From an uncultured Porticoccus sp. (GTDB lineage: Bacteria > Pseudomonadota > Gammaproteobacteria > Pseudomonadales > Porticoccaceae), in assembly GCA_947259505.1 (NCBI GenBank), contig CAMYLT010000004.1, positions 62,001 to 126,000 of the forward strand: DNA of 64,000 nt. The letters run 5' to 3'. Both the position numbers and the translations under genes were made by a program. Positions 1 through 64,000 of this stretch are shown one piece after another (position 1 is the first letter of the stretch; every line of letters begins with the position of its first letter). Under the pieces are notes generated by a model. It ran no database searches. It saw only the letters and a program-made list of their open reading frames with translations, and was not told where the DNA came from.

Positions 1-353
1 TTTCACCTTCGGGGGCAGATGATATCGTTTCAGCAGGACGGCTTTTGAATAGGGGATGGATATATATAAATAGTGAGCAGATCGCGGCTCATCCTTACTA
101 CGTCATCACAGACCAACTGGTCAGGCTTGAGACGAAATCTGTTCCAACATCACTTATAAGGCAAGCAAACACGCTAAAAAGTGAATGTGCAGCATTGTTT
201 AATCTGGCGGAGGGGGAACGCCTGCAAATGCTCCTAAGACTTGGATACCCCAAACGGGAAGCACCGCCGCAATCTATGCGATTGCCAATAGAAGCAATTT
301 TTACGGACCTCACCGCCCCTAATTCGGAAGATGCGCCAGGCAATATCTGTTAG
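1..353 (+). CDS. Nitroreductase-like protein, C-terminal fragment (gene begins left of the window)
   Basis: The reading frame is open from the window edge (first full codon at base 3) to the TAG at 351-353, so the real start lies outside. A TTG at 45 is an internal codon rather than a convincing start. The end carries LLRLGYP followed by a proline- and arginine-rich stretch (APPQSMRLPIE), which resembles the C-terminal end of nitroreductase-family FMN proteins, including versions found beside ThiF-like proteins. Its stop lies 4 bases from the convergent stop of the ThiF-like gene. The FMN-binding N-terminus is not visible, so the family call is tentative and the substrate unknown. Confidence 0.55.
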   Translation, partial: SPSGADDIVSAGRLLNRGWIYINSEQIAAHPYYVITDQLVRLETKSVPTSLIRQANTLKSECAALFNLAEGERLQMLLRLGYPKREAPPQSMRLPIEAIFTDLTAPNSEDAPGNIC

Positions 354-357
354 GAGC

Positions 358-1224
358 TTAACGGTAATCACTACCCAGTTGTTTTCTTGCGATGGCCAGG
401 CCCAACTTTTGAATAGGGTTGGCATTACCCCAAGGGCGCCAAGTTTTCTTATAACAATTGCGATAAGCATCAAAATGTAACCCAAAAGGCGCGGCCAGTA
501 CCGGACCTCGTTTCAACAATATCTTCAGAGCATGGGTGGCGACAACACCAGCGCATAGCTCACAGGCCATATTAGTAGATGGCCCCTTGTGAGCCTTAAA
601 ATCCACTGCTGTGTCATCCACCAAATACGCAGACTGGAACATAGCCGGGGATAGCCCGAGCAGAAAACGTAATAGCTGCTCTTCTTCTGAATGCCCTTTC
701 ATTCTGAAATACTGCTCAAAGCTCATACCCCCCGGCATAAAACACAAAAGAGCAGCCCCCATACCCAAGGGAGCTGCGGTGATAGCCGGAATACCTTTTT
801 CTGCACAAGCTGCGAACACTGCTTGCCGGATATCAAGAGCAAAAAAATCGAGCCCATCCACATATAGGTCAACACCCGAGAGGAAGGTATCAAGATTATC
901 TTTCGTTACCCCAGAAGAAAATTTTTGTAATACCAATTCAGGGTTAATCGCTGTTGCCAGCTCAGACAAAACTTCAACCTTGGGGCGACCAAGATGGGGC
1001 ATACTAGCCCCAGCCTGGCGATTGAAATTAGCCAACTCAAATATGTCTAAGTCGGCCACATGAAAATTTTGAATACCCAAACGGACCAAAGACAATAAAT
1101 GGCTTCCTCCAACTCCGCCAAGTCCTGCTATCGCCACACATTTGGTAGACAACACGTCCTGCTCTTCAGTGGTAACCCACCCAAGGTTGCGTGAAAAAGC
1201 CTCCTGATAATTAAAACTGCCCAC
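358..1224 (-). CDS. ThiF/MoeB/E1-like adenylyltransferase family protein
   Basis: This is a Rossmann-fold E1-like enzyme of 288 residues. The nucleotide-binding glycine motif AGLGGVGGSH is near residues 33-42, followed by an acidic strand end (VADLD) and the NFNRQ motif near 68-72, as in ThiF/MoeB/HesA proteins that adenylate a carboxyl group. A Cys pair (CELCAG) lies near 220, but the usual second CxxC of zinc-binding MoeB is not clear. The start is GTG at 1222-1224 with no obvious ribosome binding site. It sits between a nitroreductase-like gene and an acyltransferase, a context seen in exosortase loci and suggestive of peptide or amino-acid activation. The true substrate cannot be read from sequence. 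Confidence 0.8.
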   Translation of the reverse strand: MGSFNYQEAFSRNLGWVTTEEQDVLSTKCVAIAGLGGVGGSHLLSLVRLGIQNFHVADLDIFELANFNRQAGASMPHLGRPKVEVLSELATAINPELVLQKFSSGVTKDNLDTFLSGVDLYVDGLDFFALDIRQAVFAACAEKGIPAITAAPLGMGAALLCFMPGGMSFEQYFRMKGHSEEEQLLRFLLGLSPAMFQSAYLVDDTAVDFKAHKGPSTNMACELCAGVVATHALKILLKRGPVLAAPFGLHFDAYRNCYKKTWRPWGNANPIQKLGLAIARKQLGSDYR

Positions 1225-1354
1225 CGAAAAAGAAATGCTGTGCTCCTTCTTAGCGCCTTTAAGAAATACTAATCCTTATTTTTCGACCAAAACACTATAA
1301 CTCAAATAACTTCAGCTTAGATTCGATTGAAACCCTTGCATCAGAGAACCAACC

Positions 1355-2143
1355 TCACTTAGACAATTTTTGAGCAACCGTACCGGCAGTACCCTCTACA
1401 AATTTCTGATAATCACCTTCAATATCGCTATAGATAGCATCATATAGCTTCCGCAAGTCAGGCAACATACCAAACACAGCAGCTGATGAGGTTGTAAAAT
1501 AAGGTGCCCGCATACCGTGATAGTCAATAGCCTTGCCCACTTTCTGAAACGTTATGCCAGAACGTTGTAAAAGTTTGGGAAGAAACGGTTCCATCATCGC
1601 AAAAACATTTGTGCGGCCGGTCAAATCTGTTAGTGCAGTGGCCGCCAGGAAAGAGGCAACAGATATCAGAGAGAATGTACGTCTTTCATGATAGGAACAA
1701 TCGATTGCCTCCACATCACCAAAACGAGTTCTGGCTTCTCCCGCTCGCCTTCTGAAGGATCCGTCAACAGCCAATCGAGATACTTCACAAATGGTATTTC
1801 GCTTTAAGCTCAAACTCTCGAGTAATGCCCTGTCTAGGCTATCAGAACAAAATAGCTCCATTGGCAAGCTATCTAATCCGCCGTCATCGGCAATCACCAA
1901 TCGTACGCAACCCGCAGGTCGACCCGTACCTTTATGCGTCACCAAGCAATGAAGCGACGAGTCATCAAAGCGGTCATGTTCCAGCCCTTCAGGAAAATTC
2001 TCCAGAGACTCATAACCAAACTCTTCGCAATAAACCCGGTATCGAATAGTGTATACAGCATTTCTTTGTTCTGGTGTCACCGCCAAATTCACAGTGAAGT
2101 AGCGCCGAAAGCTGTCCGTCAATGAAATTGTGGTAACTGTCAT
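1355..2143 (-). CDS. PEP-CTERM/exosortase system-associated acyltransferase (FeeM-like N-acyl amino acid synthase family)
   Basis: The 262-residue protein has the GNAT-like fold signature of the exosortase-associated acyltransferases related to N-acyl amino acid synthases (FeeM) and autoinducer synthases. An N-terminal RYRVYCEEFGYE segment lies near residues 29-40, then HDRFDDSS near 55-62, AGCVRLVI near 77-84 and CEVSRLAV near 119-126. Members are thought to transfer an acyl chain from acyl-ACP to an amino acid or amine; an ACP gene is present at 9201-9452. An AGAAGG ribosome binding site precedes the ATG by two bases. The family call is firm; the acceptor is unknown. Confidence 0.82.
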   Translation of the reverse strand: MTVTTISLTDSFRRYFTVNLAVTPEQRNAVYTIRYRVYCEEFGYESLENFPEGLEHDRFDDSSLHCLVTHKGTGRPAGCVRLVIADDGGLDSLPMELFCSDSLDRALLESLSLKRNTICEVSRLAVDGSFRRRAGEARTRFGDVEAIDCSYHERRTFSLISVASFLAATALTDLTGRTNVFAMMEPFLPKLLQRSGITFQKVGKAIDYHGMRAPYFTTSSAAVFGMLPDLRKLYDAIYSDIEGDYQKFVEGTAGTVAQKLSK

Positions 2144-2376
2144 GGCCTTCTCTTGTGATACAGGTCGGCCATATCAGCCAACAGGTTCCTTTTATTGTGG
2201 GGAACAATCTTCCTCACACTGACACAGCATGGCACCATGAAATGTGACGTAGGCACCTTTTTGCTGGTTTACGTAAACATTTGAGAAGTAGACTTCTATC
2301 TTTTAGCCACTTCAATGTTTTTTTGAGAACTGTATCACGCCAGAGTAACAAGTCGAATCTCTTTACCGGCTTCTAG

Positions 2377-2859
2377 TTATATCCCCATCTTTATCCTAAG
2401 CTGCTCAACCAACCCACTCACACCTTCTTCAAGCAAATCATAAACCCGCTCAAATCCCCTAAAGCTCCCATAGTATGGGTCGGGTATATCCGTTAATTCT
2501 GGCTTGTCGATAAAACTTGAAATCAATGCCAATTTATTGGCCTGCTCTTCAGGGCAAATTGCCAGCAAATCTCTGAAATTGTCTTGATCCATAGCAAAAA
2601 TGAAGTCAAATCTTTGAAAATCTGCCGATTTAACTTGCCGAGAACGCCTTTTCTTCAGCTCCACCCCCATAGCAAGCGCCACTTTTCTTGCACGCTCGTC
2701 CACCCTATGCCCGGGAGAAACCACATGCGTGCCAGCCGAATCAACTCTGACCAGTCGCGCCATTCCATTCTGCTCAAGAATATGTAGCAGTATTCCTTCC
2801 GCTAAGGGAGAGCGACAGATGTTGTGTCGGCATACCATTAAGACAGCGATGCGTTTCAC
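2377..2859 (-). CDS. Low-molecular-weight protein-tyrosine phosphatase (Wzb type)
   Basis: The 160-residue protein begins with the P-loop CRHNICRS (Cys10, Arg16; CX5RS), the catalytic signature of LMW tyrosine phosphatases, and carries the general-acid motif DPYYG near residues 132-136. In EPS loci such enzymes dephosphorylate the BY-type tyrosine autokinase, here probably the product of 42504-43448. Its ATG overlaps the stop of the polymerase gene upstream (ATGA), so the two are likely co-translated. A second phosphatase domain of this family is fused to an ATP-grasp domain at 20802-22565. Confidence 0.9.
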   Translation of the reverse strand: MKRIAVLMVCRHNICRSPLAEGILLHILEQNGMARLVRVDSAGTHVVSPGHRVDERARKVALAMGVELKKRRSRQVKSADFQRFDFIFAMDQDNFRDLLAICPEEQANKLALISSFIDKPELTDIPDPYYGSFRGFERVYDLLEEGVSGLVEQLRIKMGI

Positions 2860-5141
2860 TTTTCTGCGCCATGAGGTGTTTGGGTTAATGAATCCTTTGG
2901 CCTCAGTAACGAGATGAAAAGATAAAAGAAAAACATCCAGCTCACCCTAGCTGAGTCCAGAGGAGAACCGAACAAACCAAAAACAGCTATTGCCACCACT
3001 GCTGTTGAAAATGCCACGTAAAGGGAAGATGTACAATCTCGAGAAAATGGCACAAATAAAACCGATAGACCCAATGCAAGAAAGAGGGCAAGCCCTATCC
3101 AGCCATTGTCATACCATGACTGCACATAAATATTTTTGACATGCCATGGCAGGTGAGCAAAATCATTATAAAAAAACCAATGATCCAACCCACCAGCGAA
3201 TTCCCCATTGACTAATAGATTCTCCGACCCTGAGCTAAAAACAACATCATCTATTTCAACTAGAACTCCCTTAGAAAAATTTTTCACATACACTATCGTA
3301 GGCCATCGAAAAAGGGGTCCCCGTTGACCTGCTATGGAAGAATTAACTTCTAGCGCAACCCTGACAAATTTGCCTCCTGATGGGTTAATTCGGGTCGATG
3401 AAGACTGGCAATTTGCTTGAAAATTACTTGCAAAAATCAGATTTCTTTCGCAGACAAATACCGCTAATTTGGCAGACTCTTCAGCCCTTACACTGAGACT
3501 CAGCGTGTATAACGTCGAAGGTTTAATGGCCACTCGCTGTCCAAAAGCAAGATCTTCTCCAGCACCCAGTTTTAGGTATTCATTACCTGCTTCATTGCCA
3601 ATGGAAAAACTACCTACTGCCGTCACCACCTCAGGGAAATGATAGGCAAAATTAGCTGGAAAGGAGCCAGATCCATTTCCCAGCATCCTCGACACTACCC
3701 CAGTACCGGAGCTTTTAATCACATTATTCCAATGAGTCATACGGGTATTAAGGTCTTCAGAAACTGTACCCATCCGCTCATTAAATTTGTACCCGCCTAA
3801 AGCCACAGCGAACACACTCGGCAATATCACCAACAAAACCAACATCAGAAATTGGTTAAAACCAGACTGCTTTCGAAGTCGGACAAACAGCAGGGCAGTC
3901 AAGAGGAAAAAAACCAGTTGTACTAGGCCAATAACAACAGCAGAATCCATTGAATGATCAATCCAGCGACTGTCAAAATGCGCATTAACAGCGATCACAA
4001 TCATAGCAATGGCTGTAACCGGCCAGACAATGAGAGCCAGAACCCGACTGGCACCAAATAGCCGGGCTCCCGCCAACGCAAACACCGCCAGCCCAATCCA
4101 GGCAGCTAATGCATAACTGCCACCTCGAGAAAAGGAGAGATACGCTGCAAGTACGCCCGTACCGAAGACTCCAGCCATCAGCAAGGAGGGAAAGCTATCC
4201 AAACGGAACCCCGATCGCCAACGGTAAGCCAGAGAGAGCAACATAAACGCGCCACAACCTAGAAAAAAGCTCATATAGGTTGCACGAGTAAAACCAACCA
4301 TTGCGCAATATGCGACCGAGCAAAAAGCCGCAAGGGAATACACCCGTAAAAATCTCTTTTCACCCTGGAATAACCCATAGAGTGTTATCGGCAGTAGGAG
4401 CAGCACAACGCCATCAATTACTTCACCACCCGTATGCATATCAGAAAATATGCCTGTTGTACGATAAGCGGATGCGAGATCAAGCAATGAATTCACAACG
4501 TGATACCATGCGCTGCCAGACAATATCACTCCGAGAGTGCCCCGTTCCCAAAGGATAATGACACCCAGCACCAATGCGGCAGTACATTGACCAATCAATA
4601 GCCAGTTGATCGTTCTTTGACGATCCTGCTTTATCAAATTGATCCAAAATGGTGTGAGCAGCAAGGCCCATAGCGTCCCCTTGACGACCTTGTAACCATA
4701 TTCCGGCAAGTAATAAGGATTGCTCTCTATGCTGCCTGGGGGTGACAGAAAAACTGACCATGCGCCGTAACTGAACAAAATCACCAAGCAATATGCCCCA
4801 ATCAGAAAGGCACCCTTCTTTCGGTGCTGCAATTCAATATCAAAATGGCCTGAAAGCAGTGAAAAACCTATTGTGACCAGAAACAACAAATCCAGTTCGT
4901 TAAATAGAAACCGTCCCGTATAGGTTGCCAAATCAAGCGATACTGTGGCCACTGGCAATACCAACAACCACACACAAGGGACAAAAAATAACAACAGAAG
5001 ATAAATAGCTGCTAGCAACAGTAACCAGGTTCCCACAGCAGGGAATGAGAAAAAGGGGTAAATTGTCAGGAGTAATAACGCGACCCCCAGAATTTTTCCC
5101 GAGGCCGATAGGCCTTGGGTTAAACTGAACTCATGCGTCAT
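2856..5141 (-). CDS. O-antigen ligase-family polytopic membrane protein with large periplasmic domain (candidate EPS polymerase)
   Basis: From the ATG at 5139-5141 the protein has 761 residues. About ten hydrophobic segments cover residues 15-450, then a soluble region of about 200 residues, then two or three more membrane segments near the end. The part before and inside the soluble region fits the Wzy/WaaL (O-antigen ligase) superfamily. The soluble part contains NLLVNGEFAGGLDHWFF, which resembles a carbohydrate-binding jelly-roll domain, followed by HLPWHVKN as in ligase-type loops. The longest frame would begin at 5192, but AAGAGG ten bases before the ATG at 5141 supports the shorter start. 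It could be the Wzy polymerase of the locus; the TIGR03097-like protein at 27008 is the alternative. Confidence 0.75.
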   Translation of the reverse strand: MTHEFSLTQGLSASGKILGVALLLLTIYPFFSFPAVGTWLLLLAAIYLLLLFFVPCVWLLVLPVATVSLDLATYTGRFLFNELDLLFLVTIGFSLLSGHFDIELQHRKKGAFLIGAYCLVILFSYGAWSVFLSPPGSIESNPYYLPEYGYKVVKGTLWALLLTPFWINLIKQDRQRTINWLLIGQCTAALVLGVIILWERGTLGVILSGSAWYHVVNSLLDLASAYRTTGIFSDMHTGGEVIDGVVLLLLPITLYGLFQGEKRFLRVYSLAAFCSVAYCAMVGFTRATYMSFFLGCGAFMLLSLAYRWRSGFRLDSFPSLLMAGVFGTGVLAAYLSFSRGGSYALAAWIGLAVFALAGARLFGASRVLALIVWPVTAIAMIVIAVNAHFDSRWIDHSMDSAVVIGLVQLVFFLLTALLFVRLRKQSGFNQFLMLVLLVILPSVFAVALGGYKFNERMGTVSEDLNTRMTHWNNVIKSSGTGVVSRMLGNGSGSFPANFAYHFPEVVTAVGSFSIGNEAGNEYLKLGAGEDLAFGQRVAIKPSTLYTLSLSVRAEESAKLAVFVCERNLIFASNFQANCQSSSTRINPSGGKFVRVALEVNSSIAGQRGPLFRWPTIVYVKNFSKGVLVEIDDVVFSSGSENLLVNGEFAGGLDHWFFYNDFAHLPWHVKNIYVQSWYDNGWIGLALFLALGLSVLFVPFSRDCTSSLYVAFSTAVVAIAVFGLFGSPLDSARVSWMFFFYLFISLLRPKDSLTQTPHGAEK

Positions 5142-5313
5142 CACAACAATACCTCTTTTGATACAAGTTCCATTAGCCCCATTTACAGGCATAGCCGTTG
5201 ATCGATCTACGATTACGGACTATCTTCTACCAGCAGAAAAGACAGTGCCAAGGCGTCCTATTAAGTTAAGCCAGAGACAAATTACCCACAGCCCTAGATG
5301 TACAGTTAAGAAA

Positions 5314-6105
5314 TTATTGACTGTGTTCTGCTTCGACACCTGATACCAATTCTTTGACATAGCTCACGGGAATCGCGTAACTGATGTCAGAGGGGTTAGT
5401 CAGCATAGCTTCCTTTGATTCTTTGACGAAGACGCTATTAATCACCGCCAGGACCTCACCTGTTTCCATATCATAAACCGGGCTGCCACTATTGCCGGGA
5501 TAAGCTGTAGCATCCAGTTGATAAACATTAAATGGCTGACGTGCACGTTTGATCTTTTCTGCTGTAAGCAGTTTTGAGGAGAAGGCCGGCATAACATAAG
5601 GAGTTATAGCGGAAACCATTCCCTGATGAGTGACTGGCTGCAAACCCAACACTAAGCCGATAGGAAACCCAGTGAAGGCAATATTCTCGCCTTCCCGCAA
5701 CTGTCGAGAAACATTAAGCGCCATTGCTGGAAGCTTTGGACCAGAGAACTCCAGAAGGGCTAGGTCATGCACAGAATCCGTTCTAACAATCTTCGCCATA
5801 TAAACCCTTGCCGCCTTGCCCTCTCCAGCGAACACCACCAGTCGTTCATGCTTCTCGTCATCAAGCGGCTTTTGAACGACATGGTAGTTTGTGACTACCT
5901 GACGGCCGTTCCCAACAACAAAGCCAGTACCAAGGAATGCTGGAGATGCATCCGAGACCTTTAACCTATTAACGGGAAAAACTGTGCCAACCCCCACCAC
6001 ACTGGCTTTTATTTTCTCAATGGTATCTGGCAATGCACCCAGAGCGCCGAAGCTGAATGGATACAGAATAGCTGCTATAAACGCGTACCTAGATAACAGC
6101 CTCAT
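5314..6105 (-). CDS. Exported trypsin-like serine protease (S1 family)
   Basis: The 263-residue protein starts with a signal peptide (MRLLSRYAFIAAILY, hydrophobic to about residue 24). The catalytic triad is visible: His in VTNYHVV, Asp in VHDLALLEF and Ser in GNSGSPVY. No PDZ domain follows, unlike DegP. The chosen ATG at 6103-6105 has GGGAG seven bases upstream; a longer frame starting TTG at 6120 would add five residues. It sits between the polymerase gene and the divergent acyl-ligase operon. A periplasmic role in processing locus proteins is plausible but not shown. Confidence 0.82.
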   Translation of the reverse strand: MRLLSRYAFIAAILYPFSFGALGALPDTIEKIKASVVGVGTVFPVNRLKVSDASPAFLGTGFVVGNGRQVVTNYHVVQKPLDDEKHERLVVFAGEGKAARVYMAKIVRTDSVHDLALLEFSGPKLPAMALNVSRQLREGENIAFTGFPIGLVLGLQPVTHQGMVSAITPYVMPAFSSKLLTAEKIKRARQPFNVYQLDATAYPGNSGSPVYDMETGEVLAVINSVFVKESKEAMLTNPSDISYAIPVSYVKELVSGVEAEHSQ

Positions 6106-6146
6106 GCCTCGTCTCCCCAAGCCAGCCCTAACTTATTATGCGCAGG

Positions 6147-6176
6147 TTACGTGCATTTAAAAAAAATCGCTATAAT
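6147..6176 (+). promoter_or_regulatory. Candidate sigma-70 promoter of the acyl-ligase operon
   Basis: A perfect TATAAT lies at 6171-6176 in the 130-bp divergent intergenic region, 60 bp before the ATG of the acyl-ligase gene. The -35 region is poor (TTACGT at 6147-6152, 18-bp spacer), so an activator or A-tract help is possible: eight A residues lie just upstream of the -10 box. Confidence 0.45.
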
Positions 6177-6235
6177 CGAGCGCTGCCACCGCTATCGAAC
6201 ATGGAATTCCCAACCCAACCTGGACCAAACAGTCG

Positions 6236-7822
6236 ATGTCAGATCTCCTTCACCAGCTAATCAGCAGTCAAGCCAACCGCACCCCTAATGCTATTGCCTT
6301 GCATATCAAGGATACAGAATACAGTTATTCTTTTTTAAATCAGGCAATTGAAGCCGTATCAAAAGGCTTCCTCACTCTGGGGCTGAAACGGGGCGAAAGA
6401 GTAGCCACCTACTTACCGAAAACGGCTGAAAATGTATTCAGCATGTTCGGGGCAGCACATGCCGGCGGTGTATTTGTTCCAGTAAATCCACTCTTAAAAC
6501 CGAATCAGGTTGCCTATATTCTCCGCGACTGTAACGTAAGGGTGCTGGTCACATCTTCACAAAGACTAAAACAACTGGCACCCTCTTTAAGAGATTGCCC
6601 TGACCTTGAAGCTATTATCGTCACGGACAACGAATCGCCATCAGCATTGCTCTCCAACCATTGCGTACTGCTAGGCTGGGAATATTTTCTTAATAACGTT
6701 ATTGATGGCTCGCCCCACCCCCATATCGATGGAGACATGGCTGCCATCCTCTACACATCCGGTAGTACAGGCAATCCAAAGGGTGTGGTGCTTTCCCACA
6801 AAAACATGGTCACCGGAGCAAAGAGCGTCGCCTCCTACTTAAATAACCATCCTGAGGACCGGCTACTGGCGGCACTTCCATTCAGCTTTGATTACGGCCT
6901 GAGTCAACTAACCACTGCTTTTTCAGTGGGGGCATCTGTGGCATTGATAGATTACCTATTACCTCGAGATATTATCCGTGGAGTTCAGCGTTATAAAATT
7001 ACCGGTCTCGCAGCAGTCCCCCCCCTCTGGAACCAGCTGGCGCAATTAGAATGGTCTGAAGAGACCCGAAAACATTTACGCTACATAACCAATAGTGGCG
7101 GCGCCATGCCCCAAGCCACCACAGCAAAACTTAGGGCTTCTCTACCCGAGACCCAAGTATTCCTGATGTACGGTCTCACAGAAGCATTTCGCTCCACGTA
7201 TTTGCCACCAGATCAAATCGACCTTCGACCCGACTCTATCGGCAAAGCTATCCCGAACGCAGAGATACTTGTAGTGCGGCAAGATGGCTCCGAATGTGAT
7301 CCAGGAGAACCAGGCGAGCTGGTTCACCGAGGCTCATTAGTGGCCATGGGCTACTGGAATGATGCAACTAAAACGGCGGAAAGATTCAAACCAAGCCCCA
7401 ACAAACCAAAGGGAATTCCGCTACAGGAAATCGCCGTATGGTCGGGAGACCACGTCCGCAAAGATGAGGAAGGCTACTTGTATTTTATCAGCCGACTTGA
7501 TGAGATGATTAAAACATCAGGTTACCGGGTCAGCCCTTCCGAAGTAGAAGAAGTCGTCTACAACATTCCCGGCATCAAAGAGGCCGCTGCTCTCGGCCTA
7601 CCCCATCCCGTCCTTGGGCAGGCCATTCTACTGGTTGCGCATGGCGATGAAACGATTACTTCAGATGCGATTTCGACTCACTGCAAAAAAGAACTACCCA
7701 ATTTCATGGTGCCGCAGAAGGTAATTCTAGTTACGCATATGCCCCATAATCAAAATGGGAAAATTGATCGTAAACGACTCTCAACGGAGTACATTGACCT
7801 GTTCAAGGAGCCTCAATCGTGA
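6236..7822 (+). CDS. Acyl-CoA/acyl-acid ligase (AMP-forming), exosortase A system-associated
   Basis: The 528-residue ANL-superfamily enzyme carries the AMP-binding P-loop YTSGSTGNPKG near residues 174-184, the LMYGLTEA motif near 307-314, the WSGDHVRKDEEG hinge region near 402-413 and the C-terminal lysine motif NGKIDRK. It should activate a carboxylic acid as acyl-AMP and load it on CoA or on the ACP encoded at 9201. It matches the XrtA-associated ligase (TIGR03098 family) in sequence and neighbourhood. The next gene starts inside its stop (GTGA overlap), so it leads a translationally coupled operon. Confidence 0.9.
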   Translation: MSDLLHQLISSQANRTPNAIALHIKDTEYSYSFLNQAIEAVSKGFLTLGLKRGERVATYLPKTAENVFSMFGAAHAGGVFVPVNPLLKPNQVAYILRDCNVRVLVTSSQRLKQLAPSLRDCPDLEAIIVTDNESPSALLSNHCVLLGWEYFLNNVIDGSPHPHIDGDMAAILYTSGSTGNPKGVVLSHKNMVTGAKSVASYLNNHPEDRLLAALPFSFDYGLSQLTTAFSVGASVALIDYLLPRDIIRGVQRYKITGLAAVPPLWNQLAQLEWSEETRKHLRYITNSGGAMPQATTAKLRASLPETQVFLMYGLTEAFRSTYLPPDQIDLRPDSIGKAIPNAEILVVRQDGSECDPGEPGELVHRGSLVAMGYWNDATKTAERFKPSPNKPKGIPLQEIAVWSGDHVRKDEEGYLYFISRLDEMIKTSGYRVSPSEVEEVVYNIPGIKEAAALGLPHPVLGQAILLVAHGDETITSDAISTHCKKELPNFMVPQKVILVTHMPHNQNGKIDRKRLSTEYIDLFKEPQS

Positions 7823-9054
7823 GCAACGAGCGTCCACAGCATGTATCTATGGATCAGTTCCCAGTCAGAGAAAATCAGCTGCTAGTGGGTGATATTGCCT
7901 TGAGCCAGTTAGCTGACAGGATCGGACAAACACCTTTTTATGCCTACGATAGAGGGATTATGTCCCGGAGGGTTGCAGAACTGAAATCACAGCTTCCTGC
8001 AGATATTCACCTACACTATGCCATCAAGGCCAACCCCATGCCCGCTGTGGTTCAGCACCTCGCCGGACTTACCGATGGCCTGGATGTAGCATCTCTGGAA
8101 GAATTGCGCGTCGCACTGGATACGGGTATTGATCCGCTGTGTATCAGTTTTGCTGGCCCTGGCAAGAGTAATACTGAGCTCAGGGCCGCGGCAGCTGCAG
8201 GCATCATCATCAACCTGGAATCAGAAGGAGAAATGGAGCGGCTAGCGAACATTTGCCAGCAAACCGGGCTCAGCCCCAACGTGGCAATTCGCGTTAATCC
8301 CGACTTTGAATTAAAAACCTCTGGAATGAAAATGGCAGGCGGACCAAAGCCTTTCGGAGTTGATGCCGAGCGTGTGCCCGCGATGCTGAAACGGCTGGGC
8401 GAGCTCGAACTGAATTTCCAGGGATTTCATATCTTCAGCGGCTCCCAGAATCTCAAGGCCGAGGCACTTATCGAAGCACAGACCAACACCTTCCAACTGG
8501 CGCGACAGCTGGCGGATTCCGCCCCGTCGCCGGTTCGCTGGCTCAATATCGGCGGCGGCTTTGGCATCCCCTATTTCCCGGGGGAGCAACACCTCGACCT
8601 GAACCCGGTGACAGACAATCTGAACAAACTGCTATCCCAATACAGACCTGCCTTCCCCAATACCGAAATCGTTATTGAACTAGGGCGCTATCTAGTGGGA
8701 GAAGCCGGGGTATACGTCTGCAAAGTCGTGGATGTGAAAACCTCCCGCGGTACCACCTATGCCATTACCAATGGCGGCCTTCACCATCACCTGGCGGCCT
8801 CGGGAAACTTCGGCCAAGTCATTCGCAAGAATTACCCTGTATGTATCGGCAATCGCGTCTGCGGTGACGACAAATCGCCCATCAATGTCGTGGGCCCACT
8901 CTGTACACCACTGGATATCCTGGCCGACAAATATGAACTACCAGACGTACGCGTCGGGGATTTGATTGTCGTATTCCAGTCAGGGGCCTATGGCTTTACG
9001 GCCAGCCCACACCATTTTCTCAGCCACCCTGCACCCGTCGAGGTACTGGTGTAG
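7819..9054 (+). CDS. Pyridoxal-dependent decarboxylase, exosortase A system-associated
   Basis: The 411-residue enzyme is a fold-type III PLP decarboxylase like LysA. The PLP lysine is in HYAIKANP near residues 56-63, the phosphate-binding glycines are in GGGFGIP near 239-245, and ELGRYLVGEAG near 287-297 is a typical substrate-side motif. The C-terminal active-site Cys is in GPLCTPLD. It matches the XrtA-associated decarboxylase (TIGR03099 family), proposed to make an amine from a diamino-acid-like precursor. The start is GTG overlapping the ligase stop. The amine product may be loaded on the ACP. Confidence 0.9.
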   Translation: MSNERPQHVSMDQFPVRENQLLVGDIALSQLADRIGQTPFYAYDRGIMSRRVAELKSQLPADIHLHYAIKANPMPAVVQHLAGLTDGLDVASLEELRVALDTGIDPLCISFAGPGKSNTELRAAAAAGIIINLESEGEMERLANICQQTGLSPNVAIRVNPDFELKTSGMKMAGGPKPFGVDAERVPAMLKRLGELELNFQGFHIFSGSQNLKAEALIEAQTNTFQLARQLADSAPSPVRWLNIGGGFGIPYFPGEQHLDLNPVTDNLNKLLSQYRPAFPNTEIVIELGRYLVGEAGVYVCKVVDVKTSRGTTYAITNGGLHHHLAASGNFGQVIRKNYPVCIGNRVCGDDKSPINVVGPLCTPLDILADKYELPDVRVGDLIVVFQSGAYGFTASPHHFLSHPAPVEVLV

Positions 9055-9143
9055 TCGTCGCCATAAAACCGTTAACAAATATGATCTGAATCTTAGCTCG
9101 CCTGACAAGAACTCTCGTCTCTCTACATAATTCCTATCAGAGC

Positions 9144-9160
9144 TGGCACAATGCATTGCA
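9144..9160 (+). promoter_or_regulatory. Sigma-54-like element with 1-bp-long spacer, upstream of the ACP gene
   Basis: TGGCAC at 9144-9149 and TTGCA at 9156-9160 are exact matches to the -24 and -12 halves. The GG and GC are separated by 11 rather than 10 bases, and sigma-54 is strict about this distance. It lies 41 bp before the ATG at 9201 in the only sizeable gap of the operon. Either a weak internal promoter or chance. Confidence 0.22.
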
Positions 9161-9200
9161 GCCAAACAGCTCCAACTGACCAACAAATGGAACCACACCT

Positions 9201-9452
9201 ATGAGCTTGCAGAAGGAAATAATCGACATCATCAACGATGTACTTATGCTAGACGGAAACACTGATGATTTTGATGGTGATACGGGCTTACTGGGTGCTA
9301 TCCCCGAATTCGACTCCATTGCTGTGGTTTCACTGGTTACCGCTCTCGAGGAAGAATTTGGTTGCACATTTGATGATGACGAACTGAATGCCGATGTCTT
9401 TGCCACCGTCGGGAGCCTAACCAGCGTTGTCCAGCAAAAACTTGACGAATGA
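9201..9452 (+). CDS. Acyl carrier protein, exosortase A system-associated
   Basis: This 83-residue acidic helical protein has the phosphopantetheine attachment motif EFDSIAVVSL, with the modifiable Ser near residue 39. It should carry the acyl or aminoacyl intermediate between the ligase (6236), the decarboxylase (7819) and the hydrolases that follow. The next gene starts in its stop (ATGA overlap at 9449-9452). A 146-bp gap separates it from the decarboxylase gene, the largest in this operon. Confidence 0.92.
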   Translation: MSLQKEIIDIINDVLMLDGNTDDFDGDTGLLGAIPEFDSIAVVSLVTALEEEFGCTFDDDELNADVFATVGSLTSVVQQKLDE

Positions 9453-10291
9453 GCAACCCCTACAAGCTCGATCCGAGCTACATCAGCGGTAGCAAGGGGG
9501 CGCTGTTCGCCCTGCATTACGAACCGGTCACTCGCACGGAGCAGACCCCGTGCGTGATTGTCGTTCCCTCCTTTGCAGAGGAAATGAACCGCTGCCGCTA
9601 CATGCAAACCCTGCTGGCCCAAGCCATCACCGCACAGGGCATCGCACTGTTGGCTGTGGATCCCTTTGGCACCGGTGACAGTGAGGGCGAGTTCGAGCAA
9701 GCCAGCTGGGAACAATGGATTGATGACACCGTTTCCGCCTGCGACTTCGCCACCCGGCTCGGCTATAACCAACAGTCCATGCTGGGCATCAGGCTCGGCG
9801 CCCTGCTGGCAGCCGCCGCAGCAGAAAAACGCGATCACCTCCAACAGCTAATCTTCTGGCAGCCTGTCACCAGCGGTAAAGTTGCCCTCAACCAGTTCCT
9901 TCGCATCAAGATTGCCGCCTCAATTGGCCGCGAGGAGGAAGCGGGGACAACCGCTCAGTTCGAGGAACAGCTGGCCGGGGGCAACAGTATAGAAGTGGCC
10001 GGTTACGACGTTTCATCCGGACTTTATTACGGCATCCAGTCTGCTCATTTGAACAATCACTTGTCCCTGACCGGCACTCCAATCCACTGGTTTACCGTAC
10101 TGGCCAGTGAAGAGCGCAAGACCCCGCGGGGCGACATTCAGGTGATAGAGAAGTGGCGCGAGAACGGTGCCCAAGTGTCCCACCAAACGGTAATTGGTCC
10201 GGCATTCTGGCAGGCTCACGAGCGCACGCTGGCACCCGGCCTTATAACCGCCACAGCGGCACATCTGGCAGGGGAGCTAAACCATGAATGA
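9449..10291 (+). CDS. Alpha/beta hydrolase, exosortase A system-associated hydrolase 2
   Basis: The 280-residue protein is an alpha/beta hydrolase fold with an oxyanion strand (VVPSFAEEMN), the DPFGTGDSEG turn near residues 71-80 and a candidate nucleophile region around LGIRLGALLA near 112-121. The usual GxSxG is degenerate there (GIRLG), so activity as a classical esterase is doubtful. Its sequence and position after the ACP match the exosortase A-associated hydrolase 2 group (TIGR03101). The next gene overlaps it by 8 bases. A role in acyl-chain release or transfer is inferred. Confidence 0.85.
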   Translation: MSNPYKLDPSYISGSKGALFALHYEPVTRTEQTPCVIVVPSFAEEMNRCRYMQTLLAQAITAQGIALLAVDPFGTGDSEGEFEQASWEQWIDDTVSACDFATRLGYNQQSMLGIRLGALLAAAAAEKRDHLQQLIFWQPVTSGKVALNQFLRIKIAASIGREEEAGTTAQFEEQLAGGNSIEVAGYDVSSGLYYGIQSAHLNNHLSLTGTPIHWFTVLASEERKTPRGDIQVIEKWRENGAQVSHQTVIGPAFWQAHERTLAPGLITATAAHLAGELNHE

Positions 10292-11186
10292 ACATGCCCT
10301 CGTGTTTGACTGCGGAAATGACCCGCTACTGGGCATCCTTCACGCCCCCTCCGAGCCCGTGGATACAGGACTGATCATCATTGTCGCCGGAGGACCGCAA
10401 TACCGGGTAGGTGCCCACCGCCAGTTTGTAATACTAAGCCGCCAGCTGGCGAAAAAGGGAATCCCGGTGTTGCGTTTTGACCACCGCGGTACCGGAGACA
10501 GCGGAGGCGAATACCGTGGTTTCATGGATATGAGCGACGATATTCGAACGGCCATAGATAACCTGTGCACGCGTTTCCCGAACATAAAGCAGGTAATGCT
10601 TTGGGGCGAATGCGAGTCCGCCTCAGCGGCAGCGTTTTATGCCCCTGCGGACCACCGCGTTAGCGGTGTCTTCATGGTTAATCCCTGGATTCGCACCGAG
10701 GCCGGCCAGGCAAAAACCTATTTGAAACACTATTACTGGAATCGGCTGAAAGATCCCGAATTCTGGAAAAAAATCAGATCGGGCAAATTTTCTCTGGCAC
10801 GCTCCGTGAAATCCTGGCTCCAACTTCTTTCAAATGCACGCCAAGATAAAACTACTGCCGCCAAAGCCCAGCAAGAAGATGACCTCTCTGCCCTGCCACT
10901 ACCGGAGCGACTGACCAAGAGCCTGCAATGCTTCGGTGGCAAGATCTATATCCTGACGAGCGGTTTTGACTATATAGCGCAGGAATTCAACGACTTTATC
11001 GCCAGCTCGCCACTCTGGAAAAACTCCGATCTCAACACACGCATCGTATTCAATGAGATGACAGATGCGGACCACACCTTTTCCAGACCAGAATGGCGCC
11101 GTCAGCTATTTACTGAAACCGAGCAATGGCTTCTTGATCACACGACTGAGCGGTCTCAACCTCAAGCGGAGCCAGCATCGTTTTGA
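10284..11186 (+). CDS. Alpha/beta hydrolase, exosortase A system-associated hydrolase 1
   Basis: The 300-residue protein has the alpha/beta hydrolase features IVAGGPQYRVGAHRQ near residues 33-47, FDHRGTGDSGG near 64-74, and a nucleophile elbow LWGECESASAA near 105-115 in which the canonical Ser is replaced by Cys (GECES). A late DADH motif near 263-266 supplies the probable catalytic His. It matches the exosortase A-associated hydrolase 1 group (TIGR03100) and overlaps the hydrolase 2 gene. The Cys at the elbow suggests thioester or acyl-transfer chemistry, which is inference. Confidence 0.85.
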   Translation: MNEHALVFDCGNDPLLGILHAPSEPVDTGLIIIVAGGPQYRVGAHRQFVILSRQLAKKGIPVLRFDHRGTGDSGGEYRGFMDMSDDIRTAIDNLCTRFPNIKQVMLWGECESASAAAFYAPADHRVSGVFMVNPWIRTEAGQAKTYLKHYYWNRLKDPEFWKKIRSGKFSLARSVKSWLQLLSNARQDKTTAAKAQQEDDLSALPLPERLTKSLQCFGGKIYILTSGFDYIAQEFNDFIASSPLWKNSDLNTRIVFNEMTDADHTFSRPEWRRQLFTETEQWLLDHTTERSQPQAEPASF

Positions 11187-11231
11187 TGAGTTAAAAATAC
11201 TCTCCGAGATATGGAAAACAAGGGATTAGCC

Positions 11232-13076
11232 ATGACGCCAACAACCGCCACAATGCGCAGCCACACACTCGGTGGCTGGAGGTGCGAGAGCGGCCGGACT
11301 TGCCAGGAAGAGGTCTGCCTCGAAGCCATGATTCGCGCGGCGAACAGCACTCAACCCAGCCACCACACCAACCTCGACAATACCGTTTGTCTCAGCAGTG
11401 ACAGCCTGTTCCAACGAGATAACATCAGCTGTGCCATCACCGGTCACCCCCGCTGGAGCGCCCCCATGTTAGAGGAAACAGCCAAGAACGAAGGCCAGTC
11501 TGCTGCCCTGGCAACCGCCTATACACTGTTTGGCACGAAGTTACTCAATTACCTGGAAGGCGCATTTTCACTACTCCTTTTCGATAACAATGCCGGCATC
11601 ACCCTCGCCGCCACCGACCGGCTGGGACAACACCCCCTCTACTACGCCAGGCAGAACGGTACACTGGTACTCGGTTCATCCGCATCCATTGTGCTAGCCC
11701 ACGAACATATCGAACGACGCATCCAGCCACAGGGCCTGTATAACTATGTGTACTTCCACATGGTGCCAAGCCCCCACGCTATTTTTGAGGGGCTGGACAA
11801 ATTGCCCGCCGGGCACCGCCTGGTTCAGACCAACGAGCAACTTCAGGTCACCCCCTACTATGTGCCACGCTTTGAGGAGCATCCGCCAAAAGACGCTGCA
11901 TCACTTGGCAATGACCTGAAAAACAGCCTGAAAACCGCCGTAGCAAGAGCCATTCCCACCGACAGCCGAGTGGGCGCCTTCCTCAGCGGAGGACTGGACA
12001 GCTCAACCGTCGCTGGCATGCTGGCGGAGATCCAGCCCGGTAATGCCCATGCCTATTCCATCGGTTTTTCCGCCAAGGGCTACGATGAAATGGAATTTGC
12101 GCGGTTGACCGCCAAGCACTTCGGCATTCAGCTCCACGAGTACTACGTGACGCCAGAAGATGTGGTGAATGCCCTGCCACTGGTGGCCGCCAGCTACGAT
12201 GAGCCCTTTGGCAACTCCTCGGCGCTTCCCGCATATTTTTGCGCCAAACTGGCCGCAGAGGACGGCGTGCAATGCCTGCTGGCCGGGGACGGTGGAGATG
12301 AACTGTTCGGCGGCAACGAACGCTATGCCAAGCAAACCGTTTTCGAGTATTACGGCAAGATTCCCGGCGCCCTGCGCCGCGGACTGATTGAGCCCATCGT
12401 CAATCACATGCCTGGCTCCATTCCTCTTTCCGGCAAAGCCAGAAGCTACATTGAACAGGCCAATGTCCCGCTGCCGGACCGGATGCAAACCTATAATTTC
12501 CTGCATCGCCATGCGGCCAATGAAATTTTTACCAACGAATTCCTGACCCAGGTGGACACCCAATTACCTCTGGAACTCCAACGAAATATCTACCATCGAC
12601 CCAAGGAGGCCAGCAGCCTCAACCGCATGCTGTACCTCGATTGGCAATATACGCTGGCCGATAACGACCTGAGGAAGGTCAGTCACATGTGTTCGCTGGC
12701 CGGGATTGATGTCACCTATCCCATGCTGGACGATGACTTGCTGTCACTGTGCTGCCAGGTGCCCAGCGACTGGAAAATCAAAAACGGCAACCTGCGCCAC
12801 TTCTATAAAGATTCCCTGAAGGGCTGGCTACACGAAGGAACCATCAACAAAAAGAAACAGGGGTTTGGCCTGCCCTTCGGCGTATGGATGGAAACCCACA
12901 AGCCATTGCAGGACATGGCCTATGACCACCTCCTGGAACTGAAAAAGCGTCCCTATTTCAACAGCGCCTTCATCGACAACACCATCGATATGCACCGAAA
13001 CCAGCACTCCGCGTACTACGGGGAGCTGATCTGGATTCTGACCGTGCTGGAGATGTGGTTAACCAAACATTGCTGA
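11232..13076 (+). CDS. Asparagine synthetase-like amidotransferase lacking the glutaminase Cys
   Basis: The protein (614 residues from the ATG at 11232) has a degraded N-terminal class II glutaminase domain and a complete C-terminal asparagine-synthetase ATP-pyrophosphatase domain with the P-loop FLSGGLDSST near residues 248-257 and the motifs SYDEPFGNSS and LLAGDGGDELFGG. The catalytic Cys2 (MCGI) is absent; the start reads MTPTTATM. AAGGGA six bases before 11232 favours this start over ATG at 11211. It probably adenylates a carboxyl group and uses ammonia or an amine directly. It closes the ligase-decarboxylase-ACP-hydrolase operon, so the amine made there is a candidate nucleophile. Confidence 0.85.
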   Translation: MTPTTATMRSHTLGGWRCESGRTCQEEVCLEAMIRAANSTQPSHHTNLDNTVCLSSDSLFQRDNISCAITGHPRWSAPMLEETAKNEGQSAALATAYTLFGTKLLNYLEGAFSLLLFDNNAGITLAATDRLGQHPLYYARQNGTLVLGSSASIVLAHEHIERRIQPQGLYNYVYFHMVPSPHAIFEGLDKLPAGHRLVQTNEQLQVTPYYVPRFEEHPPKDAASLGNDLKNSLKTAVARAIPTDSRVGAFLSGGLDSSTVAGMLAEIQPGNAHAYSIGFSAKGYDEMEFARLTAKHFGIQLHEYYVTPEDVVNALPLVAASYDEPFGNSSALPAYFCAKLAAEDGVQCLLAGDGGDELFGGNERYAKQTVFEYYGKIPGALRRGLIEPIVNHMPGSIPLSGKARSYIEQANVPLPDRMQTYNFLHRHAANEIFTNEFLTQVDTQLPLELQRNIYHRPKEASSLNRMLYLDWQYTLADNDLRKVSHMCSLAGIDVTYPMLDDDLLSLCCQVPSDWKIKNGNLRHFYKDSLKGWLHEGTINKKKQGFGLPFGVWMETHKPLQDMAYDHLLELKKRPYFNSAFIDNTIDMHRNQHSAYYGELIWILTVLEMWLTKHC

Positions 13077-13085
13077 GCGCGAGGA

Positions 13086-14264
13086 CTACAAGTCACCCCG
13101 CTCGGGGCTCAATAACGTTACCCTGAGCTCCAGCCACTTGGGCTTTTTCAGTCTCCGATACAGACGTCTCAGCCGCCCGTCCAACAGACTCTTATCCATC
13201 ATTGAGGTCAGCAGACTGCGTTGGTATTTCCGGTACTGCTTCTTGAGCATTTTATAAACTTTTTCGTTCCCAACCTCTTTAGCCAGAAAAATCAAATCCT
13301 CAACAGAACTTGCGGCACTGGCCGTCATGGGCCTTAACAGCTTCAGCTGACCCAGGTCTGTTAACGGCGGCAATGAATCAACCTGCGTCCCTAACAGATA
13401 AACTGCCGTCATGCTTCTGACACATTTAGAACAGTTCCCACAATTTCGATCAATATTATTCCAGCAAACCTGGAGATTATTGGCGACCGCAGGATTGTCG
13501 AGAATCACTCTGGTTTTTTGGGTGCGCCTGGCAGCCGAGCCGTGATGAATAACCCTCGTGGATTCCGTACTCCACATAGGATCTGTCAACGGGTGTGACC
13601 CCCAGGGAAACAGGTGGTCATAGGTATGGGATGACGGGACATAAAGTCGTTTCATGCCCAAATTTCCGCCCGCAGAAGAGATCAGCAAACCATGGGCAAA
13701 GCCCCAGGCGATACCCTTGTCATCCGTCCAGTCCCTGGCATTGGTTTCAACCGGAATCAATATCTTGCCCAGACCGGCAGCAAACTCTGTCTGCCGTTCT
13801 ATGCGCCTCGCCCAAGAGTCATCGTCATCCCCCATATCAAAAACCCGCAACATAATGAGATGGGTGATTTCCTCATGTTTGCGAATCAGGGTATGCGAGC
13901 TGTCAACTCCCGCCGAGAAAAAACTGCCTACTTGATCAAAGCCCTGGTCTCGATCGCTGACTTGGCTCTTTAATTCAACCTTCTTCAGCCTTGGGTTCCA
14001 GCAGGAGAAAATTGCCTGTAGCTCACCAAAGCGATCCAAAAATGCTTTTGACACCGGCACCCGGTCATCGACTTCTATATTTCTTCCGGAGACCATTGCA
14101 TCCAGAAGCGCTATAGCTATGAACCATTCCGCATTCAAAAAAAGAGGAAATTTTTCGGGCGCCTTGAAGAAAATATAACTGTCATCCAGGTAGGCGCTTA
14201 ATACATTAAAGTCGCCATCCATCTTGACGCTGATATCACGAATTACAAAAGGCTGACTTCCCAT
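13086..14264 (-). CDS. PP-loop ATPase-like protein A (QueC/ExsB-like, Cys-cluster)
   Basis: This is a 392-residue protein with an N-terminal domain of about 110 residues, then the PP-loop FSAGVDSSHT near residues 116-125, which binds ATP in the N-type ATP-pyrophosphatase fold, and a metal-binding-type motif RNCGNCSKC at 273-281. The Cys pattern CxxCxxC resembles the zinc site of QueC. The ATG has a perfect AGGAGG six bases upstream. It is a tandem paralogue of the next gene (same length, same motif order, a shared PRLK segment near 90). It converges on the asparagine-synthetase-like gene. The substrate is unknown; amide or nitrile formation on a carboxylate is the usual chemistry of this fold. 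Confidence 0.7.
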   Translation of the reverse strand: MGSQPFVIRDISVKMDGDFNVLSAYLDDSYIFFKAPEKFPLFLNAEWFIAIALLDAMVSGRNIEVDDRVPVSKAFLDRFGELQAIFSCWNPRLKKVELKSQVSDRDQGFDQVGSFFSAGVDSSHTLIRKHEEITHLIMLRVFDMGDDDDSWARRIERQTEFAAGLGKILIPVETNARDWTDDKGIAWGFAHGLLISSAGGNLGMKRLYVPSSHTYDHLFPWGSHPLTDPMWSTESTRVIHHGSAARRTQKTRVILDNPAVANNLQVCWNNIDRNCGNCSKCVRSMTAVYLLGTQVDSLPPLTDLGQLKLLRPMTASAASSVEDLIFLAKEVGNEKVYKMLKKQYRKYQRSLLTSMMDKSLLDGRLRRLYRRLKKPKWLELRVTLLSPERGDL

Positions 14265-14296
14265 TTTTCCTCCTGATTAGTCAACTGACAGGCTTC

Positions 14297-15469
14297 CTAA
14301 AACAGATACGGTGCCTTCGCTTCTATCCGCCATTTCACCCCAGCCGGAAGATATTTTCTGGCCGCACACCAGATCGATGCCAACAAACGATATGGCAACA
14401 CCTTTAAGCCGTATCTTTTGTTCAATTCATCAACTACTTCCAAATCCAGACTGTCTTTCTTGGCACTTGCATATAGCCCTACCAACAAAGCAGCTCGCTT
14501 CTTCTGGTAAAGCTGATAATCAAAACTCTCCGCAATTAAAGCCTGAAGGTGAATGCTTTCCAAAGCCAACTGCGTCCTGCGACATTTAAAACACAACCCA
14601 CAGTTGCGTATGGGGAGGTCTTTTTCAATACAGACATAAATCTTGTTACTAAAACCTGGCTTACCAACAATGTAACGCAACTTTTCAATGCGTGTAGCAC
14701 CAATACCAATGGATTCAAATACTACTCTTTCAGTATTTAGCGCTGGCAAAATGAACGGATCCATAATCGCCATATCATAATATTCAATAATTCCCGATTC
14801 TTCAGGAGAATAGGATGATGAATAGGCATACCTGGAAATGGCAGCCTGAAGAAGCAGAACGCATGAAATATTCCCAATTACATCTCTTTGCTGGAATCGC
14901 TCCCTAAGCACTTCATCTATATTGCTGTTAACAACGATCAGCGGACGTGCCATAGTCGATAGCGCCTCACCTGCCAAGACTGCACGCTGGCTGAAAACTT
15001 CATTCACATCATATATGCCATGCTGTCCCGTGTTGGCAAATATATAGTAATCGTACGGACTATTGTTCTCCGCTGCAGCTAATGCTGTGTACCAGCTATC
15101 GACCCCTCCACTGAAACCCGTGGCTGCCACTTCTCCTTCGCTGGCCCAAGAAGAAACCGGATTCAACACCTTTATTGCAACATCTTTCAATCGCGGACAC
15201 AGGGTCAAAAACATACTCTTGACTTCACCCACCACAGAGGTAGAAAGTTGTTCTGAAACCGGGCCCTCTACGACCAGGGACATTCCTACCTCCATCGCCA
15301 CCCAAGTGTAGAGAACAAAAAAAGCGTCGACAGACTCAGTATCTACCATCCATTCATACTTGCTATCCAATTCAAACCAGATGGCTTGAAACCCCGAAAC
15401 GTCAGCAGTAACACGAACTTTGTCCCCCTCTATATCAAGGTTGCAACCTCTTAGCAGAATCCTGCTCAT
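14297..15469 (-). CDS. PP-loop ATPase-like protein B (QueC/ExsB-like, Cys-cluster), paralogue of A
   Basis: From the ATG at 15467-15469 the protein is 390 residues, matching its neighbour's 392; the longest frame would start at 15541, but AAGGA upstream and the matched length favour the shorter form. The PP-loop GFSGGVDSW lies near residues 118-126 and the cluster RNCGLCFKC at 288-296. Both motifs and the preceding PRLK segment align with the product of 13086-14264. The gap between the two genes is 32 bases, so they are probably one operon arisen by duplication, and the proteins might act as a heterodimer. No named family could be assigned. Confidence 0.7.
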   Translation of the reverse strand: MSRILLRGCNLDIEGDKVRVTADVSGFQAIWFELDSKYEWMVDTESVDAFFVLYTWVAMEVGMSLVVEGPVSEQLSTSVVGEVKSMFLTLCPRLKDVAIKVLNPVSSWASEGEVAATGFSGGVDSWYTALAAAENNSPYDYYIFANTGQHGIYDVNEVFSQRAVLAGEALSTMARPLIVVNSNIDEVLRERFQQRDVIGNISCVLLLQAAISRYAYSSSYSPEESGIIEYYDMAIMDPFILPALNTERVVFESIGIGATRIEKLRYIVGKPGFSNKIYVCIEKDLPIRNCGLCFKCRRTQLALESIHLQALIAESFDYQLYQKKRAALLVGLYASAKKDSLDLEVVDELNKRYGLKVLPYRLLASIWCAARKYLPAGVKWRIEAKAPYLF

Positions 15470-15684
15470 AATTTGATTTTCCTTGTATGGGCATTCCGAT
15501 AAACTGTAAAAGATAATCGCAACCTTCAACGATCTCACCACACCCTAAGTTGGTTGAATGGTAATCCTCGACTAAAATATGCGTTATCCAGATAACAATC
15601 TCGAAAATATAGGGCCTATCTCATTTTGTTATATAGTTAGGTATTCTAATTAGCGATTGCCCCTGCCTTTACTACAGGTTAAAA

Positions 15685-16362
15685 ATGCGAATCCGTTTAA
15701 ATATAAAACCCTTTTTGCTTATTTACCTTCTGGCCAATGTTACTACACCATCCATTGCCAGCCCTATAGGGCATGCTCCGTGGGTGGGAGAAAGCCTAAA
15801 GGGGGCTCCCTGCCTAGGAGAAAATGAAAACTTTGGACCCTTTGATTACCTACAACGGCAATCACTACAGGGGCAATTGAATATTGTGGAAAGCTATCAC
15901 TTTACCCCCGAAGTCGAACAACTGATCAGAGGAAAAACCGGAGACTCTCCTCTAGGTGATCTCGATTACACATTGAGAGCTTGGCCAAACCACCATCGAG
16001 CACTCTACAGCGTTATTCAACATCGTATCAACACATTCAAGCAGAACACTCATCTGCGCTACCCCCCTGCTGAATGCTATCTTCAAAGAGCGATGAGGTT
16101 CAGCTCCAAAGATACGACAGTACATATGCTTTACGGCATCCTGCTCCAGAGGACCGGTCGTAGAGAGCAGGCATTGAAAGAATATGAAAGAGCATGTGAA
16201 CTCGACCCAAACAATGTGCAGGCAAAATACAACCTTGCCCTATTATTAGTTGAGTTGAAGCGCTATTCCGAAGCTAAAGACTATGCTGACAAATTATACG
16301 GTCGGGGATTCCCTCTACCCGGCTTGAGGGATAAGCTAAAAGCCGCGGGCCAATGGAACTGA
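15685..16362 (+). CDS. Exported tetratricopeptide (TPR) repeat protein
   Basis: The 225-residue protein has an N-terminal signal peptide (MRIRLNIKPFLLIYLLANV, cleavage probably after SIA near residue 26) and C-terminal TPR units from about residue 140 to 215 with the pattern A-L-x-Y-x-A-x-x-L-x-P-x-N (EQALKEYERACELDPNNVQ). The middle part has Cys residues at about 37 and 137. TPR proteins of this kind serve as periplasmic adaptors in polysaccharide export. A 143-bp AT-rich gap precedes it with no convincing promoter. The specific partner is unknown. Confidence 0.72.
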   Translation: MRIRLNIKPFLLIYLLANVTTPSIASPIGHAPWVGESLKGAPCLGENENFGPFDYLQRQSLQGQLNIVESYHFTPEVEQLIRGKTGDSPLGDLDYTLRAWPNHHRALYSVIQHRINTFKQNTHLRYPPAECYLQRAMRFSSKDTTVHMLYGILLQRTGRREQALKEYERACELDPNNVQAKYNLALLLVELKRYSEAKDYADKLYGRGFPLPGLRDKLKAAGQWN

Positions 16363-16385
16363 CCTCTCTTATTTCCGCCACAATA

Positions 16386-17351
16386 TCATGCAGGGTTCTG
16401 ATAGTTCATTAAAAGCCGCACCATGAAGCTCAATGGCACCTGATCCCAAGGGGTAAACCTAGGCAATTGCCAACGATCGCTAGTTTTGCTTGCCACCCCC
16501 CAATGGGTAGACACTGCCGACTCAAATCCAGCTGCCTCGACCATATCTCTATGCTCAATACTGTAATCGATGCCCGGCCTTCCATTAGGGTATGCAAAAT
16601 GTCGGACCTTTTGTCCCAGCAGAGCCTCAAGATAGGTTTTTGAACCCAAAATCTCCTGCTTGGACTCGTCTTGGCTAAGCGTTGACAGAATAGGATGGCT
16701 TTTAGTGTGAGCACCAATCTCCACCCCATTTTCACTCAACTCACGGACCTGCTGGTCCGTCATCATCAGATCACATGGCAAACTCCCCACTCTGGACTCA
16801 ATCATTTCCACAGCTTGCGATCTTTTTTCTGGGGGCCAGTGCTTGATTTCACGAATGATAGCCTCAGCTGCCACCCGACGCTTGTGCAATCCATCAATAT
16901 CATAAACGTCAAGACCAAGCTCCTGGAGGTCGAACTTGGTGTCATCCACCACACGCAATGCTTCTAACACAGAATCATTCCACATACGGCCACCATTAAG
17001 GAAGTTGGTAGCAATAAAGACTGTAGCAGGCACGCGCCAACGCTTTAATACCGGGAGAGCCTGCACGACATTATTGGCGTAGCCATCATCGAAAGTGATG
17101 CATACAGCACGCTCTGGCAATTCACCATAGCGCATCCTGGACAAAGCTTCCGACAAGGAAAGAGGATTGAAATAGCGTGAAAGCAATTCCATGTGCCAGT
17201 CAAATGTGGCTAAGGTGGGCTCGAGTGGCCGCATGTAATCATGGCCCGGGAGTATTCCATGATAGGTGAGGATAGACAGGCGCTGCTTTTTTCTGGTCTG
17301 AAGCACAGTAGGCAGAGTCTTCGCAACTGCACCATGCAGCAGATGTTTCAT
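16386..17351 (-). CDS. Polysaccharide deacetylase family protein (NodB domain)
   Basis: The protein has the NodB carbohydrate-esterase 4 fold: motif 1 TFDDGYANN, with the catalytic Asp and metal Asp, and motif 2 GAHTKSHPIL, with the metal-binding histidines. The start at 17351 gives 322 residues and follows a GGGTGGG ribosome binding site; a longer frame starts at GTG 17402 without one. It likely removes N-acetyl groups from the EPS or a lipid-linked intermediate. It converges on the TPR gene and is divergent from the Wzx operon. A second deacetylase (38973-39884) belongs to the XrtA-specific type. Confidence 0.85.
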   Translation of the reverse strand: MKHLLHGAVAKTLPTVLQTRKKQRLSILTYHGILPGHDYMRPLEPTLATFDWHMELLSRYFNPLSLSEALSRMRYGELPERAVCITFDDGYANNVVQALPVLKRWRVPATVFIATNFLNGGRMWNDSVLEALRVVDDTKFDLQELGLDVYDIDGLHKRRVAAEAIIREIKHWPPEKRSQAVEMIESRVGSLPCDLMMTDQQVRELSENGVEIGAHTKSHPILSTLSQDESKQEILGSKTYLEALLGQKVRHFAYPNGRPGIDYSIEHRDMVEAAGFESAVSTHWGVASKTSDRWQLPRFTPWDQVPLSFMVRLLMNYQNPA

Positions 17352-17621
17352 ATGACCCACCCCAACAACTTTGTTGAAGTGATTTTGCCAGTGACGGTGC
17401 ACACTAACAACTGTCGATAATTTTTACGCTTTTTCCCGAGTCATTGCCAAGAAGATTTTTAAATGGAGAACCAAACAGCATCATCCATACAAGATAGCCG
17501 ACAAGAATAGTCTACTCGTACCGAAGAAGGGCCTGACGACCTCCAATCCTAGAGGAATTACGCTACACTTGGCGCCACGCAAATACGAGCAAACACTCCA
17601 TCAGGGAGAGAAGTCCGACCC

Positions 17622-19079
17622 ATGGCCATTACCACCCGCTCGGCAGTTACATTCAGTATCATCGGTCGTTATTTGACGCTCTCTCTTCAATTTGTATCCA
17701 CCATGGTGCTAGCACGCCTTCTGACGCCTGAGGATATAGGCATATACAGCGCCGGCTTCTCCATCGTGGCACTTGCTCACCTGTTCAGGGACTTTGGTTT
17801 GAACCAATACGTCATTCAGGAAAAGTCCCTGGATGAAATGAAGATACGCACAACCTTTACACTCAGCTTGATCATTGCATGGACGCTTGGCGCCCTCCTC
17901 TTTCTATCCTCGGGATTCGTGGCAGAGTTTTTTAAAGAGCCTGGGGTTGAAGAGCTCATACATATATTGGCATTTAATTTTTTTATAATCCCTTTTGGAT
18001 CGATAACCCTGGCTCTATTGAGGAAAAACCTGAAGTTTCATGTTACAGAGAGCATTTCCTTCATCGCAACACTACTCGGAATAATTGTTGCCATTTGGAC
18101 TGCATACACTGGCTCCCGCTACCTCTGCCTAGCCTATGGTGCCATCACTGAAACGACCTTTACCGTAGTGTTCTCCTATTTTTTCAGACCAAAGGGAGTA
18201 AAACTATCACCTTCACTGGAGGGGGCTAAAAGAATTTTTCGTTTTGGATCCCTTGTCGGGATTGGGAATATCACAACACAGTTCTCTACGAGTGCAACGG
18301 ATGCACTCGTAGCCCGCATACTGGGAATCAGCTCCCTAGGTTTTTTTTCGAGGGCATTTGGCACTTTTTCACTGTTTGATAATATCTTTGTCAGCAGTAT
18401 TCGACCAACCATCTTACCGCTGTTTTCTCGTGACAATCATGATCTGGACAAGTTGGCAGCGAATTACATGAAAGCCATTGCATACTCTTTTATCTTTGCC
18501 TGGCCTTTCTTTGCGTTTCTATTTTTATACACTACCGAAGTCATCCGGTCACTTTATGGACACCAGTGGGACATCGCTATCCCGCTGGTAAAAATTCTCT
18601 GCGGTGCAGGCGTCGTTATGCCCATGATCCTTTTTACCGAAAACCTATTCATAGCATATGGACGCCCTGACATCAGTCTGAGAATACAACTGACTTCAAA
18701 CATAGTAAAAATAACAATGGTTGCTATAGGTTGCTCGATCAGCCTGGAAGCTGTTTGCATAGCATTGGCTGCCTCATTCTGGGTGAAATGCATTATTGCC
18801 ATTATCTTCACACGAAAAGTACTGGGAATAAGGCTCACGCAGCTTCTTGCCCTAGCCCGGCAAGCACTTATCCCTCTTGCCTGCACCATATTACCAACAG
18901 TGGTAGTAAAGTTATTTATGCACGACACAGAGAATAACAGCATTATTATATTTGCTACGCTGATGGCATGTGCATTCATTGGCTGGCTCGTTGGAATAAA
19001 GATCACCAATCACGCATTTTACATCGAATTAAAGCCTTTTTTTTCTCGGCAACTTTCCCAAGAAACTGAGAACCGCTGA
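17622..19079 (+). CDS. Polysaccharide flippase (Wzx/WzxC-like, MOP superfamily)
   Basis: The 485-residue protein has about 12-14 membrane helices through its length and begins MAITTRSAVTFSIIGRYL, followed by LARLLTPEDIGIYSAG near residues 30-45, a signature region of the MOP exporter family that flips lipid-linked repeat units from cytoplasm to periplasm. It heads an operon of five genes (flippase, sulfotransferase, pyruvyltransferase, ATP-grasp fusion, esterase). A 219-bp gap precedes it with no clear promoter. The family is sure; the exact lipid-linked substrate is not. Confidence 0.9.
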   Translation: MAITTRSAVTFSIIGRYLTLSLQFVSTMVLARLLTPEDIGIYSAGFSIVALAHLFRDFGLNQYVIQEKSLDEMKIRTTFTLSLIIAWTLGALLFLSSGFVAEFFKEPGVEELIHILAFNFFIIPFGSITLALLRKNLKFHVTESISFIATLLGIIVAIWTAYTGSRYLCLAYGAITETTFTVVFSYFFRPKGVKLSPSLEGAKRIFRFGSLVGIGNITTQFSTSATDALVARILGISSLGFFSRAFGTFSLFDNIFVSSIRPTILPLFSRDNHDLDKLAANYMKAIAYSFIFAWPFFAFLFLYTTEVIRSLYGHQWDIAIPLVKILCGAGVVMPMILFTENLFIAYGRPDISLRIQLTSNIVKITMVAIGCSISLEAVCIALAASFWVKCIIAIIFTRKVLGIRLTQLLALARQALIPLACTILPTVVVKLFMHDTENNSIIIFATLMACAFIGWLVGIKITNHAFYIELKPFFSRQLSQETENR

Positions 19080-19096
19080 AGAACGCGATATTAATC

Positions 19097-19930
19097 ATGA
19101 ATATTTATAATGAGTTGCGGATCAGAACCCACAGGATTCTACCTAGAAGATTACACTGTTATTGTATTGGCGCAGCAAAGACGGCCACTACGTCCGTATC
19201 TTCGATGTTCAAAAATAACTTTGACACATGCCACGAACCGGATATTGAGTCGACAAATCACCATGTCATCAATTATTTGGAAGGGCGCATCTCGGCGAGA
19301 GCTATAAGGGATTACATCGTTGCAAGGGATAAGCGGTTCAAGCTGGAAATGGAGTCTACCCACTCACTGATCTACATCTCCAGAGAGCTGGCCGAGCTTT
19401 TCCCGTCGGCAAAATTTGTTGTCACCGTTCGTGAGCCCCTAAGCTGGATAAGGTCGAGAATTAATTTCCACTTTAAGAAACACCCTGAAGAGTGGGAGGA
19501 ATACCGGCAGTATTTCTGGATGGACCGCACCAAGGTATATGCAAAAGAGGAAAGCTCTCTGGAAGAGCATGGCCTTGCCTCTCTCGACGTCTACCTGAAG
19601 CAATACGCAGAACACTACCAACTGGCACTGGCAAACCTCCCCGAAGACCGCAGGCTTTTCGTTACCACTGACCATATCTCGGATGAAACATCTAAAATTG
19701 CTGACTTTCTGAAGATCAAAAGCTCATTGATTAAGGTTGCCCATTCCAATGCCGAGCCCGACAAGGCCGCTTTTATCGATGAAATAGACAGAGACTTTCT
19801 TTTACGCAAAGTCTGGAAGCACTGTGAGCCAACAATTCGTCACTTCTTTTCCGAGCGCATCCCCTTTTACGAGGAGAATATGAATCGGTTGGGATGGAAC
19901 AACGGCCAACCAACACGGAATGAACCATGA
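19097..19930 (+). CDS. Sulfotransferase family protein
   Basis: The 277-residue protein has the PAPS-binding 5'-phosphosulfate loop in IGAAKTATTSV near residues 24-34 and the 3'-phosphate region FVVTVREPLSWIRSRI near 110-125, as in carbohydrate sulfotransferases. It probably transfers sulfate from PAPS to a hydroxyl of the EPS or its lipid-linked unit. Its stop overlaps the ATG of the pyruvyltransferase gene (ATGA), which fits coordinated decoration of the same polymer. No membrane anchor is evident. Confidence 0.82.
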   Translation: MNIYNELRIRTHRILPRRLHCYCIGAAKTATTSVSSMFKNNFDTCHEPDIESTNHHVINYLEGRISARAIRDYIVARDKRFKLEMESTHSLIYISRELAELFPSAKFVVTVREPLSWIRSRINFHFKKHPEEWEEYRQYFWMDRTKVYAKEESSLEEHGLASLDVYLKQYAEHYQLALANLPEDRRLFVTTDHISDETSKIADFLKIKSSLIKVAHSNAEPDKAAFIDEIDRDFLLRKVWKHCEPTIRHFFSERIPFYEENMNRLGWNNGQPTRNEP

Positions 19931-20805
19931 AACTCTGCTACTTCCACGACACCGAGGGAAACTTTGGCGACGATTTGAACGCCTGGCTTTGGCCAAAAGT
20001 CTTACCTGATTTTTTTGGCGGCACCTGCCAACATGGTCAGGAGTTCTATGAGGATAACAACCGGGAAGACGCACTTTTTTATGGCATCGGAACAGTCCTT
20101 GATCACCGCATTCCGCCGGCACCGATCAAGTTTATTGCCGGCTCGGGTGTCGGCTATTTTTCCCCACCAAAAATCGATGACAAGTACCATATATACTTTG
20201 TAAGGGGACCAAAGTCCGCAGCAAAACTCGGTATTGATACCTCTCTCTCCATCACCGACCCAGCCATTTTGTTACGCGAGTTTCTGCCACCTGCCCCCGC
20301 CGAACATCAGGTGTCATTGATGATGCATTGCGATACAGCAAAAAGTGGTTACTGGGAGCAGGTGGCCGCTGAATTGGGAATCCATTACATTGACCCCAGG
20401 AGCACCGACCCCATAGCCGTGATACAACAGCTGATCGCATCAGAGTATGTGATTACGGAATCACTGCACGGTGCCATTATCGCCGATGCCTACGGCATTC
20501 CCTGGAGGCCCATTAACTCCATGCCCCATATCAATGCGTTCAAATGGCATGACTGGTGTGCCTCTGTAGGCATTTCCTATGAACCGGAAAATTTAATTTC
20601 GATATACAGCAACGAGCATGCCAGCATCGCCAAGAAGCTGCTGAATAAGGCAAAAGTGCGGGTTGCCAAAGGACAACTCAAGAAACTCCTACTCGATAGA
20701 AAAGCCTACAACAGTAGCGAACAGACTATTCAGAACCATCTGGACCACATGCAGGCACAACTGGTTAAGCTACGAAAGGATGCAGAGTCCCTGGGGTTGT
20801 TATGA
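19927..20805 (+). CDS. Polysaccharide pyruvyl transferase family protein
   Basis: The 292-residue protein carries the family signature NFGDDLNAWLW near residues 13-23, typical of polysaccharide pyruvyltransferases (GumL/CsaB type), and the motif TESLHGAIIADAYGIPW near 179-195. It would add a pyruvate ketal, giving acidic groups to the EPS. The C-terminal 60 residues are Lys-rich and may be helical. It overlaps both neighbours by ATGA, so it is part of a tight operon. Confidence 0.85.
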   Translation: MKLCYFHDTEGNFGDDLNAWLWPKVLPDFFGGTCQHGQEFYEDNNREDALFYGIGTVLDHRIPPAPIKFIAGSGVGYFSPPKIDDKYHIYFVRGPKSAAKLGIDTSLSITDPAILLREFLPPAPAEHQVSLMMHCDTAKSGYWEQVAAELGIHYIDPRSTDPIAVIQQLIASEYVITESLHGAIIADAYGIPWRPINSMPHINAFKWHDWCASVGISYEPENLISIYSNEHASIAKKLLNKAKVRVAKGQLKKLLLDRKAYNSSEQTIQNHLDHMQAQLVKLRKDAESLGLL

Positions 20806-22565
20806 ATGAAGCACCGCCAATGGGAACTATTCTTGTCCTTGATGGAGATACCGTTCCGGCGCTGGATATCATCCGCTCTCTCGGCCGCCAGGGAGTCCCC
20901 GTAGACATTGCCTCCCATCAGGCCAACTCCATCAGCGGATACTCCAGGTACACCCACAAGGCACACCTTTATCCGCACCCACTGGAGTCAACCGATCAAT
21001 TTTTAACCTGGCTAGAACAACAACTGGCCAGTAACCGATACCGCCTGATCATTCCCGCCACCGAACGGACCCTGGTTCCCATTGCTCGCCACTTCCAGAG
21101 CCACCCCCGAGCTGACTGCATCACCATGCCGGCACTGGACGCCTTGGAAACAGTGCTGGACAAGGCAAAAACCGGACAGCTGGCCATTGATTGCGATGTC
21201 CCCCAACCCGCGAGCTGGACCATCAGCCAACTGTCAGAGTTGAATGATCTCGAAGACCAGCTCCATTACCCGGTGGTCGTCAAACCGGGGCGATCTATTT
21301 CCGACAACGAAGTTCGTGTTCCGCTGACAGTCCGTTACGCCCACTCCGGGGAAGAGCTGCGCAAACTGGGACATGAATTACTGGGTCACGTGCACCTGGT
21401 ACTACAGGAGTACTTCACCGGCATTGGCTTGGGCATGGAACTCATTTCCGACAAGGGAGAAATTCTTTATGCCTTTCAGCACCAGCGCATTCACGAGATG
21501 CCGCTTACCGGCGGGGGTAGCAGTTATCGTAAGAGTGTGGAAATTGACCCGGAGTTGCTGGAAGCCAGCCGCCGCCTGATAGCCCGACTGAGCTGGCACG
21601 GCGTGGCCATGGTGGAATTCAAAAAAAACCCGCAGACCGGGGAGTTTATTCTCATTGAAATCAATGGCCGGTTCTGGGGGTCCCTGCCCCTGGCAACCGC
21701 CGCGGGAGCCGATTTCCCCTACCAGCTCTATCAGCTCTACACCAGCGGGACTGTCTCGGCTCTCCAACCGTACCGCCGCGAAGTCTATTGCCGCAAACTC
21801 GCCAGTGACCTGGCCTGGCTTGAGGCGGTGATCCGCAAGGATGCCGACACCCGGCTGGTCACAATCCCCAGCACTGGCAGCGCCCTCAAGGACTGGCTGA
21901 AAGTATTTTCACTCAAACACTACTTTGATGTGCAATCGCTCGGCGACATCAAACCGGGACTGGTGGACATCGGCCATATTGTCAGAAGCTACGTCGAGCG
22001 TATTACCGGTCTTTTCCGTGAGCGCGCATTTCGAAAAAAAATCATTAAGCGCAGCCACCACCAAGCCTTGGCCCAAAAAATAGCGAGCGCGAATAACATC
22101 CTGTTTCTCTGCTACGGCAATATCAACCGCAGCGCCATCGCCCACGTGCTGGCGGACGAGATGATTGGAACTGATGGACTGACCTTTCGCTCCGCCGGCT
22201 TCCACCCGGAGGAGAATCGGCCAGCGGACTCCAGGATGGTAGCCATCGCCTCCGATCACGGCATTTCAATGAACAGTTTCCGCTCTACCACCCTGACTCA
22301 GGAACTGGCTAACTGGGCCGACCTTATCTTTGTGATGGAGGCCACCCATATCAGCCGCCTGGAAACACTCTCTGCACAGGTGGCAGAAAAAGCCTACCTG
22401 TTGGGGGGGTTGACCATAGGAGAGGAAGCTGTAGAAATAGCCGATCCCTACAACCAACCCGAGCCGGTTTACCGCTCGACGTACCAGCAAGTGGCCCGAT
22501 GCATCGAGGGGATGAAAACGTTGATCCCTGCCGATCAAGCGGCTCACCCGGAGCGGGCATTATGA
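20802..22565 (+). CDS. Fusion of ATP-grasp ligase and low-molecular-weight tyrosine phosphatase
   Basis: The 587-residue protein has two domains. Residues 1-400 are ATP-grasp-like: an N-terminal region (DGDTVPALDIIRSLGRQ), a lysine in VVVKPG near 161, EYFTGIGLGME near 204-214 and the metal-binding EINGRFWGS near 286-294. Residues 430-580 form a low-molecular-weight phosphatase with the loop CYGNINRS (Cys437, Arg443) and the general acid in ADPYNQPEP. The two are joined by a linker with a basic segment. The ligase probably joins a carboxylate to an amine, while the phosphatase could act on a phospho-tyrosine or phospho-intermediate. No frameshift separates them, so the fusion is genuine in this sequence. 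Confidence 0.85.
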   Translation: MNEAPPMGTILVLDGDTVPALDIIRSLGRQGVPVDIASHQANSISGYSRYTHKAHLYPHPLESTDQFLTWLEQQLASNRYRLIIPATERTLVPIARHFQSHPRADCITMPALDALETVLDKAKTGQLAIDCDVPQPASWTISQLSELNDLEDQLHYPVVVKPGRSISDNEVRVPLTVRYAHSGEELRKLGHELLGHVHLVLQEYFTGIGLGMELISDKGEILYAFQHQRIHEMPLTGGGSSYRKSVEIDPELLEASRRLIARLSWHGVAMVEFKKNPQTGEFILIEINGRFWGSLPLATAAGADFPYQLYQLYTSGTVSALQPYRREVYCRKLASDLAWLEAVIRKDADTRLVTIPSTGSALKDWLKVFSLKHYFDVQSLGDIKPGLVDIGHIVRSYVERITGLFRERAFRKKIIKRSHHQALAQKIASANNILFLCYGNINRSAIAHVLADEMIGTDGLTFRSAGFHPEENRPADSRMVAIASDHGISMNSFRSTTLTQELANWADLIFVMEATHISRLETLSAQVAEKAYLLGGLTIGEEAVEIADPYNQPEPVYRSTYQQVARCIEGMKTLIPADQAAHPERAL

Positions 22566-23434
22566 CCTGGGGCAGAGATTTCCTGCCCTGGCTGGTTAGC
22601 TTGGCGGGGATGGCCGCCCTGCTCTGGCTGTTTTACTGGATGATTGCACCGGGGAAACCGGTCGTAAGAGAATTTATTTACAAACAGACACCCCAGGCTA
22701 ACCTGGCGATCAGGCTATTCCTCCCCATCGACTGGGCACCACACAACCAGCGCCCGGCTATCCTGTTCTTTTTTGGCGGCGGTTGGATCAGCGGTGGAAT
22801 TGATCATTTCAAATGGCAGGCTGACGTTCTGGCACGTGAAGGTATGGTGGCCGCACTGGTGGATTACCGGGTAGACAGCCGCCACCACACAACCCCGGAT
22901 GCAGCGGTAGCCGACGGGTTTGATGCCTTTAGCTGGCTGCTTGAAAACGCCAACCGTTTTGGGGTTGATCCTAAAAGAGTTATTTCCTCAGGCAGTTCGG
23001 CCGGCGGCCATATCGCGGCCTGCCTTGCTCTCTGCACACCACCCCGGGGGGCAAAAACACCCGAGGAGCGACCAGCCCTGCTGGTGCTGTTCAATCCGGT
23101 GCTGGACCTGACCAACGCCACCCCCGAACTGGAATTCAGCCCCCGGGAACTGGAACTGATTGCCATGATGCCCTCAGAAACCGTGGCCGCTATCTCACCG
23201 AACCAGCTTGTAGATAGCCGCACACCACCGAGCCTGCTTATTTTTGGTGATCGCGACCCCCTGACCCAGCAAGGGGAACAGTTTAGTCGCATGGTGGAGG
23301 CTGCAGGAGTGGATACACGAACAGAAATTGTTCCGGGGCAGAAACACGGCTTTTTCAATAGAGAGCCATGGCGCAGTCGCACCATGACATTCGTCAAACA
23401 GTATCTTCAAGAGCAGAGCTACCTGAGCCAATAG
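22562..23434 (+). CDS. Membrane-anchored alpha/beta hydrolase (esterase/lipase family)
   Basis: The start is the ATG at 22562, overlapping the previous stop (ATGA); the longer frame from 22499 lies inside the previous gene. The protein has 290 residues with an N-terminal membrane segment (about 10-30), the oxyanion motif FFGGGWISGG near 73-82, the nucleophile GSSAGGHIA (Ser near 147) and a C-terminal catalytic His in GQKHGFFNRE. This fits the hormone-sensitive-lipase/carboxylesterase group. It may deacylate or deacetylate the polysaccharide at the membrane. It is last in the operon. Confidence 0.85.
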   Translation: MTWGRDFLPWLVSLAGMAALLWLFYWMIAPGKPVVREFIYKQTPQANLAIRLFLPIDWAPHNQRPAILFFFGGGWISGGIDHFKWQADVLAREGMVAALVDYRVDSRHHTTPDAAVADGFDAFSWLLENANRFGVDPKRVISSGSSAGGHIAACLALCTPPRGAKTPEERPALLVLFNPVLDLTNATPELEFSPRELELIAMMPSETVAAISPNQLVDSRTPPSLLIFGDRDPLTQQGEQFSRMVEAAGVDTRTEIVPGQKHGFFNREPWRSRTMTFVKQYLQEQSYLSQ

Positions 23435-23484
23435 CCAATACTCTGGCAAAGGGCCAAGATAATCGATAGCTGCCTGCACACGAC

Positions 23485-25899
23485 CTATTGGGTTGCGCCA
23501 CTATCCAACCAGTCGCCAATTGCCTTCAGCTCAACGGTGGTTATGTCCGTCGGATGATCCGATCCAAAATCAATATCGTTAGAGTAAGTATCATCAGTGC
23601 GGCCATCGGTGCGACGGTTAGCGGCTTTCCAGTACAGCAGGCTCTCTCTGGCATACATGCTGTTGACATATTTACTGGTATAAGGGCGCTGCAGGCCATA
23701 GCGACGCTTTTCCTTATCGGCATCGCTGACCTGTATGCGTTTCTCCACCGGCACAGCCTGCTGAAAGTAATCCCACACCAACTTGTCGTATTGAAATAAC
23801 GGGACGTCACTAGCGTGACAACTGGAACACCTGGCTTCAAAGGTCGGCTTAATATCCCGCTCGTAGGAGGGCACGGGCGTAGCCTTCAGCAGCGGCACGG
23901 CGTTAGCAGTAAATGCCATTGATTGCTCATAGGGCCGCCCGACCTTACTGTGAAGGTGGCAGCCCGTGCATACGCGCTTCTCCCCCGGACGCAATGATTG
24001 CGGCACCTGATCCCGCTTGATTATTCGTCCGTCTTGATCAACCCCCGCCATGATGTATGGCATCTCACAGGGTAGCTGGGCTTTAAAGGAATTGTCGGCC
24101 AGCAACGGTGCATCGCCCAACAGTTTCACACGGTTGCCGACACTATTTCTGAAACCGGCAGTTTTACTGGTATTGGGAAGCAATTGATAAAAGCGTATGG
24201 CCGCCAACTCACTGTGAGGCAGGCCATCAATCTCTCCACCATTGTTGGCGCTGGCATGGTAATTGTTGTTAAACCGGTAACCAGTATAATTGTGGGAATC
24301 GGTGCTACCCGCATCCGAGCTGGCTATCTGGCAGGTACCGTCACCACTGTTAACAAAATCGGGAGTTTTTACCTCCCTCAGGCGAATAACCCGCGCGCCA
24401 AACTCATGCCAAGCGGGATCATCCACAATTTTTTGCAGGTCTTCTGGAGAGCGGCTGGGAATCACAGTGGTTTTATATAGACCCACATTGCAGCCTTTCC
24501 GCTCTTTTACATCCAGTTGGTCGGTGGTCCCCGGTACGGTGTAGGTCACCTGAGTGCAGTAACCTCGCCCCACAGTGAGGATCAACTGGTTGTCACTGCC
24601 CCCCTCTGGCCACCCTACTTTCCCCAGGTATTTTCCGTCCTTGCCCAATCGGGATGCTGCGTCTTCAGAGGTAGACCAGGTCGCCACACTATAAAGTCCG
24701 CGCGGTACAAAGTTGGGTACACCCCCCTCTACTCCAACCGGCTCGGGGGGCCAACAGATTACATCCCCTAACCCCAAGTTATTGCCACGGTAGTAGTTAA
24801 CTGTACAAATATCGTGGTTGGCTCTCTGCCCGAGAAAATGCAATGCCTTAACCGTCTCACTGCGAGGGTTAGAACCGGTCAGCCTTGTGCGGTGGGCCCC
24901 CAGCAGGGCAGTCATGTCGCCGCCTCGGTAATCCATATCCAAAATAGACCAGAAATTACTGGTAGTGCCCGGCCAATTGATGCCGCCGTTAGTCGTGTTG
25001 TAGGGGAGATTATGACTCAGCCACTGGGAGCTGTAGGCCACCCGGCCGCTATTAAGCAGGTATGGGTGCAGTGCCGCCGTAACCTCGTGGGGAGTAATGT
25101 CCACTGCCTTGCTGCCGTCAGCCGCGGCGATATACAGCCTCGGTTCAGGCGCTTTCGAAGTGCCGATTTTGTTCAGAAATGGGGCAAAGAACCCTCCCCG
25201 GTCAGAGCCAAACATGATTCGGCCATCCGGCAGCCATATCGGGCTGATATCGTGAATACCACTGTAATGTGGCCATGGAGTTAAAGACGCTTTTGCGATG
25301 TCATATAAATAGATTTGTGCCTCAGAACCCCGATTACACAGTTTTATCGATGGGTACTTCGCAGCTTGAGGCCAGGGATGCTGAAGACAATCTGCGGAGT
25401 ACACAGAGAAAGCAATTTTTTCGCCATCCAGCGACGGCATGGGATCCAGAGGTACACAGGGCCTCCTGGCTTTGAGGCAGTCATAAATAATCGTCTCTGC
25501 ACCATCCGGTTTACGCAGCACCAGTTGCCCCGGCGCATTAAAACCACTGAGCTGCCTGGCAACCTCGGGAAGGCTATCCAGAAAATCCCATTTTTCGGAT
25601 GTATACAAAGATCCATCTCTCAAGGTAACTGAGTGCTTACCGACGGTTCGCGGGACTCGGGTATAGACGAGTGAAAACGGCTCGGGTGTAGCTGGCGGTT
25701 TTATTTTGGGTTTCTCAACAGTGTGGGCAAGAGAACTCCCCTGGCAGCCCTCAGGGTTGGCATCGCAGGATACACTTTGTGGCGGTGACTGAGACTTCAA
25801 ACGCAATGCTTTATATTTTTCCCATAATGCATCATCGGCGACAGACTGCAGAGTGCAGAAAAAAAGGCAAATAACCAACACTGCCTTTGTCAAAGGCAT
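23485..25899 (-). CDS. Exported HzsA-like protein with beta-propeller region and two c-type haem motifs
   Basis: The longest frame begins at 25956, but ATG at 25897-25899 gives a clean signal peptide (MPLTKAVLVICLFFCTL, cleavage after SVA). The 804-residue protein has WD40-like beta-propeller segments (for example ISPIWLPDGRIMFGSDRGGF) and two haem c motifs near the end, CTGCH and CSSCH, in contexts such as EKRVCTGCHLHSK. The layout resembles proteins related to the hydrazine synthase alpha subunit, many found outside anammox bacteria and of unknown role. It lies after the glycosyltransferase gene at 26008. A periplasmic redox function is inferred; a direct link to EPS is not shown. Confidence 0.72.
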   Translation of the reverse strand: MPLTKAVLVICLFFCTLQSVADDALWEKYKALRLKSQSPPQSVSCDANPEGCQGSSLAHTVEKPKIKPPATPEPFSLVYTRVPRTVGKHSVTLRDGSLYTSEKWDFLDSLPEVARQLSGFNAPGQLVLRKPDGAETIIYDCLKARRPCVPLDPMPSLDGEKIAFSVYSADCLQHPWPQAAKYPSIKLCNRGSEAQIYLYDIAKASLTPWPHYSGIHDISPIWLPDGRIMFGSDRGGFFAPFLNKIGTSKAPEPRLYIAAADGSKAVDITPHEVTAALHPYLLNSGRVAYSSQWLSHNLPYNTTNGGINWPGTTSNFWSILDMDYRGGDMTALLGAHRTRLTGSNPRSETVKALHFLGQRANHDICTVNYYRGNNLGLGDVICWPPEPVGVEGGVPNFVPRGLYSVATWSTSEDAASRLGKDGKYLGKVGWPEGGSDNQLILTVGRGYCTQVTYTVPGTTDQLDVKERKGCNVGLYKTTVIPSRSPEDLQKIVDDPAWHEFGARVIRLREVKTPDFVNSGDGTCQIASSDAGSTDSHNYTGYRFNNNYHASANNGGEIDGLPHSELAAIRFYQLLPNTSKTAGFRNSVGNRVKLLGDAPLLADNSFKAQLPCEMPYIMAGVDQDGRIIKRDQVPQSLRPGEKRVCTGCHLHSKVGRPYEQSMAFTANAVPLLKATPVPSYERDIKPTFEARCSSCHASDVPLFQYDKLVWDYFQQAVPVEKRIQVSDADKEKRRYGLQRPYTSKYVNSMYARESLLYWKAANRRTDGRTDDTYSNDIDFGSDHPTDITTVELKAIGDWLDSGATQ

Positions 25900-26007
25900 A
25901 CAGATTGACAGGCAACGTTCTAGTGAATTTCTGTCTTCATGTCGAATGATGGTCATAGTGTCATTGTAGTGAATCGACTACCGAACAAAGTTGCTCAAAC
26001 CGATGTA

Positions 26008-26988
26008 TCAACGATTGAGGGCATTTTTGACAGATAACCACATTGAATAGAGCCCCCATTTTAGGCTGGGATACGCACCCCAAGCGACCCGTGCCAGCAC
26101 CCCTGCCGCACGCTTTGAAGTCTGGCGGCTTACTTCCTGAGTAAGCATTTTGGTATTTGAGGATAATGAACGGGCTGCATATCGAATTGCATGCTCTTCA
26201 CGACAACAAGCTAACAGATGCCAGTACACCGAACTCTCGAGTAAACGCCTGTTCATATCACCCACCGCCTTCGACGCCGATTCACGGTCATGCTTGATAG
26301 GCGCATTATGGGTTGAGCAGACATGCGGGCGGAACAGAATACCCTGTGCCTGATCGCACAGGCGCACAAACAGATCGACATCTTCTGCATACCTGGTTTC
26401 TTCCCAGAACCCCCCAATTTGTTCCAACAATTTTTTGCGGGCGATTGTGATATTCAGGTGGGCATAGTCCGGAAAGCTCAATATTTGCCCCAGCTTTACC
26501 CGATAAACAGGGAGATCATCCACACGATACTCAGGCTTGAGAGTAGCTTCCACGCTGATAAAACTACTTTCGGCAACGACAGTATCCCCGCTCAAAATTC
26601 GCTGGTTGGCGAAGTGCAGCTCCGCACCTGTTTTCAGCAATGCCTCAGCCGCCATAGACAAATAGTCTGGCCTGCACCAGTAATCATCATCATCACAGAA
26701 TGCAATATAGTCTCCCTGGGCTGCCTGGATACCCAGGTTTCTAATCACCGACGGGCCGAGCCGCCGTCCGTCCCGACCATTGACTTCCAGCAATCTGTAT
26801 TGTTCGCCAAATTCACCAATCATCTGCCGATAACGATCAATCACTTCCGATGATGATCCATCATCAACGACTATGACTTCATATGCACTAAATGTCTGTT
26901 CAGCTATACCATCCAGGCAGCGACGCAGCCAATCGACCCGGTTGCGGGTCGGCACGACAATTGAAAACAATGGTTGGCTCACTGACAT
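26008..26988 (-). CDS. Glycosyltransferase family 2
   Basis: The 326-residue protein starts with the GT-A nucleotide-binding strand FSIVVPTRNRVDWLRRCL near residues 8-25, then EVIVVDDGSS near 37-46 and the metal-binding FCDDDDYWCRPDY near 97-109. It is expected to transfer one sugar to a lipid-linked oligosaccharide at the inner membrane face. It is 19 bases downstream of the O-glycosylation ligase gene and so probably the last glycosyltransferase of the long minus-strand operon. The donor and linkage are unknown. Confidence 0.9.
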   Translation of the reverse strand: MSVSQPLFSIVVPTRNRVDWLRRCLDGIAEQTFSAYEVIVVDDGSSSEVIDRYRQMIGEFGEQYRLLEVNGRDGRRLGPSVIRNLGIQAAQGDYIAFCDDDDYWCRPDYLSMAAEALLKTGAELHFANQRILSGDTVVAESSFISVEATLKPEYRVDDLPVYRVKLGQILSFPDYAHLNITIARKKLLEQIGGFWEETRYAEDVDLFVRLCDQAQGILFRPHVCSTHNAPIKHDRESASKAVGDMNRRLLESSVYWHLLACCREEHAIRYAARSLSSNTKMLTQEVSRQTSKRAAGVLARVAWGAYPSLKWGLYSMWLSVKNALNR

Positions 26989-27007
26989 ATAAGTTATCCG
27001 TTCTTTT

Positions 27008-28330
27008 TTACGGCTTAGCAGCCGGGCTATCAGCGTGATAATTTTGAGCAGGCAGGACTTCAGGTGATGAGGGGGTCTGGTGTTCGCTCCCGTCTTTCAA
27101 CTGCCACATATTCTGGTACCGGTAGTTCAGCAGTACCGCGATCGCGATTAAATGCCAGGGCAGATCGAAATAGGAAAGGCTCAAAAATGCTCCACCAGCC
27201 AAGTAAGCAATCAGGCTCACCTGAAGCATGCGCGCCAACACATTGGGTGGCGAGGAAGGATTGTCCTTCGTGCGCCTGATCACCTGCGAAAGGTTCCGCC
27301 ATGTCAAACCCAGCACCGACAGGAAAAGGATAAGCCCGGGCCAACCGTGGTCAGCCAGCACGGAAAAATAAATACTGTGGGCCACAAACACCCAATCGGG
27401 ATTGGGTGCATACATGGCGAAACTGGACTTGGACCATGATTGCAAGCCCCCACCCGTAAGTCGGTCATCTGCCACATTAATACTGTATTGCCACGAGTTT
27501 AACCGCTGAAGAGAAGAAATATCCTGCTGATAGTTTTTGATGCTATCCATCCGCTCGTGCCAGCTTTCGGGCATAAATGCCGCCAGCAGGGCCAGAAGTA
27601 AAACAATGGCGACACCGCTGACTATCTTGGTCTTTGTCTTCAGCCAGAAAAATCCCCCCACAGCCAACATAGCCAGAAGGGCGCCGCGGGACTGAGACCC
27701 TACCACCGCCACCAAACTCATGACAATGCTGAATAAAAGGCCATACCGAATCCATCGGTTGGTCGAGATGCGATACAGGTAAACCATCAAGGGGATAACC
27801 ATTAGTACGGCCACAGCCAACGCGTTGTTTTCCTCAATATTACTCGACGGTGGTCCATATACACGAAATGACCCACCCGTCAACAGAGTAAAAACTCCCC
27901 CTTTCACACTAAAAAAGCCAATGGAACCCACAATCACCCAAATCAGCAGATTGAGCTTTTTCTCGTCGGTTATCAGGATCATGGTAATAAGCGTCATAAC
28001 CTGTACCTTTATAATTTCGGTGTACATGGTCATGGCGGCTTCGGGATTGAGCGCATTAAACGTGGTAATCGCCATCCAGATAATAAACATTATCCAGATG
28101 ACGACTGTAAGATTTAATGGAACCTTCTGTCTGTCCTTACAAAATAGAAGCGAGATAAACAATGTTACCGCCACAATCATGGCAAAGGGCATGTTATAGG
28201 CAAACCCCCAAGTGAGGCGGTGGGGATTCATGTAGCTGATCCACGACCACACCAGTACACCAATATAGGCATGCCGCAGAATAAACGGCAGACTACCGAA
28301 GATCATCAAGGTAACCAGAATATCCCTCAT
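27008..28330 (-). CDS. Putative O-glycosylation ligase, exosortase A system-associated
   Basis: From the ATG at 28328-28330 the protein (440 residues) begins MRDILVTLMIFGSLPFIL, the typical start of the XrtA-associated Wzy/WaaL-like protein (TIGR03097 family). About ten membrane helices are present, with the large ligase-type loop containing GGLQSWSKSSFAMYAPNPDW near residues 290-309 and HSIYFSVLADHGWPG near 315-329. The ten residues upstream in the longer frame look non-native. It probably polymerises or transfers the glycan. Members are diagnostic of exosortase A loci. Confidence 0.88.
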   Translation of the reverse strand: MRDILVTLMIFGSLPFILRHAYIGVLVWSWISYMNPHRLTWGFAYNMPFAMIVAVTLFISLLFCKDRQKVPLNLTVVIWIMFIIWMAITTFNALNPEAAMTMYTEIIKVQVMTLITMILITDEKKLNLLIWVIVGSIGFFSVKGGVFTLLTGGSFRVYGPPSSNIEENNALAVAVLMVIPLMVYLYRISTNRWIRYGLLFSIVMSLVAVVGSQSRGALLAMLAVGGFFWLKTKTKIVSGVAIVLLLALLAAFMPESWHERMDSIKNYQQDISSLQRLNSWQYSINVADDRLTGGGLQSWSKSSFAMYAPNPDWVFVAHSIYFSVLADHGWPGLILFLSVLGLTWRNLSQVIRRTKDNPSSPPNVLARMLQVSLIAYLAGGAFLSLSYFDLPWHLIAIAVLLNYRYQNMWQLKDGSEHQTPSSPEVLPAQNYHADSPAAKP

Positions 28331-28369
28331 GGCGTCCGTCTGCCCTCCCTGTGGAGACAACTTCCCATT

Positions 28370-29716
28370 TCAGGCCACCTTGCTGATGACATAGCGGAAC
28401 TTCCCGGATTTCTCAGGCTTGATCTCGTCACAATAATTGAATTCCACCGTGACACCCTGGCCCAGCCGTTGCTTGAAGACATCCTCAATGGCCTGCTCAT
28501 TGGTAGTAACAAACCCCTCCCCGCGCACGATATCCACTCGGGTCAGCTCCAGGGATTCCTGGGTGATTTTGAATGAGGCGATGCCCGGCAGGTCGCGCAG
28601 AATATAAATCAGTGCCAGGCCGTGCATGACCGTACCATCCTGCCCCACCAGGAAATCGGTGGAGCGCCCCTGAATATCGTGCAACACCGGTAGGCCGCGG
28701 CCACAAGCGCAACCGCTTGTACTTAGAGTTCCCACGTCACCGGTGCGGTAGCGGACAAACGGGTAGTCGCGGGTGGCCAGGTGGGTGACAACAATTTCAC
28801 CAGATTGCCCCGGGGGTAGCACATTCCCATCGGCATCGATAATTTCAACGATAATGTCCTCGGCCGTGATATGCATACTGCCGGACGGACACTGATGGGC
28901 GATAAAACCGGCATCCCGACCACCATAACCATTGGCTACCGGGCAGCCAAACACCTGCTCAATCTTTTCCCGCTGGTGATCGTATAACCGCTCTGAGGTG
29001 ACAAATGCCACCCGGATACCGAGACCGGCCAGATCAATGCCACGCTTGTGGCCGTGTTCCGCAATATGTGCCAGGGCCGATGGATATCCAAACAACATGG
29101 CGGGTTTTACCCGACAGATGGTATCCACGAATTGATCCAGCTTCGTCTCTGACATCTCGAAAGCCGGCAGTAATTGGGTGCGGAACAGCTTATCCCGCCA
29201 CTGCTTGACCCGATCCTGGGCACCCAGCTCAATGGGGGACCCCCAGACCACGATTTCCGGATCACCGATATCCACGTCCCACCAGCGGGTGGCCCGCCAT
29301 TTGGCGGCCACATCGTGACTGACCCTCTGGCTACCAATAAAGAAAATCAACGGTTCACCGCTGGAACCACCGGTATTGAAACGCGCCAGTCCCCGACTAT
29401 CATCGGCTTTCATCTGTTCAGTATTAGCACGAATTTCTGGTTTACCCATCAATGGCAGACGCTGTAATTCCTGTGTCGAGCTAACGCTTTGCGGTTTGAA
29501 ATCAAGTGTCTTAAATAATTTTTTGTAGTAGGGAACATGTTGTTCAATATCCAGTAGGAAACCCCTTAACCGGCTGACCTGATTCGCTTCGAGTTCGGCG
29601 GCACTCAACCACTGGGACCGCTCCATATCCCGACGCACCCGAACTGTAGAGTGCTTTTTTAGTTTTTCATGAACGGGAAACAGGACTCCCGACACCAACG
29701 TTGTGTAAAAACTCAT
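28370..29716 (-). CDS. Phenylacetate-CoA ligase/CapK-family AMP-forming enzyme
   Basis: The 448-residue protein is an adenylate-forming enzyme with the P-loop FNTGGSSGEPL near residues 112-122, the NGYGGRDAGF region near 263-272 and RYRTGDVGTL near 331-340. It contains a CACGRG cysteine motif typical of the CapK/PaaK-like group. In capsule and EPS loci, CapK-type proteins are common but their substrates are rarely known. It overlaps the glycosyltransferase gene upstream by ATGA. It could activate an acyl or amino-acid decoration of the sugar. Confidence 0.85.
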   Translation of the reverse strand: MSFYTTLVSGVLFPVHEKLKKHSTVRVRRDMERSQWLSAAELEANQVSRLRGFLLDIEQHVPYYKKLFKTLDFKPQSVSSTQELQRLPLMGKPEIRANTEQMKADDSRGLARFNTGGSSGEPLIFFIGSQRVSHDVAAKWRATRWWDVDIGDPEIVVWGSPIELGAQDRVKQWRDKLFRTQLLPAFEMSETKLDQFVDTICRVKPAMLFGYPSALAHIAEHGHKRGIDLAGLGIRVAFVTSERLYDHQREKIEQVFGCPVANGYGGRDAGFIAHQCPSGSMHITAEDIIVEIIDADGNVLPPGQSGEIVVTHLATRDYPFVRYRTGDVGTLSTSGCACGRGLPVLHDIQGRSTDFLVGQDGTVMHGLALIYILRDLPGIASFKITQESLELTRVDIVRGEGFVTTNEQAIEDVFKQRLGQGVTVEFNYCDEIKPEKSGKFRYVISKVA

Positions 29717-30828
29717 GCACCAGACCTTACCAAGTCATACATTGCCAGCCATTGCTGCTTGACCTCTGGCCAAGCATAAGGCCTGACGGCCTCCAGACCA
29801 TTATTGATCAATGTGCTACGAAGCGCCTCTTCCCGGGATAAGCGCACGATCTCCTCGGCCATGGCCGCCGCATCACCCGATGGCACCATCAATGCTGTAC
29901 TGCCATGCTCAACAATATACGGAATTCCGCCCACATTGGTTGTGATGACGGGCACACCGCAAGCGAGAGACTCCAACACCGAATTAGGCATATTGTCTAC
30001 AGTAGTCGGGTTAACCATGACATCTGCAGCGTGATAAAAATCGACAATTTTCTTGGCATCCAGGCGTCCTGTAAATTTAACGCAGTCCTCTAATGCCAGA
30101 TCCTTGACCAGCTGTTCGAGCTCGGTCTTTTGAGGACCCGAACCGGCAATGGATAACTGAATTTTCGGTATCTGCCTACGAGCTAACGCCACGGCCTCAA
30201 TAGCCATACGGATACCGTAGATCGGCTCAAGGTTTCTAGTAATAATCAGTCGAAAAGGACGCTCAGCGTCAAGCTCACCATCATCAACAGCCTGAATAGG
30301 AGAAAATCGCTGCAGATTTATAATGTTTGGAATAACAGTCGTATCAATACCAAAATCGGCAAAGATATTTTTCAGATAATCGGAGGGTACAACTATCCGA
30401 CTTGCACGATTGAGGGTAGGTTTGACATGATCAAACGATTGTTTGAAGTATTTTTCGGCCTCCCCACCTCGGTAGTTCACAATTACCGGCGTTTTTCTCA
30501 GGTAACCTAACCAAACAACCGGAGCTGAAAATAATTGCCATGACCAACCTGAATTGGCCATCAGGTGGATCACATCTACTTGACCGGCCAACTTCCAAAC
30601 TGACCATAGGTAAGGAACCAAGCGGAAAAGAGCCCTCACACCCCGTAACTTTTCGACAAACTTGGGGCGATAAGGTCTATTTGTCTGAACTAAGAAGACA
30701 TTCAGCTGCTCTTCACGGAGAAGGTTAACCAACTGTCGGGTCTGGGTAGCCATACCACCGGCTGGAGGTGGAAGTGGCCCAACCACCCCAAGACACAAGG
30801 GTTTCTCCTCAGAGGAACGGCGTCTCAT
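29713..30828 (-). CDS. Glycosyltransferase family 4
   Basis: The 371-residue GT-B protein begins near GVVGPLPPPAGGMATQTRQL (residues 14-33), the N-terminal glycine-rich loop of family 4. The C-terminal nucleotide-sugar site includes ISGSGPQ-type residues (SIAGSGPQKTELEQL near 217) and the retaining-type E-x7-E region in NPTTVDNMPNSVLESLACG near 269-287. It starts inside the stop of the next upstream gene (ATGA). It probably adds one sugar of the EPS repeat. Confidence 0.88.
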   Translation of the reverse strand: MRRRSSEEKPLCLGVVGPLPPPAGGMATQTRQLVNLLREEQLNVFLVQTNRPYRPKFVEKLRGVRALFRLVPYLWSVWKLAGQVDVIHLMANSGWSWQLFSAPVVWLGYLRKTPVIVNYRGGEAEKYFKQSFDHVKPTLNRASRIVVPSDYLKNIFADFGIDTTVIPNIINLQRFSPIQAVDDGELDAERPFRLIITRNLEPIYGIRMAIEAVALARRQIPKIQLSIAGSGPQKTELEQLVKDLALEDCVKFTGRLDAKKIVDFYHAADVMVNPTTVDNMPNSVLESLACGVPVITTNVGGIPYIVEHGSTALMVPSGDAAAMAEEIVRLSREEALRSTLINNGLEAVRPYAWPEVKQQWLAMYDLVRSGA

Positions 30829-32027
30829 GACAACAAATTGCCGTATACACCCTTATAATGGCTCACGCTGTTTGACCAATTTCTATCCTGCTCAACGTAG
30901 TCCCGACCATTCTGACGCATTTCAGGCCATGACTGTTTATTCTGCAACATTTCAACCACAGCACCAGCCAGATCGCCAGCGCTATCTGCACGGAATAGAC
31001 AACCATTCTCACCATGACGGATCAATTCCTTGTGCCCGCCAACATCAGAGGCCAATACAAGCTTTCCCTGGGCCATTGCTTCAAGGGGTTTCAGCGGAGT
31101 CACTAAATCTGTAAGCCTCATAGAAAGACGTGGGTAGATGAATATCTCCACCAAGTCATAGTAATCTTGAACTTCTGTGTGAGGCACCCGCCCCGTCATC
31201 ATGACGTAGTCGTCAAGGTTAAGTTCGGCAATTTTCAATTTAATCAACGTTTCCTGAGGGCCACCACCCACTAGTAATAAACGTAAATCAGGACAACTTC
31301 TCAGCATTTCCGGCATTGCATCAAGCAAGAGCGGGATGCCCTCGTAGGCATAAAATGAGCCGATAAAACCAAGCACTATTTTGCCATCCAGGCTGAGCGA
31401 ACTCATCAATTGTGGATCTACTGCCCTACCCGTACTGAAATGTTCGATGTCCACGGCATTTGGGATGACGGTCACCTTCGACCCCGGAATTCCTCGATCA
31501 ACAATATCCAAGCGCAGTCCTTCGCAAATCGTTGTTACCGCATCAGCCTTGCTAAATACTCGACTTTCCATTGCCCGAGTCAGCCGATAGCGCAATCCAA
31601 ATTCCTTACTGGTACCATGATCTACAGCGGCATCTTCCCAGAACGCACGGCACTCATAAACCACTGGAAGCCCATATTTTTTGTTGGCCTGTAATGCAGC
31701 AAGCCCGTTCAGCGCCGGAGAGTGTGCATGCAAGATATCCGGCTTTTCGAGCTCGATTACCTCAGCAATGCGTTTGGCCAATGTTTGTACTACATGCCAC
31801 TGATTCAAAACAGGCAACCTGGAAGTCAGGCTCGGTTGGTCCGGCGTTCGATAGAAGCGGAGGCCATCGACCTCTTCAAGAGCAGCTTGGGCATCAATAT
31901 GTTTCAGGCCCGTAACATGTACGGTATCCCAGCCCAGGGCACGCTGGTGCCTCAGAATATTGCGGGTACGAAAGGTATAACCGCTTTGCAGCGGTATTGA
32001 ATGATCAAGGATATGTAGAATACGCAT
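30825..32027 (-). CDS. PEP-CTERM/exosortase A-associated glycosyltransferase (Daro_2409 type)
   Basis: The 400-residue GT-B protein begins MRILHILDHSIPLQSGYTFR, a start characteristic of the exosortase A-associated glycosyltransferase (TIGR04063 family). A C-terminal GT4 domain includes GFIGSFYAYEGIPLLLDA near residues 207-224 and the donor-site segment TPLKPLEAMAQGK near 309-321. The ATG at 32025-32027 is preferred to TTG at 32033; either follows the amidotransferase gene by only a few bases. Diagnostic of XrtA loci. Confidence 0.9.
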   Translation of the reverse strand: MRILHILDHSIPLQSGYTFRTRNILRHQRALGWDTVHVTGLKHIDAQAALEEVDGLRFYRTPDQPSLTSRLPVLNQWHVVQTLAKRIAEVIELEKPDILHAHSPALNGLAALQANKKYGLPVVYECRAFWEDAAVDHGTSKEFGLRYRLTRAMESRVFSKADAVTTICEGLRLDIVDRGIPGSKVTVIPNAVDIEHFSTGRAVDPQLMSSLSLDGKIVLGFIGSFYAYEGIPLLLDAMPEMLRSCPDLRLLLVGGGPQETLIKLKIAELNLDDYVMMTGRVPHTEVQDYYDLVEIFIYPRLSMRLTDLVTPLKPLEAMAQGKLVLASDVGGHKELIRHGENGCLFRADSAGDLAGAVVEMLQNKQSWPEMRQNGRDYVEQDRNWSNSVSHYKGVYGNLLS

Positions 32028-32033
32028 AGCCAA

Positions 32034-33932
32034 CTAGAGTCCAAAGTGATCGTTTTTAGTAGTAGCCTCGAACATCAATAGAGACCATAACACGGCACTG
32101 TGGTCACGCCGCCCCGACAAATGCTGCCCCACCAACTGCTCAAGATAAGACTGATTAAACAGACCTGTCTCCGCCAGCCCCCCTTCAGTGATAGAACTAC
32201 GCAGTCGGCTTTTGAGTGGTCCACGGAACCAGTTTGCCAACGGCACACCAAAACCCATTTTTGGCCTATAGAGCACATCATTAGGCAAATGAGGTTCCAG
32301 AGTTTTCTTTAGAACGTATTTACCTTCTCCACCCTTCAGTTTAATACCAGAAGGCAACCCCGATACCCATTCCATCAATTTATGATCCAACAGAGGTACT
32401 CGCACTTCGAGAGCGTGAGCCATGCTGGCTCGATCTACTTTGGTCAGAATATCTCCAACCAAATAGGTTTTCATATCCAGATATTGTATCAATGAAAGAG
32501 GGTCATCAGTGGGTGAACGATCAGCGTAATACTTAAACACCTCTATAGCCTGATAGCCCTGTATCTCTTTCTTCAATCCATCACTAAAAAGGCGCTGCCG
32601 TTGATCGTCTTTCGCCAGAGATACCGAATGGAGATAGGCTTCAACAGAATTTCTGGCAAGGGACTGAAAGGTACTTTTAGCACGAAAAACCTTGGGTGCC
32701 CAATCAGCCTTCGGGTACACACGACCCAGCGCGCCGAATACCGGCTTCCGTAGGCCCAAGGGCAGAGATGAGCGTAATTTTTCTTCATTCATATGCCAGC
32801 GGTAGCGCCGGTACCCGGCAAAGCTCTCATCACCACCATCACCAGACAGTGCCACTGTCACCCTTTGCTTCGCCAACTGGCAAACACGATATGTTGGTAT
32901 CGCGGAACTATCTGCATAAGGCTCGTCATAAAGGCTGGCAAGGATATCCAGCAGGTCAAAATCATCACTGTCTACCGTTTGCTCGAAATGATTGGTGTGG
33001 TAGCGCTCGGCCACCATGCGGGCAAATTCTGTCTCGTTAAACTGCTTAACATCAAAGCCTATCGCGCAGGTATTAACTGGATCCGGTTGCAGACCCGCCA
33101 TCATGGCGACCACGGCACTTGAATCTACGCCGCCAGACAGGAAAGCACCCAAAGGAACCTCTGCCACCATCCGGACATCCACCGCTTCCCGCATGCGCTC
33201 AAGTAACTCTCTGCAGGTATCCTCCTCCGAGCCTGTCTGGACTGGGGAGAAAGGGATATCCCAATATTCCACAGAGCGAGGAACAGGTTGCCCGCGTTTT
33301 ATCAAAAGCGTATGCCCTGGAGGTAACTTATAGACATCTCTATAGATTGTCTTTGGCTCAGGGATATAACCCAGTGCAAAGTAATCTTCTACAGCTTGAG
33401 GATTAAGCGCACGAGGAAGGAGAGGATGCGCTTTCAATACTTTCAGCTCTGAGCCAAACACCAACTGATTATCAGGTAACACCGCATAGAACAACGGCTT
33501 AATCCCAAACCGATCTCTGGCAAGGAACAGGGTTTGTTCACGACGATCATACAGGGCAAATGCAAACATACCCCGAAAATGATCTACACAATGCTCGCCC
33601 CATTCCTGCCAGGCATAAAGGATCACCTCTGTATCGCAGCGGGTGCGAAACCGATAACCCTTTTCTATAAGCTGTTTGGACAGAGTTCTAAAGTTGTAAA
33701 TTTCGCCATTAAAGACCACACAAAGATTGCCATCCTCACTATGCATCGGCTGCTGGCCAGATGACAGATCGATAATGGACAATCGTCTATGTGCCAAGGC
33801 AATACCAGGCTCTAGGTGTTGCCCGCCCTCATCGGGACCACGATGGAATTGTGACTGGTTCATGGCACCAAGCAAGTCACCATCCAGTTCCCGACGACCG
33901 GTTAAATCAAAAATTCCTGCTATACCACACAT
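32034..33932 (-). CDS. Amidotransferase 1, exosortase A system-associated (asparagine synthase type)
   Basis: The 632-residue enzyme has an intact glutaminase domain beginning MCGIAGIF (Cys2 nucleophile) with RGPDEGG near residues 32-38, and the synthetase domain with the P-loop FLSGGVDSSA near 265-274 and LSGDGGDESFAGY. It therefore can draw ammonia from glutamine, unlike the homologue at 11232. The full-length match and position beside the Daro_2409-type glycosyltransferase fit the XrtA amidotransferase 1 group (TIGR03108). It may amidate a uronic acid of the EPS. Confidence 0.92.
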   Translation of the reverse strand: MCGIAGIFDLTGRRELDGDLLGAMNQSQFHRGPDEGGQHLEPGIALAHRRLSIIDLSSGQQPMHSEDGNLCVVFNGEIYNFRTLSKQLIEKGYRFRTRCDTEVILYAWQEWGEHCVDHFRGMFAFALYDRREQTLFLARDRFGIKPLFYAVLPDNQLVFGSELKVLKAHPLLPRALNPQAVEDYFALGYIPEPKTIYRDVYKLPPGHTLLIKRGQPVPRSVEYWDIPFSPVQTGSEEDTCRELLERMREAVDVRMVAEVPLGAFLSGGVDSSAVVAMMAGLQPDPVNTCAIGFDVKQFNETEFARMVAERYHTNHFEQTVDSDDFDLLDILASLYDEPYADSSAIPTYRVCQLAKQRVTVALSGDGGDESFAGYRRYRWHMNEEKLRSSLPLGLRKPVFGALGRVYPKADWAPKVFRAKSTFQSLARNSVEAYLHSVSLAKDDQRQRLFSDGLKKEIQGYQAIEVFKYYADRSPTDDPLSLIQYLDMKTYLVGDILTKVDRASMAHALEVRVPLLDHKLMEWVSGLPSGIKLKGGEGKYVLKKTLEPHLPNDVLYRPKMGFGVPLANWFRGPLKSRLRSSITEGGLAETGLFNQSYLEQLVGQHLSGRRDHSAVLWSLLMFEATTKNDHFGL

Positions 33933-33935
33933 GTA

Positions 33936-35120
33936 TTAATTGCCCTGGACTCTGTTATCGGTAGTTTCATGCTGGCGAATACCGAGCACTTCATCGTAGA
34001 CACTCAGGTACTCAGCCACCGCTCTATCCCAGTTAAAAGTTTCCCGGACTAGCTCAAGTCCTCGTCGCCCCATACTTTGGCGTAATTCATCATCGGCCAA
34101 AAGTTGAGCAATAACTCCTGCAAGTTCTGCGGCATGATTGACAGAGACCAACCGACCATTGTGATTTTCCATAATCAGCTCTGGGTTTCCGCCCACTCGT
34201 GTAGCTACCACAGGCAAGCCAGTGGCCATTGCCTCAAGCACTGTATTGGAAATACCCTCTGCCAGTGATGGCAATACAAAGATGTCCATCAACTGTAACA
34301 ACTCTGGAATATCTTCCCGATCACCAGTCATCCAGACCAATTCGGACAACCCCATATCCCGAACACGATCAGACAACGACTGGAACAATGGCCCATCTCC
34401 TACCAGAATCAGTCTCAAGGTCTCCCTTAACTGCGGCGTGGCCGTTAACAGATGATTAAATGCTTCGATTAGCATGCCCTGATTTTTAACCTCAGCAAGC
34501 CGACCCACAGTACCCACCACAACTGTTTTCGGAGAGAGAAAACTTGAGGAGGGCAGGCAACTATTTTCTAGTATTAACTGACATGGTTTAAATTTCTTGG
34601 TGTCCACACCATTGTAGATCTGCCTCAACTTATGATCCGGCACATTAATGGTATGCTTTAGCCAAGACTGGAGGTCTTTGCTTACAGCAATATAACGATG
34701 GATAAATGGTTTTAATGCCTTTCGCAAAAGGTTATATTTTTTATTTGTACCATCAAGATCCTGAATATCCCGCCCATGCTCACCGTGAACCCGCTTAAGA
34801 CCCGCAATAGGTAATGTCACCAACTGCATTTCCAGGCTGGCAAGATTGCGAGTATGAACTAGTGCGGGACGAAGCCGACGAAGCACTTTCCATAACCGTC
34901 GGTATACCCCAAAATCTTGGCCGGGCTGCTTGTGTAGCTCAATCACTTCTACGCCAGGTACAATTATTCTACTGGCGAAATCATCGGCACCGGTAAGGCA
35001 GATAATTGCGTGGCGGTAGCGATCTGCTGGAGCGCGGTTGATGATATTAATCAAACCATTTTCTAACCCACCAGTACCCAAAGCGTAAATGATGTGAGCG
35101 ACGAGTGGTGGCTGGCTCAT
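33936..35120 (-). CDS. Sugar transferase, PEP-CTERM/EpsH1 system-associated (GT4, TIGR03088 type)
   Basis: The 394-residue GT-B protein begins VAHIIYALGTGGLENGLINI near residues 7-26, the start typical of this XrtA-associated family. The catalytic domain shows VGTVGRLAEVKNQGMLIEAF near 191-210, LILVGDGPLF near 228-237 and LPSLAEGISNTVLEAMATG near 278-296, where the retaining E-x7-E pair lies. Its ATG overlaps the stop of xrtA (ATGA). It adds a hexose or amino sugar to the growing chain. Confidence 0.92.
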   Translation of the reverse strand: MSQPPLVAHIIYALGTGGLENGLINIINRAPADRYRHAIICLTGADDFASRIIVPGVEVIELHKQPGQDFGVYRRLWKVLRRLRPALVHTRNLASLEMQLVTLPIAGLKRVHGEHGRDIQDLDGTNKKYNLLRKALKPFIHRYIAVSKDLQSWLKHTINVPDHKLRQIYNGVDTKKFKPCQLILENSCLPSSSFLSPKTVVVGTVGRLAEVKNQGMLIEAFNHLLTATPQLRETLRLILVGDGPLFQSLSDRVRDMGLSELVWMTGDREDIPELLQLMDIFVLPSLAEGISNTVLEAMATGLPVVATRVGGNPELIMENHNGRLVSVNHAAELAGVIAQLLADDELRQSMGRRGLELVRETFNWDRAVAEYLSVYDEVLGIRQHETTDNRVQGN

Positions 35121-36730
35121 CGACTCCTGGCCTCAACCAGTCCTTCATCCAATAATGACTCAAGTTGTGGGAGCATATTTGTCACAAAATCATCCAACAC
35201 TAAAGCAGCGGCGTGTTTTCCCAGTTGGGCATCACCAGAAGGAATAGGCGCGGAGACGGTGATAATTGCCGCATCACGCCGACCATCAAGCAATAAGCTC
35301 ATCACCTCCCAGATTTTGGCCATGTACTTATTATCCGTGTAATAACTGCCTACCCGATACCATTGCCACACCAATAATGCCTGACCGGGTCCCTTTAATA
35401 CTGCCTGTGTAACGTCAGTAGGTAGTGCATTATCCTGCAATCCTGTTGCCTGCTCTTTAGAGGCAACCCGCCAGTATCGAACATCGCTGTTGAATAACCG
35501 GTTCCTAGCGTTGACGACCTCTGCACCCTGCTTCTGCTCATGGTAATGGGCGACACTGAGACTTACTTGAGGCTTCCTTTTTCCATCATCCTCGTAGGTG
35601 TAAAACTGGTTAATATGGCCATCTGCCCCATGTGAAGAGGGGTACCAGTCCCAGCCTCGATTCCCTGTCAGCTGCCAATGTTCAAGGCTATCTGGAGAAG
35701 CTAGCTCCCCAAAAGATCCTGCTTGGTAAGCGTGGTTTATTCCGTAGCCCCAAGCCGGCCATAGGACCCCGACTACAAGCGCCAGAATGAGCGATGAAAT
35801 CAACTTTGCTGCATTCCTATTTACACGCCCAGCTGGGCTCTGAGCGACTACAATATGTTCATCAGGGACCTCGTCGGGATCGCGCCAGCGTGAGCCTATC
35901 AAAAAAAGTAGGAACATTATCAGACCGAAAAAGACCCACCCATAAATCAAATGATCCACACCAACCGCTAACTTCATGTCGCTGAAATGCCCAATCATCA
36001 CTATCATGTAAGCCCTGAGGCCGTTAGCGATGATAGGCACAATGGCGGATACAAGAATAAACGCCAACCTTTTCCAATTGTTTGTGTAATTGATATATGC
36101 AAACAGGCAGCCCAGTGTCAGTGATGCAATCAAGTAACGGATACCACTACAAGCTTCCACTACAGACCAATTACCACTCGGCAGCGAAATAAACATGCCA
36201 TCCCTATAAACGGGGATACCGGTCAGTTTGACTAATAGGGTTGTTACAGATGCCGTGTATTCCATCAACGAAGGAACCAACTCCTCTCCCATAGGCACTG
36301 CAAGAAACAAGAACGATAAGGGGAACATTAAAGTCCGAGAAATAGTTGCTCCCATGACCAGCACGAATGCCGAAACTATCATGGCAACCAGAGCCAACTG
36401 CTGAACCACAAGCACATCCACAAGATTGCCTAACAGCCAGACAAAACCTGCAATGGTCAGAGGAAACAAGGCGGGATAAAACGTCTCCGGACAAAAGTGC
36501 ATCCAGAAGCTCCGTCTGCGCCAGATTAACCAGGCAACCATCGGCACAATAACCATCCCGTGCGCATAAGTTTCGGAGCGAATCCACGTTTCAACCATAC
36601 GCCAAGCCGTCTGATGAAACAGACCCAAGAATGCGACCAGCAGAAACAGGGAGCACAAAGGAACCAGTAACAATCCCGGATTGTCGGGTTCGACGTTGTC
36701 ATCGAATAGAGTTGCTTTTTGATCATCCAT
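35117..36730 (-). CDS. xrtA: Exosortase A with C-terminal EpsI-like domain
   Basis: The protein (537 residues from the ATG at 36728-36730) has about eight membrane helices and the exosortase catalytic triad: Cys in VVEACSGIRYL, Arg in NGLRAYMIVMIGH and His in VDHLIYGW, roughly residues 180-265. The region after about residue 310 is a soluble EpsI-like domain (EHWQLTGNRGWDWYPS). Exosortases cleave and transfer PEP-CTERM proteins during export. The longest frame (to 36814) would overlap the preceding gene by 92 bases, so the shorter start is used; it overlaps by 8. No PEP-CTERM protein is encoded in this window. Confidence 0.93.
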   Translation of the reverse strand: MDDQKATLFDDNVEPDNPGLLLVPLCSLFLLVAFLGLFHQTAWRMVETWIRSETYAHGMVIVPMVAWLIWRRRSFWMHFCPETFYPALFPLTIAGFVWLLGNLVDVLVVQQLALVAMIVSAFVLVMGATISRTLMFPLSFLFLAVPMGEELVPSLMEYTASVTTLLVKLTGIPVYRDGMFISLPSGNWSVVEACSGIRYLIASLTLGCLFAYINYTNNWKRLAFILVSAIVPIIANGLRAYMIVMIGHFSDMKLAVGVDHLIYGWVFFGLIMFLLFLIGSRWRDPDEVPDEHIVVAQSPAGRVNRNAAKLISSLILALVVGVLWPAWGYGINHAYQAGSFGELASPDSLEHWQLTGNRGWDWYPSSHGADGHINQFYTYEDDGKRKPQVSLSVAHYHEQKQGAEVVNARNRLFNSDVRYWRVASKEQATGLQDNALPTDVTQAVLKGPGQALLVWQWYRVGSYYTDNKYMAKIWEVMSLLLDGRRDAAIITVSAPIPSGDAQLGKHAAALVLDDFVTNMLPQLESLLDEGLVEARSR

Positions 36731-37970
36731 TGTGGACACTGGGGCCCCCAGGACAGTGGCCTGATTCCAACCACCGCTTAACTGTCGGGAGATTATCTTC
36801 CCAACTGAAGTCAATCATGACTTTATGTCGTGCCAAGCGACCCATTTCTTCAGAATTCTCCTCTAGGACCAGCTGAATCTGGTTAACCCAGGCACTTTTA
36901 TCATCGCAAAGCAATACATGCTTACGGTGCTCAGCGTCAATTCCCTCAAGAGCTTGGGGAGAAACAATTACTGTTTTCGCCATGGCCATGGCTTCCAGCA
37001 CCTTATTTTGGATACCCCTGGCAACCCGAATTGGCACCACTGCGGCTTTGGCATATTTCAGGTAGGGACGAACATCTGGCACTCTACCGGTGACAATGAC
37101 ACCAGGAATTTTTGCCAACTGGCTAACTGTCTCGACAGGATTGCTGCCCACGATATAAAACCGAAGTTTGTTATTAGACATCCGTAGAATGGGGAAAACT
37201 TCCTTAGCAAACCAGCTGACAGCTTCTACATTCGGCCAATAATCCATGGCTCCAGTAAAAACCAGAGGTTTTTCATGTGCATCATAAGGGGTAGCGAGCT
37301 GAATATCTGGGGAGAAATAACTCGTATCCACCCCGTTGTTATAAAAACCAACTTTTCCTGCAATCTCTGGAGATAAAGACTTAAAAAGGTCCGCCTCTGC
37401 TAAAGAAACAAATAGGCTTGCATCAAACTCTTCTGCAACTATTTTTTCATACGCCAGCAATTTTTTTGCTTCACGACGATAAATCCAGCTAAGCGGAAAA
37501 GTCTTCTTAGTAGAATATTGGCGCCATTTGTCCGAATCGATATCGACAAAGTCGATAATTTTTCGTTCACCGTGCCATGCCTCGCCTGAAATATACTGGG
37601 CCATCGCAGAAGAGTAGATAACTGCTCGCTGGATATTGTGCCGGTTCAATTGCTCGTTAACCCAGCAGGCAAGCTCTTTACTGAAGAAATAGGGCAGCGT
37701 TAAGGCTACACCGGACATCAGCCCCGTCAGGCTTTTTATTTTAGCGTTTCGCTGATTGAGCCTTACAAAGCAGCATTCCTCACAAAAGGCACGCACCTGT
37801 GCTTGATACTGCCAATCTTCGGGATCATCTATAAAGGTTCCCAAATAAACACGATAATGCTCACTTAAATATTTTAATAACTGATAGGAGCGGATCTTAT
37901 CGCCCTTATTAGGAGGAAAGGGGATACGGTGGGATAGAAATAGTAGAGCCGGTTTCATGGGCTTTTTCAT
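36723..37970 (-). CDS. Sugar transferase, PEP-CTERM/EpsH1 system-associated (GT4, TIGR03087 type)
   Basis: The 415-residue protein begins with SHRIPFPPNKGDKIRSY near residues 13-29, diagnostic of this XrtA-associated glycosyltransferase family. The C-terminal domain has FTGAMDYWPNVEAVSWFA near 239-256 and PIRVARGIQNKVLEAMAMAK near 316-335, with the donor-binding Glu. It starts within the stop codon of the FemAB gene (1-base overlap) and precedes xrtA. Likely an inner-membrane-associated transferase. Confidence 0.92.
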   Translation of the reverse strand: MKKPMKPALLFLSHRIPFPPNKGDKIRSYQLLKYLSEHYRVYLGTFIDDPEDWQYQAQVRAFCEECCFVRLNQRNAKIKSLTGLMSGVALTLPYFFSKELACWVNEQLNRHNIQRAVIYSSAMAQYISGEAWHGERKIIDFVDIDSDKWRQYSTKKTFPLSWIYRREAKKLLAYEKIVAEEFDASLFVSLAEADLFKSLSPEIAGKVGFYNNGVDTSYFSPDIQLATPYDAHEKPLVFTGAMDYWPNVEAVSWFAKEVFPILRMSNNKLRFYIVGSNPVETVSQLAKIPGVIVTGRVPDVRPYLKYAKAAVVPIRVARGIQNKVLEAMAMAKTVIVSPQALEGIDAEHRKHVLLCDDKSAWVNQIQLVLEENSEEMGRLARHKVMIDFSWEDNLPTVKRWLESGHCPGGPSVHNG

Positions 37971-39001
37971 TACCCCAGGCTTTTAGCCAAGTAGGGGCCA
38001 ATTCTGTTGGCCACGGCCAAAGGTAATTTTTTCCATGCTCGAATAAACAACTGGTACTTGGGATTTAGCGGATTAATGTCCGGCACAGATGTCGACCTCA
38101 CCAAGTGGTATTCATAATAGAGCGGCTCGGGGGTAAAGCCCCAGTGTTTTTTAAAGTGGTAAGGCCCGCTATCATTTTTGCTGCGTCCAAAGTCAAAAAC
38201 TTCGATTCCTTGCTCAGCAGAACGGCGCATTAATTCCCAATACATGAAGTCATTCACTCCTTTGATATACCGTGCATCAGCAATGCTCCCTCCATAGTAG
38301 GGCAACACTTCATTTCGAAAATGAAAACTGACAACTCCAGCCACATCTCGGCCTTCATGGCTAATCATTAGTACGCCGCAATCCTTGCCAAAAACTTGCT
38401 GTAAAAGAGAAAAATATTTTTTTGAAAAAACTGGTGTTCCTAGATTTCTGACACTCTCGGAGTAAATACGGTAGACACGATCCCAGTGGTCTCCAGGCTC
38501 ACTCACCAAACCATTTTTAATACCTTTGCGCACCATGGTTCGCTGCTTACTCGGTATCGCTTGCATGTTTATATCAGGATCAGGGGAAATGCTGCGACGA
38601 AATGTCGAGTAGAGATTCTTGGTCGGCCAACCCTGACCTGATTCAGCCTGATTGCGTAGCTCAAGTGCATCGACTCCCAACGTTTGAGCTAGACGGCAAG
38701 CAGCATCTCTAAGTGCCGCAGCGACTTCCTCATTGTCCGACACGATACCGCCATAAACACAAAAAGGGGCTGATACCAGATTATTGCCAAATAACAAACT
38801 CTTATTCTGTGCAAGAGGTAAAACTCCCTCTATTTGGCCATTTCTTTCTGCAAATAAAAAAAATGTCTTGTGGCCAAAGGCGTTACTTAACACGGTGCGC
38901 CATCCGGCACGATGAAAAAAATTCCCCGACGGGGAGTTCAGAACATATTCATCCCAACGAACGTAGTCTTTATCAGTAAGCTGTTTTATTGTGAGCGTCA
39001 T
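37970..39001 (-). CDS. FemAB family XrtA/PEP-CTERM system-associated protein
   Basis: The 343-residue protein has a double GNAT-like fold of the FemAB family, with FFHRAGWRTVLSNAFGH near residues 28-44 and the C-terminal YYGGSIADARYIKGVNDFMYW near 234-254, followed by FDFGRSKNDSGPYHFKKHWG. FemAB proteins transfer aminoacyl groups from tRNA to cell-wall precursors; the XrtA form (TIGR03019) has no tested substrate. It overlaps the deacetylase gene by 29 bases. It may attach an amino-acid or acyl group to the EPS. Confidence 0.9.
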   Translation of the reverse strand: MTLTIKQLTDKDYVRWDEYVLNSPSGNFFHRAGWRTVLSNAFGHKTFFLFAERNGQIEGVLPLAQNKSLLFGNNLVSAPFCVYGGIVSDNEEVAAALRDAACRLAQTLGVDALELRNQAESGQGWPTKNLYSTFRRSISPDPDINMQAIPSKQRTMVRKGIKNGLVSEPGDHWDRVYRIYSESVRNLGTPVFSKKYFSLLQQVFGKDCGVLMISHEGRDVAGVVSFHFRNEVLPYYGGSIADARYIKGVNDFMYWELMRRSAEQGIEVFDFGRSKNDSGPYHFKKHWGFTPEPLYYEYHLVRSTSVPDINPLNPKYQLFIRAWKKLPLAVANRIGPYLAKSLG

Positions 39002-39884
39002 GCCGTCCCCATTGGTTTTCCCTCACCCCATTTTTACTGTTTGCCAAAAATATCTCATCTACCCGCCCCCAGTGGAAATCGTCTGTTAGACGCTCCAATC
39101 GGTGATACATTTTCTCTAGATTAAGATAATGACGGAATTTAGCCTTACCACTAGCCCCCTCAACACGGGGCTGCTCAGGATCAATCTCCCAGGGGTGAAA
39201 ATAGAAGATACAAGGCTCACCATCCTCTTTGTTTACCCGAGATAGAGCCCAGCGGGTAAAGCGGTATGGGAAAAGGCGGAACCAGCCACCGCCTCCGCAA
39301 TTAATATTCCTACCGACGATGGGGATAGTTGTAATCGGAATTTCCAGCAACCGGCTCTCAGCAGCTCGAAAAGCAAATCGGGGAGCATCAGGGATTCCGT
39401 ACAGGTCATGCTTGATTGGCACGATACTGGAGCTATATTGATAACCAGCATCAGCCAAGCAATCAAGCGCCCAAAGATTACCACTAGAAATGGAATAACT
39501 CGCAGCACGATACCCCAATACAGGGACTCCAGAGATATCCTCAAGCAAGTGCCGAGTAGCAGTGATATCTGCCTTGAAAGTTTGCCGATCCTGCTGACAA
39601 ACCCGAACATGCTCCCATCCATGGCTGGCTAATTCATGGCCCTGATCGACAATTCCCCTTACCATGCTTTTATAGCGTTCGGCAATCCACCCAAGAGTAA
39701 AGAAGGTTGCCTTGATATTTTTTCTCTCGAACAGCTCCAGGATTCTTTCTACATTGGCTTCGACCCGACAGGGAATTACATCCCACTGAGACTTATCCAC
39801 GCAATTCTCGAATGCAGAAACCTGAAAATAATCTTCCACATCCACCGTCATGGCATTACAAACAGAGCGCGTTGACCCAATCAT
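38973..39884 (-). CDS. XrtA system polysaccharide deacetylase
   Basis: The 303-residue protein has a NodB-type domain with MTVDVEDYFQVSAF near residues 12-25 (catalytic Asp pair), ELASHGWEHVR near 85-95 (metal His) and a C-terminal YFHPWEIDPEQPR near 239-251. This order matches the XrtA-associated deacetylase (TIGR03006). The ATG at 39882-39884 overlaps the wecB stop (ATGA); a longer TTG start at 39905 is less likely. It should deacetylate an N-acetylated sugar of the EPS. Confidence 0.92.
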   Translation of the reverse strand: MIGSTRSVCNAMTVDVEDYFQVSAFENCVDKSQWDVIPCRVEANVERILELFERKNIKATFFTLGWIAERYKSMVRGIVDQGHELASHGWEHVRVCQQDRQTFKADITATRHLLEDISGVPVLGYRAASYSISSGNLWALDCLADAGYQYSSSIVPIKHDLYGIPDAPRFAFRAAESRLLEIPITTIPIVGRNINCGGGGWFRLFPYRFTRWALSRVNKEDGEPCIFYFHPWEIDPEQPRVEGASGKAKFRHYLNLEKMYHRLERLTDDFHWGRVDEIFLANSKNGVRENQWGRHDAHNKTAY

Positions 39885-41029
39885 TGCTCTCGACTCTGAA
39901 ACCAAACTCGGATGGTTTCGACAATTCGTTCAGCAGCACAGCCATCCCAAAGATCAGGTACGCGGCCCGACTTTCCACCGGTTGCCATTATATTCCTAAC
40001 ACATTGACGTATCTTCTTTGGATCAGTGCCCACAATTGTATTGGTACCTTGATCCACGGTAATTGGTCTCTCGGTATTTTCGCGCAATGTGATACATGGT
40101 ACTCCTAAGGCGGTTGTTTCTTCCTGAATACCACCCGAATCTGTTAGTACCAATCTAGCTTCTTTCATCATGCCGAGCATTTCCAGATAGCTTAGAGGTG
40201 AGACCATTTGAAAAGCAGTGCCGTCAAGCAACGAGTCCAACCCTGTTTCAAGTATTCGCTGACGCGTTCTCGGATGAACAGGAAAAATCAGTGGAATATC
40301 CGTACTTATTTCTGCTAATACACGCAAGAGTTTTTCTAAAACTTTTTGGTGATCAACATTGGCTGGGCGGTGCAACGTTACCAAGCCATACCCTCTGGAA
40401 AAATCGATACCGAACTTGCTCTCCACATGAGCACTAATTGTTGTGGCTGCGGGAACTGCATCAGATAAATTAAACCGGAGAGTGTCAATCATGACATTAC
40501 CAACGAAATGGATACACCCATCATCGATACCCTCCTTCTTGAGATTGGAAGCAGCTGAATACTCTGTGGTAAACAACAAATCAGAGATCTGATCTGTTAG
40601 AACACGATTGATCTCCTCCGGCATTGAGCGATCACCACTACGCAAGCCCGCCTCGACATGAATGACCGGAATTCCTTTTTTGACTGCCACGAGAGCACAA
40701 GCTATCGTGGAATTAACATCCCCTACCACTAATATGGCATCAGGCTGATAATCATCAAGTACCGGCTCAAAACGCCTCATGATTTCTGCAGTTTGAACCG
40801 CATGAGAGCCAGAACCAACGCCTAGGTCTACATCAGGTTCCGGGATGTTTAATTGATCAAAAAAGGAGGCTTTCATAGCAACATCGTAATGTTGCCCTGT
40901 GTGGAGCAATTTACCCGAAAGACCCGATTTACCATGGTTTAAAGCCCGCATAATCGGGGCTATTTTCATGAAATTTGGCCGAGCTCCTACAACACAGAGA
41001 ATCTCCGCTGACTTGGGTAACCTAGCCAT
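39881..41029 (-). CDS. wecB: UDP-N-acetylglucosamine 2-epimerase (non-hydrolysing)
   Basis: The 382-residue enzyme interconverts UDP-GlcNAc and UDP-ManNAc. Motifs of the family are visible: GARPNFMKIAPIM near residues 15-27, GDVNSTIACALVAVKKGIPV near 93-112, HVEAGLRSGDRSMPEE near 114-129 and TDSGGIQEET near 287-296. ATG at 41027-41029 is preferred over TTG at 41035. Situated between the outer-membrane barrel gene and the XrtA deacetylase, it supplies an amino-sugar donor for the EPS. Confidence 0.93.
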   Translation of the reverse strand: MARLPKSAEILCVVGARPNFMKIAPIMRALNHGKSGLSGKLLHTGQHYDVAMKASFFDQLNIPEPDVDLGVGSGSHAVQTAEIMRRFEPVLDDYQPDAILVVGDVNSTIACALVAVKKGIPVIHVEAGLRSGDRSMPEEINRVLTDQISDLLFTTEYSAASNLKKEGIDDGCIHFVGNVMIDTLRFNLSDAVPAATTISAHVESKFGIDFSRGYGLVTLHRPANVDHQKVLEKLLRVLAEISTDIPLIFPVHPRTRQRILETGLDSLLDGTAFQMVSPLSYLEMLGMMKEARLVLTDSGGIQEETTALGVPCITLRENTERPITVDQGTNTIVGTDPKKIRQCVRNIMATGGKSGRVPDLWDGCAAERIVETIRVWFQSREQ

Positions 41030-41041
41030 AAACAATATGCC

Positions 41042-42502
41042 CTAAAAGTCGATGGATAGGTTCACACTCACCCGATTTTCTTTGTAATTATCGCTGGGAA
41101 GCTCCGAATCACGATCTGAGAAACTATAAGCCAGCCCCACTGAAGTTTTTGGGGTCAGCTGTCGATCAAGGCTCAAATAAAATCTAGAGGTGTCAGCCTG
41201 ATCTCCAGCAGTACTTTCCCTCTCATCCCAGGTTATACGAGATGTCGCAGAAAGCTTCGACGACAGGTCTCGACTCAACCTGATCCCGGTTGTAGTAAAA
41301 GTTTGATCGCCATCAACATCTTCACGAATCTGTTTTGACTCCTTAAAGAAGAGCGTCAAGCTGGTGCGGCGGCCTTTCAATGTCCACGAGCTATCAAACA
41401 GCTCATTGGTAAAAATTCCTTGATCCCTAAAGGTAACATTGTCGGTTAAAAAAAGAGGCTCGCCTGTTATGGGATCAACCAAATCACCAAACACGTCTTG
41501 ATTAGCAAAAAAATCGGCGTTACGTCGTTCAGAACGAGTATCTGTTAATGTACGAGAATAGCTCACAGAAACCACAGAATGCCTAACTTGATAAGTTAAC
41601 TTTAACCTGGGTGTCGTACTGTAAAAATGCTGTCCGTAGCCTAAATCAACAGATGCACGCTTGTTGGGAGTCCACAAAACACCCACATCCCAGAACTGGT
41701 CATCCGTGTCTTCGTTATTATAGGTTTGGTAATCGTTCCACTCTTGCCCAAGCGTACCGCTTAGCTGCCATTTTCGATCAAACCGATACCCAACTTTAAT
41801 ACTGCTTGAATAACGCTCACTGTCTGCATTCTGATTGAGATACCCGCCGCCATCAAACTTGGTTTTTTTATAGTCACTAGTCAAGCCCCAGTTGATGCGA
41901 CCGAACTCTGGGCCGCTGTTCAACGTGAGGACTACCGAATTTTGGGTGCTATCGGATAATTCATCACTCTTGTTTATCTGATCATCAAAGGTGTAACGCA
42001 ATTTGAGATCGGCAAATTGGGCAAAGCGATGAACAACAAAAGGACTCACACTATAGTCGTACGTCGTGGTAGTGTTTTCGGTTTTATTTAGGGAGCTGTT
42101 ACCCGCAGCACCAAAGGGGTCTATCTGAGACTGATTTGAGTAGATATCTCCTTCTAAAAAGAAGAAATCTTCAAGCAACTCAACACTACCATCACCACGA
42201 ATTCTGGGGTTCAATGCATCCGCACCTCCACCCAAATCATTGAACTCGAACGCAGCCCTCATGGACATATTGGCACGTCGCCCTTTACCTTCAACATCAA
42301 AACCAGGTCTTATTACACTGATAAAATCACTGTCTTCACCACTTTCTTGTAGTTTTATATTATCTGTGTAGATCTCACTAAAAACGACATTACTCTTGGC
42401 TTTCCACTCCCCAGCATTACCCGATGAAGCATAGAGCGCCAACAACACAACAACTACCGCCTTGCCACTACGCTGGGAAAACATCCATAAAAAAGCACCC
42501 AT
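41042..42502 (-). CDS. TIGR03016-type PEP-CTERM system-associated outer membrane beta-barrel
   Basis: The 486-residue protein has a signal peptide (MGAFLWMFSQRSGKAVVVVL, cleavage near SGNAGE) and alternating beta-strands ending with an aromatic-rich tail (NRVSVNLSIDF), as expected for an outer-membrane barrel. The start at 42502 comes one base after the upstream stop and follows GGTGG; the long frame from 42568 would read through the YG repeat region of the kinase gene. It probably forms the EPS exit channel or a scaffold. Its exact role in the family is not known. Confidence 0.85.
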   Translation of the reverse strand: MGAFLWMFSQRSGKAVVVVLLALYASSGNAGEWKAKSNVVFSEIYTDNIKLQESGEDSDFISVIRPGFDVEGKGRRANMSMRAAFEFNDLGGGADALNPRIRGDGSVELLEDFFFLEGDIYSNQSQIDPFGAAGNSSLNKTENTTTTYDYSVSPFVVHRFAQFADLKLRYTFDDQINKSDELSDSTQNSVVLTLNSGPEFGRINWGLTSDYKKTKFDGGGYLNQNADSERYSSSIKVGYRFDRKWQLSGTLGQEWNDYQTYNNEDTDDQFWDVGVLWTPNKRASVDLGYGQHFYSTTPRLKLTYQVRHSVVSVSYSRTLTDTRSERRNADFFANQDVFGDLVDPITGEPLFLTDNVTFRDQGIFTNELFDSSWTLKGRRTSLTLFFKESKQIREDVDGDQTFTTTGIRLSRDLSSKLSATSRITWDERESTAGDQADTSRFYLSLDRQLTPKTSVGLAYSFSDRDSELPSDNYKENRVSVNLSIDF

Positions 42503-42503
42503 T

Positions 42504-43448
42504 CTAGACACCACCCGCTCGGGTTCTATCTGAGCCGTAACCATAACCATAACCATAACCGTACCCATGGGTATATTGATCCCATGGATATTTTCTGGCC
42601 TTATTCAACACCAGCCCGATGATCTTGTCGTCACTAATCTGAGAAACAGCTTGCTTAACCATCTCAGGTGCTGTCTTCTCCGCCTCAACAACAAACATTA
42701 CCTGCCCCATGAAACCGGCCAAGACACCCGCCTCACTTGTTTGCAAAAAAGGAGGAGAATCGAAAATAATGACCCGATCAGAATAACGTAATGACAGCTC
42801 CGCCATGAGGAGATGCATACGCTCACTAGCAAGCAACTCTGTAGAACGCTCATGGGGAATACCTGCCGGAATAATTCGCACGTTAGGCAAATTGGTTCTC
42901 AGCAAAACGTCCTCGACACCCAGATCATCTCGTTCCAGCAAATCAACCAGTCCTAGCTTGTTATCAGGGATTCCTAGCAACCTACCTGCGCTTGATTTAG
43001 CAATGTCTGCATCGACAAACAGTACTGTCTTGTTTTTTTCCAGGGAGATACTCAACATGAGATTGATAGCGGAGAACGTCTTTCCCTCGCCCTCAAATGA
43101 GCTGGTTACCATTATCAAATTGGCATTCTCTGCCTCATCCGCAACATTGCCATCAATATTTTTCAACAAAGGTCGTTTGATCGCTCGATATTCTTCCGCA
43201 ATACTGCTGCGGGGCTTTTCCGGCGAAACAAAGCCCATTTCATCCAGCCGGGAAAAGGGCAAAATTATATCTGGCGGCAAGTCACAGGCCGCCTCTCTCG
43301 GCAAACCTGCAGAATAGCCTAGAGGCGGCCCTTTGCGAGAAGACACCGAGCCCGATACACTTATCGCAGATGTTTCAGGTACTGAAGACTTACCCTCTGC
43401 AGGCTCTTTTACCGCCAGTTTTTCTACAGCTTTTTCTATCGTGCTCAT
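42504..43448 (-). CDS. Exopolysaccharide/PEP-CTERM locus tyrosine autokinase (BY-kinase)
   Basis: The protein (314 residues from ATG at 43446-43448) is a CpsD-like bacterial tyrosine kinase: Walker A SSFEGEGKTFSAINL near residues 116-130, Walker A' TVLFVDADIA near 142-151 and Walker B RVIIFDSPPF near 220-229. The C-terminal tail has alternating Gly-Tyr residues (five YG units near 300-309), the expected autophosphorylation cluster, encoded by a hexamer repeat. Together with Wzz (43507) and the phosphatase (2377) it should control chain length. Start chosen by similarity to MSTIEKAVEKL-type starts. Confidence 0.92.
   Translation of the reverse strand: MSTIEKAVEKLAVKEPAEGKSSVPETSAISVSGSVSSRKGPPLGYSAGLPREAACDLPPDIILPFSRLDEMGFVSPEKPRSSIAEEYRAIKRPLLKNIDGNVADEAENANLIMVTSSFEGEGKTFSAINLMLSISLEKNKTVLFVDADIAKSSAGRLLGIPDNKLGLVDLLERDDLGVEDVLLRTNLPNVRIIPAGIPHERSTELLASERMHLLMAELSLRYSDRVIIFDSPPFLQTSEAGVLAGFMGQVMFVVEAEKTAPEMVKQAVSQISDDKIIGLVLNKARKYPWDQYTHGYGYGYGYGYGSDRTRAGGV
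42537..42566 (-). repeat. Hexanucleotide tandem repeat coding for the (Gly-Tyr) tail of the tyrosine autokinase
   Basis: Five consecutive 6-base units (GGTTAC, GGTTAT three times, GGGTAC on the coding strand) encode the Gly-Tyr pairs near the kinase C-terminus. As the unit is six bases, copy-number change would alter the number of tyrosines without a frameshift. Confidence 0.9.
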
Positions 43449-43506
43449 AGTGAGCCACATATGAGACAAAGCCCATCCACTAACAACCCAAATACACCTG
43501 ATGCAA

Positions 43507-45045
43507 TCATACCAACCCCCATTGCTGGGTTAGGTTAACCCCTGCATAAGCAGCAAGGAGAAAGAAAAACAATCCTAAAAACTGCAATCTGTTGATCAAA
43601 GTCGCTCGTCGCTGTACCGGAGTGGGGATATACATGACACAACCCAAAACCGGCAAGCCCGTAATGCCACCAAGGCGACGGCGATCTGATACAACCGGTT
43701 TAAGCAAGGAAAGCAGAAGCGATATACCAACACCGATCATCAATGAAGCAGCAAGCACGCCAGAGTTGAGGAGCAATTTATTTGGCTTGTTTGGACGAAG
43801 GGGAACAAACGGAGGATCAACCACCTTGAACACCAGGTCATTCGCCTGTTGCTCTACATCTTCAGATATATAGGCAGACTCCCGGCGCTCAAGTAGCTCG
43901 GTATGCTGCTGTGAGACCACCTCGTAGTCACGATTAAGTTGCACCAATTCAGCCTCTATGACCGGAATTTTATCCACCATATTATCAAGCTCATCTGCAC
44001 GGCGTTGGTATTCCGTTACCCTCACTCGCAACTCGGCAACATTTGCCTCCGACTCTGCAAGCATTGCGCGCATCTGCTGATAGACCGGGCTGGCATTCAA
44101 CCCAGACAAATCGGACGTATCACCTGACATAGCCTCTTCAATTGCCGCCTTCCTCTCTTGATCCAGCTCCGCAATAAGGTTTTTTATTTGCACAACCTCA
44201 GGGTGACGATCAGTATACTTCGAGAGCAATTCATCCATTTTTGCTTTAAGGGAATTAATTCTACCGTCAATGGCCGACTCTCCTTGGGGGCCACCACTAG
44301 CCAGGAAAACTGGCTGCTCTCCAGATAACTGACGCTTCAACTCATCTCGCCGATTCTGCATTTCTCTAAGCTGCAGGCTAGCCTCACTCAATTGCTGCTT
44401 AGCTGCAACCAGTCGCTGATAATAGCCCCCCCCCTCACCAGGCAGAACGCCTGCATGCTTCTGCTTGAAACTGGCCAGTGCGGCTTCAGCCTCGGTCAAG
44501 CGCCTTTCATACTCAGCAATCTGTTTATCGAGAAAAGTCTGGGCACTACTGGAATCCCCTCTTTTTTCACCAACAGCACTTTCAACAAATACCGTTATAA
44601 GCGCCTGCACAACCTTTTTGGCAAGTTCACGATCCTTGTGATAGAAGGAGACCGAATACAAAGAAGAGTTACGCCTATCCCCAGACAAATTGATAGCCTT
44701 CCTTAGGCTTGATGAAAGGGCCTCCTTTTGAGCCTCTGTCTGCGCACGTAAATCCATATCAGTCATTCGCATCAGCTTTTCTAGGTTGGGCCTACTCAGC
44801 AACGTCCTACTGAGCAGCTCCACTCGCTGATTAATATCAGGCTGAATGGCCAACCCTCTCAAAAGAGGACGCAAGATACTATTGGTATCGACATGTATAC
44901 GAGCAGTCGCCACAAACTGATCAGGCACCTGTGAAGCCCAAAACCAACCACAGATAGCAACCAACCAAGCAACTACCAAGCCGGCCCATCTGAAGCGCCA
45001 CATACCAGAAAGGTAGCCAAAAAGGTGAGCCAGCATCTCTTGCAT
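43507..45045 (-). CDS. XrtA system polysaccharide chain-length determinant (Wzz/PCP family)
   Basis: The 512-residue protein has an N-terminal membrane helix (about residues 18-36), a long periplasmic part with coiled-coil regions between about 160 and 375 (for example ERRLTEAEAALASFKQKHAG), and a C-terminal helix pair near 425-445 and 485-502 with a Pro-rich motif (PLRPNKPNK) before it. This is the classical PCP architecture that determines EPS chain length and interacts with the tyrosine kinase. It is 44 bases downstream of the export-protein gene. Confidence 0.92.
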   Translation of the reverse strand: MQEMLAHLFGYLSGMWRFRWAGLVVAWLVAICGWFWASQVPDQFVATARIHVDTNSILRPLLRGLAIQPDINQRVELLSRTLLSRPNLEKLMRMTDMDLRAQTEAQKEALSSSLRKAINLSGDRRNSSLYSVSFYHKDRELAKKVVQALITVFVESAVGEKRGDSSSAQTFLDKQIAEYERRLTEAEAALASFKQKHAGVLPGEGGGYYQRLVAAKQQLSEASLQLREMQNRRDELKRQLSGEQPVFLASGGPQGESAIDGRINSLKAKMDELLSKYTDRHPEVVQIKNLIAELDQERKAAIEEAMSGDTSDLSGLNASPVYQQMRAMLAESEANVAELRVRVTEYQRRADELDNMVDKIPVIEAELVQLNRDYEVVSQQHTELLERRESAYISEDVEQQANDLVFKVVDPPFVPLRPNKPNKLLLNSGVLAASLMIGVGISLLLSLLKPVVSDRRRLGGITGLPVLGCVMYIPTPVQRRATLINRLQFLGLFFFLLAAYAGVNLTQQWGLV

Positions 45046-45089
45046 AGTCGATTCGTCCTTAAATACAAGTTAAGAATAGATTGATCGAC

Positions 45090-45731
45090 TTAAAACCAAG
45101 CTTCCGGAATGATGATGATATCGCCAGGGAATAAAGCAATATTCGCAGATATCTGGCCGTCTTTAAGCAAGTCCTCCAGTCTCAAACCGTAAGTGTTTTG
45201 GTCTCCACCAAAGTTGCGCACTAACACAGCCTTGTTACCATCGGCAAATTCCGTCAAACCACCCACCTCAACCATCAAATCAAGCAAGGTCATGTGTTTC
45301 CTGTAAGGGATATTGGTCGCCTCGGCAGCCTCACCAACCACCCTCACCTGCTGAGTAGGAACACCTTGGAAATCATCGACAATCACACTAACAACTGCGC
45401 TCTTTACATATTCCGAATAGGCAGCCTCAATATCACGAGCAAGCTCAGAAGGCGTCTTGCCGCTAGCCTCAATATTCTCGACAAGCCTCGTGCTAATTTT
45501 ACCGTCAGGACGAACTTTGACACCGTCAATAGTTAACTCTTCATTACCCCAGACGAACACCTCCATGCTGTCCCCTGGCCCAATAACGTAGGTATAATCA
45601 ACCTGCATATTGCGCTGATCCTCAGGAACCTGAGGAGGGGCTGACGAAGCACAACCAGAAAGGACCAAAACAGCCACGCCAGCAGTAATTGCGCAACAAC
45701 TTTTAGAAAACACAGAAATAAAACCAGACAC
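45090..45731 (-). CDS. XrtA/PEP-CTERM system exopolysaccharide export lipoprotein (Wza/EpsE-like)
   Basis: The 213-residue protein has a lipoprotein signal peptide with lipobox LSGC (Cys near 27), then the polysaccharide-export domain IGPGDSMEVFVWGNEEL near 50-66 and a SLBB-like part with TLLDLMVEVGGLT near 148-160. It forms the outer-membrane export ring. The GTG start at 45729-45731 is supported by AGGGAGGAG seven bases upstream. It is the first gene of the long minus-strand EPS operon, divergent from the sugar transferase gene across a 438-bp gap. Confidence 0.92.
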   Translation of the reverse strand: MSGFISVFSKSCCAITAGVAVLVLSGCASSAPPQVPEDQRNMQVDYTYVIGPGDSMEVFVWGNEELTIDGVKVRPDGKISTRLVENIEASGKTPSELARDIEAAYSEYVKSAVVSVIVDDFQGVPTQQVRVVGEAAEATNIPYRKHMTLLDLMVEVGGLTEFADGNKAVLVRNFGGDQNTYGLRLEDLLKDGQISANIALFPGDIIIIPEAWF

Positions 45732-46169
45732 GATTCAGCTCCTCCCTTGAGTGCTTCGAGTACAAATCGTCGGCGAGTGTAACACGCGCCCAAAACCATT
45801 GACCAGCAGCCGAAAAACACGAAATCAGCCCCAAACCAACGTCGATTCTAGCAGTATTACCTCTATTTTTTACGCCGCTCACTCCCAAAGATTGCCCGCT
45901 TATTCCAAAGAAGGACAAAACGACCTCTCTGAAAAACATTTTTACTGGTATGATGCCTCAGAAATGATTGCGTCTAGTTAGGAGCAAAATATAAACCGCA
46001 CTTCGGAGTTCTAGAGTCCCCCAGCACAACGCGATCCCAAGCCGGTTGAAAATAAATAATATTTAGCTGCACCAACATCCGAAGACCTCCCAAAAAGGCA
46101 CCTAAAGGACACCTGCATACCAGCAGGCTCAGATGGCAACCACGCAACGGAAAAGGTTGAATTCAGAAA
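45732..46169. promoter_or_regulatory. Divergent intergenic region between the export and initiating transferase genes
   Basis: This 438-bp gap must carry the promoters of both main EPS operons. On the plus strand an extended -10 box TGGTATGAT (hexamer TATGAT at 45949-45954) is visible, with no good -35 box. Toward the export gene no strong sigma-70 promoter is visible. The ribosome binding site of the export gene lies at 45739-45747. No gene or RNA structure was recognised here. Confidence 0.5.
45946..45954 (+). promoter_or_regulatory. Candidate extended -10 promoter for the initiating sugar transferase
   Basis: TGGTATGAT combines the TGn extension with a -10 hexamer differing from TATAAT at one base. 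No -35 consensus occurs 17 bp upstream, as is usual for extended -10 promoters. It would give an untranslated leader of about 210 bases. Confidence 0.35.
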
Positions 46170-47579
46170 ATGACTAAAACAGATTTCCGAGACCTCTCCA
46201 CCGGTTACAAGATATTGGTAATAGTCGAACTCTGCCTTTATATAGGCGCTATGTTCCTTTCGCTCTTCGCCAATGAAAAGCTCGGATGGCCAGCACAAGA
46301 ACCGATGCCCGCTAACATTAGGGCCATTTACGCCATTATCTTTTCTCTCCTAATCTTGCTGACATCGTTATCCTTGGGCCTTTACAACCCCAGAATGCGC
46401 GAAAATTACCGCAGCATTTTCCGCAGACTGGTAATTGCCATCGTCATGGGGTCAGCAGAATTTATCCTTCTTATGCTGATAGCCATCAACACGCAGCCAT
46501 TCACCACAGAAGTCATGATGACTGCCGCCTTGATTGGGCTCATCCTGACCAGCCTGGTCCGGTTCACCATCATGCAACTTGACCTTCTCGGCTTTAACAA
46601 GGCACATGTGCTCGTACTTGGCTCTGGAGAAAGAGCCTCTATCATTGAACGCAGAATGCGCCGAAAAGTTGATCGACACGGCTTCACCCTCAAAGGGTTT
46701 GTCGTTATGTCAGGAGATTCCAGCGAGGGTATAAAAAGAGAAAAACGCATCTCAATAGAAAATGGTGCACTTCTATCTTATGTACTGGAAAACAACATCG
46801 ATGAGATAGTTGTAGCCTGCGATGAAAGACGAAACAACCTCCCGGTTGACGAGCTTTTTGCCTGCAAAATACGCGGCATTAACATTATCGATATTCTCGA
46901 CTTTATTGAGAGAGAAACGGGGCAGATTGCTGTAAACCTCATTTATCCCAGCTGGGTAATCTACTCAAATGGATTCGCATCAATCCACTACCTTCGCAAT
47001 GCTCTAGACTGGCTGTTCAATGCGGCAATGGCGGTAACCATGATGTTATTTTTGTGGCCAATCATGCTAATAACCGCGCTCATCATCAAAATAGAAGATG
47101 GCATTAATGCGCCAATTTTCTATTACCAGGAAAGAGTAGGGCTTGATGGCAGAATTTTCAGCATCGTCAAATTCCGCAGCATGCGCACCGACGCAGAGAC
47201 TAATGGCGCAGTATGGGCATCTTTAAACGACAAGCGAACAACACGAATCGGTAACTTTATACGCAAGTACCGGATTGACGAATTACCTCAAATCTACAAT
47301 GTATTGAAAGGTGAGATGGGCTTTGTAGGGCCCAGACCAGAAAGACCGGAATTCGTGCAAGACCTAATTAGGGCAATACCTTATTACAACGAGCGACATA
47401 ACGTAAAACCTGGACTCACCGGCTGGGCGCAATTAAAATATCCTTACGGTGCGACTGAAGAGGATTCCCTGGAAAAACTCAAATACGACCTGTATTACAT
47501 AAAGCATCGCAGCTTTCTACTTGACCTAAACATCCTCATTCGTACAGTCGAAGTTGTTTTGTTCGGCAAAGGACGCTAA
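46170..47579 (+). CDS. Undecaprenyl-phosphate sugar transferase, TIGR03013 XrtA-system type
   Basis: The 469-residue protein has four N-terminal membrane helices (about 15-130), a Rossmann-like middle domain with VLVLGSGERASIIERRMRR near residues 147-165, a fifth helix near 285-308 and a C-terminal bacterial sugar transferase domain: KFRSMRTDAETNG near 331-343, RKYRIDELPQIYNVLKGEM near 367-385 and GLTGWAQLKYPYGAT near 416-430. Such WcaJ-like enzymes load the first sugar phosphate on undecaprenyl phosphate. It is monocistronic, converging on prsR. Confidence 0.93.
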   Translation: MTKTDFRDLSTGYKILVIVELCLYIGAMFLSLFANEKLGWPAQEPMPANIRAIYAIIFSLLILLTSLSLGLYNPRMRENYRSIFRRLVIAIVMGSAEFILLMLIAINTQPFTTEVMMTAALIGLILTSLVRFTIMQLDLLGFNKAHVLVLGSGERASIIERRMRRKVDRHGFTLKGFVVMSGDSSEGIKREKRISIENGALLSYVLENNIDEIVVACDERRNNLPVDELFACKIRGINIIDILDFIERETGQIAVNLIYPSWVIYSNGFASIHYLRNALDWLFNAAMAVTMMLFLWPIMLITALIIKIEDGINAPIFYYQERVGLDGRIFSIVKFRSMRTDAETNGAVWASLNDKRTTRIGNFIRKYRIDELPQIYNVLKGEMGFVGPRPERPEFVQDLIRAIPYYNERHNVKPGLTGWAQLKYPYGATEEDSLEKLKYDLYYIKHRSFLLDLNILIRTVEVVLFGKGR

Positions 47580-47604
47580 CTTGGTACTTTACGAACAAAG
47601 TCTG

Positions 47605-48960
47605 TCAAGATCGTATTTTGTATTTTTCGAGGAAGTTATAAAGCGTTGGCCGAGTGACGCCCAGTAGTTTTGCCGCTTCAGAAACATTATCGTCTGCATT
47701 CAGCATAGCCCGTTGAATAGCCTGTTTTTCAGCGCTCTCTCTGACTTGCCGAAGATTAAAGGGTGCAACCTCATCATCTGCCGCCGACAGCTCAAGATCC
47801 CCCAAAGTAATATATACATTGTCCGCCATGATAATGGCTCGCTTTATCCGACTTTCTAGCTCCCTGACATTTCCCGGCCAATCATAAGCCTCTATGGCCC
47901 GGACAGATTGCTTGTCAAACCCTTTTATAGACTTGCCAAACTCTTTGTTGAATCGCGCCAGAAAAACCTTTGCCAACAACAACGCATCGTCCTTTCTCTC
48001 TTTCAATGAGGGTATCTGGATAGTAATTTCACTGATCCTGTAGTAGAGGTCTTCTCTGAACCGCCCCTCTTCGATAAATTTAGTGAGATCCTGGTGTGTT
48101 GCACAAATAATGCGAGCATCTATAGGGATCTCAACCCTCCCCCCGACTCGCTCTATAACCCTTTCCTGAAGAAAACGTAATAGTTTTGCCTGCAACTCAA
48201 GGGGCAGATCTCCAATCTCATCAAGAAATAGCGTACCCCCGTGCGCATATTCGATCTTCCCTTGAGTCTGCTTCACTGCGCCGGTAAACGCTCCTTTTTC
48301 GTAGCCAAATAACTCACTCTCCAAGAGGTTCTCTGGAATTGCGGCACAGTTGATAGCGACCATTTTCTGGCTAGCCCTTGGACTTAACTCATGCAACGCA
48401 CGTGCAACAATCTCCTTCCCTGTTCCACTCGCCCCCAAAAGCAATGTGGTTATATCAGAAGGTGCAACCTTTTCCACGGTTCGACAAACCTTCAACATTT
48501 CTGGGCTTGCAGCTATCACCCCCCTCAGAGAGGAACCCTCCCCCTTCTCCTGCAACCGCCGATTCTCCAACTCAAGCTCGCACACTTTATATGCGCGCTC
48601 CACAATTAAAGTGAGAATCTCAGGGTCCACCGGCTTCTGATAGAAATCATAGGCACCCAGCCCTATCGCCTTTACAGCATTGGCCCTGTCATCATCTCCG
48701 GTCACAACAATGATTTTAGTTTCGGGAGACATGGACAAAATTTCAGTCAGAGTCGCCAATCCTTCTGAGACCCCACCTGGATCTGGGGGCAAACCTAGAT
48801 CAAGCAAGGCGACCCCAGGATTATGACGACGTAGCTGCGCGATCGCATTTTCCCTATCTCCCGCCACCACCACATCATAACCGTCAAAACACCAACGAAG
48901 CTGACTCTGCAGGCCAGCATCATCCTCAACAATCAGCAATCGCCTCTTTGAATCCTTCAC
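47605..48960 (-). CDS. prsR: PEP-CTERM-box response regulator transcription factor PrsR (sigma-54-dependent)
   Basis: The 451-residue NtrC-like protein has a receiver domain with LLIVEDDAG near residues 7-15 and phospho-acceptor Asp in ALLDLGLPP near 53-61, an AAA+ domain with Walker A GASGTGKE and the sigma-54-contact motif EKGAFTGAV, and a C-terminal Fis-type helix-turn-helix (NVSEAAKLLGVTRPTLYNFL). The GTG start at 48958-48960 is chosen because AAGGAG lies 6 bases upstream, inside the end of prsK; longer starts have no such site. PrsR should activate sigma-54 promoters with PrsK; one candidate target is the gene at 53932. Confidence 0.93.
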   Translation of the reverse strand: MKDSKRRLLIVEDDAGLQSQLRWCFDGYDVVVAGDRENAIAQLRRHNPGVALLDLGLPPDPGGVSEGLATLTEILSMSPETKIIVVTGDDDRANAVKAIGLGAYDFYQKPVDPEILTLIVERAYKVCELELENRRLQEKGEGSSLRGVIAASPEMLKVCRTVEKVAPSDITTLLLGASGTGKEIVARALHELSPRASQKMVAINCAAIPENLLESELFGYEKGAFTGAVKQTQGKIEYAHGGTLFLDEIGDLPLELQAKLLRFLQERVIERVGGRVEIPIDARIICATHQDLTKFIEEGRFREDLYYRISEITIQIPSLKERKDDALLLAKVFLARFNKEFGKSIKGFDKQSVRAIEAYDWPGNVRELESRIKRAIIMADNVYITLGDLELSAADDEVAPFNLRQVRESAEKQAIQRAMLNADDNVSEAAKLLGVTRPTLYNFLEKYKIRS

Positions 48961-48961
48961 A

Positions 48962-51055
48962 TCAGACTCCTTTACCATCCAGCTCATTATGCGACGACAC
49001 ACACCCCGACAAGCAGGGAAGAAAAATCCTAAATACCGCTCCTTGACCAACCTCACTTGTTACGGCTATATCTCCACCAAGGGAACGAATGTACTCGCGA
49101 CTTTCGAATGCACCAACACCCATTCCAGTCAGCCCCTTGGTTGAATCAAATGGCTTGAAAAGACGATCTCTCATAAACTCCCTATCCATACCGACACCCG
49201 TATCAGCAACGGAAACACACACTTTCCCTGGCATCGCTTCAACTTTTACAGAAACCCTCCCGGTCTTAGGAGTGGCATCCTGAGCATTTTGAATAATATG
49301 GCCAAAAACAGTCGCCAGCTGCTCTCGATCCGCAGTTACAACAGCATCTTCGACACATAACTCCAACTCGGGAGCAGGCTCACGCACTGCTGCCGCACTG
49401 ACCACCCTCTCAAGCAGCCCCCCAAGATCAACATTCTCAAGAGACTGGCCTCGCACACCACTCCTCATTTGCTCCATCAAGCGAGTCATCCGAGAGACCG
49501 AATTTTTAACAGTGGAAACAACGTCATCCACAAACTCTGGCTTATGCTTATGCTTTTCCGCATTGGCTACAATAAGGGATTGCTGAGCAAGTATGTTTTT
49601 CAAGTCATGAACAATGTATGCGGACAGACGGTTAAAAGCCTCGAACTGCCTTGAACGAATCAATGCCTGATCTGCTTGATACTGAGCCAAGTGACTTGCA
49701 GCTTGCTGGCCCGCCATCTTCAGAAGGTCGCGATCTTCCCAATTGATTGTTTGCTGAAGGTCAGAACGCCGTACCAGCAAAAATCCTAAGCAGTCCTCTT
49801 TCAAAATCAAAGGAACAATTAACCAGATGTTAGGGATAGCAAGCAACCACTCCGGCAACACAAGATCACCGTATATCCCCCTATCTCGAATATATTCATC
49901 ACAGTCAACGACCCAGTGGGTACGAGCCATAAAATTCAAGAGAGAATCGAGTGAATCCAAGTCCATCCCATCAGGCTCGGGCATATGCCATCTGGCTAGC
50001 AATGCATAACGGCCTGTTTCATTTTTCCCCCACAGAATACCCCCAGGACTTTCAGTTAATTTGGCAATAGACTGGATAACCCTTTCAGGCACACTTTCCG
50101 CACTTTCCGCAAGGTTTCGGGTAAATTTAAGCCACTCTTCACGATAATCATGCTTATAGGAAAAAAAATGCTTGCTCAAAAAAACGCGGAATTTGGCCCT
50201 GATTTTGTCAGAGAACAACAGTGTAAGTAATAAAATCCCAGCCCCAAAGAAGAACACAATCTGTAGGACATTGCCCCAAGTCCCACCATAAAATCGGATG
50301 AAATAGCCAACAACGGCCATCACCAACAGATACACCCCTGCCCCCATAATGGTCGCTGTATGAAACACCACACGTCTCGAGACGTGGATATCCACTTCAA
50401 ACTTAGGGTTTCGAGCCACAGCAATTGCAATAAGGGGTGCAGCCATAGCATTTACTAATCCACGGCCTTCCCAGAGATTTAAACTAATCCTCTTAAACAA
50501 CAGCGCATCGGAATACATAAAAAAATCGTACGCAAAGAAACTACCAACACCTAAACACAAAAACTTGGCTGACCAACGCTGCGCCACATTGGAATTTCTA
50601 AAGATTTGCTCTACCAGTGTCAGACCCGCGATAGACAGCACGACCCAGAGAATCAAAACAGGGTCACGCAGTACCGTACCGCCAGCGACTAAAGACCTTG
50701 AAATAAACGGAATAGCAACCAGCGCTCCCAGCAAGATTAAAAGTAGCGAGAATGCCACGGCAAGCCAGAAAAAATGCGATCTATGAGAACTATTTCCGGC
50801 CTTTTTATCCATTGCACTCAACAGGAACAAGCACCAAGACAAACTCCTGATTAGCTCCGCCAATTGCATGACCTCAAATGATACTTGGAATCCAAGCTCT
50901 CCCAGCACCACAACCCCAGCCCAAAGAGTAGATCCAGCACAAGCAAATAGCAGCAAGACCCCTTGGGCGCGCCCCCTCCAGGAAAAAACAATCAATGTCG
51001 TCAGCACCAGATAGGCAACAAACGCGGCCAGATAGCTCAATATCCCAATATTCAT
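48962..51055 (-). CDS. prsK: XrtA/PEP-CTERM system histidine kinase PrsK
   Basis: The 697-residue protein has eight or so N-terminal membrane helices up to about residue 300, a GAF-like domain near 320-465 (WVVDCDEYIRDRGIYGDL), the phospho-acceptor helix YIVHDLKNILAQQSLI near 484-499 (His in HDLKN), and an ATPase domain with HIIQNAQDATPKTG near 592-605, DTGVGM near 622 and GLTGMGVGAFESREY near 647-661. It matches the PrsK family. It precedes prsR with overlap and is probably its cognate kinase; the signal is unknown. Confidence 0.93.
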   Translation of the reverse strand: MNIGILSYLAAFVAYLVLTTLIVFSWRGRAQGVLLLFACAGSTLWAGVVVLGELGFQVSFEVMQLAELIRSLSWCLFLLSAMDKKAGNSSHRSHFFWLAVAFSLLLILLGALVAIPFISRSLVAGGTVLRDPVLILWVVLSIAGLTLVEQIFRNSNVAQRWSAKFLCLGVGSFFAYDFFMYSDALLFKRISLNLWEGRGLVNAMAAPLIAIAVARNPKFEVDIHVSRRVVFHTATIMGAGVYLLVMAVVGYFIRFYGGTWGNVLQIVFFFGAGILLLTLLFSDKIRAKFRVFLSKHFFSYKHDYREEWLKFTRNLAESAESVPERVIQSIAKLTESPGGILWGKNETGRYALLARWHMPEPDGMDLDSLDSLLNFMARTHWVVDCDEYIRDRGIYGDLVLPEWLLAIPNIWLIVPLILKEDCLGFLLVRRSDLQQTINWEDRDLLKMAGQQAASHLAQYQADQALIRSRQFEAFNRLSAYIVHDLKNILAQQSLIVANAEKHKHKPEFVDDVVSTVKNSVSRMTRLMEQMRSGVRGQSLENVDLGGLLERVVSAAAVREPAPELELCVEDAVVTADREQLATVFGHIIQNAQDATPKTGRVSVKVEAMPGKVCVSVADTGVGMDREFMRDRLFKPFDSTKGLTGMGVGAFESREYIRSLGGDIAVTSEVGQGAVFRIFLPCLSGCVSSHNELDGKGV
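48967..48972 (-). promoter_or_regulatory. Strong Shine-Dalgarno AAGGAG that decides the prsR start
   Basis: AAGGAG on the coding strand is spaced 6 bases (TCTGAT) from GTG at 48958-48960. It lies over the last codons of prsK, so translation of the two-component pair is coupled. Confidence 0.75.
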
Positions 51056-51350
51056 TTAGCATCCACGCAAAGGCTGCGAAGTTGATTTTTCACCAACCCG
51101 TCTCCACTACCATTTTCATCCACGACCATACTGCCCAACATACCTCACCCTAGATCAATGACACCATTGTCACTATACTCTCAACACGCTTGAGCCAAGG
51201 ACAGCAGCATATTTATCATGGGCCTGATTACTTTTTTCGTGAAGAGTATCACGCAATAAATGCATTTCTTATCACATACAAGCTGATTCCAGCACCTCTA
51301 TCATAGCGAGACCCACCCAACAATAGATTTGTTAATACAAGGCAACCCCA
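51056..51350. promoter_or_regulatory. Divergent region between prsK and the 4-epimerase gene, with a 14-bp palindrome
   Basis: The 295-bp gap contains the inverted repeat TGACA-CCAT-TGTCA at 51159-51172. It directly abuts a minus-strand -10-like TATAGT (51172-51177), which would place the palindrome at or just after the prsK transcription start, a usual operator site. The -35 is poor. No sigma-54 element was found here on either strand. The rest is unremarkable. Confidence 0.35.
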
Positions 51351-52379
51351 GTGTCATCATACAAAGCCATAAAAGATCGCCTAGGACGAGAACCAAAAAC
51401 CTGGTTAATTACAGGCGTCGCCGGGTTTATCGGCTCCAACTTACTTGAAGCGCTATTAAACCTCGGGCAAAGAGTTGTAGGCATAGACAATTTTGCCACC
51501 GGACACCAAACAAACCTGGACATCGTCAAGGGTAAAACTGGCTCGATGTGGGAAAGCTTTACATTTTCTCATGGCGACATCTGCGATCTGGAGCAATGCC
51601 TTAAGGTGTGCCAGGGTGTTGACATTGTGCTTCATCAGGCAGCACTTGGAAGCGTACCAAGATCTATTGAAGATCCTATCTCAACCAATCGCTCCAATAT
51701 TGACGGCTTCCTAAACATGCTAGTTGCCGCAAGGGATTCAAACGTCAAGCGTTTTGTGTATGCGGCATCCTCCTCAACCTACGGCGATCACCCCGGGCTA
51801 CCAAAAGTGGAAAATCAAATAGGGCGCCCTCTTTCCCCCTACGCCATAACCAAATACGTAAATGAACTCTATGCAGATGTATTTGGCAGCACCTATGGGC
51901 TTCAAAGCATAGGGCTAAGGTATTTCAACGTATTCGGCCCCAGGCAAGACCCCAACGGCGCCTACGCGGCAGTGATACCCAAATGGGTTGCCCAACTGTT
52001 ATCAGAGCAGCCATGCCACATCAACGGCGACGGAGAAACATCACGAGACTTTTGTTTTGTAAGCAATGCCGTTCAAGCCAATATTTTGGCCGCATGCACC
52101 GACAATGAAGCCGCTCTGAATCAAGTCTTCAACGTCGCGTTTGGAGAGAGAACGACACTGAACGAATTGTTTTACAGCATTCGCGACATATTGGCCGAGC
52201 AGCACCCCAGCATAGCTGGCATAGCACCTACCTATAGAGAATTCCGACCTGGCGATGTCAGACATTCGCTTGCCGATATAAGCAAAGCAGCACATTTGTT
52301 AGGATACCACCCATCCCATAGCGCCCTTCAGGGACTGAGGGAAACAATTGAATGGTTTAGCTCCAAAGAAGGCTACTAA
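51351..52379 (+). CDS. UDP-N-acetylglucosamine/galactosamine 4-epimerase-like SDR (TviC/WbpP type)
   Basis: The 342-residue protein is an extended SDR with [16 protein letters not shown] near residues 21-36 (NAD-binding glycines), the catalytic YAITKY near 164-169 and [16 protein letters not shown] near 139-154. The sequence resembles TviC/WbpP 4-epimerases of Vi and O6-type pathways. Start is GTG at 51351. It is followed 26 bases later by the TviB-like dehydrogenase gene, which makes a UDP-GalNAc to UDP-GalNAcA route likely. An exact sugar cannot be fixed by sequence alone. Confidence 0.85.
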
Positions 52380-52405
52380 ACATAATCGCAACATAAGGGA
52401 AGATC

Positions 52406-53719
52406 GTGGAAACAATCGCTGTTGTAGGCCTAGGATACGTGGGATTGCCTCTGGCAGTTGCTTTTAGCAAAAAGTACTGCACGATCGGGTTTGATCTCGA
52501 CGAAAAGAAACTGGCCAATTATCGCAATGGATATGACCCAAGCGGCGAAGTAGAGCCAGGGAATCTTGCTGCCGCGGACAGACTTAGCTTTTCCAGCAAT
52601 CCTGCTGACCTAAAGAGCGCAAGCATGATCGTGGTGGCTGTGCCCACGCCTATTGATGACGCCCACAGGCCAGATCTTCGCGCACTTCAAGGAGCGTGTC
52701 GGACCATCGCAGCAAACCTTTCACCTGGCGCGACGGTCGTCTTTGAATCAACTGTCTATCCCGGTTGCACAGAAGAGGTGTGCGCCCCCCTTCTCGAACA
52801 GATTTCCGGGCTGAATTGGCTGGGCAGGGCAGATGCTCCAGCAGAGCCCGGAACACAGGGGTTCTACATCGGCTACTCTCCAGAGAGGATAAACCCTGGC
52901 GACAAGGAACGTCGACTTGAAAGCATTACCAAAGTTGTTTCCGGAGACACCCCTCAGACACTGGACAGAGTCGCCGATGCTTACGCTAGCATCATCACCG
53001 CTGGCGTATACCGCGCCAGCAGCGTGAAAGTAGCGGAAGCCGCAAAAGTAATCGAAAATACCCAGCGGGATCTGAATATTGCCCTAATGAATGAACTCGC
53101 ACTCATCTTTCACAAAATGGACATTGACACACTTGAGGTGCTGGAAACAGCCGGAACAAAATGGAACTTTTTACCTTTTCGGCCCGGACTCGTGGGCGGA
53201 CACTGCATTGGCGTAGACCCATACTACCTGACCTATAAAGCAGAAGCAGAAGGCCACCATCCACAGGTAATATTGGCGGGGAGAAAGACTAATGACGGTA
53301 TGGGCAAATACATCGCCGAACAAACTGTCAAACAACTGGCAAAGCGAGGCCATGCAATCAACGGCGCAAATGTAGTCATTTTAGGGCTCACATTCAAAGA
53401 AGACTGCCCGGACCTTAGAAATTCCAAGGTGGAGGACATCATTCGTGAATTACGCGAATATCAATGCAATATACGCGTCCATGATCCGATGGCAGATCCA
53501 GATGAAGCCATGAAAGAGTATGGCGTAGAACTGACCCCTTGGGATGAACTAGGAAATGCAGTGGCTGTAATTCTCGCCGTTGCCCATAGTGCCTACAAAC
53601 AGCTGTCGCCTGTACAAATAACCAGCATAATGACTGAAAACTCCATAATCATGGATGTAAAAGCAGTGCTTGATCGCGACCTATGCAAGGATGGCAAAGC
53701 CGATATCTGGCGCCTATAA
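52406..53719 (+). CDS. tviB: Nucleotide-sugar dehydrogenase (TviB/WbpO-type, UDP-HexNAc 6-dehydrogenase)
   Basis: The 437-residue enzyme oxidises the C6 hydroxyl of a UDP-HexNAc to a carboxylate with two NAD+. Visible features are VVGLGYVGLPLAVAF near residues 6-20 (NAD loop), FESTVYPGCTEEVC near 113-126, the helix with the conserved KVIENTQRDLNIALMNEL near 213-230 and the nucleophilic Cys in GGHCIGVDPYYLTY near 270-283. It closely resembles TviB. Start is GTG at 52406. It supplies an acidic sugar for the EPS. Confidence 0.9.
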   Translation: METIAVVGLGYVGLPLAVAFSKKYCTIGFDLDEKKLANYRNGYDPSGEVEPGNLAAADRLSFSSNPADLKSASMIVVAVPTPIDDAHRPDLRALQGACRTIAANLSPGATVVFESTVYPGCTEEVCAPLLEQISGLNWLGRADAPAEPGTQGFYIGYSPERINPGDKERRLESITKVVSGDTPQTLDRVADAYASIITAGVYRASSVKVAEAAKVIENTQRDLNIALMNELALIFHKMDIDTLEVLETAGTKWNFLPFRPGLVGGHCIGVDPYYLTYKAEAEGHHPQVILAGRKTNDGMGKYIAEQTVKQLAKRGHAINGANVVILGLTFKEDCPDLRNSKVEDIIRELREYQCNIRVHDPMADPDEAMKEYGVELTPWDELGNAVAVILAVAHSAYKQLSPVQITSIMTENSIIMDVKAVLDRDLCKDGKADIWRL

Positions 53720-53764
53720 CAGACCGGTGGACACCAACAAGACGAAAGATGGCTCTATAATTGC

Positions 53765-53787
53765 GCATGTCAGTTTTTTTAACATGC
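53765..53787 (+). promoter_or_regulatory. Inverted repeat, candidate enhancer-binding site upstream of the sigma-54 promoter
   Basis: GCATGT at 53765-53770 and ACATGC at 53782-53787 form a perfect 6-bp dyad with an 11-base centre rich in T. Its middle lies about 120 bp upstream of the predicted transcription start, the usual distance for an NtrC-type activator site. The T-tract is in the loop, so it is not an intrinsic terminator. Binding by PrsR is inference. Confidence 0.4.
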
Positions 53788-53870
53788 ACGCCAGATAACA
53801 GCTTATCTTTACAGCAATCTTCTGGCCACGTGAATGATATCACACTGAAAAACAAAGAATATATTAATAC

Positions 53871-53886
53871 TGGCCTGTTTTTTGCT
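53871..53886 (+). promoter_or_regulatory. Sigma-54 (RpoN) -24/-12 promoter of the HPr-rel-A cassette
   Basis: TGGCCT at 53871-53876 and TTGCT at 53882-53886 match the consensus halves TGGCAC and TTGCW, with GG (53872-53873) and GC (53884-53885) separated by exactly 10 bases. The predicted start is near 53897, about 35 bases before the ATG at 53932. The PrsK/PrsR pair, whose regulator carries a GAFTGA motif, is encoded about 5 kb away. Confidence 0.75.
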
Positions 53887-53931
53887 TAACTTTAAGGCAG
53901 GCTAAAGCAGACAAATTGCGGGTTTGAAACA

Positions 53932-54591
53932 ATGGAACACGAACCACAAGATCAAAGAATCATGGCAGATACGACTACTCAGCCCAAGGCTGTAAATATA
54001 TCTCGTCGCAACTTCTCAAGGCTTGGTGCAGCTACACCCATTCTGATGTCACTAGCTAGTCCATCTGTACTGGGTGCGCCCTGCTTGTCCAACATGATGT
54101 CGGGGCATTTATATCAGGATAGGGGTGAGTGCAGCTTCGGCTGGAGTCCGGGCGGCTGGAAAAATCCTGGTGGCAGCGAGCCGGACTGGAATAGCACACC
54201 ATTTGTATATGGCACCTACGATCCGACTAGAAGCTATACCAAGCAAAATGGTACTCAGCAAGTTTGCGGAACCAACAAGCGGAATGAACATGAGTGCTAT
54301 GCTGGCGGAACAACGCTTGCACAAGCACTTGGCTTCTATGGACTGGCTGTGCCCGGAGCACTTCTCAGCTTGTCTGGCTATAGCTTGGTAGATATCCTTA
54401 ACGAAAATACCGGGGGAAGCACTGGTAATTTTGCCGGTCACTTTGTGGCTGCACTGCTAAATGCCTCACACAGCGGAATAACCTACGTTTTAACGCCGGC
54501 ACAGCTTGTTGAAATTTATAATGACCCATCAAAAATACCGGAACCCTACACGGGAAATATAGGATCATTCCTCGACTCTACTTGGGTGTAG
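53932..54591 (+). CDS. Exported protein with twin-arginine-like signal, putative HPr-rel-A system substrate
   Basis: The 219-residue protein has SRRNFSRLG at residues 24-32 followed by a hydrophobic stretch to VLGA (48-49), a Tat-like or Sec-like signal. The mature part is rich in Gly, Ser and Thr and has four Cys (about 51, 67, 109 and 118). No recognised enzymatic motif is present. An IPEPYTG segment near 202 is not followed by a membrane helix, so it is not a PEP-CTERM protein. ATG 53962 is an alternative start; neither has a good ribosome site. It follows a sigma-54 promoter and precedes a terminator and three probable maturation genes. Confidence 0.72.
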   Translation: MEHEPQDQRIMADTTTQPKAVNISRRNFSRLGAATPILMSLASPSVLGAPCLSNMMSGHLYQDRGECSFGWSPGGWKNPGGSEPDWNSTPFVYGTYDPTRSYTKQNGTQQVCGTNKRNEHECYAGGTTLAQALGFYGLAVPGALLSLSGYSLVDILNENTGGSTGNFAGHFVAALLNASHSGITYVLTPAQLVEIYNDPSKIPEPYTGNIGSFLDSTWV

Positions 54592-54665
54592 TATAGGAAG
54601 AGCGCATACTGTTTACTTTTATCAGCAGAATTCACAAACAGTCGCCATCTATATTTCTTTGTTTT

Positions 54666-54703
54666 AAAGTATCGGCACGATGAACAGTGTCGATACTTTT
54701 TTT
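54666..54703 (+). terminator. Intrinsic terminator/attenuator overlapping the start of the PqqD-like gene
   Basis: AAAGTATCG (54666-54674) pairs with CGATACTTT (54691-54699), extended inward by GCAC with GTGT, leaving an 8-base loop; it is followed by an unbroken T run to 54703. The ATG of the next gene (54680-54682) begins at the edge of the loop. The hairpin should limit read-through from the substrate gene and may hide the start codon. Confidence 0.72.
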
Positions 54704-54970
54704 ATTTCACACGAAACAGATATTCTCTGCCACCAGTGGGGCGATGAATCTGTCATTTACCTGCCCGTTTCTGGAGAAACCCACTTGATGGAGGCGGCAG
54801 CTGCTGAAATATTACTCACCATCGCTGCAGCACCAACATGCTTTGAGCAATTAAAAGTACTATTAACAGCCACATACCAAGAAACATCCGAAAGCGAGAT
54901 AAATGATTACCTTACCAATACACTGCAAGAGCTTCAAAATATCGACTTGGTTACCACAGTAAGGGAATAG
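54680..54970 (+). CDS. PqqD-family peptide chaperone, HPr-rel-A system
   Basis: The 96-residue protein has the PqqD-like layout: Trp in CHQWGDESVIYLPVSGETHLM (residues 13-33), then a small helical part (AAAAEILLTIAAAPTCFEQL) and a second helical segment. This matches the PqqD-related proteins of the HPr-rel-A system (TIGR04353). PqqD proteins bind leader peptides of ribosomal peptides. Its start codon lies within the terminator hairpin. The next gene begins four bases after its stop. That it binds the 219-residue protein is inference. Confidence 0.82.
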   Translation: MNSVDTFFISHETDILCHQWGDESVIYLPVSGETHLMEAAAAEILLTIAAAPTCFEQLKVLLTATYQETSESEINDYLTNTLQELQNIDLVTTVRE

Positions 54971-54974
54971 CATC

Positions 54975-55883
54975 TTGTTGCTTTCAGCCACGCCACATCA
55001 ACAACTTTCTGATCAACTGGCAGGGGAAGGAGTAAATTTAAAAATTGGACCATTCCATATAAATTTAACCTCTACACTTCCCGGCGTAGCAGACAATCTT
55101 TTTCACCTTTATGGCGCCTACCCCATTCAATCTTCTACAGAACTTATTGATTTTTATATCCAGTTAAAAGCACCTTCAGCCATAAGGCGCTGGATCCGGC
55201 CACAGGCAACCTTCTCATTTGACGGACACCTTCCCTTCAAGCCCCTCCCTCAGAGGCAATCCTTTGCTATGTTTGAGTGGGGATTAAACTGGTGCGTTGC
55301 AAATAATGCTCATCAATATCTAGTGATACACTCTGCCGTCGTTGAAAAAAACGGCAAGGCATTTATATTTCCAGGAACTCCCGGCAGCGGTAAAAGCACC
55401 CTTTGCGCTGGACTCGTCAGCCAAGGATGGAGGCTGCTATCCGATGAAATGGCTCTAGTCTCAATCACAACAGGCTTAATCACACCTATCCCAAGACCCA
55501 TTAGCTTAAAAAATGAGTCAATTGAAATTGTGAAGTCTTTATCGAATGAACTTTACGTTGGGAAGCCTATTCACGACACGGCAAAAGGCGATGTAGCACA
55601 TATGCGACCACCACAAAGCAGCGTCGAAAAAAACGATGTACAAGCCACTCCTGCTGCCGTAATTTTTCCCAAGTACCGCAAGGGAGCGCACACTGAACTA
55701 TCAACATTGAGCAAAGGTCGGACATTTCTTAAACTGGCTGAAAACAGTTTCAACTATCATATATTAGGGTCTATGGGTTTCAATGTATTAACCAATCTGG
55801 TCGAACAGTGTCAATGCTTCAACTTCACTTATCAAAACCTGGATGAGGCATACAGCACACTAGGCAATCTTATCAATGCATGA
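54975..55883 (+). CDS. HprK-related kinase A
   Basis: The 302-residue protein resembles HPr kinase/phosphorylase: HSAVVEKNGKAFIFPGTPGS runs from residue 119, covering the conserved His and the Walker A loop GTPGSGKST (134-142), followed by LLSDEMALVS near 155-164 with the catalytic Asp. It belongs to the HPr-rel-A kinase group (TIGR04352). Similar HprK-like enzymes phosphorylate a Ser in lasso peptides of the paeninodin type. Start is TTG at 54975, preceded by AGGGAA. It may phosphorylate the exported protein or a lipid or sugar; not known. Confidence 0.88.
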   Translation: MLLSATPHQQLSDQLAGEGVNLKIGPFHINLTSTLPGVADNLFHLYGAYPIQSSTELIDFYIQLKAPSAIRRWIRPQATFSFDGHLPFKPLPQRQSFAMFEWGLNWCVANNAHQYLVIHSAVVEKNGKAFIFPGTPGSGKSTLCAGLVSQGWRLLSDEMALVSITTGLITPIPRPISLKNESIEIVKSLSNELYVGKPIHDTAKGDVAHMRPPQSSVEKNDVQATPAAVIFPKYRKGAHTELSTLSKGRTFLKLAENSFNYHILGSMGFNVLTNLVEQCQCFNFTYQNLDEAYSTLGNLINA

Positions 55884-56964
55884 GCCGATCCAACAAAACT
55901 GCCTAACCCGCTTCCTCAGAAATCCTGACGATGAAGCTCCCAACTTTTCCTTAAACGAATGGCAGCTACTCTTTCGCGAGTCGCGTCGTACCAATTTGTT
56001 ATGTCGAATTGCTTACCTGACCAAACAAAAAAAGCTTTTAGGTTACCTTCCCGAAAGACTCAGGGAGCACTTAATAAGTGCCGAACTCCTAGCAAGCACC
56101 AACTTGCGCTCAGTAAAGTGGGAAGTCATACAAATTTATAAGGCGTTAAGTGAATCAAAAATCCCCTTTGCATTACTCAAAGGCGCAGCTTACGTGATGA
56201 GACAAAGCGAAGCATCACATGGTCGCTTATTTGGAGATGTTGATATTCTTGTCAGAAAAGAACACTTAAAGGAAGCGGAAAGAGCCCTTATAAAACACGG
56301 CTGGTTTGGCACGAAGATAGATCCTTACGATCAGAAATACTACCGCACATGGATGCATGAACTCCCCCCCCTGAAGAATCTAAAAAGACAAACAGATTTA
56401 GATGTACACCATACAATTTTGCCACCAACCGCCACTATCAAACCGGATATTCACAAAATCTGGCAATCTTCAGAACCCATACCCGGCTATCCAGGCATGT
56501 ATGTTTTATCGCCCATTGACATGGTATTGCACAGTGCAACTCACCTGTTTCATGAAGGAAGTTTTGACCAAGGACTTCGTGATATCGTCGACCTGGATGC
56601 CTTGCTAAGGGAAGGCTCACAGAAAATTCCGAACTTTTGGCAAGAACTTATGGCAAGAGCTGAGTTGCTAGAGTTATCTCGACCACTCTATTACGGGCTT
56701 CGCTATTGCAAGTTGCTTCTAGGCACACCAATAGCCCTAGAAGACTGCGAGCTCCGCTCTTATAAGATCGCCCCCCCAGCACTCACCAGGCTTATCATGG
56801 ACAAACTATTACTGAAGGCCATGACGCCAAACTACATTGGAAACAAACCTCGCCTATTAGGACTAACCCAGTTTATTTTGTTTGTTAGATCCCATTATCT
56901 GCGTATGCCGTTGAAGCTTTTGATACCCCATCTTTTACGGAAAGCCATCAAGCCCGACACGTAA
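55876..56964 (+). CDS. Nucleotidyltransferase family protein (NTP_transf_5 type), HPr-rel-A cassette
   Basis: The 362-residue protein has the nucleotidyltransferase strand FALLKGAAYVMR near residues 97-108, the metal-binding Asp pair in GDVDILV near 121-127 and TDLDVHHTIL near 173-182. This is the uncharacterised nucleotidyltransferase group that recurs beside HprK-like kinases and PqqD-like proteins in natural-product clusters. It overlaps the kinase gene by 8 bases and ends the cassette. A role in adding a nucleotide or sugar-phosphate to the exported protein or its modification is only a hypothesis. Confidence 0.85.
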   Translation: MHEPIQQNCLTRFLRNPDDEAPNFSLNEWQLLFRESRRTNLLCRIAYLTKQKKLLGYLPERLREHLISAELLASTNLRSVKWEVIQIYKALSESKIPFALLKGAAYVMRQSEASHGRLFGDVDILVRKEHLKEAERALIKHGWFGTKIDPYDQKYYRTWMHELPPLKNLKRQTDLDVHHTILPPTATIKPDIHKIWQSSEPIPGYPGMYVLSPIDMVLHSATHLFHEGSFDQGLRDIVDLDALLREGSQKIPNFWQELMARAELLELSRPLYYGLRYCKLLLGTPIALEDCELRSYKIAPPALTRLIMDKLLLKAMTPNYIGNKPRLLGLTQFILFVRSHYLRMPLKLLIPHLLRKAIKPDT

Positions 56965-56985
56965 ATTTCTTAAGTCACGATGAAA

Positions 56986-57198
56986 CTAGGAGATATGAAG
57001 CTTATTCAACGTCCTGCTGAGAACATCTAATTTAATGAAACAGCCGAAAATCATCACCGCCAACCCTGCATTAAAGAGTGTCAATATCTCAAAACCAAGA
57101 AAATAGTAATTGCCGCTCAGACGAACAAACGTAGACAGAACGCAAAGCAACACCCCTGCATAACCAACCAGACTCGATACAATCGATACAAATTTCAC
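56986..57198 (-). CDS. Small two-helix membrane protein, uncharacterised
   Basis: The 70-residue frame encodes two hydrophobic segments (about 6-27 and 37-53) joined by a short polar stretch with a Tyr pair. It starts with GTG at 57196-57198, preceded by GGGAGAGG, a good ribosome site, which supports translation. It lies between two plus-strand genes on the opposite strand. No family or function was recognised, and it could still be a chance frame. Confidence 0.5.
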   Translation of the reverse strand: MKFVSIVSSLVGYAGVLLCVLSTFVRLSGNYYFLGFEILTLFNAGLAVMIFGCFIKLDVLSRTLNKLHIS

Positions 57199-57297
57199 TA
57201 ACCTCTCCCTTCTAAATTCACTTAGAGTTCAAGCTGCCATTAGTGTTTATCATAACCATTTACGGCAAGAACTTTCCACAAAAGAAAATCCATTAAG

Positions 57298-57326
57298 TTG
57301 CTGATTTTACTTGCTCAATTTATACT
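57298..57326 (+). promoter_or_regulatory. Sigma-70 promoter of the XrtA-associated ATPase gene
   Basis: TTGCTG at 57298-57303 and TATACT at 57321-57326 are separated by exactly 17 bases. The ATG is 44 bases downstream. Confidence 0.6.
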
Positions 57327-57369
57327 GCATTGACCGCCAACATATTGATAAACCTCGGCCCGGATAAAT

Positions 57370-58569
57370 ATGTACGAACAATTTTACGACCTCAAGGCCG
57401 AACCCTTCCGCTTGAGTCCCGATCATAGATTTTGCTTTAACCACAAGAGCTATGCAAAAGCAAAAGCATACATGCAGTATGCTTTCCAGCGCGCCGAAGG
57501 ATTTGTCATGATTACAGGCAGGCCTGGAACTGGCAAAACCACACTGGTAAGCGATCTCATTGAAAGCCTTCGCCAAGATCAGGTTACAGTGGGAATGTTG
57601 GTCTGCACTCAGCTAGGTGCTGACGATCTCTTAAGAATGGTCGCTGATACTTTTGGTCTTCCATCAAATACGGAGCACAAATCACAGCTTTTACAACAGC
57701 TCACCAAACTTTTCGTCAATGGCTACAAATCAGGTAAACGGGCATTATTAATCATCGACGAAGCACAGGATCTATCCACTGGTGCACTAGAAGAGCTGCG
57801 TCTTTTAACGAATTTGCAAATAAACAGGGAACCTCTTCTTCAAATTTTCCTTCTCGGACAAGAAGAACTTCGAAATATCGTGCAACAGCCAAACATGGAA
57901 CAAGTCCACCAGAGACTTGTGGCCGCATGCCACCTCGCATCACTTACAGAAGATGAAACCAAATCTTACATCAAGCACAGACTCTGCCAAGTAGGCTGGC
58001 AAAACGATCCTGCGATTAGCGAAGCTGTTTACCCCGTGATTCACAAGGTAAGTCAAGGAATTCCTAGAAGAATCAACATGATTTGCAGCCGACTGTTTCT
58101 CCATGGCTGCGTTGAAGAGCTTCACCAAATAGGGATAAACGATGCAAAAATTGTTCTCTCAGAGATCGATCAAGAACAACTGACTTCAAGAGAGTTACCC
58201 TCAGAACTCGACTTCACTGTCCCTGATATATATGAAGCAAGCAAGCTCACGACAGAGCATCAGGGTGAACTTAAAAAAAAAATAATTGATCCACAGCCAT
58301 ATACCTCCCCCCCGGTCGCACCGGAGCTTTCTCTAACACCAATGGATTCCCAAGTTAAAGAAGAGTCTCTCAGCGTTGATGACTTTGACGGATCAGTTTC
58401 TTCTGAAAAATATACCGGGCCTGATACCCGAAAAAAGGAACGACGCTCTTATAATGACAGGAGGGCGGCAGTTCGTTACGAACCCGGCAAAAAAGACCGC
58501 CGCCAAAACCCGGGGCGAAGAGGAAAAGACAAAAAGACCGGCAAGTTTCCTTGGCAATTCTGGGTTTGA
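57370..58569 (+). CDS. XrtA/PEP-CTERM system-associated ATPase (ExeA/GspA-like AAA)
   Basis: The 399-residue protein begins MYEQFYDLKAEPFRLSPDHR, a start shared by this XrtA-associated family (TIGR03015), with Walker A GRPGTGKTT near residues 51-59, Walker B LLIIDEAQD near 127-135 and a sensor region with GIPRRINMICSRL near 231-243. The C-terminal 60 residues are Arg/Lys-rich and low in complexity (KKERRSYNDRRAA), probably a basic tail. It may assist envelope assembly in the exosortase system. It ends just before the aminotransferase gene. Confidence 0.9.
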   Translation: MYEQFYDLKAEPFRLSPDHRFCFNHKSYAKAKAYMQYAFQRAEGFVMITGRPGTGKTTLVSDLIESLRQDQVTVGMLVCTQLGADDLLRMVADTFGLPSNTEHKSQLLQQLTKLFVNGYKSGKRALLIIDEAQDLSTGALEELRLLTNLQINREPLLQIFLLGQEELRNIVQQPNMEQVHQRLVAACHLASLTEDETKSYIKHRLCQVGWQNDPAISEAVYPVIHKVSQGIPRRINMICSRLFLHGCVEELHQIGINDAKIVLSEIDQEQLTSRELPSELDFTVPDIYEASKLTTEHQGELKKKIIDPQPYTSPPVAPELSLTPMDSQVKEESLSVDDFDGSVSSEKYTGPDTRKKERRSYNDRRAAVRYEPGKKDRRQNPGRRGKDKKTGKFPWQFWV

Positions 58570-58652
58570 CACAAAGAAAGGTAGGACTAACAACGCCGCC
58601 ATTAAAAACTGATATCTTGATAAACATCATTTTTCGCATACGAGGAACCAAA

Positions 58653-59930
58653 GTGCACGTCGAACAAGCAACCTCCAAACAGCTGCAACAATGGTACGAA
58701 GAACTTACCGCCAAACACCAGTCATTTGTCGTAGGCGGCCTCAATCTCGACCTCACCCGGGGCAAACCCTCGGCCAGCCAGCTGTCGCTGGCCAATGAAC
58801 TGGACGGCGCCCTCGGCGGCAACTTCCTCTCTGACGACGGCACCGACACCCGCAATTACGGCGGCATTGACGGCCTGCCGGGCATGAAGAAACTGGCTGC
58901 GGAGATTCTCGGCAGCAAGCCCGAAGAGGTACTGATTGGCGGCAACAGCAGTCTGACACTGATGTATTTCTCCATCCTGTTTGCCTGGCAGTTTGGCCTC
59001 AACGGTCCCGGCTCCGCCTGGCGCGACGAGCCTGCCGTCAAATTCCTCTGCCCGGTGCCCGGCTACGACCGTCACTTTGCCATCTGCGAAGAGTTCGGCA
59101 TCGAGATGATCAATGTGCCGATGGATGACAACGGCCCGGATATGGACGCGGTAGAAGCACTGATCCGCGACGACCAGTCCATCAAAGGCATCTGGTGCGT
59201 GCCGAAGTACTCCAACCCCACCGGCTGCATATACAGCGCAGATACCGTGGAGCGCTTGGCGAAGCTCGGCAACATTGCCTCAGCTAACTTCCGCGTCTTT
59301 TACGACAATGCGTATGTGGTTCATGACCTGACCGACACCCCGGCCGAGCTACCCAACATCATGGATTACTGCCGCCAACACGGCACAGAAGATTCCGTGC
59401 TGCAATTCGGGTCCACCTCAAAAGTCACCTTTGCCGGTGCAGGCGTTGCGTTCATGGCCTGCTCTGCCAACAATCTGAAGGCCCTGAAAAATCACTTGGG
59501 TATTGCCACCATTGGTCCTGACAAGGTCAACCAATTGCGTCATCTCAGGGTGATCGCCAGCATGGATCAGCTGCGCGCTCACATGATGAAGCATGCCGAA
59601 TTGTTGTGTCCCCGCTTTGACTGTGTACTGAAACATCTACAAGACAGTTTTGGCTCCTCTGACCTGGGCCAATGGAGCACACCTACCGGTGGTTACTTCA
59701 TTTCTTTCGATACCCGCCCCGGACTGGCCAGCGAGGTTGTGAAATTAGCCGCCGAGGCAGGGGTCAAATTGACGCCGGCAGGGGCCACATTCCCCTACGG
59801 AAAAGACCCCGAGGACCGCAATATTCGCCTGGCACCGTCTTTCCCCACGGTGAAAGATATCGACAAGGCTATGGCAGTATTTTGTAATGCCGTGAAACTG
59901 GCCTCTGTGAGCCAACGCCTTAAGCGCTAA
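58653..59930 (+). CDS. Aspartate aminotransferase-like PLP enzyme (subgroup 1c)
   Basis: The start is the GTG at 58653, preceded by CGAGGA, giving 425 residues; the longer frame from 58551 overlaps the previous gene. The segment LDLTRGKPSASQL near residues 29-41 is typical of the class I/II group related to MocR-type aminotransferases (PF12897 type). The PLP lysine is in FGSTSKVTFAGAG near 252-264. It should catalyse transamination of aspartate or a related amino acid. The gene is GC-richer than the EPS genes and followed by a terminator. Confidence 0.85.
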   Translation: MHVEQATSKQLQQWYEELTAKHQSFVVGGLNLDLTRGKPSASQLSLANELDGALGGNFLSDDGTDTRNYGGIDGLPGMKKLAAEILGSKPEEVLIGGNSSLTLMYFSILFAWQFGLNGPGSAWRDEPAVKFLCPVPGYDRHFAICEEFGIEMINVPMDDNGPDMDAVEALIRDDQSIKGIWCVPKYSNPTGCIYSADTVERLAKLGNIASANFRVFYDNAYVVHDLTDTPAELPNIMDYCRQHGTEDSVLQFGSTSKVTFAGAGVAFMACSANNLKALKNHLGIATIGPDKVNQLRHLRVIASMDQLRAHMMKHAELLCPRFDCVLKHLQDSFGSSDLGQWSTPTGGYFISFDTRPGLASEVVKLAAEAGVKLTPAGATFPYGKDPEDRNIRLAPSFPTVKDIDKAMAVFCNAVKLASVSQRLKR

Positions 59931-59950
59931 CCTTTACCGGCCAATAAAAA

Positions 59951-59975
59951 AGGGCAGCCTAAGCTGCCCTTTTTT
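59951..59975 (+). terminator. Bidirectional intrinsic terminator
   Basis: AGGGCAGC (59951-59958) pairs with GCTGCCCT (59963-59970), with a CTAA loop, an A-tract before it and a T-tract after. It ends both the aminotransferase gene and the converging DUF1820 gene. Confidence 0.85.
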
Positions 59976-59997
59976 ATATCGATCGGCCTTTAAGGCC

Positions 59998-60333
59998 TCA
60001 TTCACCTTTGGGTCTCGGCACCACATTCGGGTAGGGGAAAGGCGTAACATTACTGCTACCTTTAACTTCTCTAACCTTACAGGCGCCCTCTTTTTCCACC
60101 TCATCAATTCGCACTACCGAGTGCAAGGGAATAAAGCTGCGCTTGACCGAGGAAAACTCGTTTTTTAACTTTTCTTCGGCGGGATCGACAATCATCTGGG
60201 TGCGCTCACCGAATACAAATTCCTCGACTTCCAGAAAACCCCACAGGTCGCTCTGGTAGACTTGGCGGGCATAGACTTCATACATCTCGCCCTGGTTGAG
60301 GAACATGATTTTATAAATTGGGGCTAACGCCAT
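59998..60333 (-). CDS. DUF1820 family protein
   Basis: The 111-residue cytoplasmic protein begins [19 protein letters not shown] (residues 3-21), continues [13 protein letters not shown] and ends in a proline-rich tail. It matches the DUF1820 family, widespread in Gammaproteobacteria and usually next to miaB. The function is unknown. It is divergent from miaB with about 160 bases between them. Confidence 0.88.
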
Positions 60334-60495
60334 AGAATTTGCCTGTCCACCGATTCATCAAGGGGGCGAGAGAATACCACAATTTGGGCAAATCTCATCC
60401 AATCCGATCACATGCGTATGGGCTTCCCTGACGCCGACCGCTATAATGCGCAGCCCGATCAATTGCTCACAAATCAACCAACTGCGTCAGAAACC

Positions 60496-61836
60496 ATGTC
60501 CGAACAAAAGGTAAAGAAGCTGCATATCGTCACCCACGGTTGCCAGATGAACGAATACGATTCATCCCGCATGCGCGACCTGCTGGGAGACAGCTACCAG
60601 ATGGTCACTACGGAAAATCCGGAAGAGGCCGACGTGCTGCTGCTCAATACCTGTTCGATCCGGGAAAAAGCCCAGGACAAGGTGTTTCACCAGCTGGGCC
60701 GCTGGCGCCACCTGAAGGAGCGCAACCCCGATCTGCTGATCGGCGTGGGCGGTTGTGTTGCCAGCCAGGAGGGCGATGCTATCGCCAAACGGGCGCCCTA
60801 CGTGGACCTGGTGTTCGGTCCCCAGACATTGCACCGCCTGCCGGAGATGATCGCCGAACGCAAGCAGGGGGACGGCACCACCATCGTCGATATCAGCTTT
60901 CCGGAAATCGAAAAATTCGATCGCCTACCACAACCAGACGCCGACGGGGTCAGCGCCTTTGTGTCCATCATGGAGGGCTGCTCCAAGTACTGCACATTCT
61001 GCGTGGTGCCCTATACCCGCGGCGAAGAAGTCAGTCGTCCCGCAGCGGACATCCTGGCGGAGGTAGCTCACCTGGCAGGCCAAGGTGTACGTGAAATCAA
61101 CCTGCTGGGGCAGAACGTTAACGCCTATCGCGGCGAGATGCCCGACAACCATATCTGTGACCTGGCGGAATTGATTACCTATGTGGCAGAAATTGAAGGT
61201 ATCGACCGCATCCGTTTTACCACCTCACACCCAATGGAATTCTCCGACAGCCTGATTGCCGTCTACGCTCAAGTGCCGGAACTGGTGAGCCATTTGCACC
61301 TGCCCGTACAAAGCGGCTCCGACCGCGTGCTGGCGGCCATGAAACGCGGCCACACCACGCTGGAGTACAAGTCGAAAATTCGTAAACTCCGTCAGATTCG
61401 CCCGGATATCAGCATTTCCTCGGATTTTATCGTCGGCTTTCCCGGAGAAACGGAAAAAGACTTTGAGAACACCATGAGGCTAATCGAGGACATCGGCTTT
61501 GACCACAGCTTCAGCTTTGTTTACAGCGCCCGCCCCGGCACCCCCGCGGCGGATCTGCCCGATGACACACCGGAAGATCTGAAGAAACAGCGCTTACAGA
61601 TTCTGCAAAACCGCATTCAACAGAATGCCATGCGCATCAGCGAAGCCATGGTGGGCACTCAGCAAACCGTGCTGGTCACCGGCATCTCCAAGAAGGATCC
61701 TGGCCAATTACAGGGACGCACTGAAAACAACCGGGTGGTTAATTTCTCCTGTAATGACCGGGCACTGGTCGGCAGCTTTCTTCAACTGACCATCACAGAA
61801 GCCCTACCAAACTCGCTTCGCGGCCAACTCAGCTGA
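60496..61836 (+). CDS. miaB: tRNA-2-methylthio-N6-dimethylallyladenosine synthase MiaB
   Basis: The 446-residue radical SAM enzyme adds the methylthio group to A37 of tRNAs. The N-terminal domain carries [23 protein letters not shown] and [11 protein letters not shown] (three auxiliary-cluster Cys), and the radical SAM site is [16 protein letters not shown] (three Cys, CxxxCxxC). A C-terminal TRAM domain ends the protein. The ATG at 60496 is chosen because residues before it in the longer frame show no homology. It is followed by an inverted-repeat region and ybeZ. Confidence 0.95.
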
Positions 61837-61839
61837 ACA

Positions 61840-61906
61840 TTTAATAGCTTCATGCCATATACAAAAAGGAAAAAAGCCCCATTTTTGTATATAAACCGCT
61901 ATTAAA
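61840..61906 (+). repeat. Nested inverted repeats between miaB and ybeZ
   Basis: An outer pair TTTAATAGC (61840-61848) and GCTATTAAA (61898-61906) encloses an inner pair ATATACAAAAA (61857-61867) and TTTTTGTATAT (61882-61892). They can form one long imperfect hairpin of 67 bases. It could be a terminator, an RNase site or an mRNA stabiliser in the miaB-ybeZ transcript. Confidence 0.7.
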
Positions 61907-61972
61907 AGTATTTTCAGTCCCACCCAAAGCGGATATGCTAAAGAGACATCATTGCCGCAGAGGGCGGCCTAT

Positions 61973-63007
61973 TTGGACAATTTGAATCAGCAAACAGCAA
62001 CACATACCATCACTCTCGAGCCCAGCGATACTCGACGACTTGCAACACTCTGCGGACAGTTCGACGAACACCTAAAGCAAATTGAACAACGCCTGAATAT
62101 CGAAATTCGCAACCGCGGTAACGTGTTTGCGCTCTACGGTGACAACGCCACGGCTCAGGCGGCCGGACAATTACTGCAAAATCTCTATCAGGAAACCACT
62201 TGCAAAGGCGATCTGACACCTGACCAGGTGCACCTTGCCATCCAGCAATCCAATACCGAGATGCCTATGGAACATTACGCCGCCAATACCGCCCCAATAA
62301 ATCCCTCAAGCGGAGAAAATGTGGAGAGCTTTACCGTTATCCGCACCAAGAAAGGCAACATCAAGCCGAGGGGCGCGAGCCAGCAAAAATATGTCCGCGC
62401 CATTCAAACCCACGACATCAACTTCGGCGTTGGCCCTGCGGGCACGGGAAAGACCTACCTGGCCGTGGCTTGTGCGGTGGAATCGCTGTTGCGGGATGAG
62501 GTGGAGCGTATTCTGTTAGTACGCCCGGCGGTGGAGGCCGGAGAAAAACTGGGCTTTCTCCCCGGAGATCTGAGCCAGAAAGTGGACCCCTATCTGCGAC
62601 CACTTTATGACGCCCTTTACGAAATGCTCGGCGTTGAGACCGTTGCCAAATTGATTGATCGCAACGTCATTGAAGTAGCACCCCTCGCCTATATGCGCGG
62701 TCGCACACTGAGTAACTCTTACATTATTCTCGACGAGAGCCAGAACACCACCAAGGAGCAAATGAAAATGTTCCTCACCCGGATAGGCTTTGGCTCCACC
62801 GCCGTGATTACAGGTGACACCACCCAGATTGACCTGCCCCGTCGCAGCCAGTCCGGATTGCTGCATGTCTGCCAGGTACTGAAAGACGTAGAAGACATCA
62901 GCTTCACCTTCTTTGGCTCCAAGGATGTGGTACGCCATTCGCTGGTCCAACAGATTGTGGATGCCTACGACAGCCACGAACAGGCTCAGGGCGACGAACC
63001 CAAGTGA
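61973..63007 (+). CDS. ybeZ: PhoH-like ATPase YbeZ
   Basis: The 344-residue protein has the PhoH-domain P-loop GPAGTGKTYLAVA near residues 149-161 and Walker B YIILDESQN near 250-258. TTG at 61973 is preferred, with AGAGGG seven bases upstream; a TTG at 61952 is the alternative. It works with YbeY in ribosome and rRNA maturation. The ybeY gene overlaps its stop (GTGA). The conserved ybeZ-ybeY-corC order supports the assignment. Confidence 0.92.
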   Translation: MDNLNQQTATHTITLEPSDTRRLATLCGQFDEHLKQIEQRLNIEIRNRGNVFALYGDNATAQAAGQLLQNLYQETTCKGDLTPDQVHLAIQQSNTEMPMEHYAANTAPINPSSGENVESFTVIRTKKGNIKPRGASQQKYVRAIQTHDINFGVGPAGTGKTYLAVACAVESLLRDEVERILLVRPAVEAGEKLGFLPGDLSQKVDPYLRPLYDALYEMLGVETVAKLIDRNVIEVAPLAYMRGRTLSNSYIILDESQNTTKEQMKMFLTRIGFGSTAVITGDTTQIDLPRRSQSGLLHVCQVLKDVEDISFTFFGSKDVVRHSLVQQIVDAYDSHEQAQGDEPK

Positions 63008-63477
63008 CACAACTGACCCTAGATATGGAAAATGCCTCTTCCTGCCAGCAAGCGCCAGCATACAAACAAGTCTATCAATGGGCTTCGGCCGCACTGCAAG
63101 AGCTTGGCCATGATGTTGAGCTGAGCGTGAGGATTGTTGATGCAGATGAAAGCGCCGAGCTCAATCAGCAATATCGCCATAAACAGGGGCCCACCAATGT
63201 GCTGTCTTTTCCAGCCGACCTGCCGGAAGACCTCAACCTCCCACTGTTGGGAGACTTGGTGATTTGTGCACCAGTGGTGGAGAGAGAAGCCACTGAGCAG
63301 TCCAAAAGCGCCTTAGCCCACTGGGCGCACATGGTCGTACACGGCTGCCTGCACCTGATCGGTTACGACCACATTGCTGATGACGAGGCCGACGTGATGG
63401 AAACACTTGAAACCAATATACTGGTCGGCCTAGGATTTCCCCCTCCATACCAAGAGACTCTATCCGAGAGCAACTGA
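63004..63477 (+). CDS. ybeY: Endoribonuclease/rRNA maturation factor YbeY
   Basis: The 157-residue protein carries the zinc motif HGCLHLIGYDH (H3xH5xH type) near residues 117-127 and NVLSFPAD near 66-73, as in the YbeY single-strand endoribonucleases that mature 16S rRNA and take part in 70S quality control. Start GTG at 63004 overlaps the ybeZ stop. The gene is followed by corC within seven bases. Confidence 0.95.
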   Translation: MTQLTLDMENASSCQQAPAYKQVYQWASAALQELGHDVELSVRIVDADESAELNQQYRHKQGPTNVLSFPADLPEDLNLPLLGDLVICAPVVEREATEQSKSALAHWAHMVVHGCLHLIGYDHIADDEADVMETLETNILVGLGFPPPYQETLSESN

Positions 63478-63483
63478 CACCCC

Positions 63484-64000
63484 ATGACAGAAGACGACTC
63501 AAGTAGCCCGCAGGAAAAATCCTGGCTGGGCAAATTAGCCCACGCTTTTTCCGGCGAGCCACAGACCCGCGAAGAGCTGGCCAGCACACTTCGCGCTGCA
63601 TACGACAATAAGATCATCGATCACGATGCCCTGGAAATTATCGAAGGGGCATTGCATGTCACCGACCAGCAGGTCCGTGAAATCATGATTCCCCGCTCAC
63701 AGATGGTGGTCATCCAGCATAACGCCAGCCTTGAGGATATCCTCAAGCTGGTCATTGAATCGAGCCATTCCCGCTTCCCGGTGATCGGCGAAAACGCCGA
63801 TGACATTACCGGCATTCTGCTGGCGAAAGAATTATTACCACTGGTTCTCACTGGTCGTGAGAATTTCGACATAGCAAATGTCGTTCGTCCCGCTACCATT
63901 ATCCCGGAGAGTAAACGCCTAAATGTGCTGTTGCGAGAATTCCGTGAGCAGCGCTACCACATGGCTATTGTGGTCGACGAATATGGCGGTATCGCGGGCC
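63484..64000 (+). CDS. corC: CorC/YbeX (CBS-domain Mg/Co efflux-type protein), 5' part
   Basis: The frame is open to the window end; 172 codons are visible. CBS-domain features are present: VREIMIPRSQMVVI near residues 63-76, SSHSRFPVIGENADDITGILLAKELL near 93-118 (two helix-sheet units), and IVVDEYGGIAG at the edge. The family is the CorC/HlyC type, which modulates Mg2+/Co2+ transport. It is cut by the window, so the C-terminal transporter-associated domain is not seen. Confidence 0.92.
   Translation, partial: MTEDDSSSPQEKSWLGKLAHAFSGEPQTREELASTLRAAYDNKIIDHDALEIIEGALHVTDQQVREIMIPRSQMVVIQHNASLEDILKLVIESSHSRFPVIGENADDITGILLAKELLPLVLTGRENFDIANVVRPATIIPESKRLNVLLREFREQRYHMAIVVDEYGGIAG

Follow-up and report, generated by a model that had tools for sequence, protein, structure and literature searches.

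A candidate exported substrate protein for the HPr-rel-A cassette in the exosortase A locus of an uncultured Porticoccus sp.

The HPr-rel-A cassette and its genomic context

Four consecutive open reading frames (ORFs) on the forward strand fill positions 53932-56964 of the window, the 64,000-nucleotide stretch of Porticoccus DNA that was analysed (Table 1), and together they probably yield one secreted, post-translationally modified protein. The initial annotation had placed a four-gene cassette inside an exosortase A locus at this position, and both parts of that description are confirmed. The ORF calls and translations, along with family scores above the cut-off values, give the same coordinates, and the surrounding locus is real, with exosortase A (XrtA), PrsR, PrsK, EpsB_2 and further XrtA-system genes recovered by profile search. 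An asparagine synthase (32034-33932) is encoded 20 kb from the cassette, amid XrtA-locus genes. The PqqD-like ORF ends 4 bases ahead of the kinase ORF, and the cassette unit should better be drawn from position 53768, so that the promoter is included.

Table 1 Features of the cassette and of the surrounding exosortase A locus (window positions)
Feature	Position	Strand	Details
Exosortase A (XrtA)	35117..36814	-	TIGR03109, 339.3 bits (cut-off 208)
EpsB_2	46170-47579		XrtA-locus gene
PrsR sigma-54-dependent response regulator	47605..49056	-	TIGR02915, 721 bits; likely activates the substrate gene
PrsK histidine kinase (XrtA/PEP-CTERM system)	48962..51055	-	TIGR02916, 779.7 bits
PrsR-type enhancer box (PEP-CTERM motif 1)	53768..53784	+	TGTCAGTTTTTTTAACA; 10/12 specified positions of TGTCGNNNNNTTTTACA
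Sigma-54 -24/-12 promoter	53871..53886	+	TGGCCTGTTTTTTGCT; 10/12 positions
Exported candidate substrate protein, no named family	53932..54591	+	219 aa ORF
RR-leader, Tat-like signal, probable recognition region	54004..54081	+	Residues 25-50: RRNFSRLGAATPILMSLASPSVLGAP
Cys51-x-Ser53-x3-Ser57 motif, predicted acceptor site	54082..54102	+	Conservation in relatives
Body domain, unnamed extracellular domain	54130..54588	+	C67 ... SPGGWK ... ALLNAS ...
PqqD-like peptide chaperone (HPr-rel-A system)	54680..54970	+	96 aa; TIGR04353, 47.1 bits (cut-off 35)
HprK-related kinase A	54975..55883	+	302 aa, TTG start; TIGR04352, 395.7 bits (cut-off 200)
NTP_transf_5 nucleotidyltransferase	55876..56964	+	362 aa; PF14907, 190.9 bits (cut-off 31.2)
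XrtA/PEP-CTERM system-associated ATPase	57370..58569	+	TIGR03015, 324.0 bits (slightly below the 324.5 cut-off)

On the basis of its kinase (TIGR04352) and PqqD-like protein (TIGR04353), both above their cut-offs, the cassette is an HPr-rel-A system. The enzymes of this system have already been named by NCBI, while no target for them turned up in the sources consulted. The literature search returned no mention of the two HPr-rel-A families or of PF14907, nor any paper joining three or more of PEP-CTERM, HPr kinase, PqqD, twin-arginine and exosortase A, and two RRE papers (PMC12710340, PMC7470986) mention neither HPr, nor kinase, nor nucleotidyltransferase. The substrate family, its Ser motif and its promoter are added to the system here, NCBIfam having no model for the exported protein.

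The exported protein

The 219-residue protein is predicted to be Tat-like from the twin-arginine motif in its N-terminal region and from the TatC encoded in the same genome (249.7 bits). Among 117 non-redundant class I substrate proteins, the RR pair occurs within the first 120 residues in 115, with the leader consensus S-R-R-x-[FL]-x-K, and a C-x1-3-S-x3-S motif is present somewhere in 108/117 of this unselected set. Sixty selected relatives were aligned, comprising the window protein and 59 of the 78 named substrates, after nineteen long, truncated or divergent sequences had been dropped; in this alignment Arg25, Arg26, Ser53 and Ser57 are the only invariant residues. C51 is kept in at least 90 % of the sixty, and C67, G70, P73, W76 and N177 are each conserved in at least 90 %. 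Two of the relatives dropped (L194 and L199) are missing the S-x3-S motif.

No family match was obtained for the protein in Pfam or in NCBIfam release 20.0, and a scan of 36 relatives against NCBIfam gave one weak match only (E 0.0042). Comparison with the PDB yielded no convincing solved relative by sequence (best E 0.38) and no convincing fold match (best E 0.53, probability 0.04). The body domain recurs on the tails of other secreted proteins. Unlike PEP-CTERM proteins, the 219-residue protein carries an RR leader and is accompanied by its own modification enzymes, and no PEP-CTERM tail was found in it; the TIGR02595 matches of the genome (E <= 1) lie at three other places.

Co-occurrence of the substrate and the modification enzymes

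The kinase is encoded in 41/369 genomes of the window's class. An RR-leader protein is found upstream of it in 40 of these 41 loci, the remaining locus being cut by a contig end, and also at 15/15 further loci of the family. Thirty-one of the forty class loci encode full-length relatives of the 219-residue protein, and nine encode a second type of protein sharing the leader only. Among the eighty named loci, kept as the best 80 out of 401 kinase relatives that were confirmed, 78 include a relative of the 219-residue protein, located upstream of the kinase in 76 and after the nucleotidyltransferase in two, and the gene set is therefore more than a collection of chance neighbours. The named and unnamed loci overlap and contain 133 substrate proteins, 126 of them non-redundant. 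Excluded from the counts were L121 (weak kinase match, no substrate) and L123 (no kinase), while the full cassette of L122, a locus belonging to a different family in the order, falls outside the class and family counts. These numbers support the proposal of the initial annotation that the products of the other three genes act on the 219-residue protein; co-occurrence, the absence of which was to have counted against this, is near total.

BLAST clustering of the called genes at 138 loci distinguished four common families, present in 134, 124, 119 and 91 loci, respectively, with the next-commonest family restricted to 35/138. The PqqD family, found in 91/138 loci, was split by low similarity in this clustering. 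The common families at these loci include neither a lasso cyclase nor a leader protease.

Across the 369 class genomes, in each of which up to eight candidates were scored, no protein combining the leader, the Ser motif and a body relative was found without a kinase of this type. No kinase exceeded the cut-off in 5/39 substrate-positive class genomes; in four of them the body alone is present, as a tail on other secreted proteins, and the fifth has a diverged cassette whose kinase scores below the cut-off. One kinase-positive genome (G296) encodes an extra full-length copy of the substrate away from the cassette (L239), with none of the three enzymes within its 6 kb. In other classes, sampled as 20 of 43 positive loci that were hand-picked to span families, an RR-leader protein accompanies the kinase in 14/20 loci, while no candidate substrate was found beside the kinase in the other six, five of which are also missing PqqD.

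The kinase, the nucleotidyltransferase and the likely modification

H119, K140, D157 and E158 of the kinase are invariant in an alignment of 31/57 kinases and align with the H, P-loop K, D and D of HPr kinase 1JB1 (E 0.0014), the second D being E158 here. The relation to canonical HPr kinases is distant, with a score of 19.0 bits against PF07475 (cut-off 33.3) and 23.4 bits against the HPr kinase/phosphorylase model TIGR00679, far under its cut-off of 240. The SynChlorMet kinase ScmC (TIGR04249) is likewise a distant relative (31.9 bits; cut-off 125). In the nucleotidyltransferase, D121xD123 is invariant in an alignment of 37/80 proteins, and the structure model (pLDDT 91.4) resembles nucleotidyltransferases such as 5uvd and ANT(2'')-Ia, with no match at E <= 0.001. 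All of the alignments were hand-picked: 31/57 kinases (A1), 36/56 substrate matches with nine second-type and eleven other proteins omitted (A2), the sixty substrates described above (A3), 37/80 (A4) and 25/80 (A5).

The initial annotation had likened the enzymes to those of lasso peptides, and rightly so. According to the available part of PMC9266682, the C-terminal Ser of lasso peptides is phosphorylated by an HprK-like kinase, and a hexose is added by a nucleotidyltransferase homologue. Paeninodin (PadeK), ThcoK and pseudomycoidin (PsmK/PsmN), as described there, have in common with the cassette an HprK-like kinase and a nucleotidyltransferase, and the enzymes act on a ribosomal product. 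In the portions available, PMC9266682 and PMC7533575 also describe a PqqD-like (B1-like) protein in related lasso clusters, as in the cassette, and a conserved acceptor Ser in phosphorylated lasso peptides, to which the conserved, predicted acceptor Ser corresponds here. However, the lasso precursor is a short peptide with a C-terminal Ser, whereas a Tat-type exported protein of ~200 residues is encoded here, in the window a 219-residue one ending in DSTWV, and the conserved Ser pair of the window type lies near the mature N-terminus.

A variant of the explanation favoured here, compatible with it and tentatively entertained, is that the kinase acts on the substrate and that the group attached by the nucleotidyltransferase is a nucleotide (AMP/UMP) or a sugar-1-phosphate, not a hexose. 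The resulting protein would be nucleotidylated or phosphodiester-linked and perhaps attached to exopolysaccharide. The resemblance of the predicted model to nucleotidyltransferases, including ANT(2'')-Ia, with its DxD kept, is consistent with this chemistry, and the text of PMC9266682, as far as available, leaves room for PsmN of pseudomycoidin as a true nucleotidyltransferase; yet the sole described product found for such a pair, in the same source, bears a hexose.

A second substrate type and the search for other targets

The second substrate type has an unrelated body, the same leader and its own Ser-bearing C-terminus. In the nine class loci that encode it this C-terminus carries CxxS in six and xxS without Cys in the other three, while C[WF]xS occurs in 14/20 other-class loci, in one of which the motif was spotted by eye within an ORF called too long.

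It is unlikely that the exported protein is only a co-regulated partner, with a separate small peptide or a different protein as the target of the three enzymes. Short peptides are the usual clients of PqqD-like proteins, and a kinase without an adjacent candidate, at six of the twenty other-class loci and at L175, would fit such a target. Nevertheless, two body-unrelated proteins with only the leader and the Ser motif in common fill the same slot, and no hidden small precursor peptide or other conserved small ORF stood out among the 4329 small ORFs situated <=2.5 kb away at 130 non-redundant loci, where the twelve largest clusters were judged by eye. The sole protein-like cluster is a two-helix membrane protein present at 19 loci, and the three copies examined lie on the opposite strand; the other large clusters resemble shadow ORFs.

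Promoter and regulatory link

The sigma-54 site ahead of the substrate gene begins 103 nt after the start of the enhancer box and lies 45 bases upstream of the ATG. In the available text of PMC1569441, the PEP-CTERM regulatory region consists of motif 1 (17 nt ending TTTACA) and a sigma-54 motif 2, and the locus, both motifs and the response regulator are all shared with the PEP-CTERM/exosortase A, PrsK/PrsR regulon described there. The pair ahead of the substrate gene is the single pair of box (>=10) and sigma-54 site (>=8) on either strand of the 64-kb window; at a looser 9/8 threshold the window contains seven pairs, six on the other strand. Plain sigma-54 matches over the window are not above chance (29 vs 22.8 expected). 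At the 9/8 threshold, a pair precedes the substrate gene in 28/39 class loci and is missing in 11/39, compared with 0/41 before the nucleotidyltransferase gene, 1/41 before the kinase gene and a mean of 0.25 in shuffles, counts which arise partly by construction because the motif was derived from those same upstream regions. Three PEP-CTERM genes of this genome, which were not used in the derivation, each have such a pair upstream. Box-to-promoter distances group around 80, 92, 102 and 112 nt, which is suggestive of helical phasing; this is not relied on, since periods from 10.5 to 12 nt describe the class sample about equally well and related species are not independent.

PrsR is encoded in 40/41 kinase-positive class genomes vs 66/328 others (P = 1.3e-23). 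XrtA exceeds its cut-off in 35/41 kinase-positive class genomes and in 6/20 genomes of other classes, which rules out exosortase A as a universally required partner. Within the class PrsR is the tighter partner of the two, while outside it the exosortase link is weak; a good PEP box preceded 0/11 of the substrate genes tested in other classes. Judging from its upstream sequence, the gene set appears to be co-expressed with biofilm-matrix proteins. The type of promoter is known from PEP-CTERM genes, and its presence on the substrate gene is new here.

That the kinase is a regulatory HPr-type kinase/phosphorylase, responding to metabolism and setting exopolysaccharide or PrsK/PrsR output, with the exported protein as an accessory, would agree with its distant relation to HPr kinase (PF07475, 1JB1) and with the near-constant presence of PrsR, but is most improbable given its TIGR00679 score and the retention of the kinase and RR-leader protein in other classes (14/20 loci) despite the scarcity of XrtA and PEP boxes there.

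Proposed mechanism

In the mechanism favoured here, phosphorylated PrsR would bind the box at 53768 and activate sigma-54 transcription of the substrate gene alongside the PEP-CTERM genes. In the cytoplasm the PqqD-like protein would, as suggested by its family, bind the conserved RR-leader region and present the exported protein, a role of the leader that is probable from its conservation. The HprK-related kinase would then phosphorylate the conserved Ser adjoining Cys, here Ser53 or Ser57, and the nucleotidyltransferase would add a group to the phosphate, either a nucleotide or, as with pseudomycoidin, a hexose. The modified, folded protein would exit via Tat, lose its leader and may function within the exopolysaccharide layer that this locus produces.

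This mechanism is favoured because of the near-total co-occurrence, the mostly fixed gene order and the presence of only four common families; the invariance of Ser53 and Ser57 and the retention of the kinase catalytic residues and the nucleotidyltransferase DxD; the second, body-unrelated substrate type with its shared leader and own Ser-bearing C-terminus; the promoter pair before the substrate gene, together with PrsR in nearly all kinase-positive genomes; and the precedent for the kinase and nucleotidyltransferase chemistry in the available part of PMC9266682. Counted against it are locus L175 (Nitrosospira), where the kinase and nucleotidyltransferase occur without a recognisable substrate or PqqD, and class locus L104, where substrate and kinase are present and PqqD was not found. 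The six other-class loci without a substrate, the eleven class loci without a promoter pair, the incomplete occurrence of XrtA, the selected alignment (60 of 79 sequences) and the enzyme-free copy L239 also weigh against it, as do the SGHLY of the window protein where SGNxS is usual among relatives, the absence from its leader of the Arg in the widespread LASRP motif, and E158 in place of the second D of the kinase.

Implications and occurrence

The Tat-like leader, conserved Ser pair, PrsR/sigma-54 promoter and second substrate type were not part of the initial annotation. A candidate target for HPr-rel-A is thereby supplied, in the form of a protein family with two candidate acceptor serines and a leader region, along with its promoter and its regulator. 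The cassette may, although this broader reading is doubtful, represent an undescribed, widespread class of secreted phosphate-decorated proteins, in which RiPP-type machinery (PqqD-like chaperone, HprK-like kinase and nucleotidyltransferase) marks a Ser near Cys in Tat-exported proteins with unrelated bodies, the signal region serving as leader. In the beta- and gamma-proteobacteria this class would be wired into the PrsK/PrsR regulon and deployed with PEP-CTERM proteins, possibly covalently on exopolysaccharide. If so, whole Tat-exported proteins would come within the reach of RiPP-style leader-guided modification, and a second type of output, lacking a PEP-CTERM tail, would be added to the exosortase A/exopolysaccharide programme that is linked to floc formation. 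Environmental bacteria in culture that carry the cassette include Sulfuriferula multivorans, Methylobacter marinus and Massilia species.

Gene content and co-occurrence of the cassette

The initial annotation described four consecutive genes for an exported protein, a PqqD-like protein, an HprK-like kinase and a nucleotidyltransferase, and curated models agree, with genes 2, 3 and 4 matched by those for the HPr-rel-A PqqD-family chaperone, HprK-related kinase A and NTP_transf_5 protein, respectively. XrtA, PrsK and PrsR are encoded in the surroundings together with exopolysaccharide genes, which makes this an exosortase A locus. The first gene product (219 aa) has no match in Pfam or NCBIfam; among 36 scanned relatives (of 56 available) none matched Pfam, and NCBIfam yielded a single weak match (E 0.0042). 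The cassette is taken here as an HPr-rel-A system with the exported protein as its target. This kind of machinery is already known, while neither its action on Tat-type exported proteins nor its place in the PrsR regulon was found in the literature searched. Immediately downstream of the cassette, on the opposite strand, lies an ORF for a two-helix membrane protein of ~70 aa without a Pfam family, which was assigned by eye to a similar small-ORF cluster from 19/130 non-redundant cassette loci.

Features of the cassette, its surroundings and related loci
Feature	Locus	Position	Strand	Detail
Four-gene cassette	window	53932-56964	+	ORFs
219-aa exported protein gene	window	53932-54591	+	first gene
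17-nt box	window	53768-53784
Sigma-54 site	window	53871-53886
Small membrane protein	window	56986-57198	-
Amidotransferase	window	32034-33932	-	PF00733
Secreted proteins with C-terminal body domain	L234	1226-2650
	L236	2423-4312
	L237	1446-2315
	L238	1307-5290
Second full-length substrate copy	L239	1905-3101	-	genome G296
Diverged miniature cassette	L240	3609-6138		genome G184
Recurring 264-aa protein	L178	11787-12578		example
Kinase and nucleotidyltransferase	L175	6001-6921		Nitrosospira MAG

Among 369 genomes drawn evenly from the Gammaproteobacteria and searched with the kinase model at its cut-off, 41 were positive. Forty class loci were fetched besides the window and searched with profiles from the window proteins. 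Upstream of the kinase, 31 loci (window included) encode a relative of the 219-aa protein and nine a protein sharing its leader only, while one is cut by the contig end; the relative lies ~0.6 kb farther upstream in L094, and these profiles found no PqqD in L104. In the Porticoccaceae the kinase exceeds its cut-off in 16/98 genomes, and all 15 kinase-positive loci other than the window encode a relative. A scan of named genomes, restricted to the best 80 of 401 loci, covered mainly beta- and gamma-proteobacteria; Malonomonas rubra, also in the scan, falls outside both. Of these best 80, 78 encode a relative of the exported protein alongside the enzymes, and PqqD was detected by profile in 79. 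As to gene order, the relative precedes the kinase in 76 of them (weakly in L199, 39 bits) and follows the nucleotidyltransferase on the other strand in two Sedimenticola loci; in a Nitrosospira MAG (L175) kinase and nucleotidyltransferase have no recognisable PqqD or substrate adjoining, and the remaining locus (L141) is interrupted by a contig end. When the called genes of 138 loci were clustered, four families stood out as common, present in 134, 124, 119 and 91 loci, and the next largest was present in 35; the 91-locus family is PqqD, divided in the clustering by its low similarity. In 23/138 of the clustered loci a protein of 264 aa is encoded near the cassette; its N-terminus is signal-like, and no NCBIfam match was obtained for it at 1e-20.

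Conserved features of the exported protein

The window protein was aligned with 59 of 78 named relatives, after 19 long, truncated or divergent sequences were dropped. Only R25, R26, S53 and S57 are invariant among these 60 sequences; conservation is 90 % or more at S43, C51, G58, S61, C67, G70, P73, W76, W86, L176 and N177. Among 117 unselected non-redundant class I proteins, the arginine pair near the N-terminus is found in 115 and a C-x1-3-S-x3-S motif in 108; L194 and L199 lack a motif of the S-x3-S type. The leader has the consensus S-R-R-x-[FL]-x-K, followed by a hydrophobic stretch with the consensus APVxxTLASRPV, and would direct the protein to Tat export; TatC is encoded in the genome. 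The consensus arginine near the end of the hydrophobic stretch, credited in Tat signals with avoiding Sec, is missing from the window protein. The predicted structure (mean pLDDT 79.7) is good from approximately residue 70, and no resembling solved structure was found for it.

A profile of 36 relatives (E <= 1e-5, up to eight candidates scored per genome) matched 39/369 class genomes, 34 of which also have the kinase. Among the five without a kinase over the cut-off, four (G080, G084, G099 and G215) have only the body domain, as the terminal part of other secreted proteins, and the fifth is G184. Two kinase-positive genomes have an extra match apart from the cassette, a body-only tail in G015 and a full-length copy in G296. 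Among the matches scored, the leader together with the serine motif was seen only in genomes with a kinase of this type, though not always adjoining it. The body domain (GCTPGYWK ... LLNA ...) forms the C-terminus of secreted proteins at four cassette-free loci; three of these proteins were scanned, and in them it is covered by no Pfam model. The 6 kb around the second G296 copy encode none of the three enzymes. The miniature cassette of G184 encodes a PF05402 PqqD protein, an RR-leader protein of 87 aa that contains an SGN motif, and a relative of the kinase that does not reach the TIGR04352 cut-off.

Candidate substrates of a second type

The nine leader-only proteins of the class carry CxxS (6/9) or xxS without the cysteine (3/9) in their C-termini. 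Across the phylum the kinase exceeds its cut-off in 51/299 genomes, 43 of them outside the class, and 20 of these 43 loci were fetched. Fourteen of the 20 (13 by script, one read within an over-long ORF) encode an upstream RR-leader protein ending in C[WF]xS, for example SCWTSF or TCFASLQMPRG; a C[WFLYMVI]xS tail is found on 19/433 same-strand ORFs of the 20 loci, the candidates included. These proteins possibly represent a second substrate family. No candidate was seen at the other six loci, five of which also lack a PqqD adjoining the kinase. The best evidence that the exported protein is the substrate and the serine its acceptor is that unrelated bodies in one slot share the RR leader and a serine near a cysteine.

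Kinase and nucleotidyltransferase

In 31 aligned kinase sequences H119, K140, D157 and E158 do not vary, and these positions line up with catalytic residues of an HPr kinase of solved structure, namely its His, its P-loop Lys and its Asp pair. The DxD motif of the nucleotidyltransferase is kept in 37 sequences; its model (pLDDT 91.4) has no structure match at E <= 0.001, the best being the nucleotidyltransferase-like protein 5uvd (E 0.0035), with ANT(2'')-Ia at E 0.016. In lasso peptides, a kinase of this kind phosphorylates a C-terminal serine and a nucleotidyltransferase homologue places a hexose on the phosphate (PMC9266682). In the cassette, the PqqD-like protein would bind the leader of the exported protein, and this protein may then be phosphorylated and receive a further group.

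Upstream sites and probable regulation of the substrate gene

The substrate gene is preceded by a sigma-54 site and a 17-nt box, TGTCGGAATTTTTTACA, derived by motif discovery in the substrate upstream regions themselves. Both fit the published description of the PEP-CTERM regulatory region, attributed to PrsR, in which a -24/-12 site lies 32-92 nt beyond a 17-nt motif ending in TTTACA (PMC1569441); the comparison is with the description in words. With a box score of at least 9, a sigma-54 score of at least 8 of 12 and a spacing of 60-130 nt, the pair precedes the substrate gene in 28/39 class, 13/15 family and 55/75 named loci, counts that are partly by construction since the box was derived from these very regions. 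As controls, the pair precedes the nucleotidyltransferase gene in 0/41, 0/15 and 1/79 of the respective loci, and the kinase gene in 1/41, 0/15 and 1/80. Independent support for the motif comes from the three PEP-CTERM matches of the genome (27.0, 24.8 and 17.8 bits), each with a pair upstream (box scores 11, 9 and 9; sigma-54 scores 11, 11 and 9) and the sigma-54 site 54-128 nt ahead of the ORF's first start codon. Over both strands of the window, seven pairs reach the 9/8 thresholds, and that of the substrate alone has a box score of at least 10.

PrsR is encoded in 40/41 kinase-positive class genomes versus 66/328 others (P = 1.3e-23), the exception being a 75 % complete genome, and XrtA exceeds its cut-off in 35/41 versus 38/328. 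In the other classes XrtA was over its cut-off in 6/20 genomes and none of 11 tested substrate genes had a box of at least 9 plus a sigma-54 site; the PrsR/XrtA wiring of the cassette is thus regional. Since floc formation in an Aquincola strain involves an RpoN-dependent PEP-CTERM gene (PMC9850573), the exopolysaccharide matrix is the expected arena of the cassette, and the exported protein may have a role there. The XrtA locus also holds a gene for an asparagine synthase-type amidotransferase.
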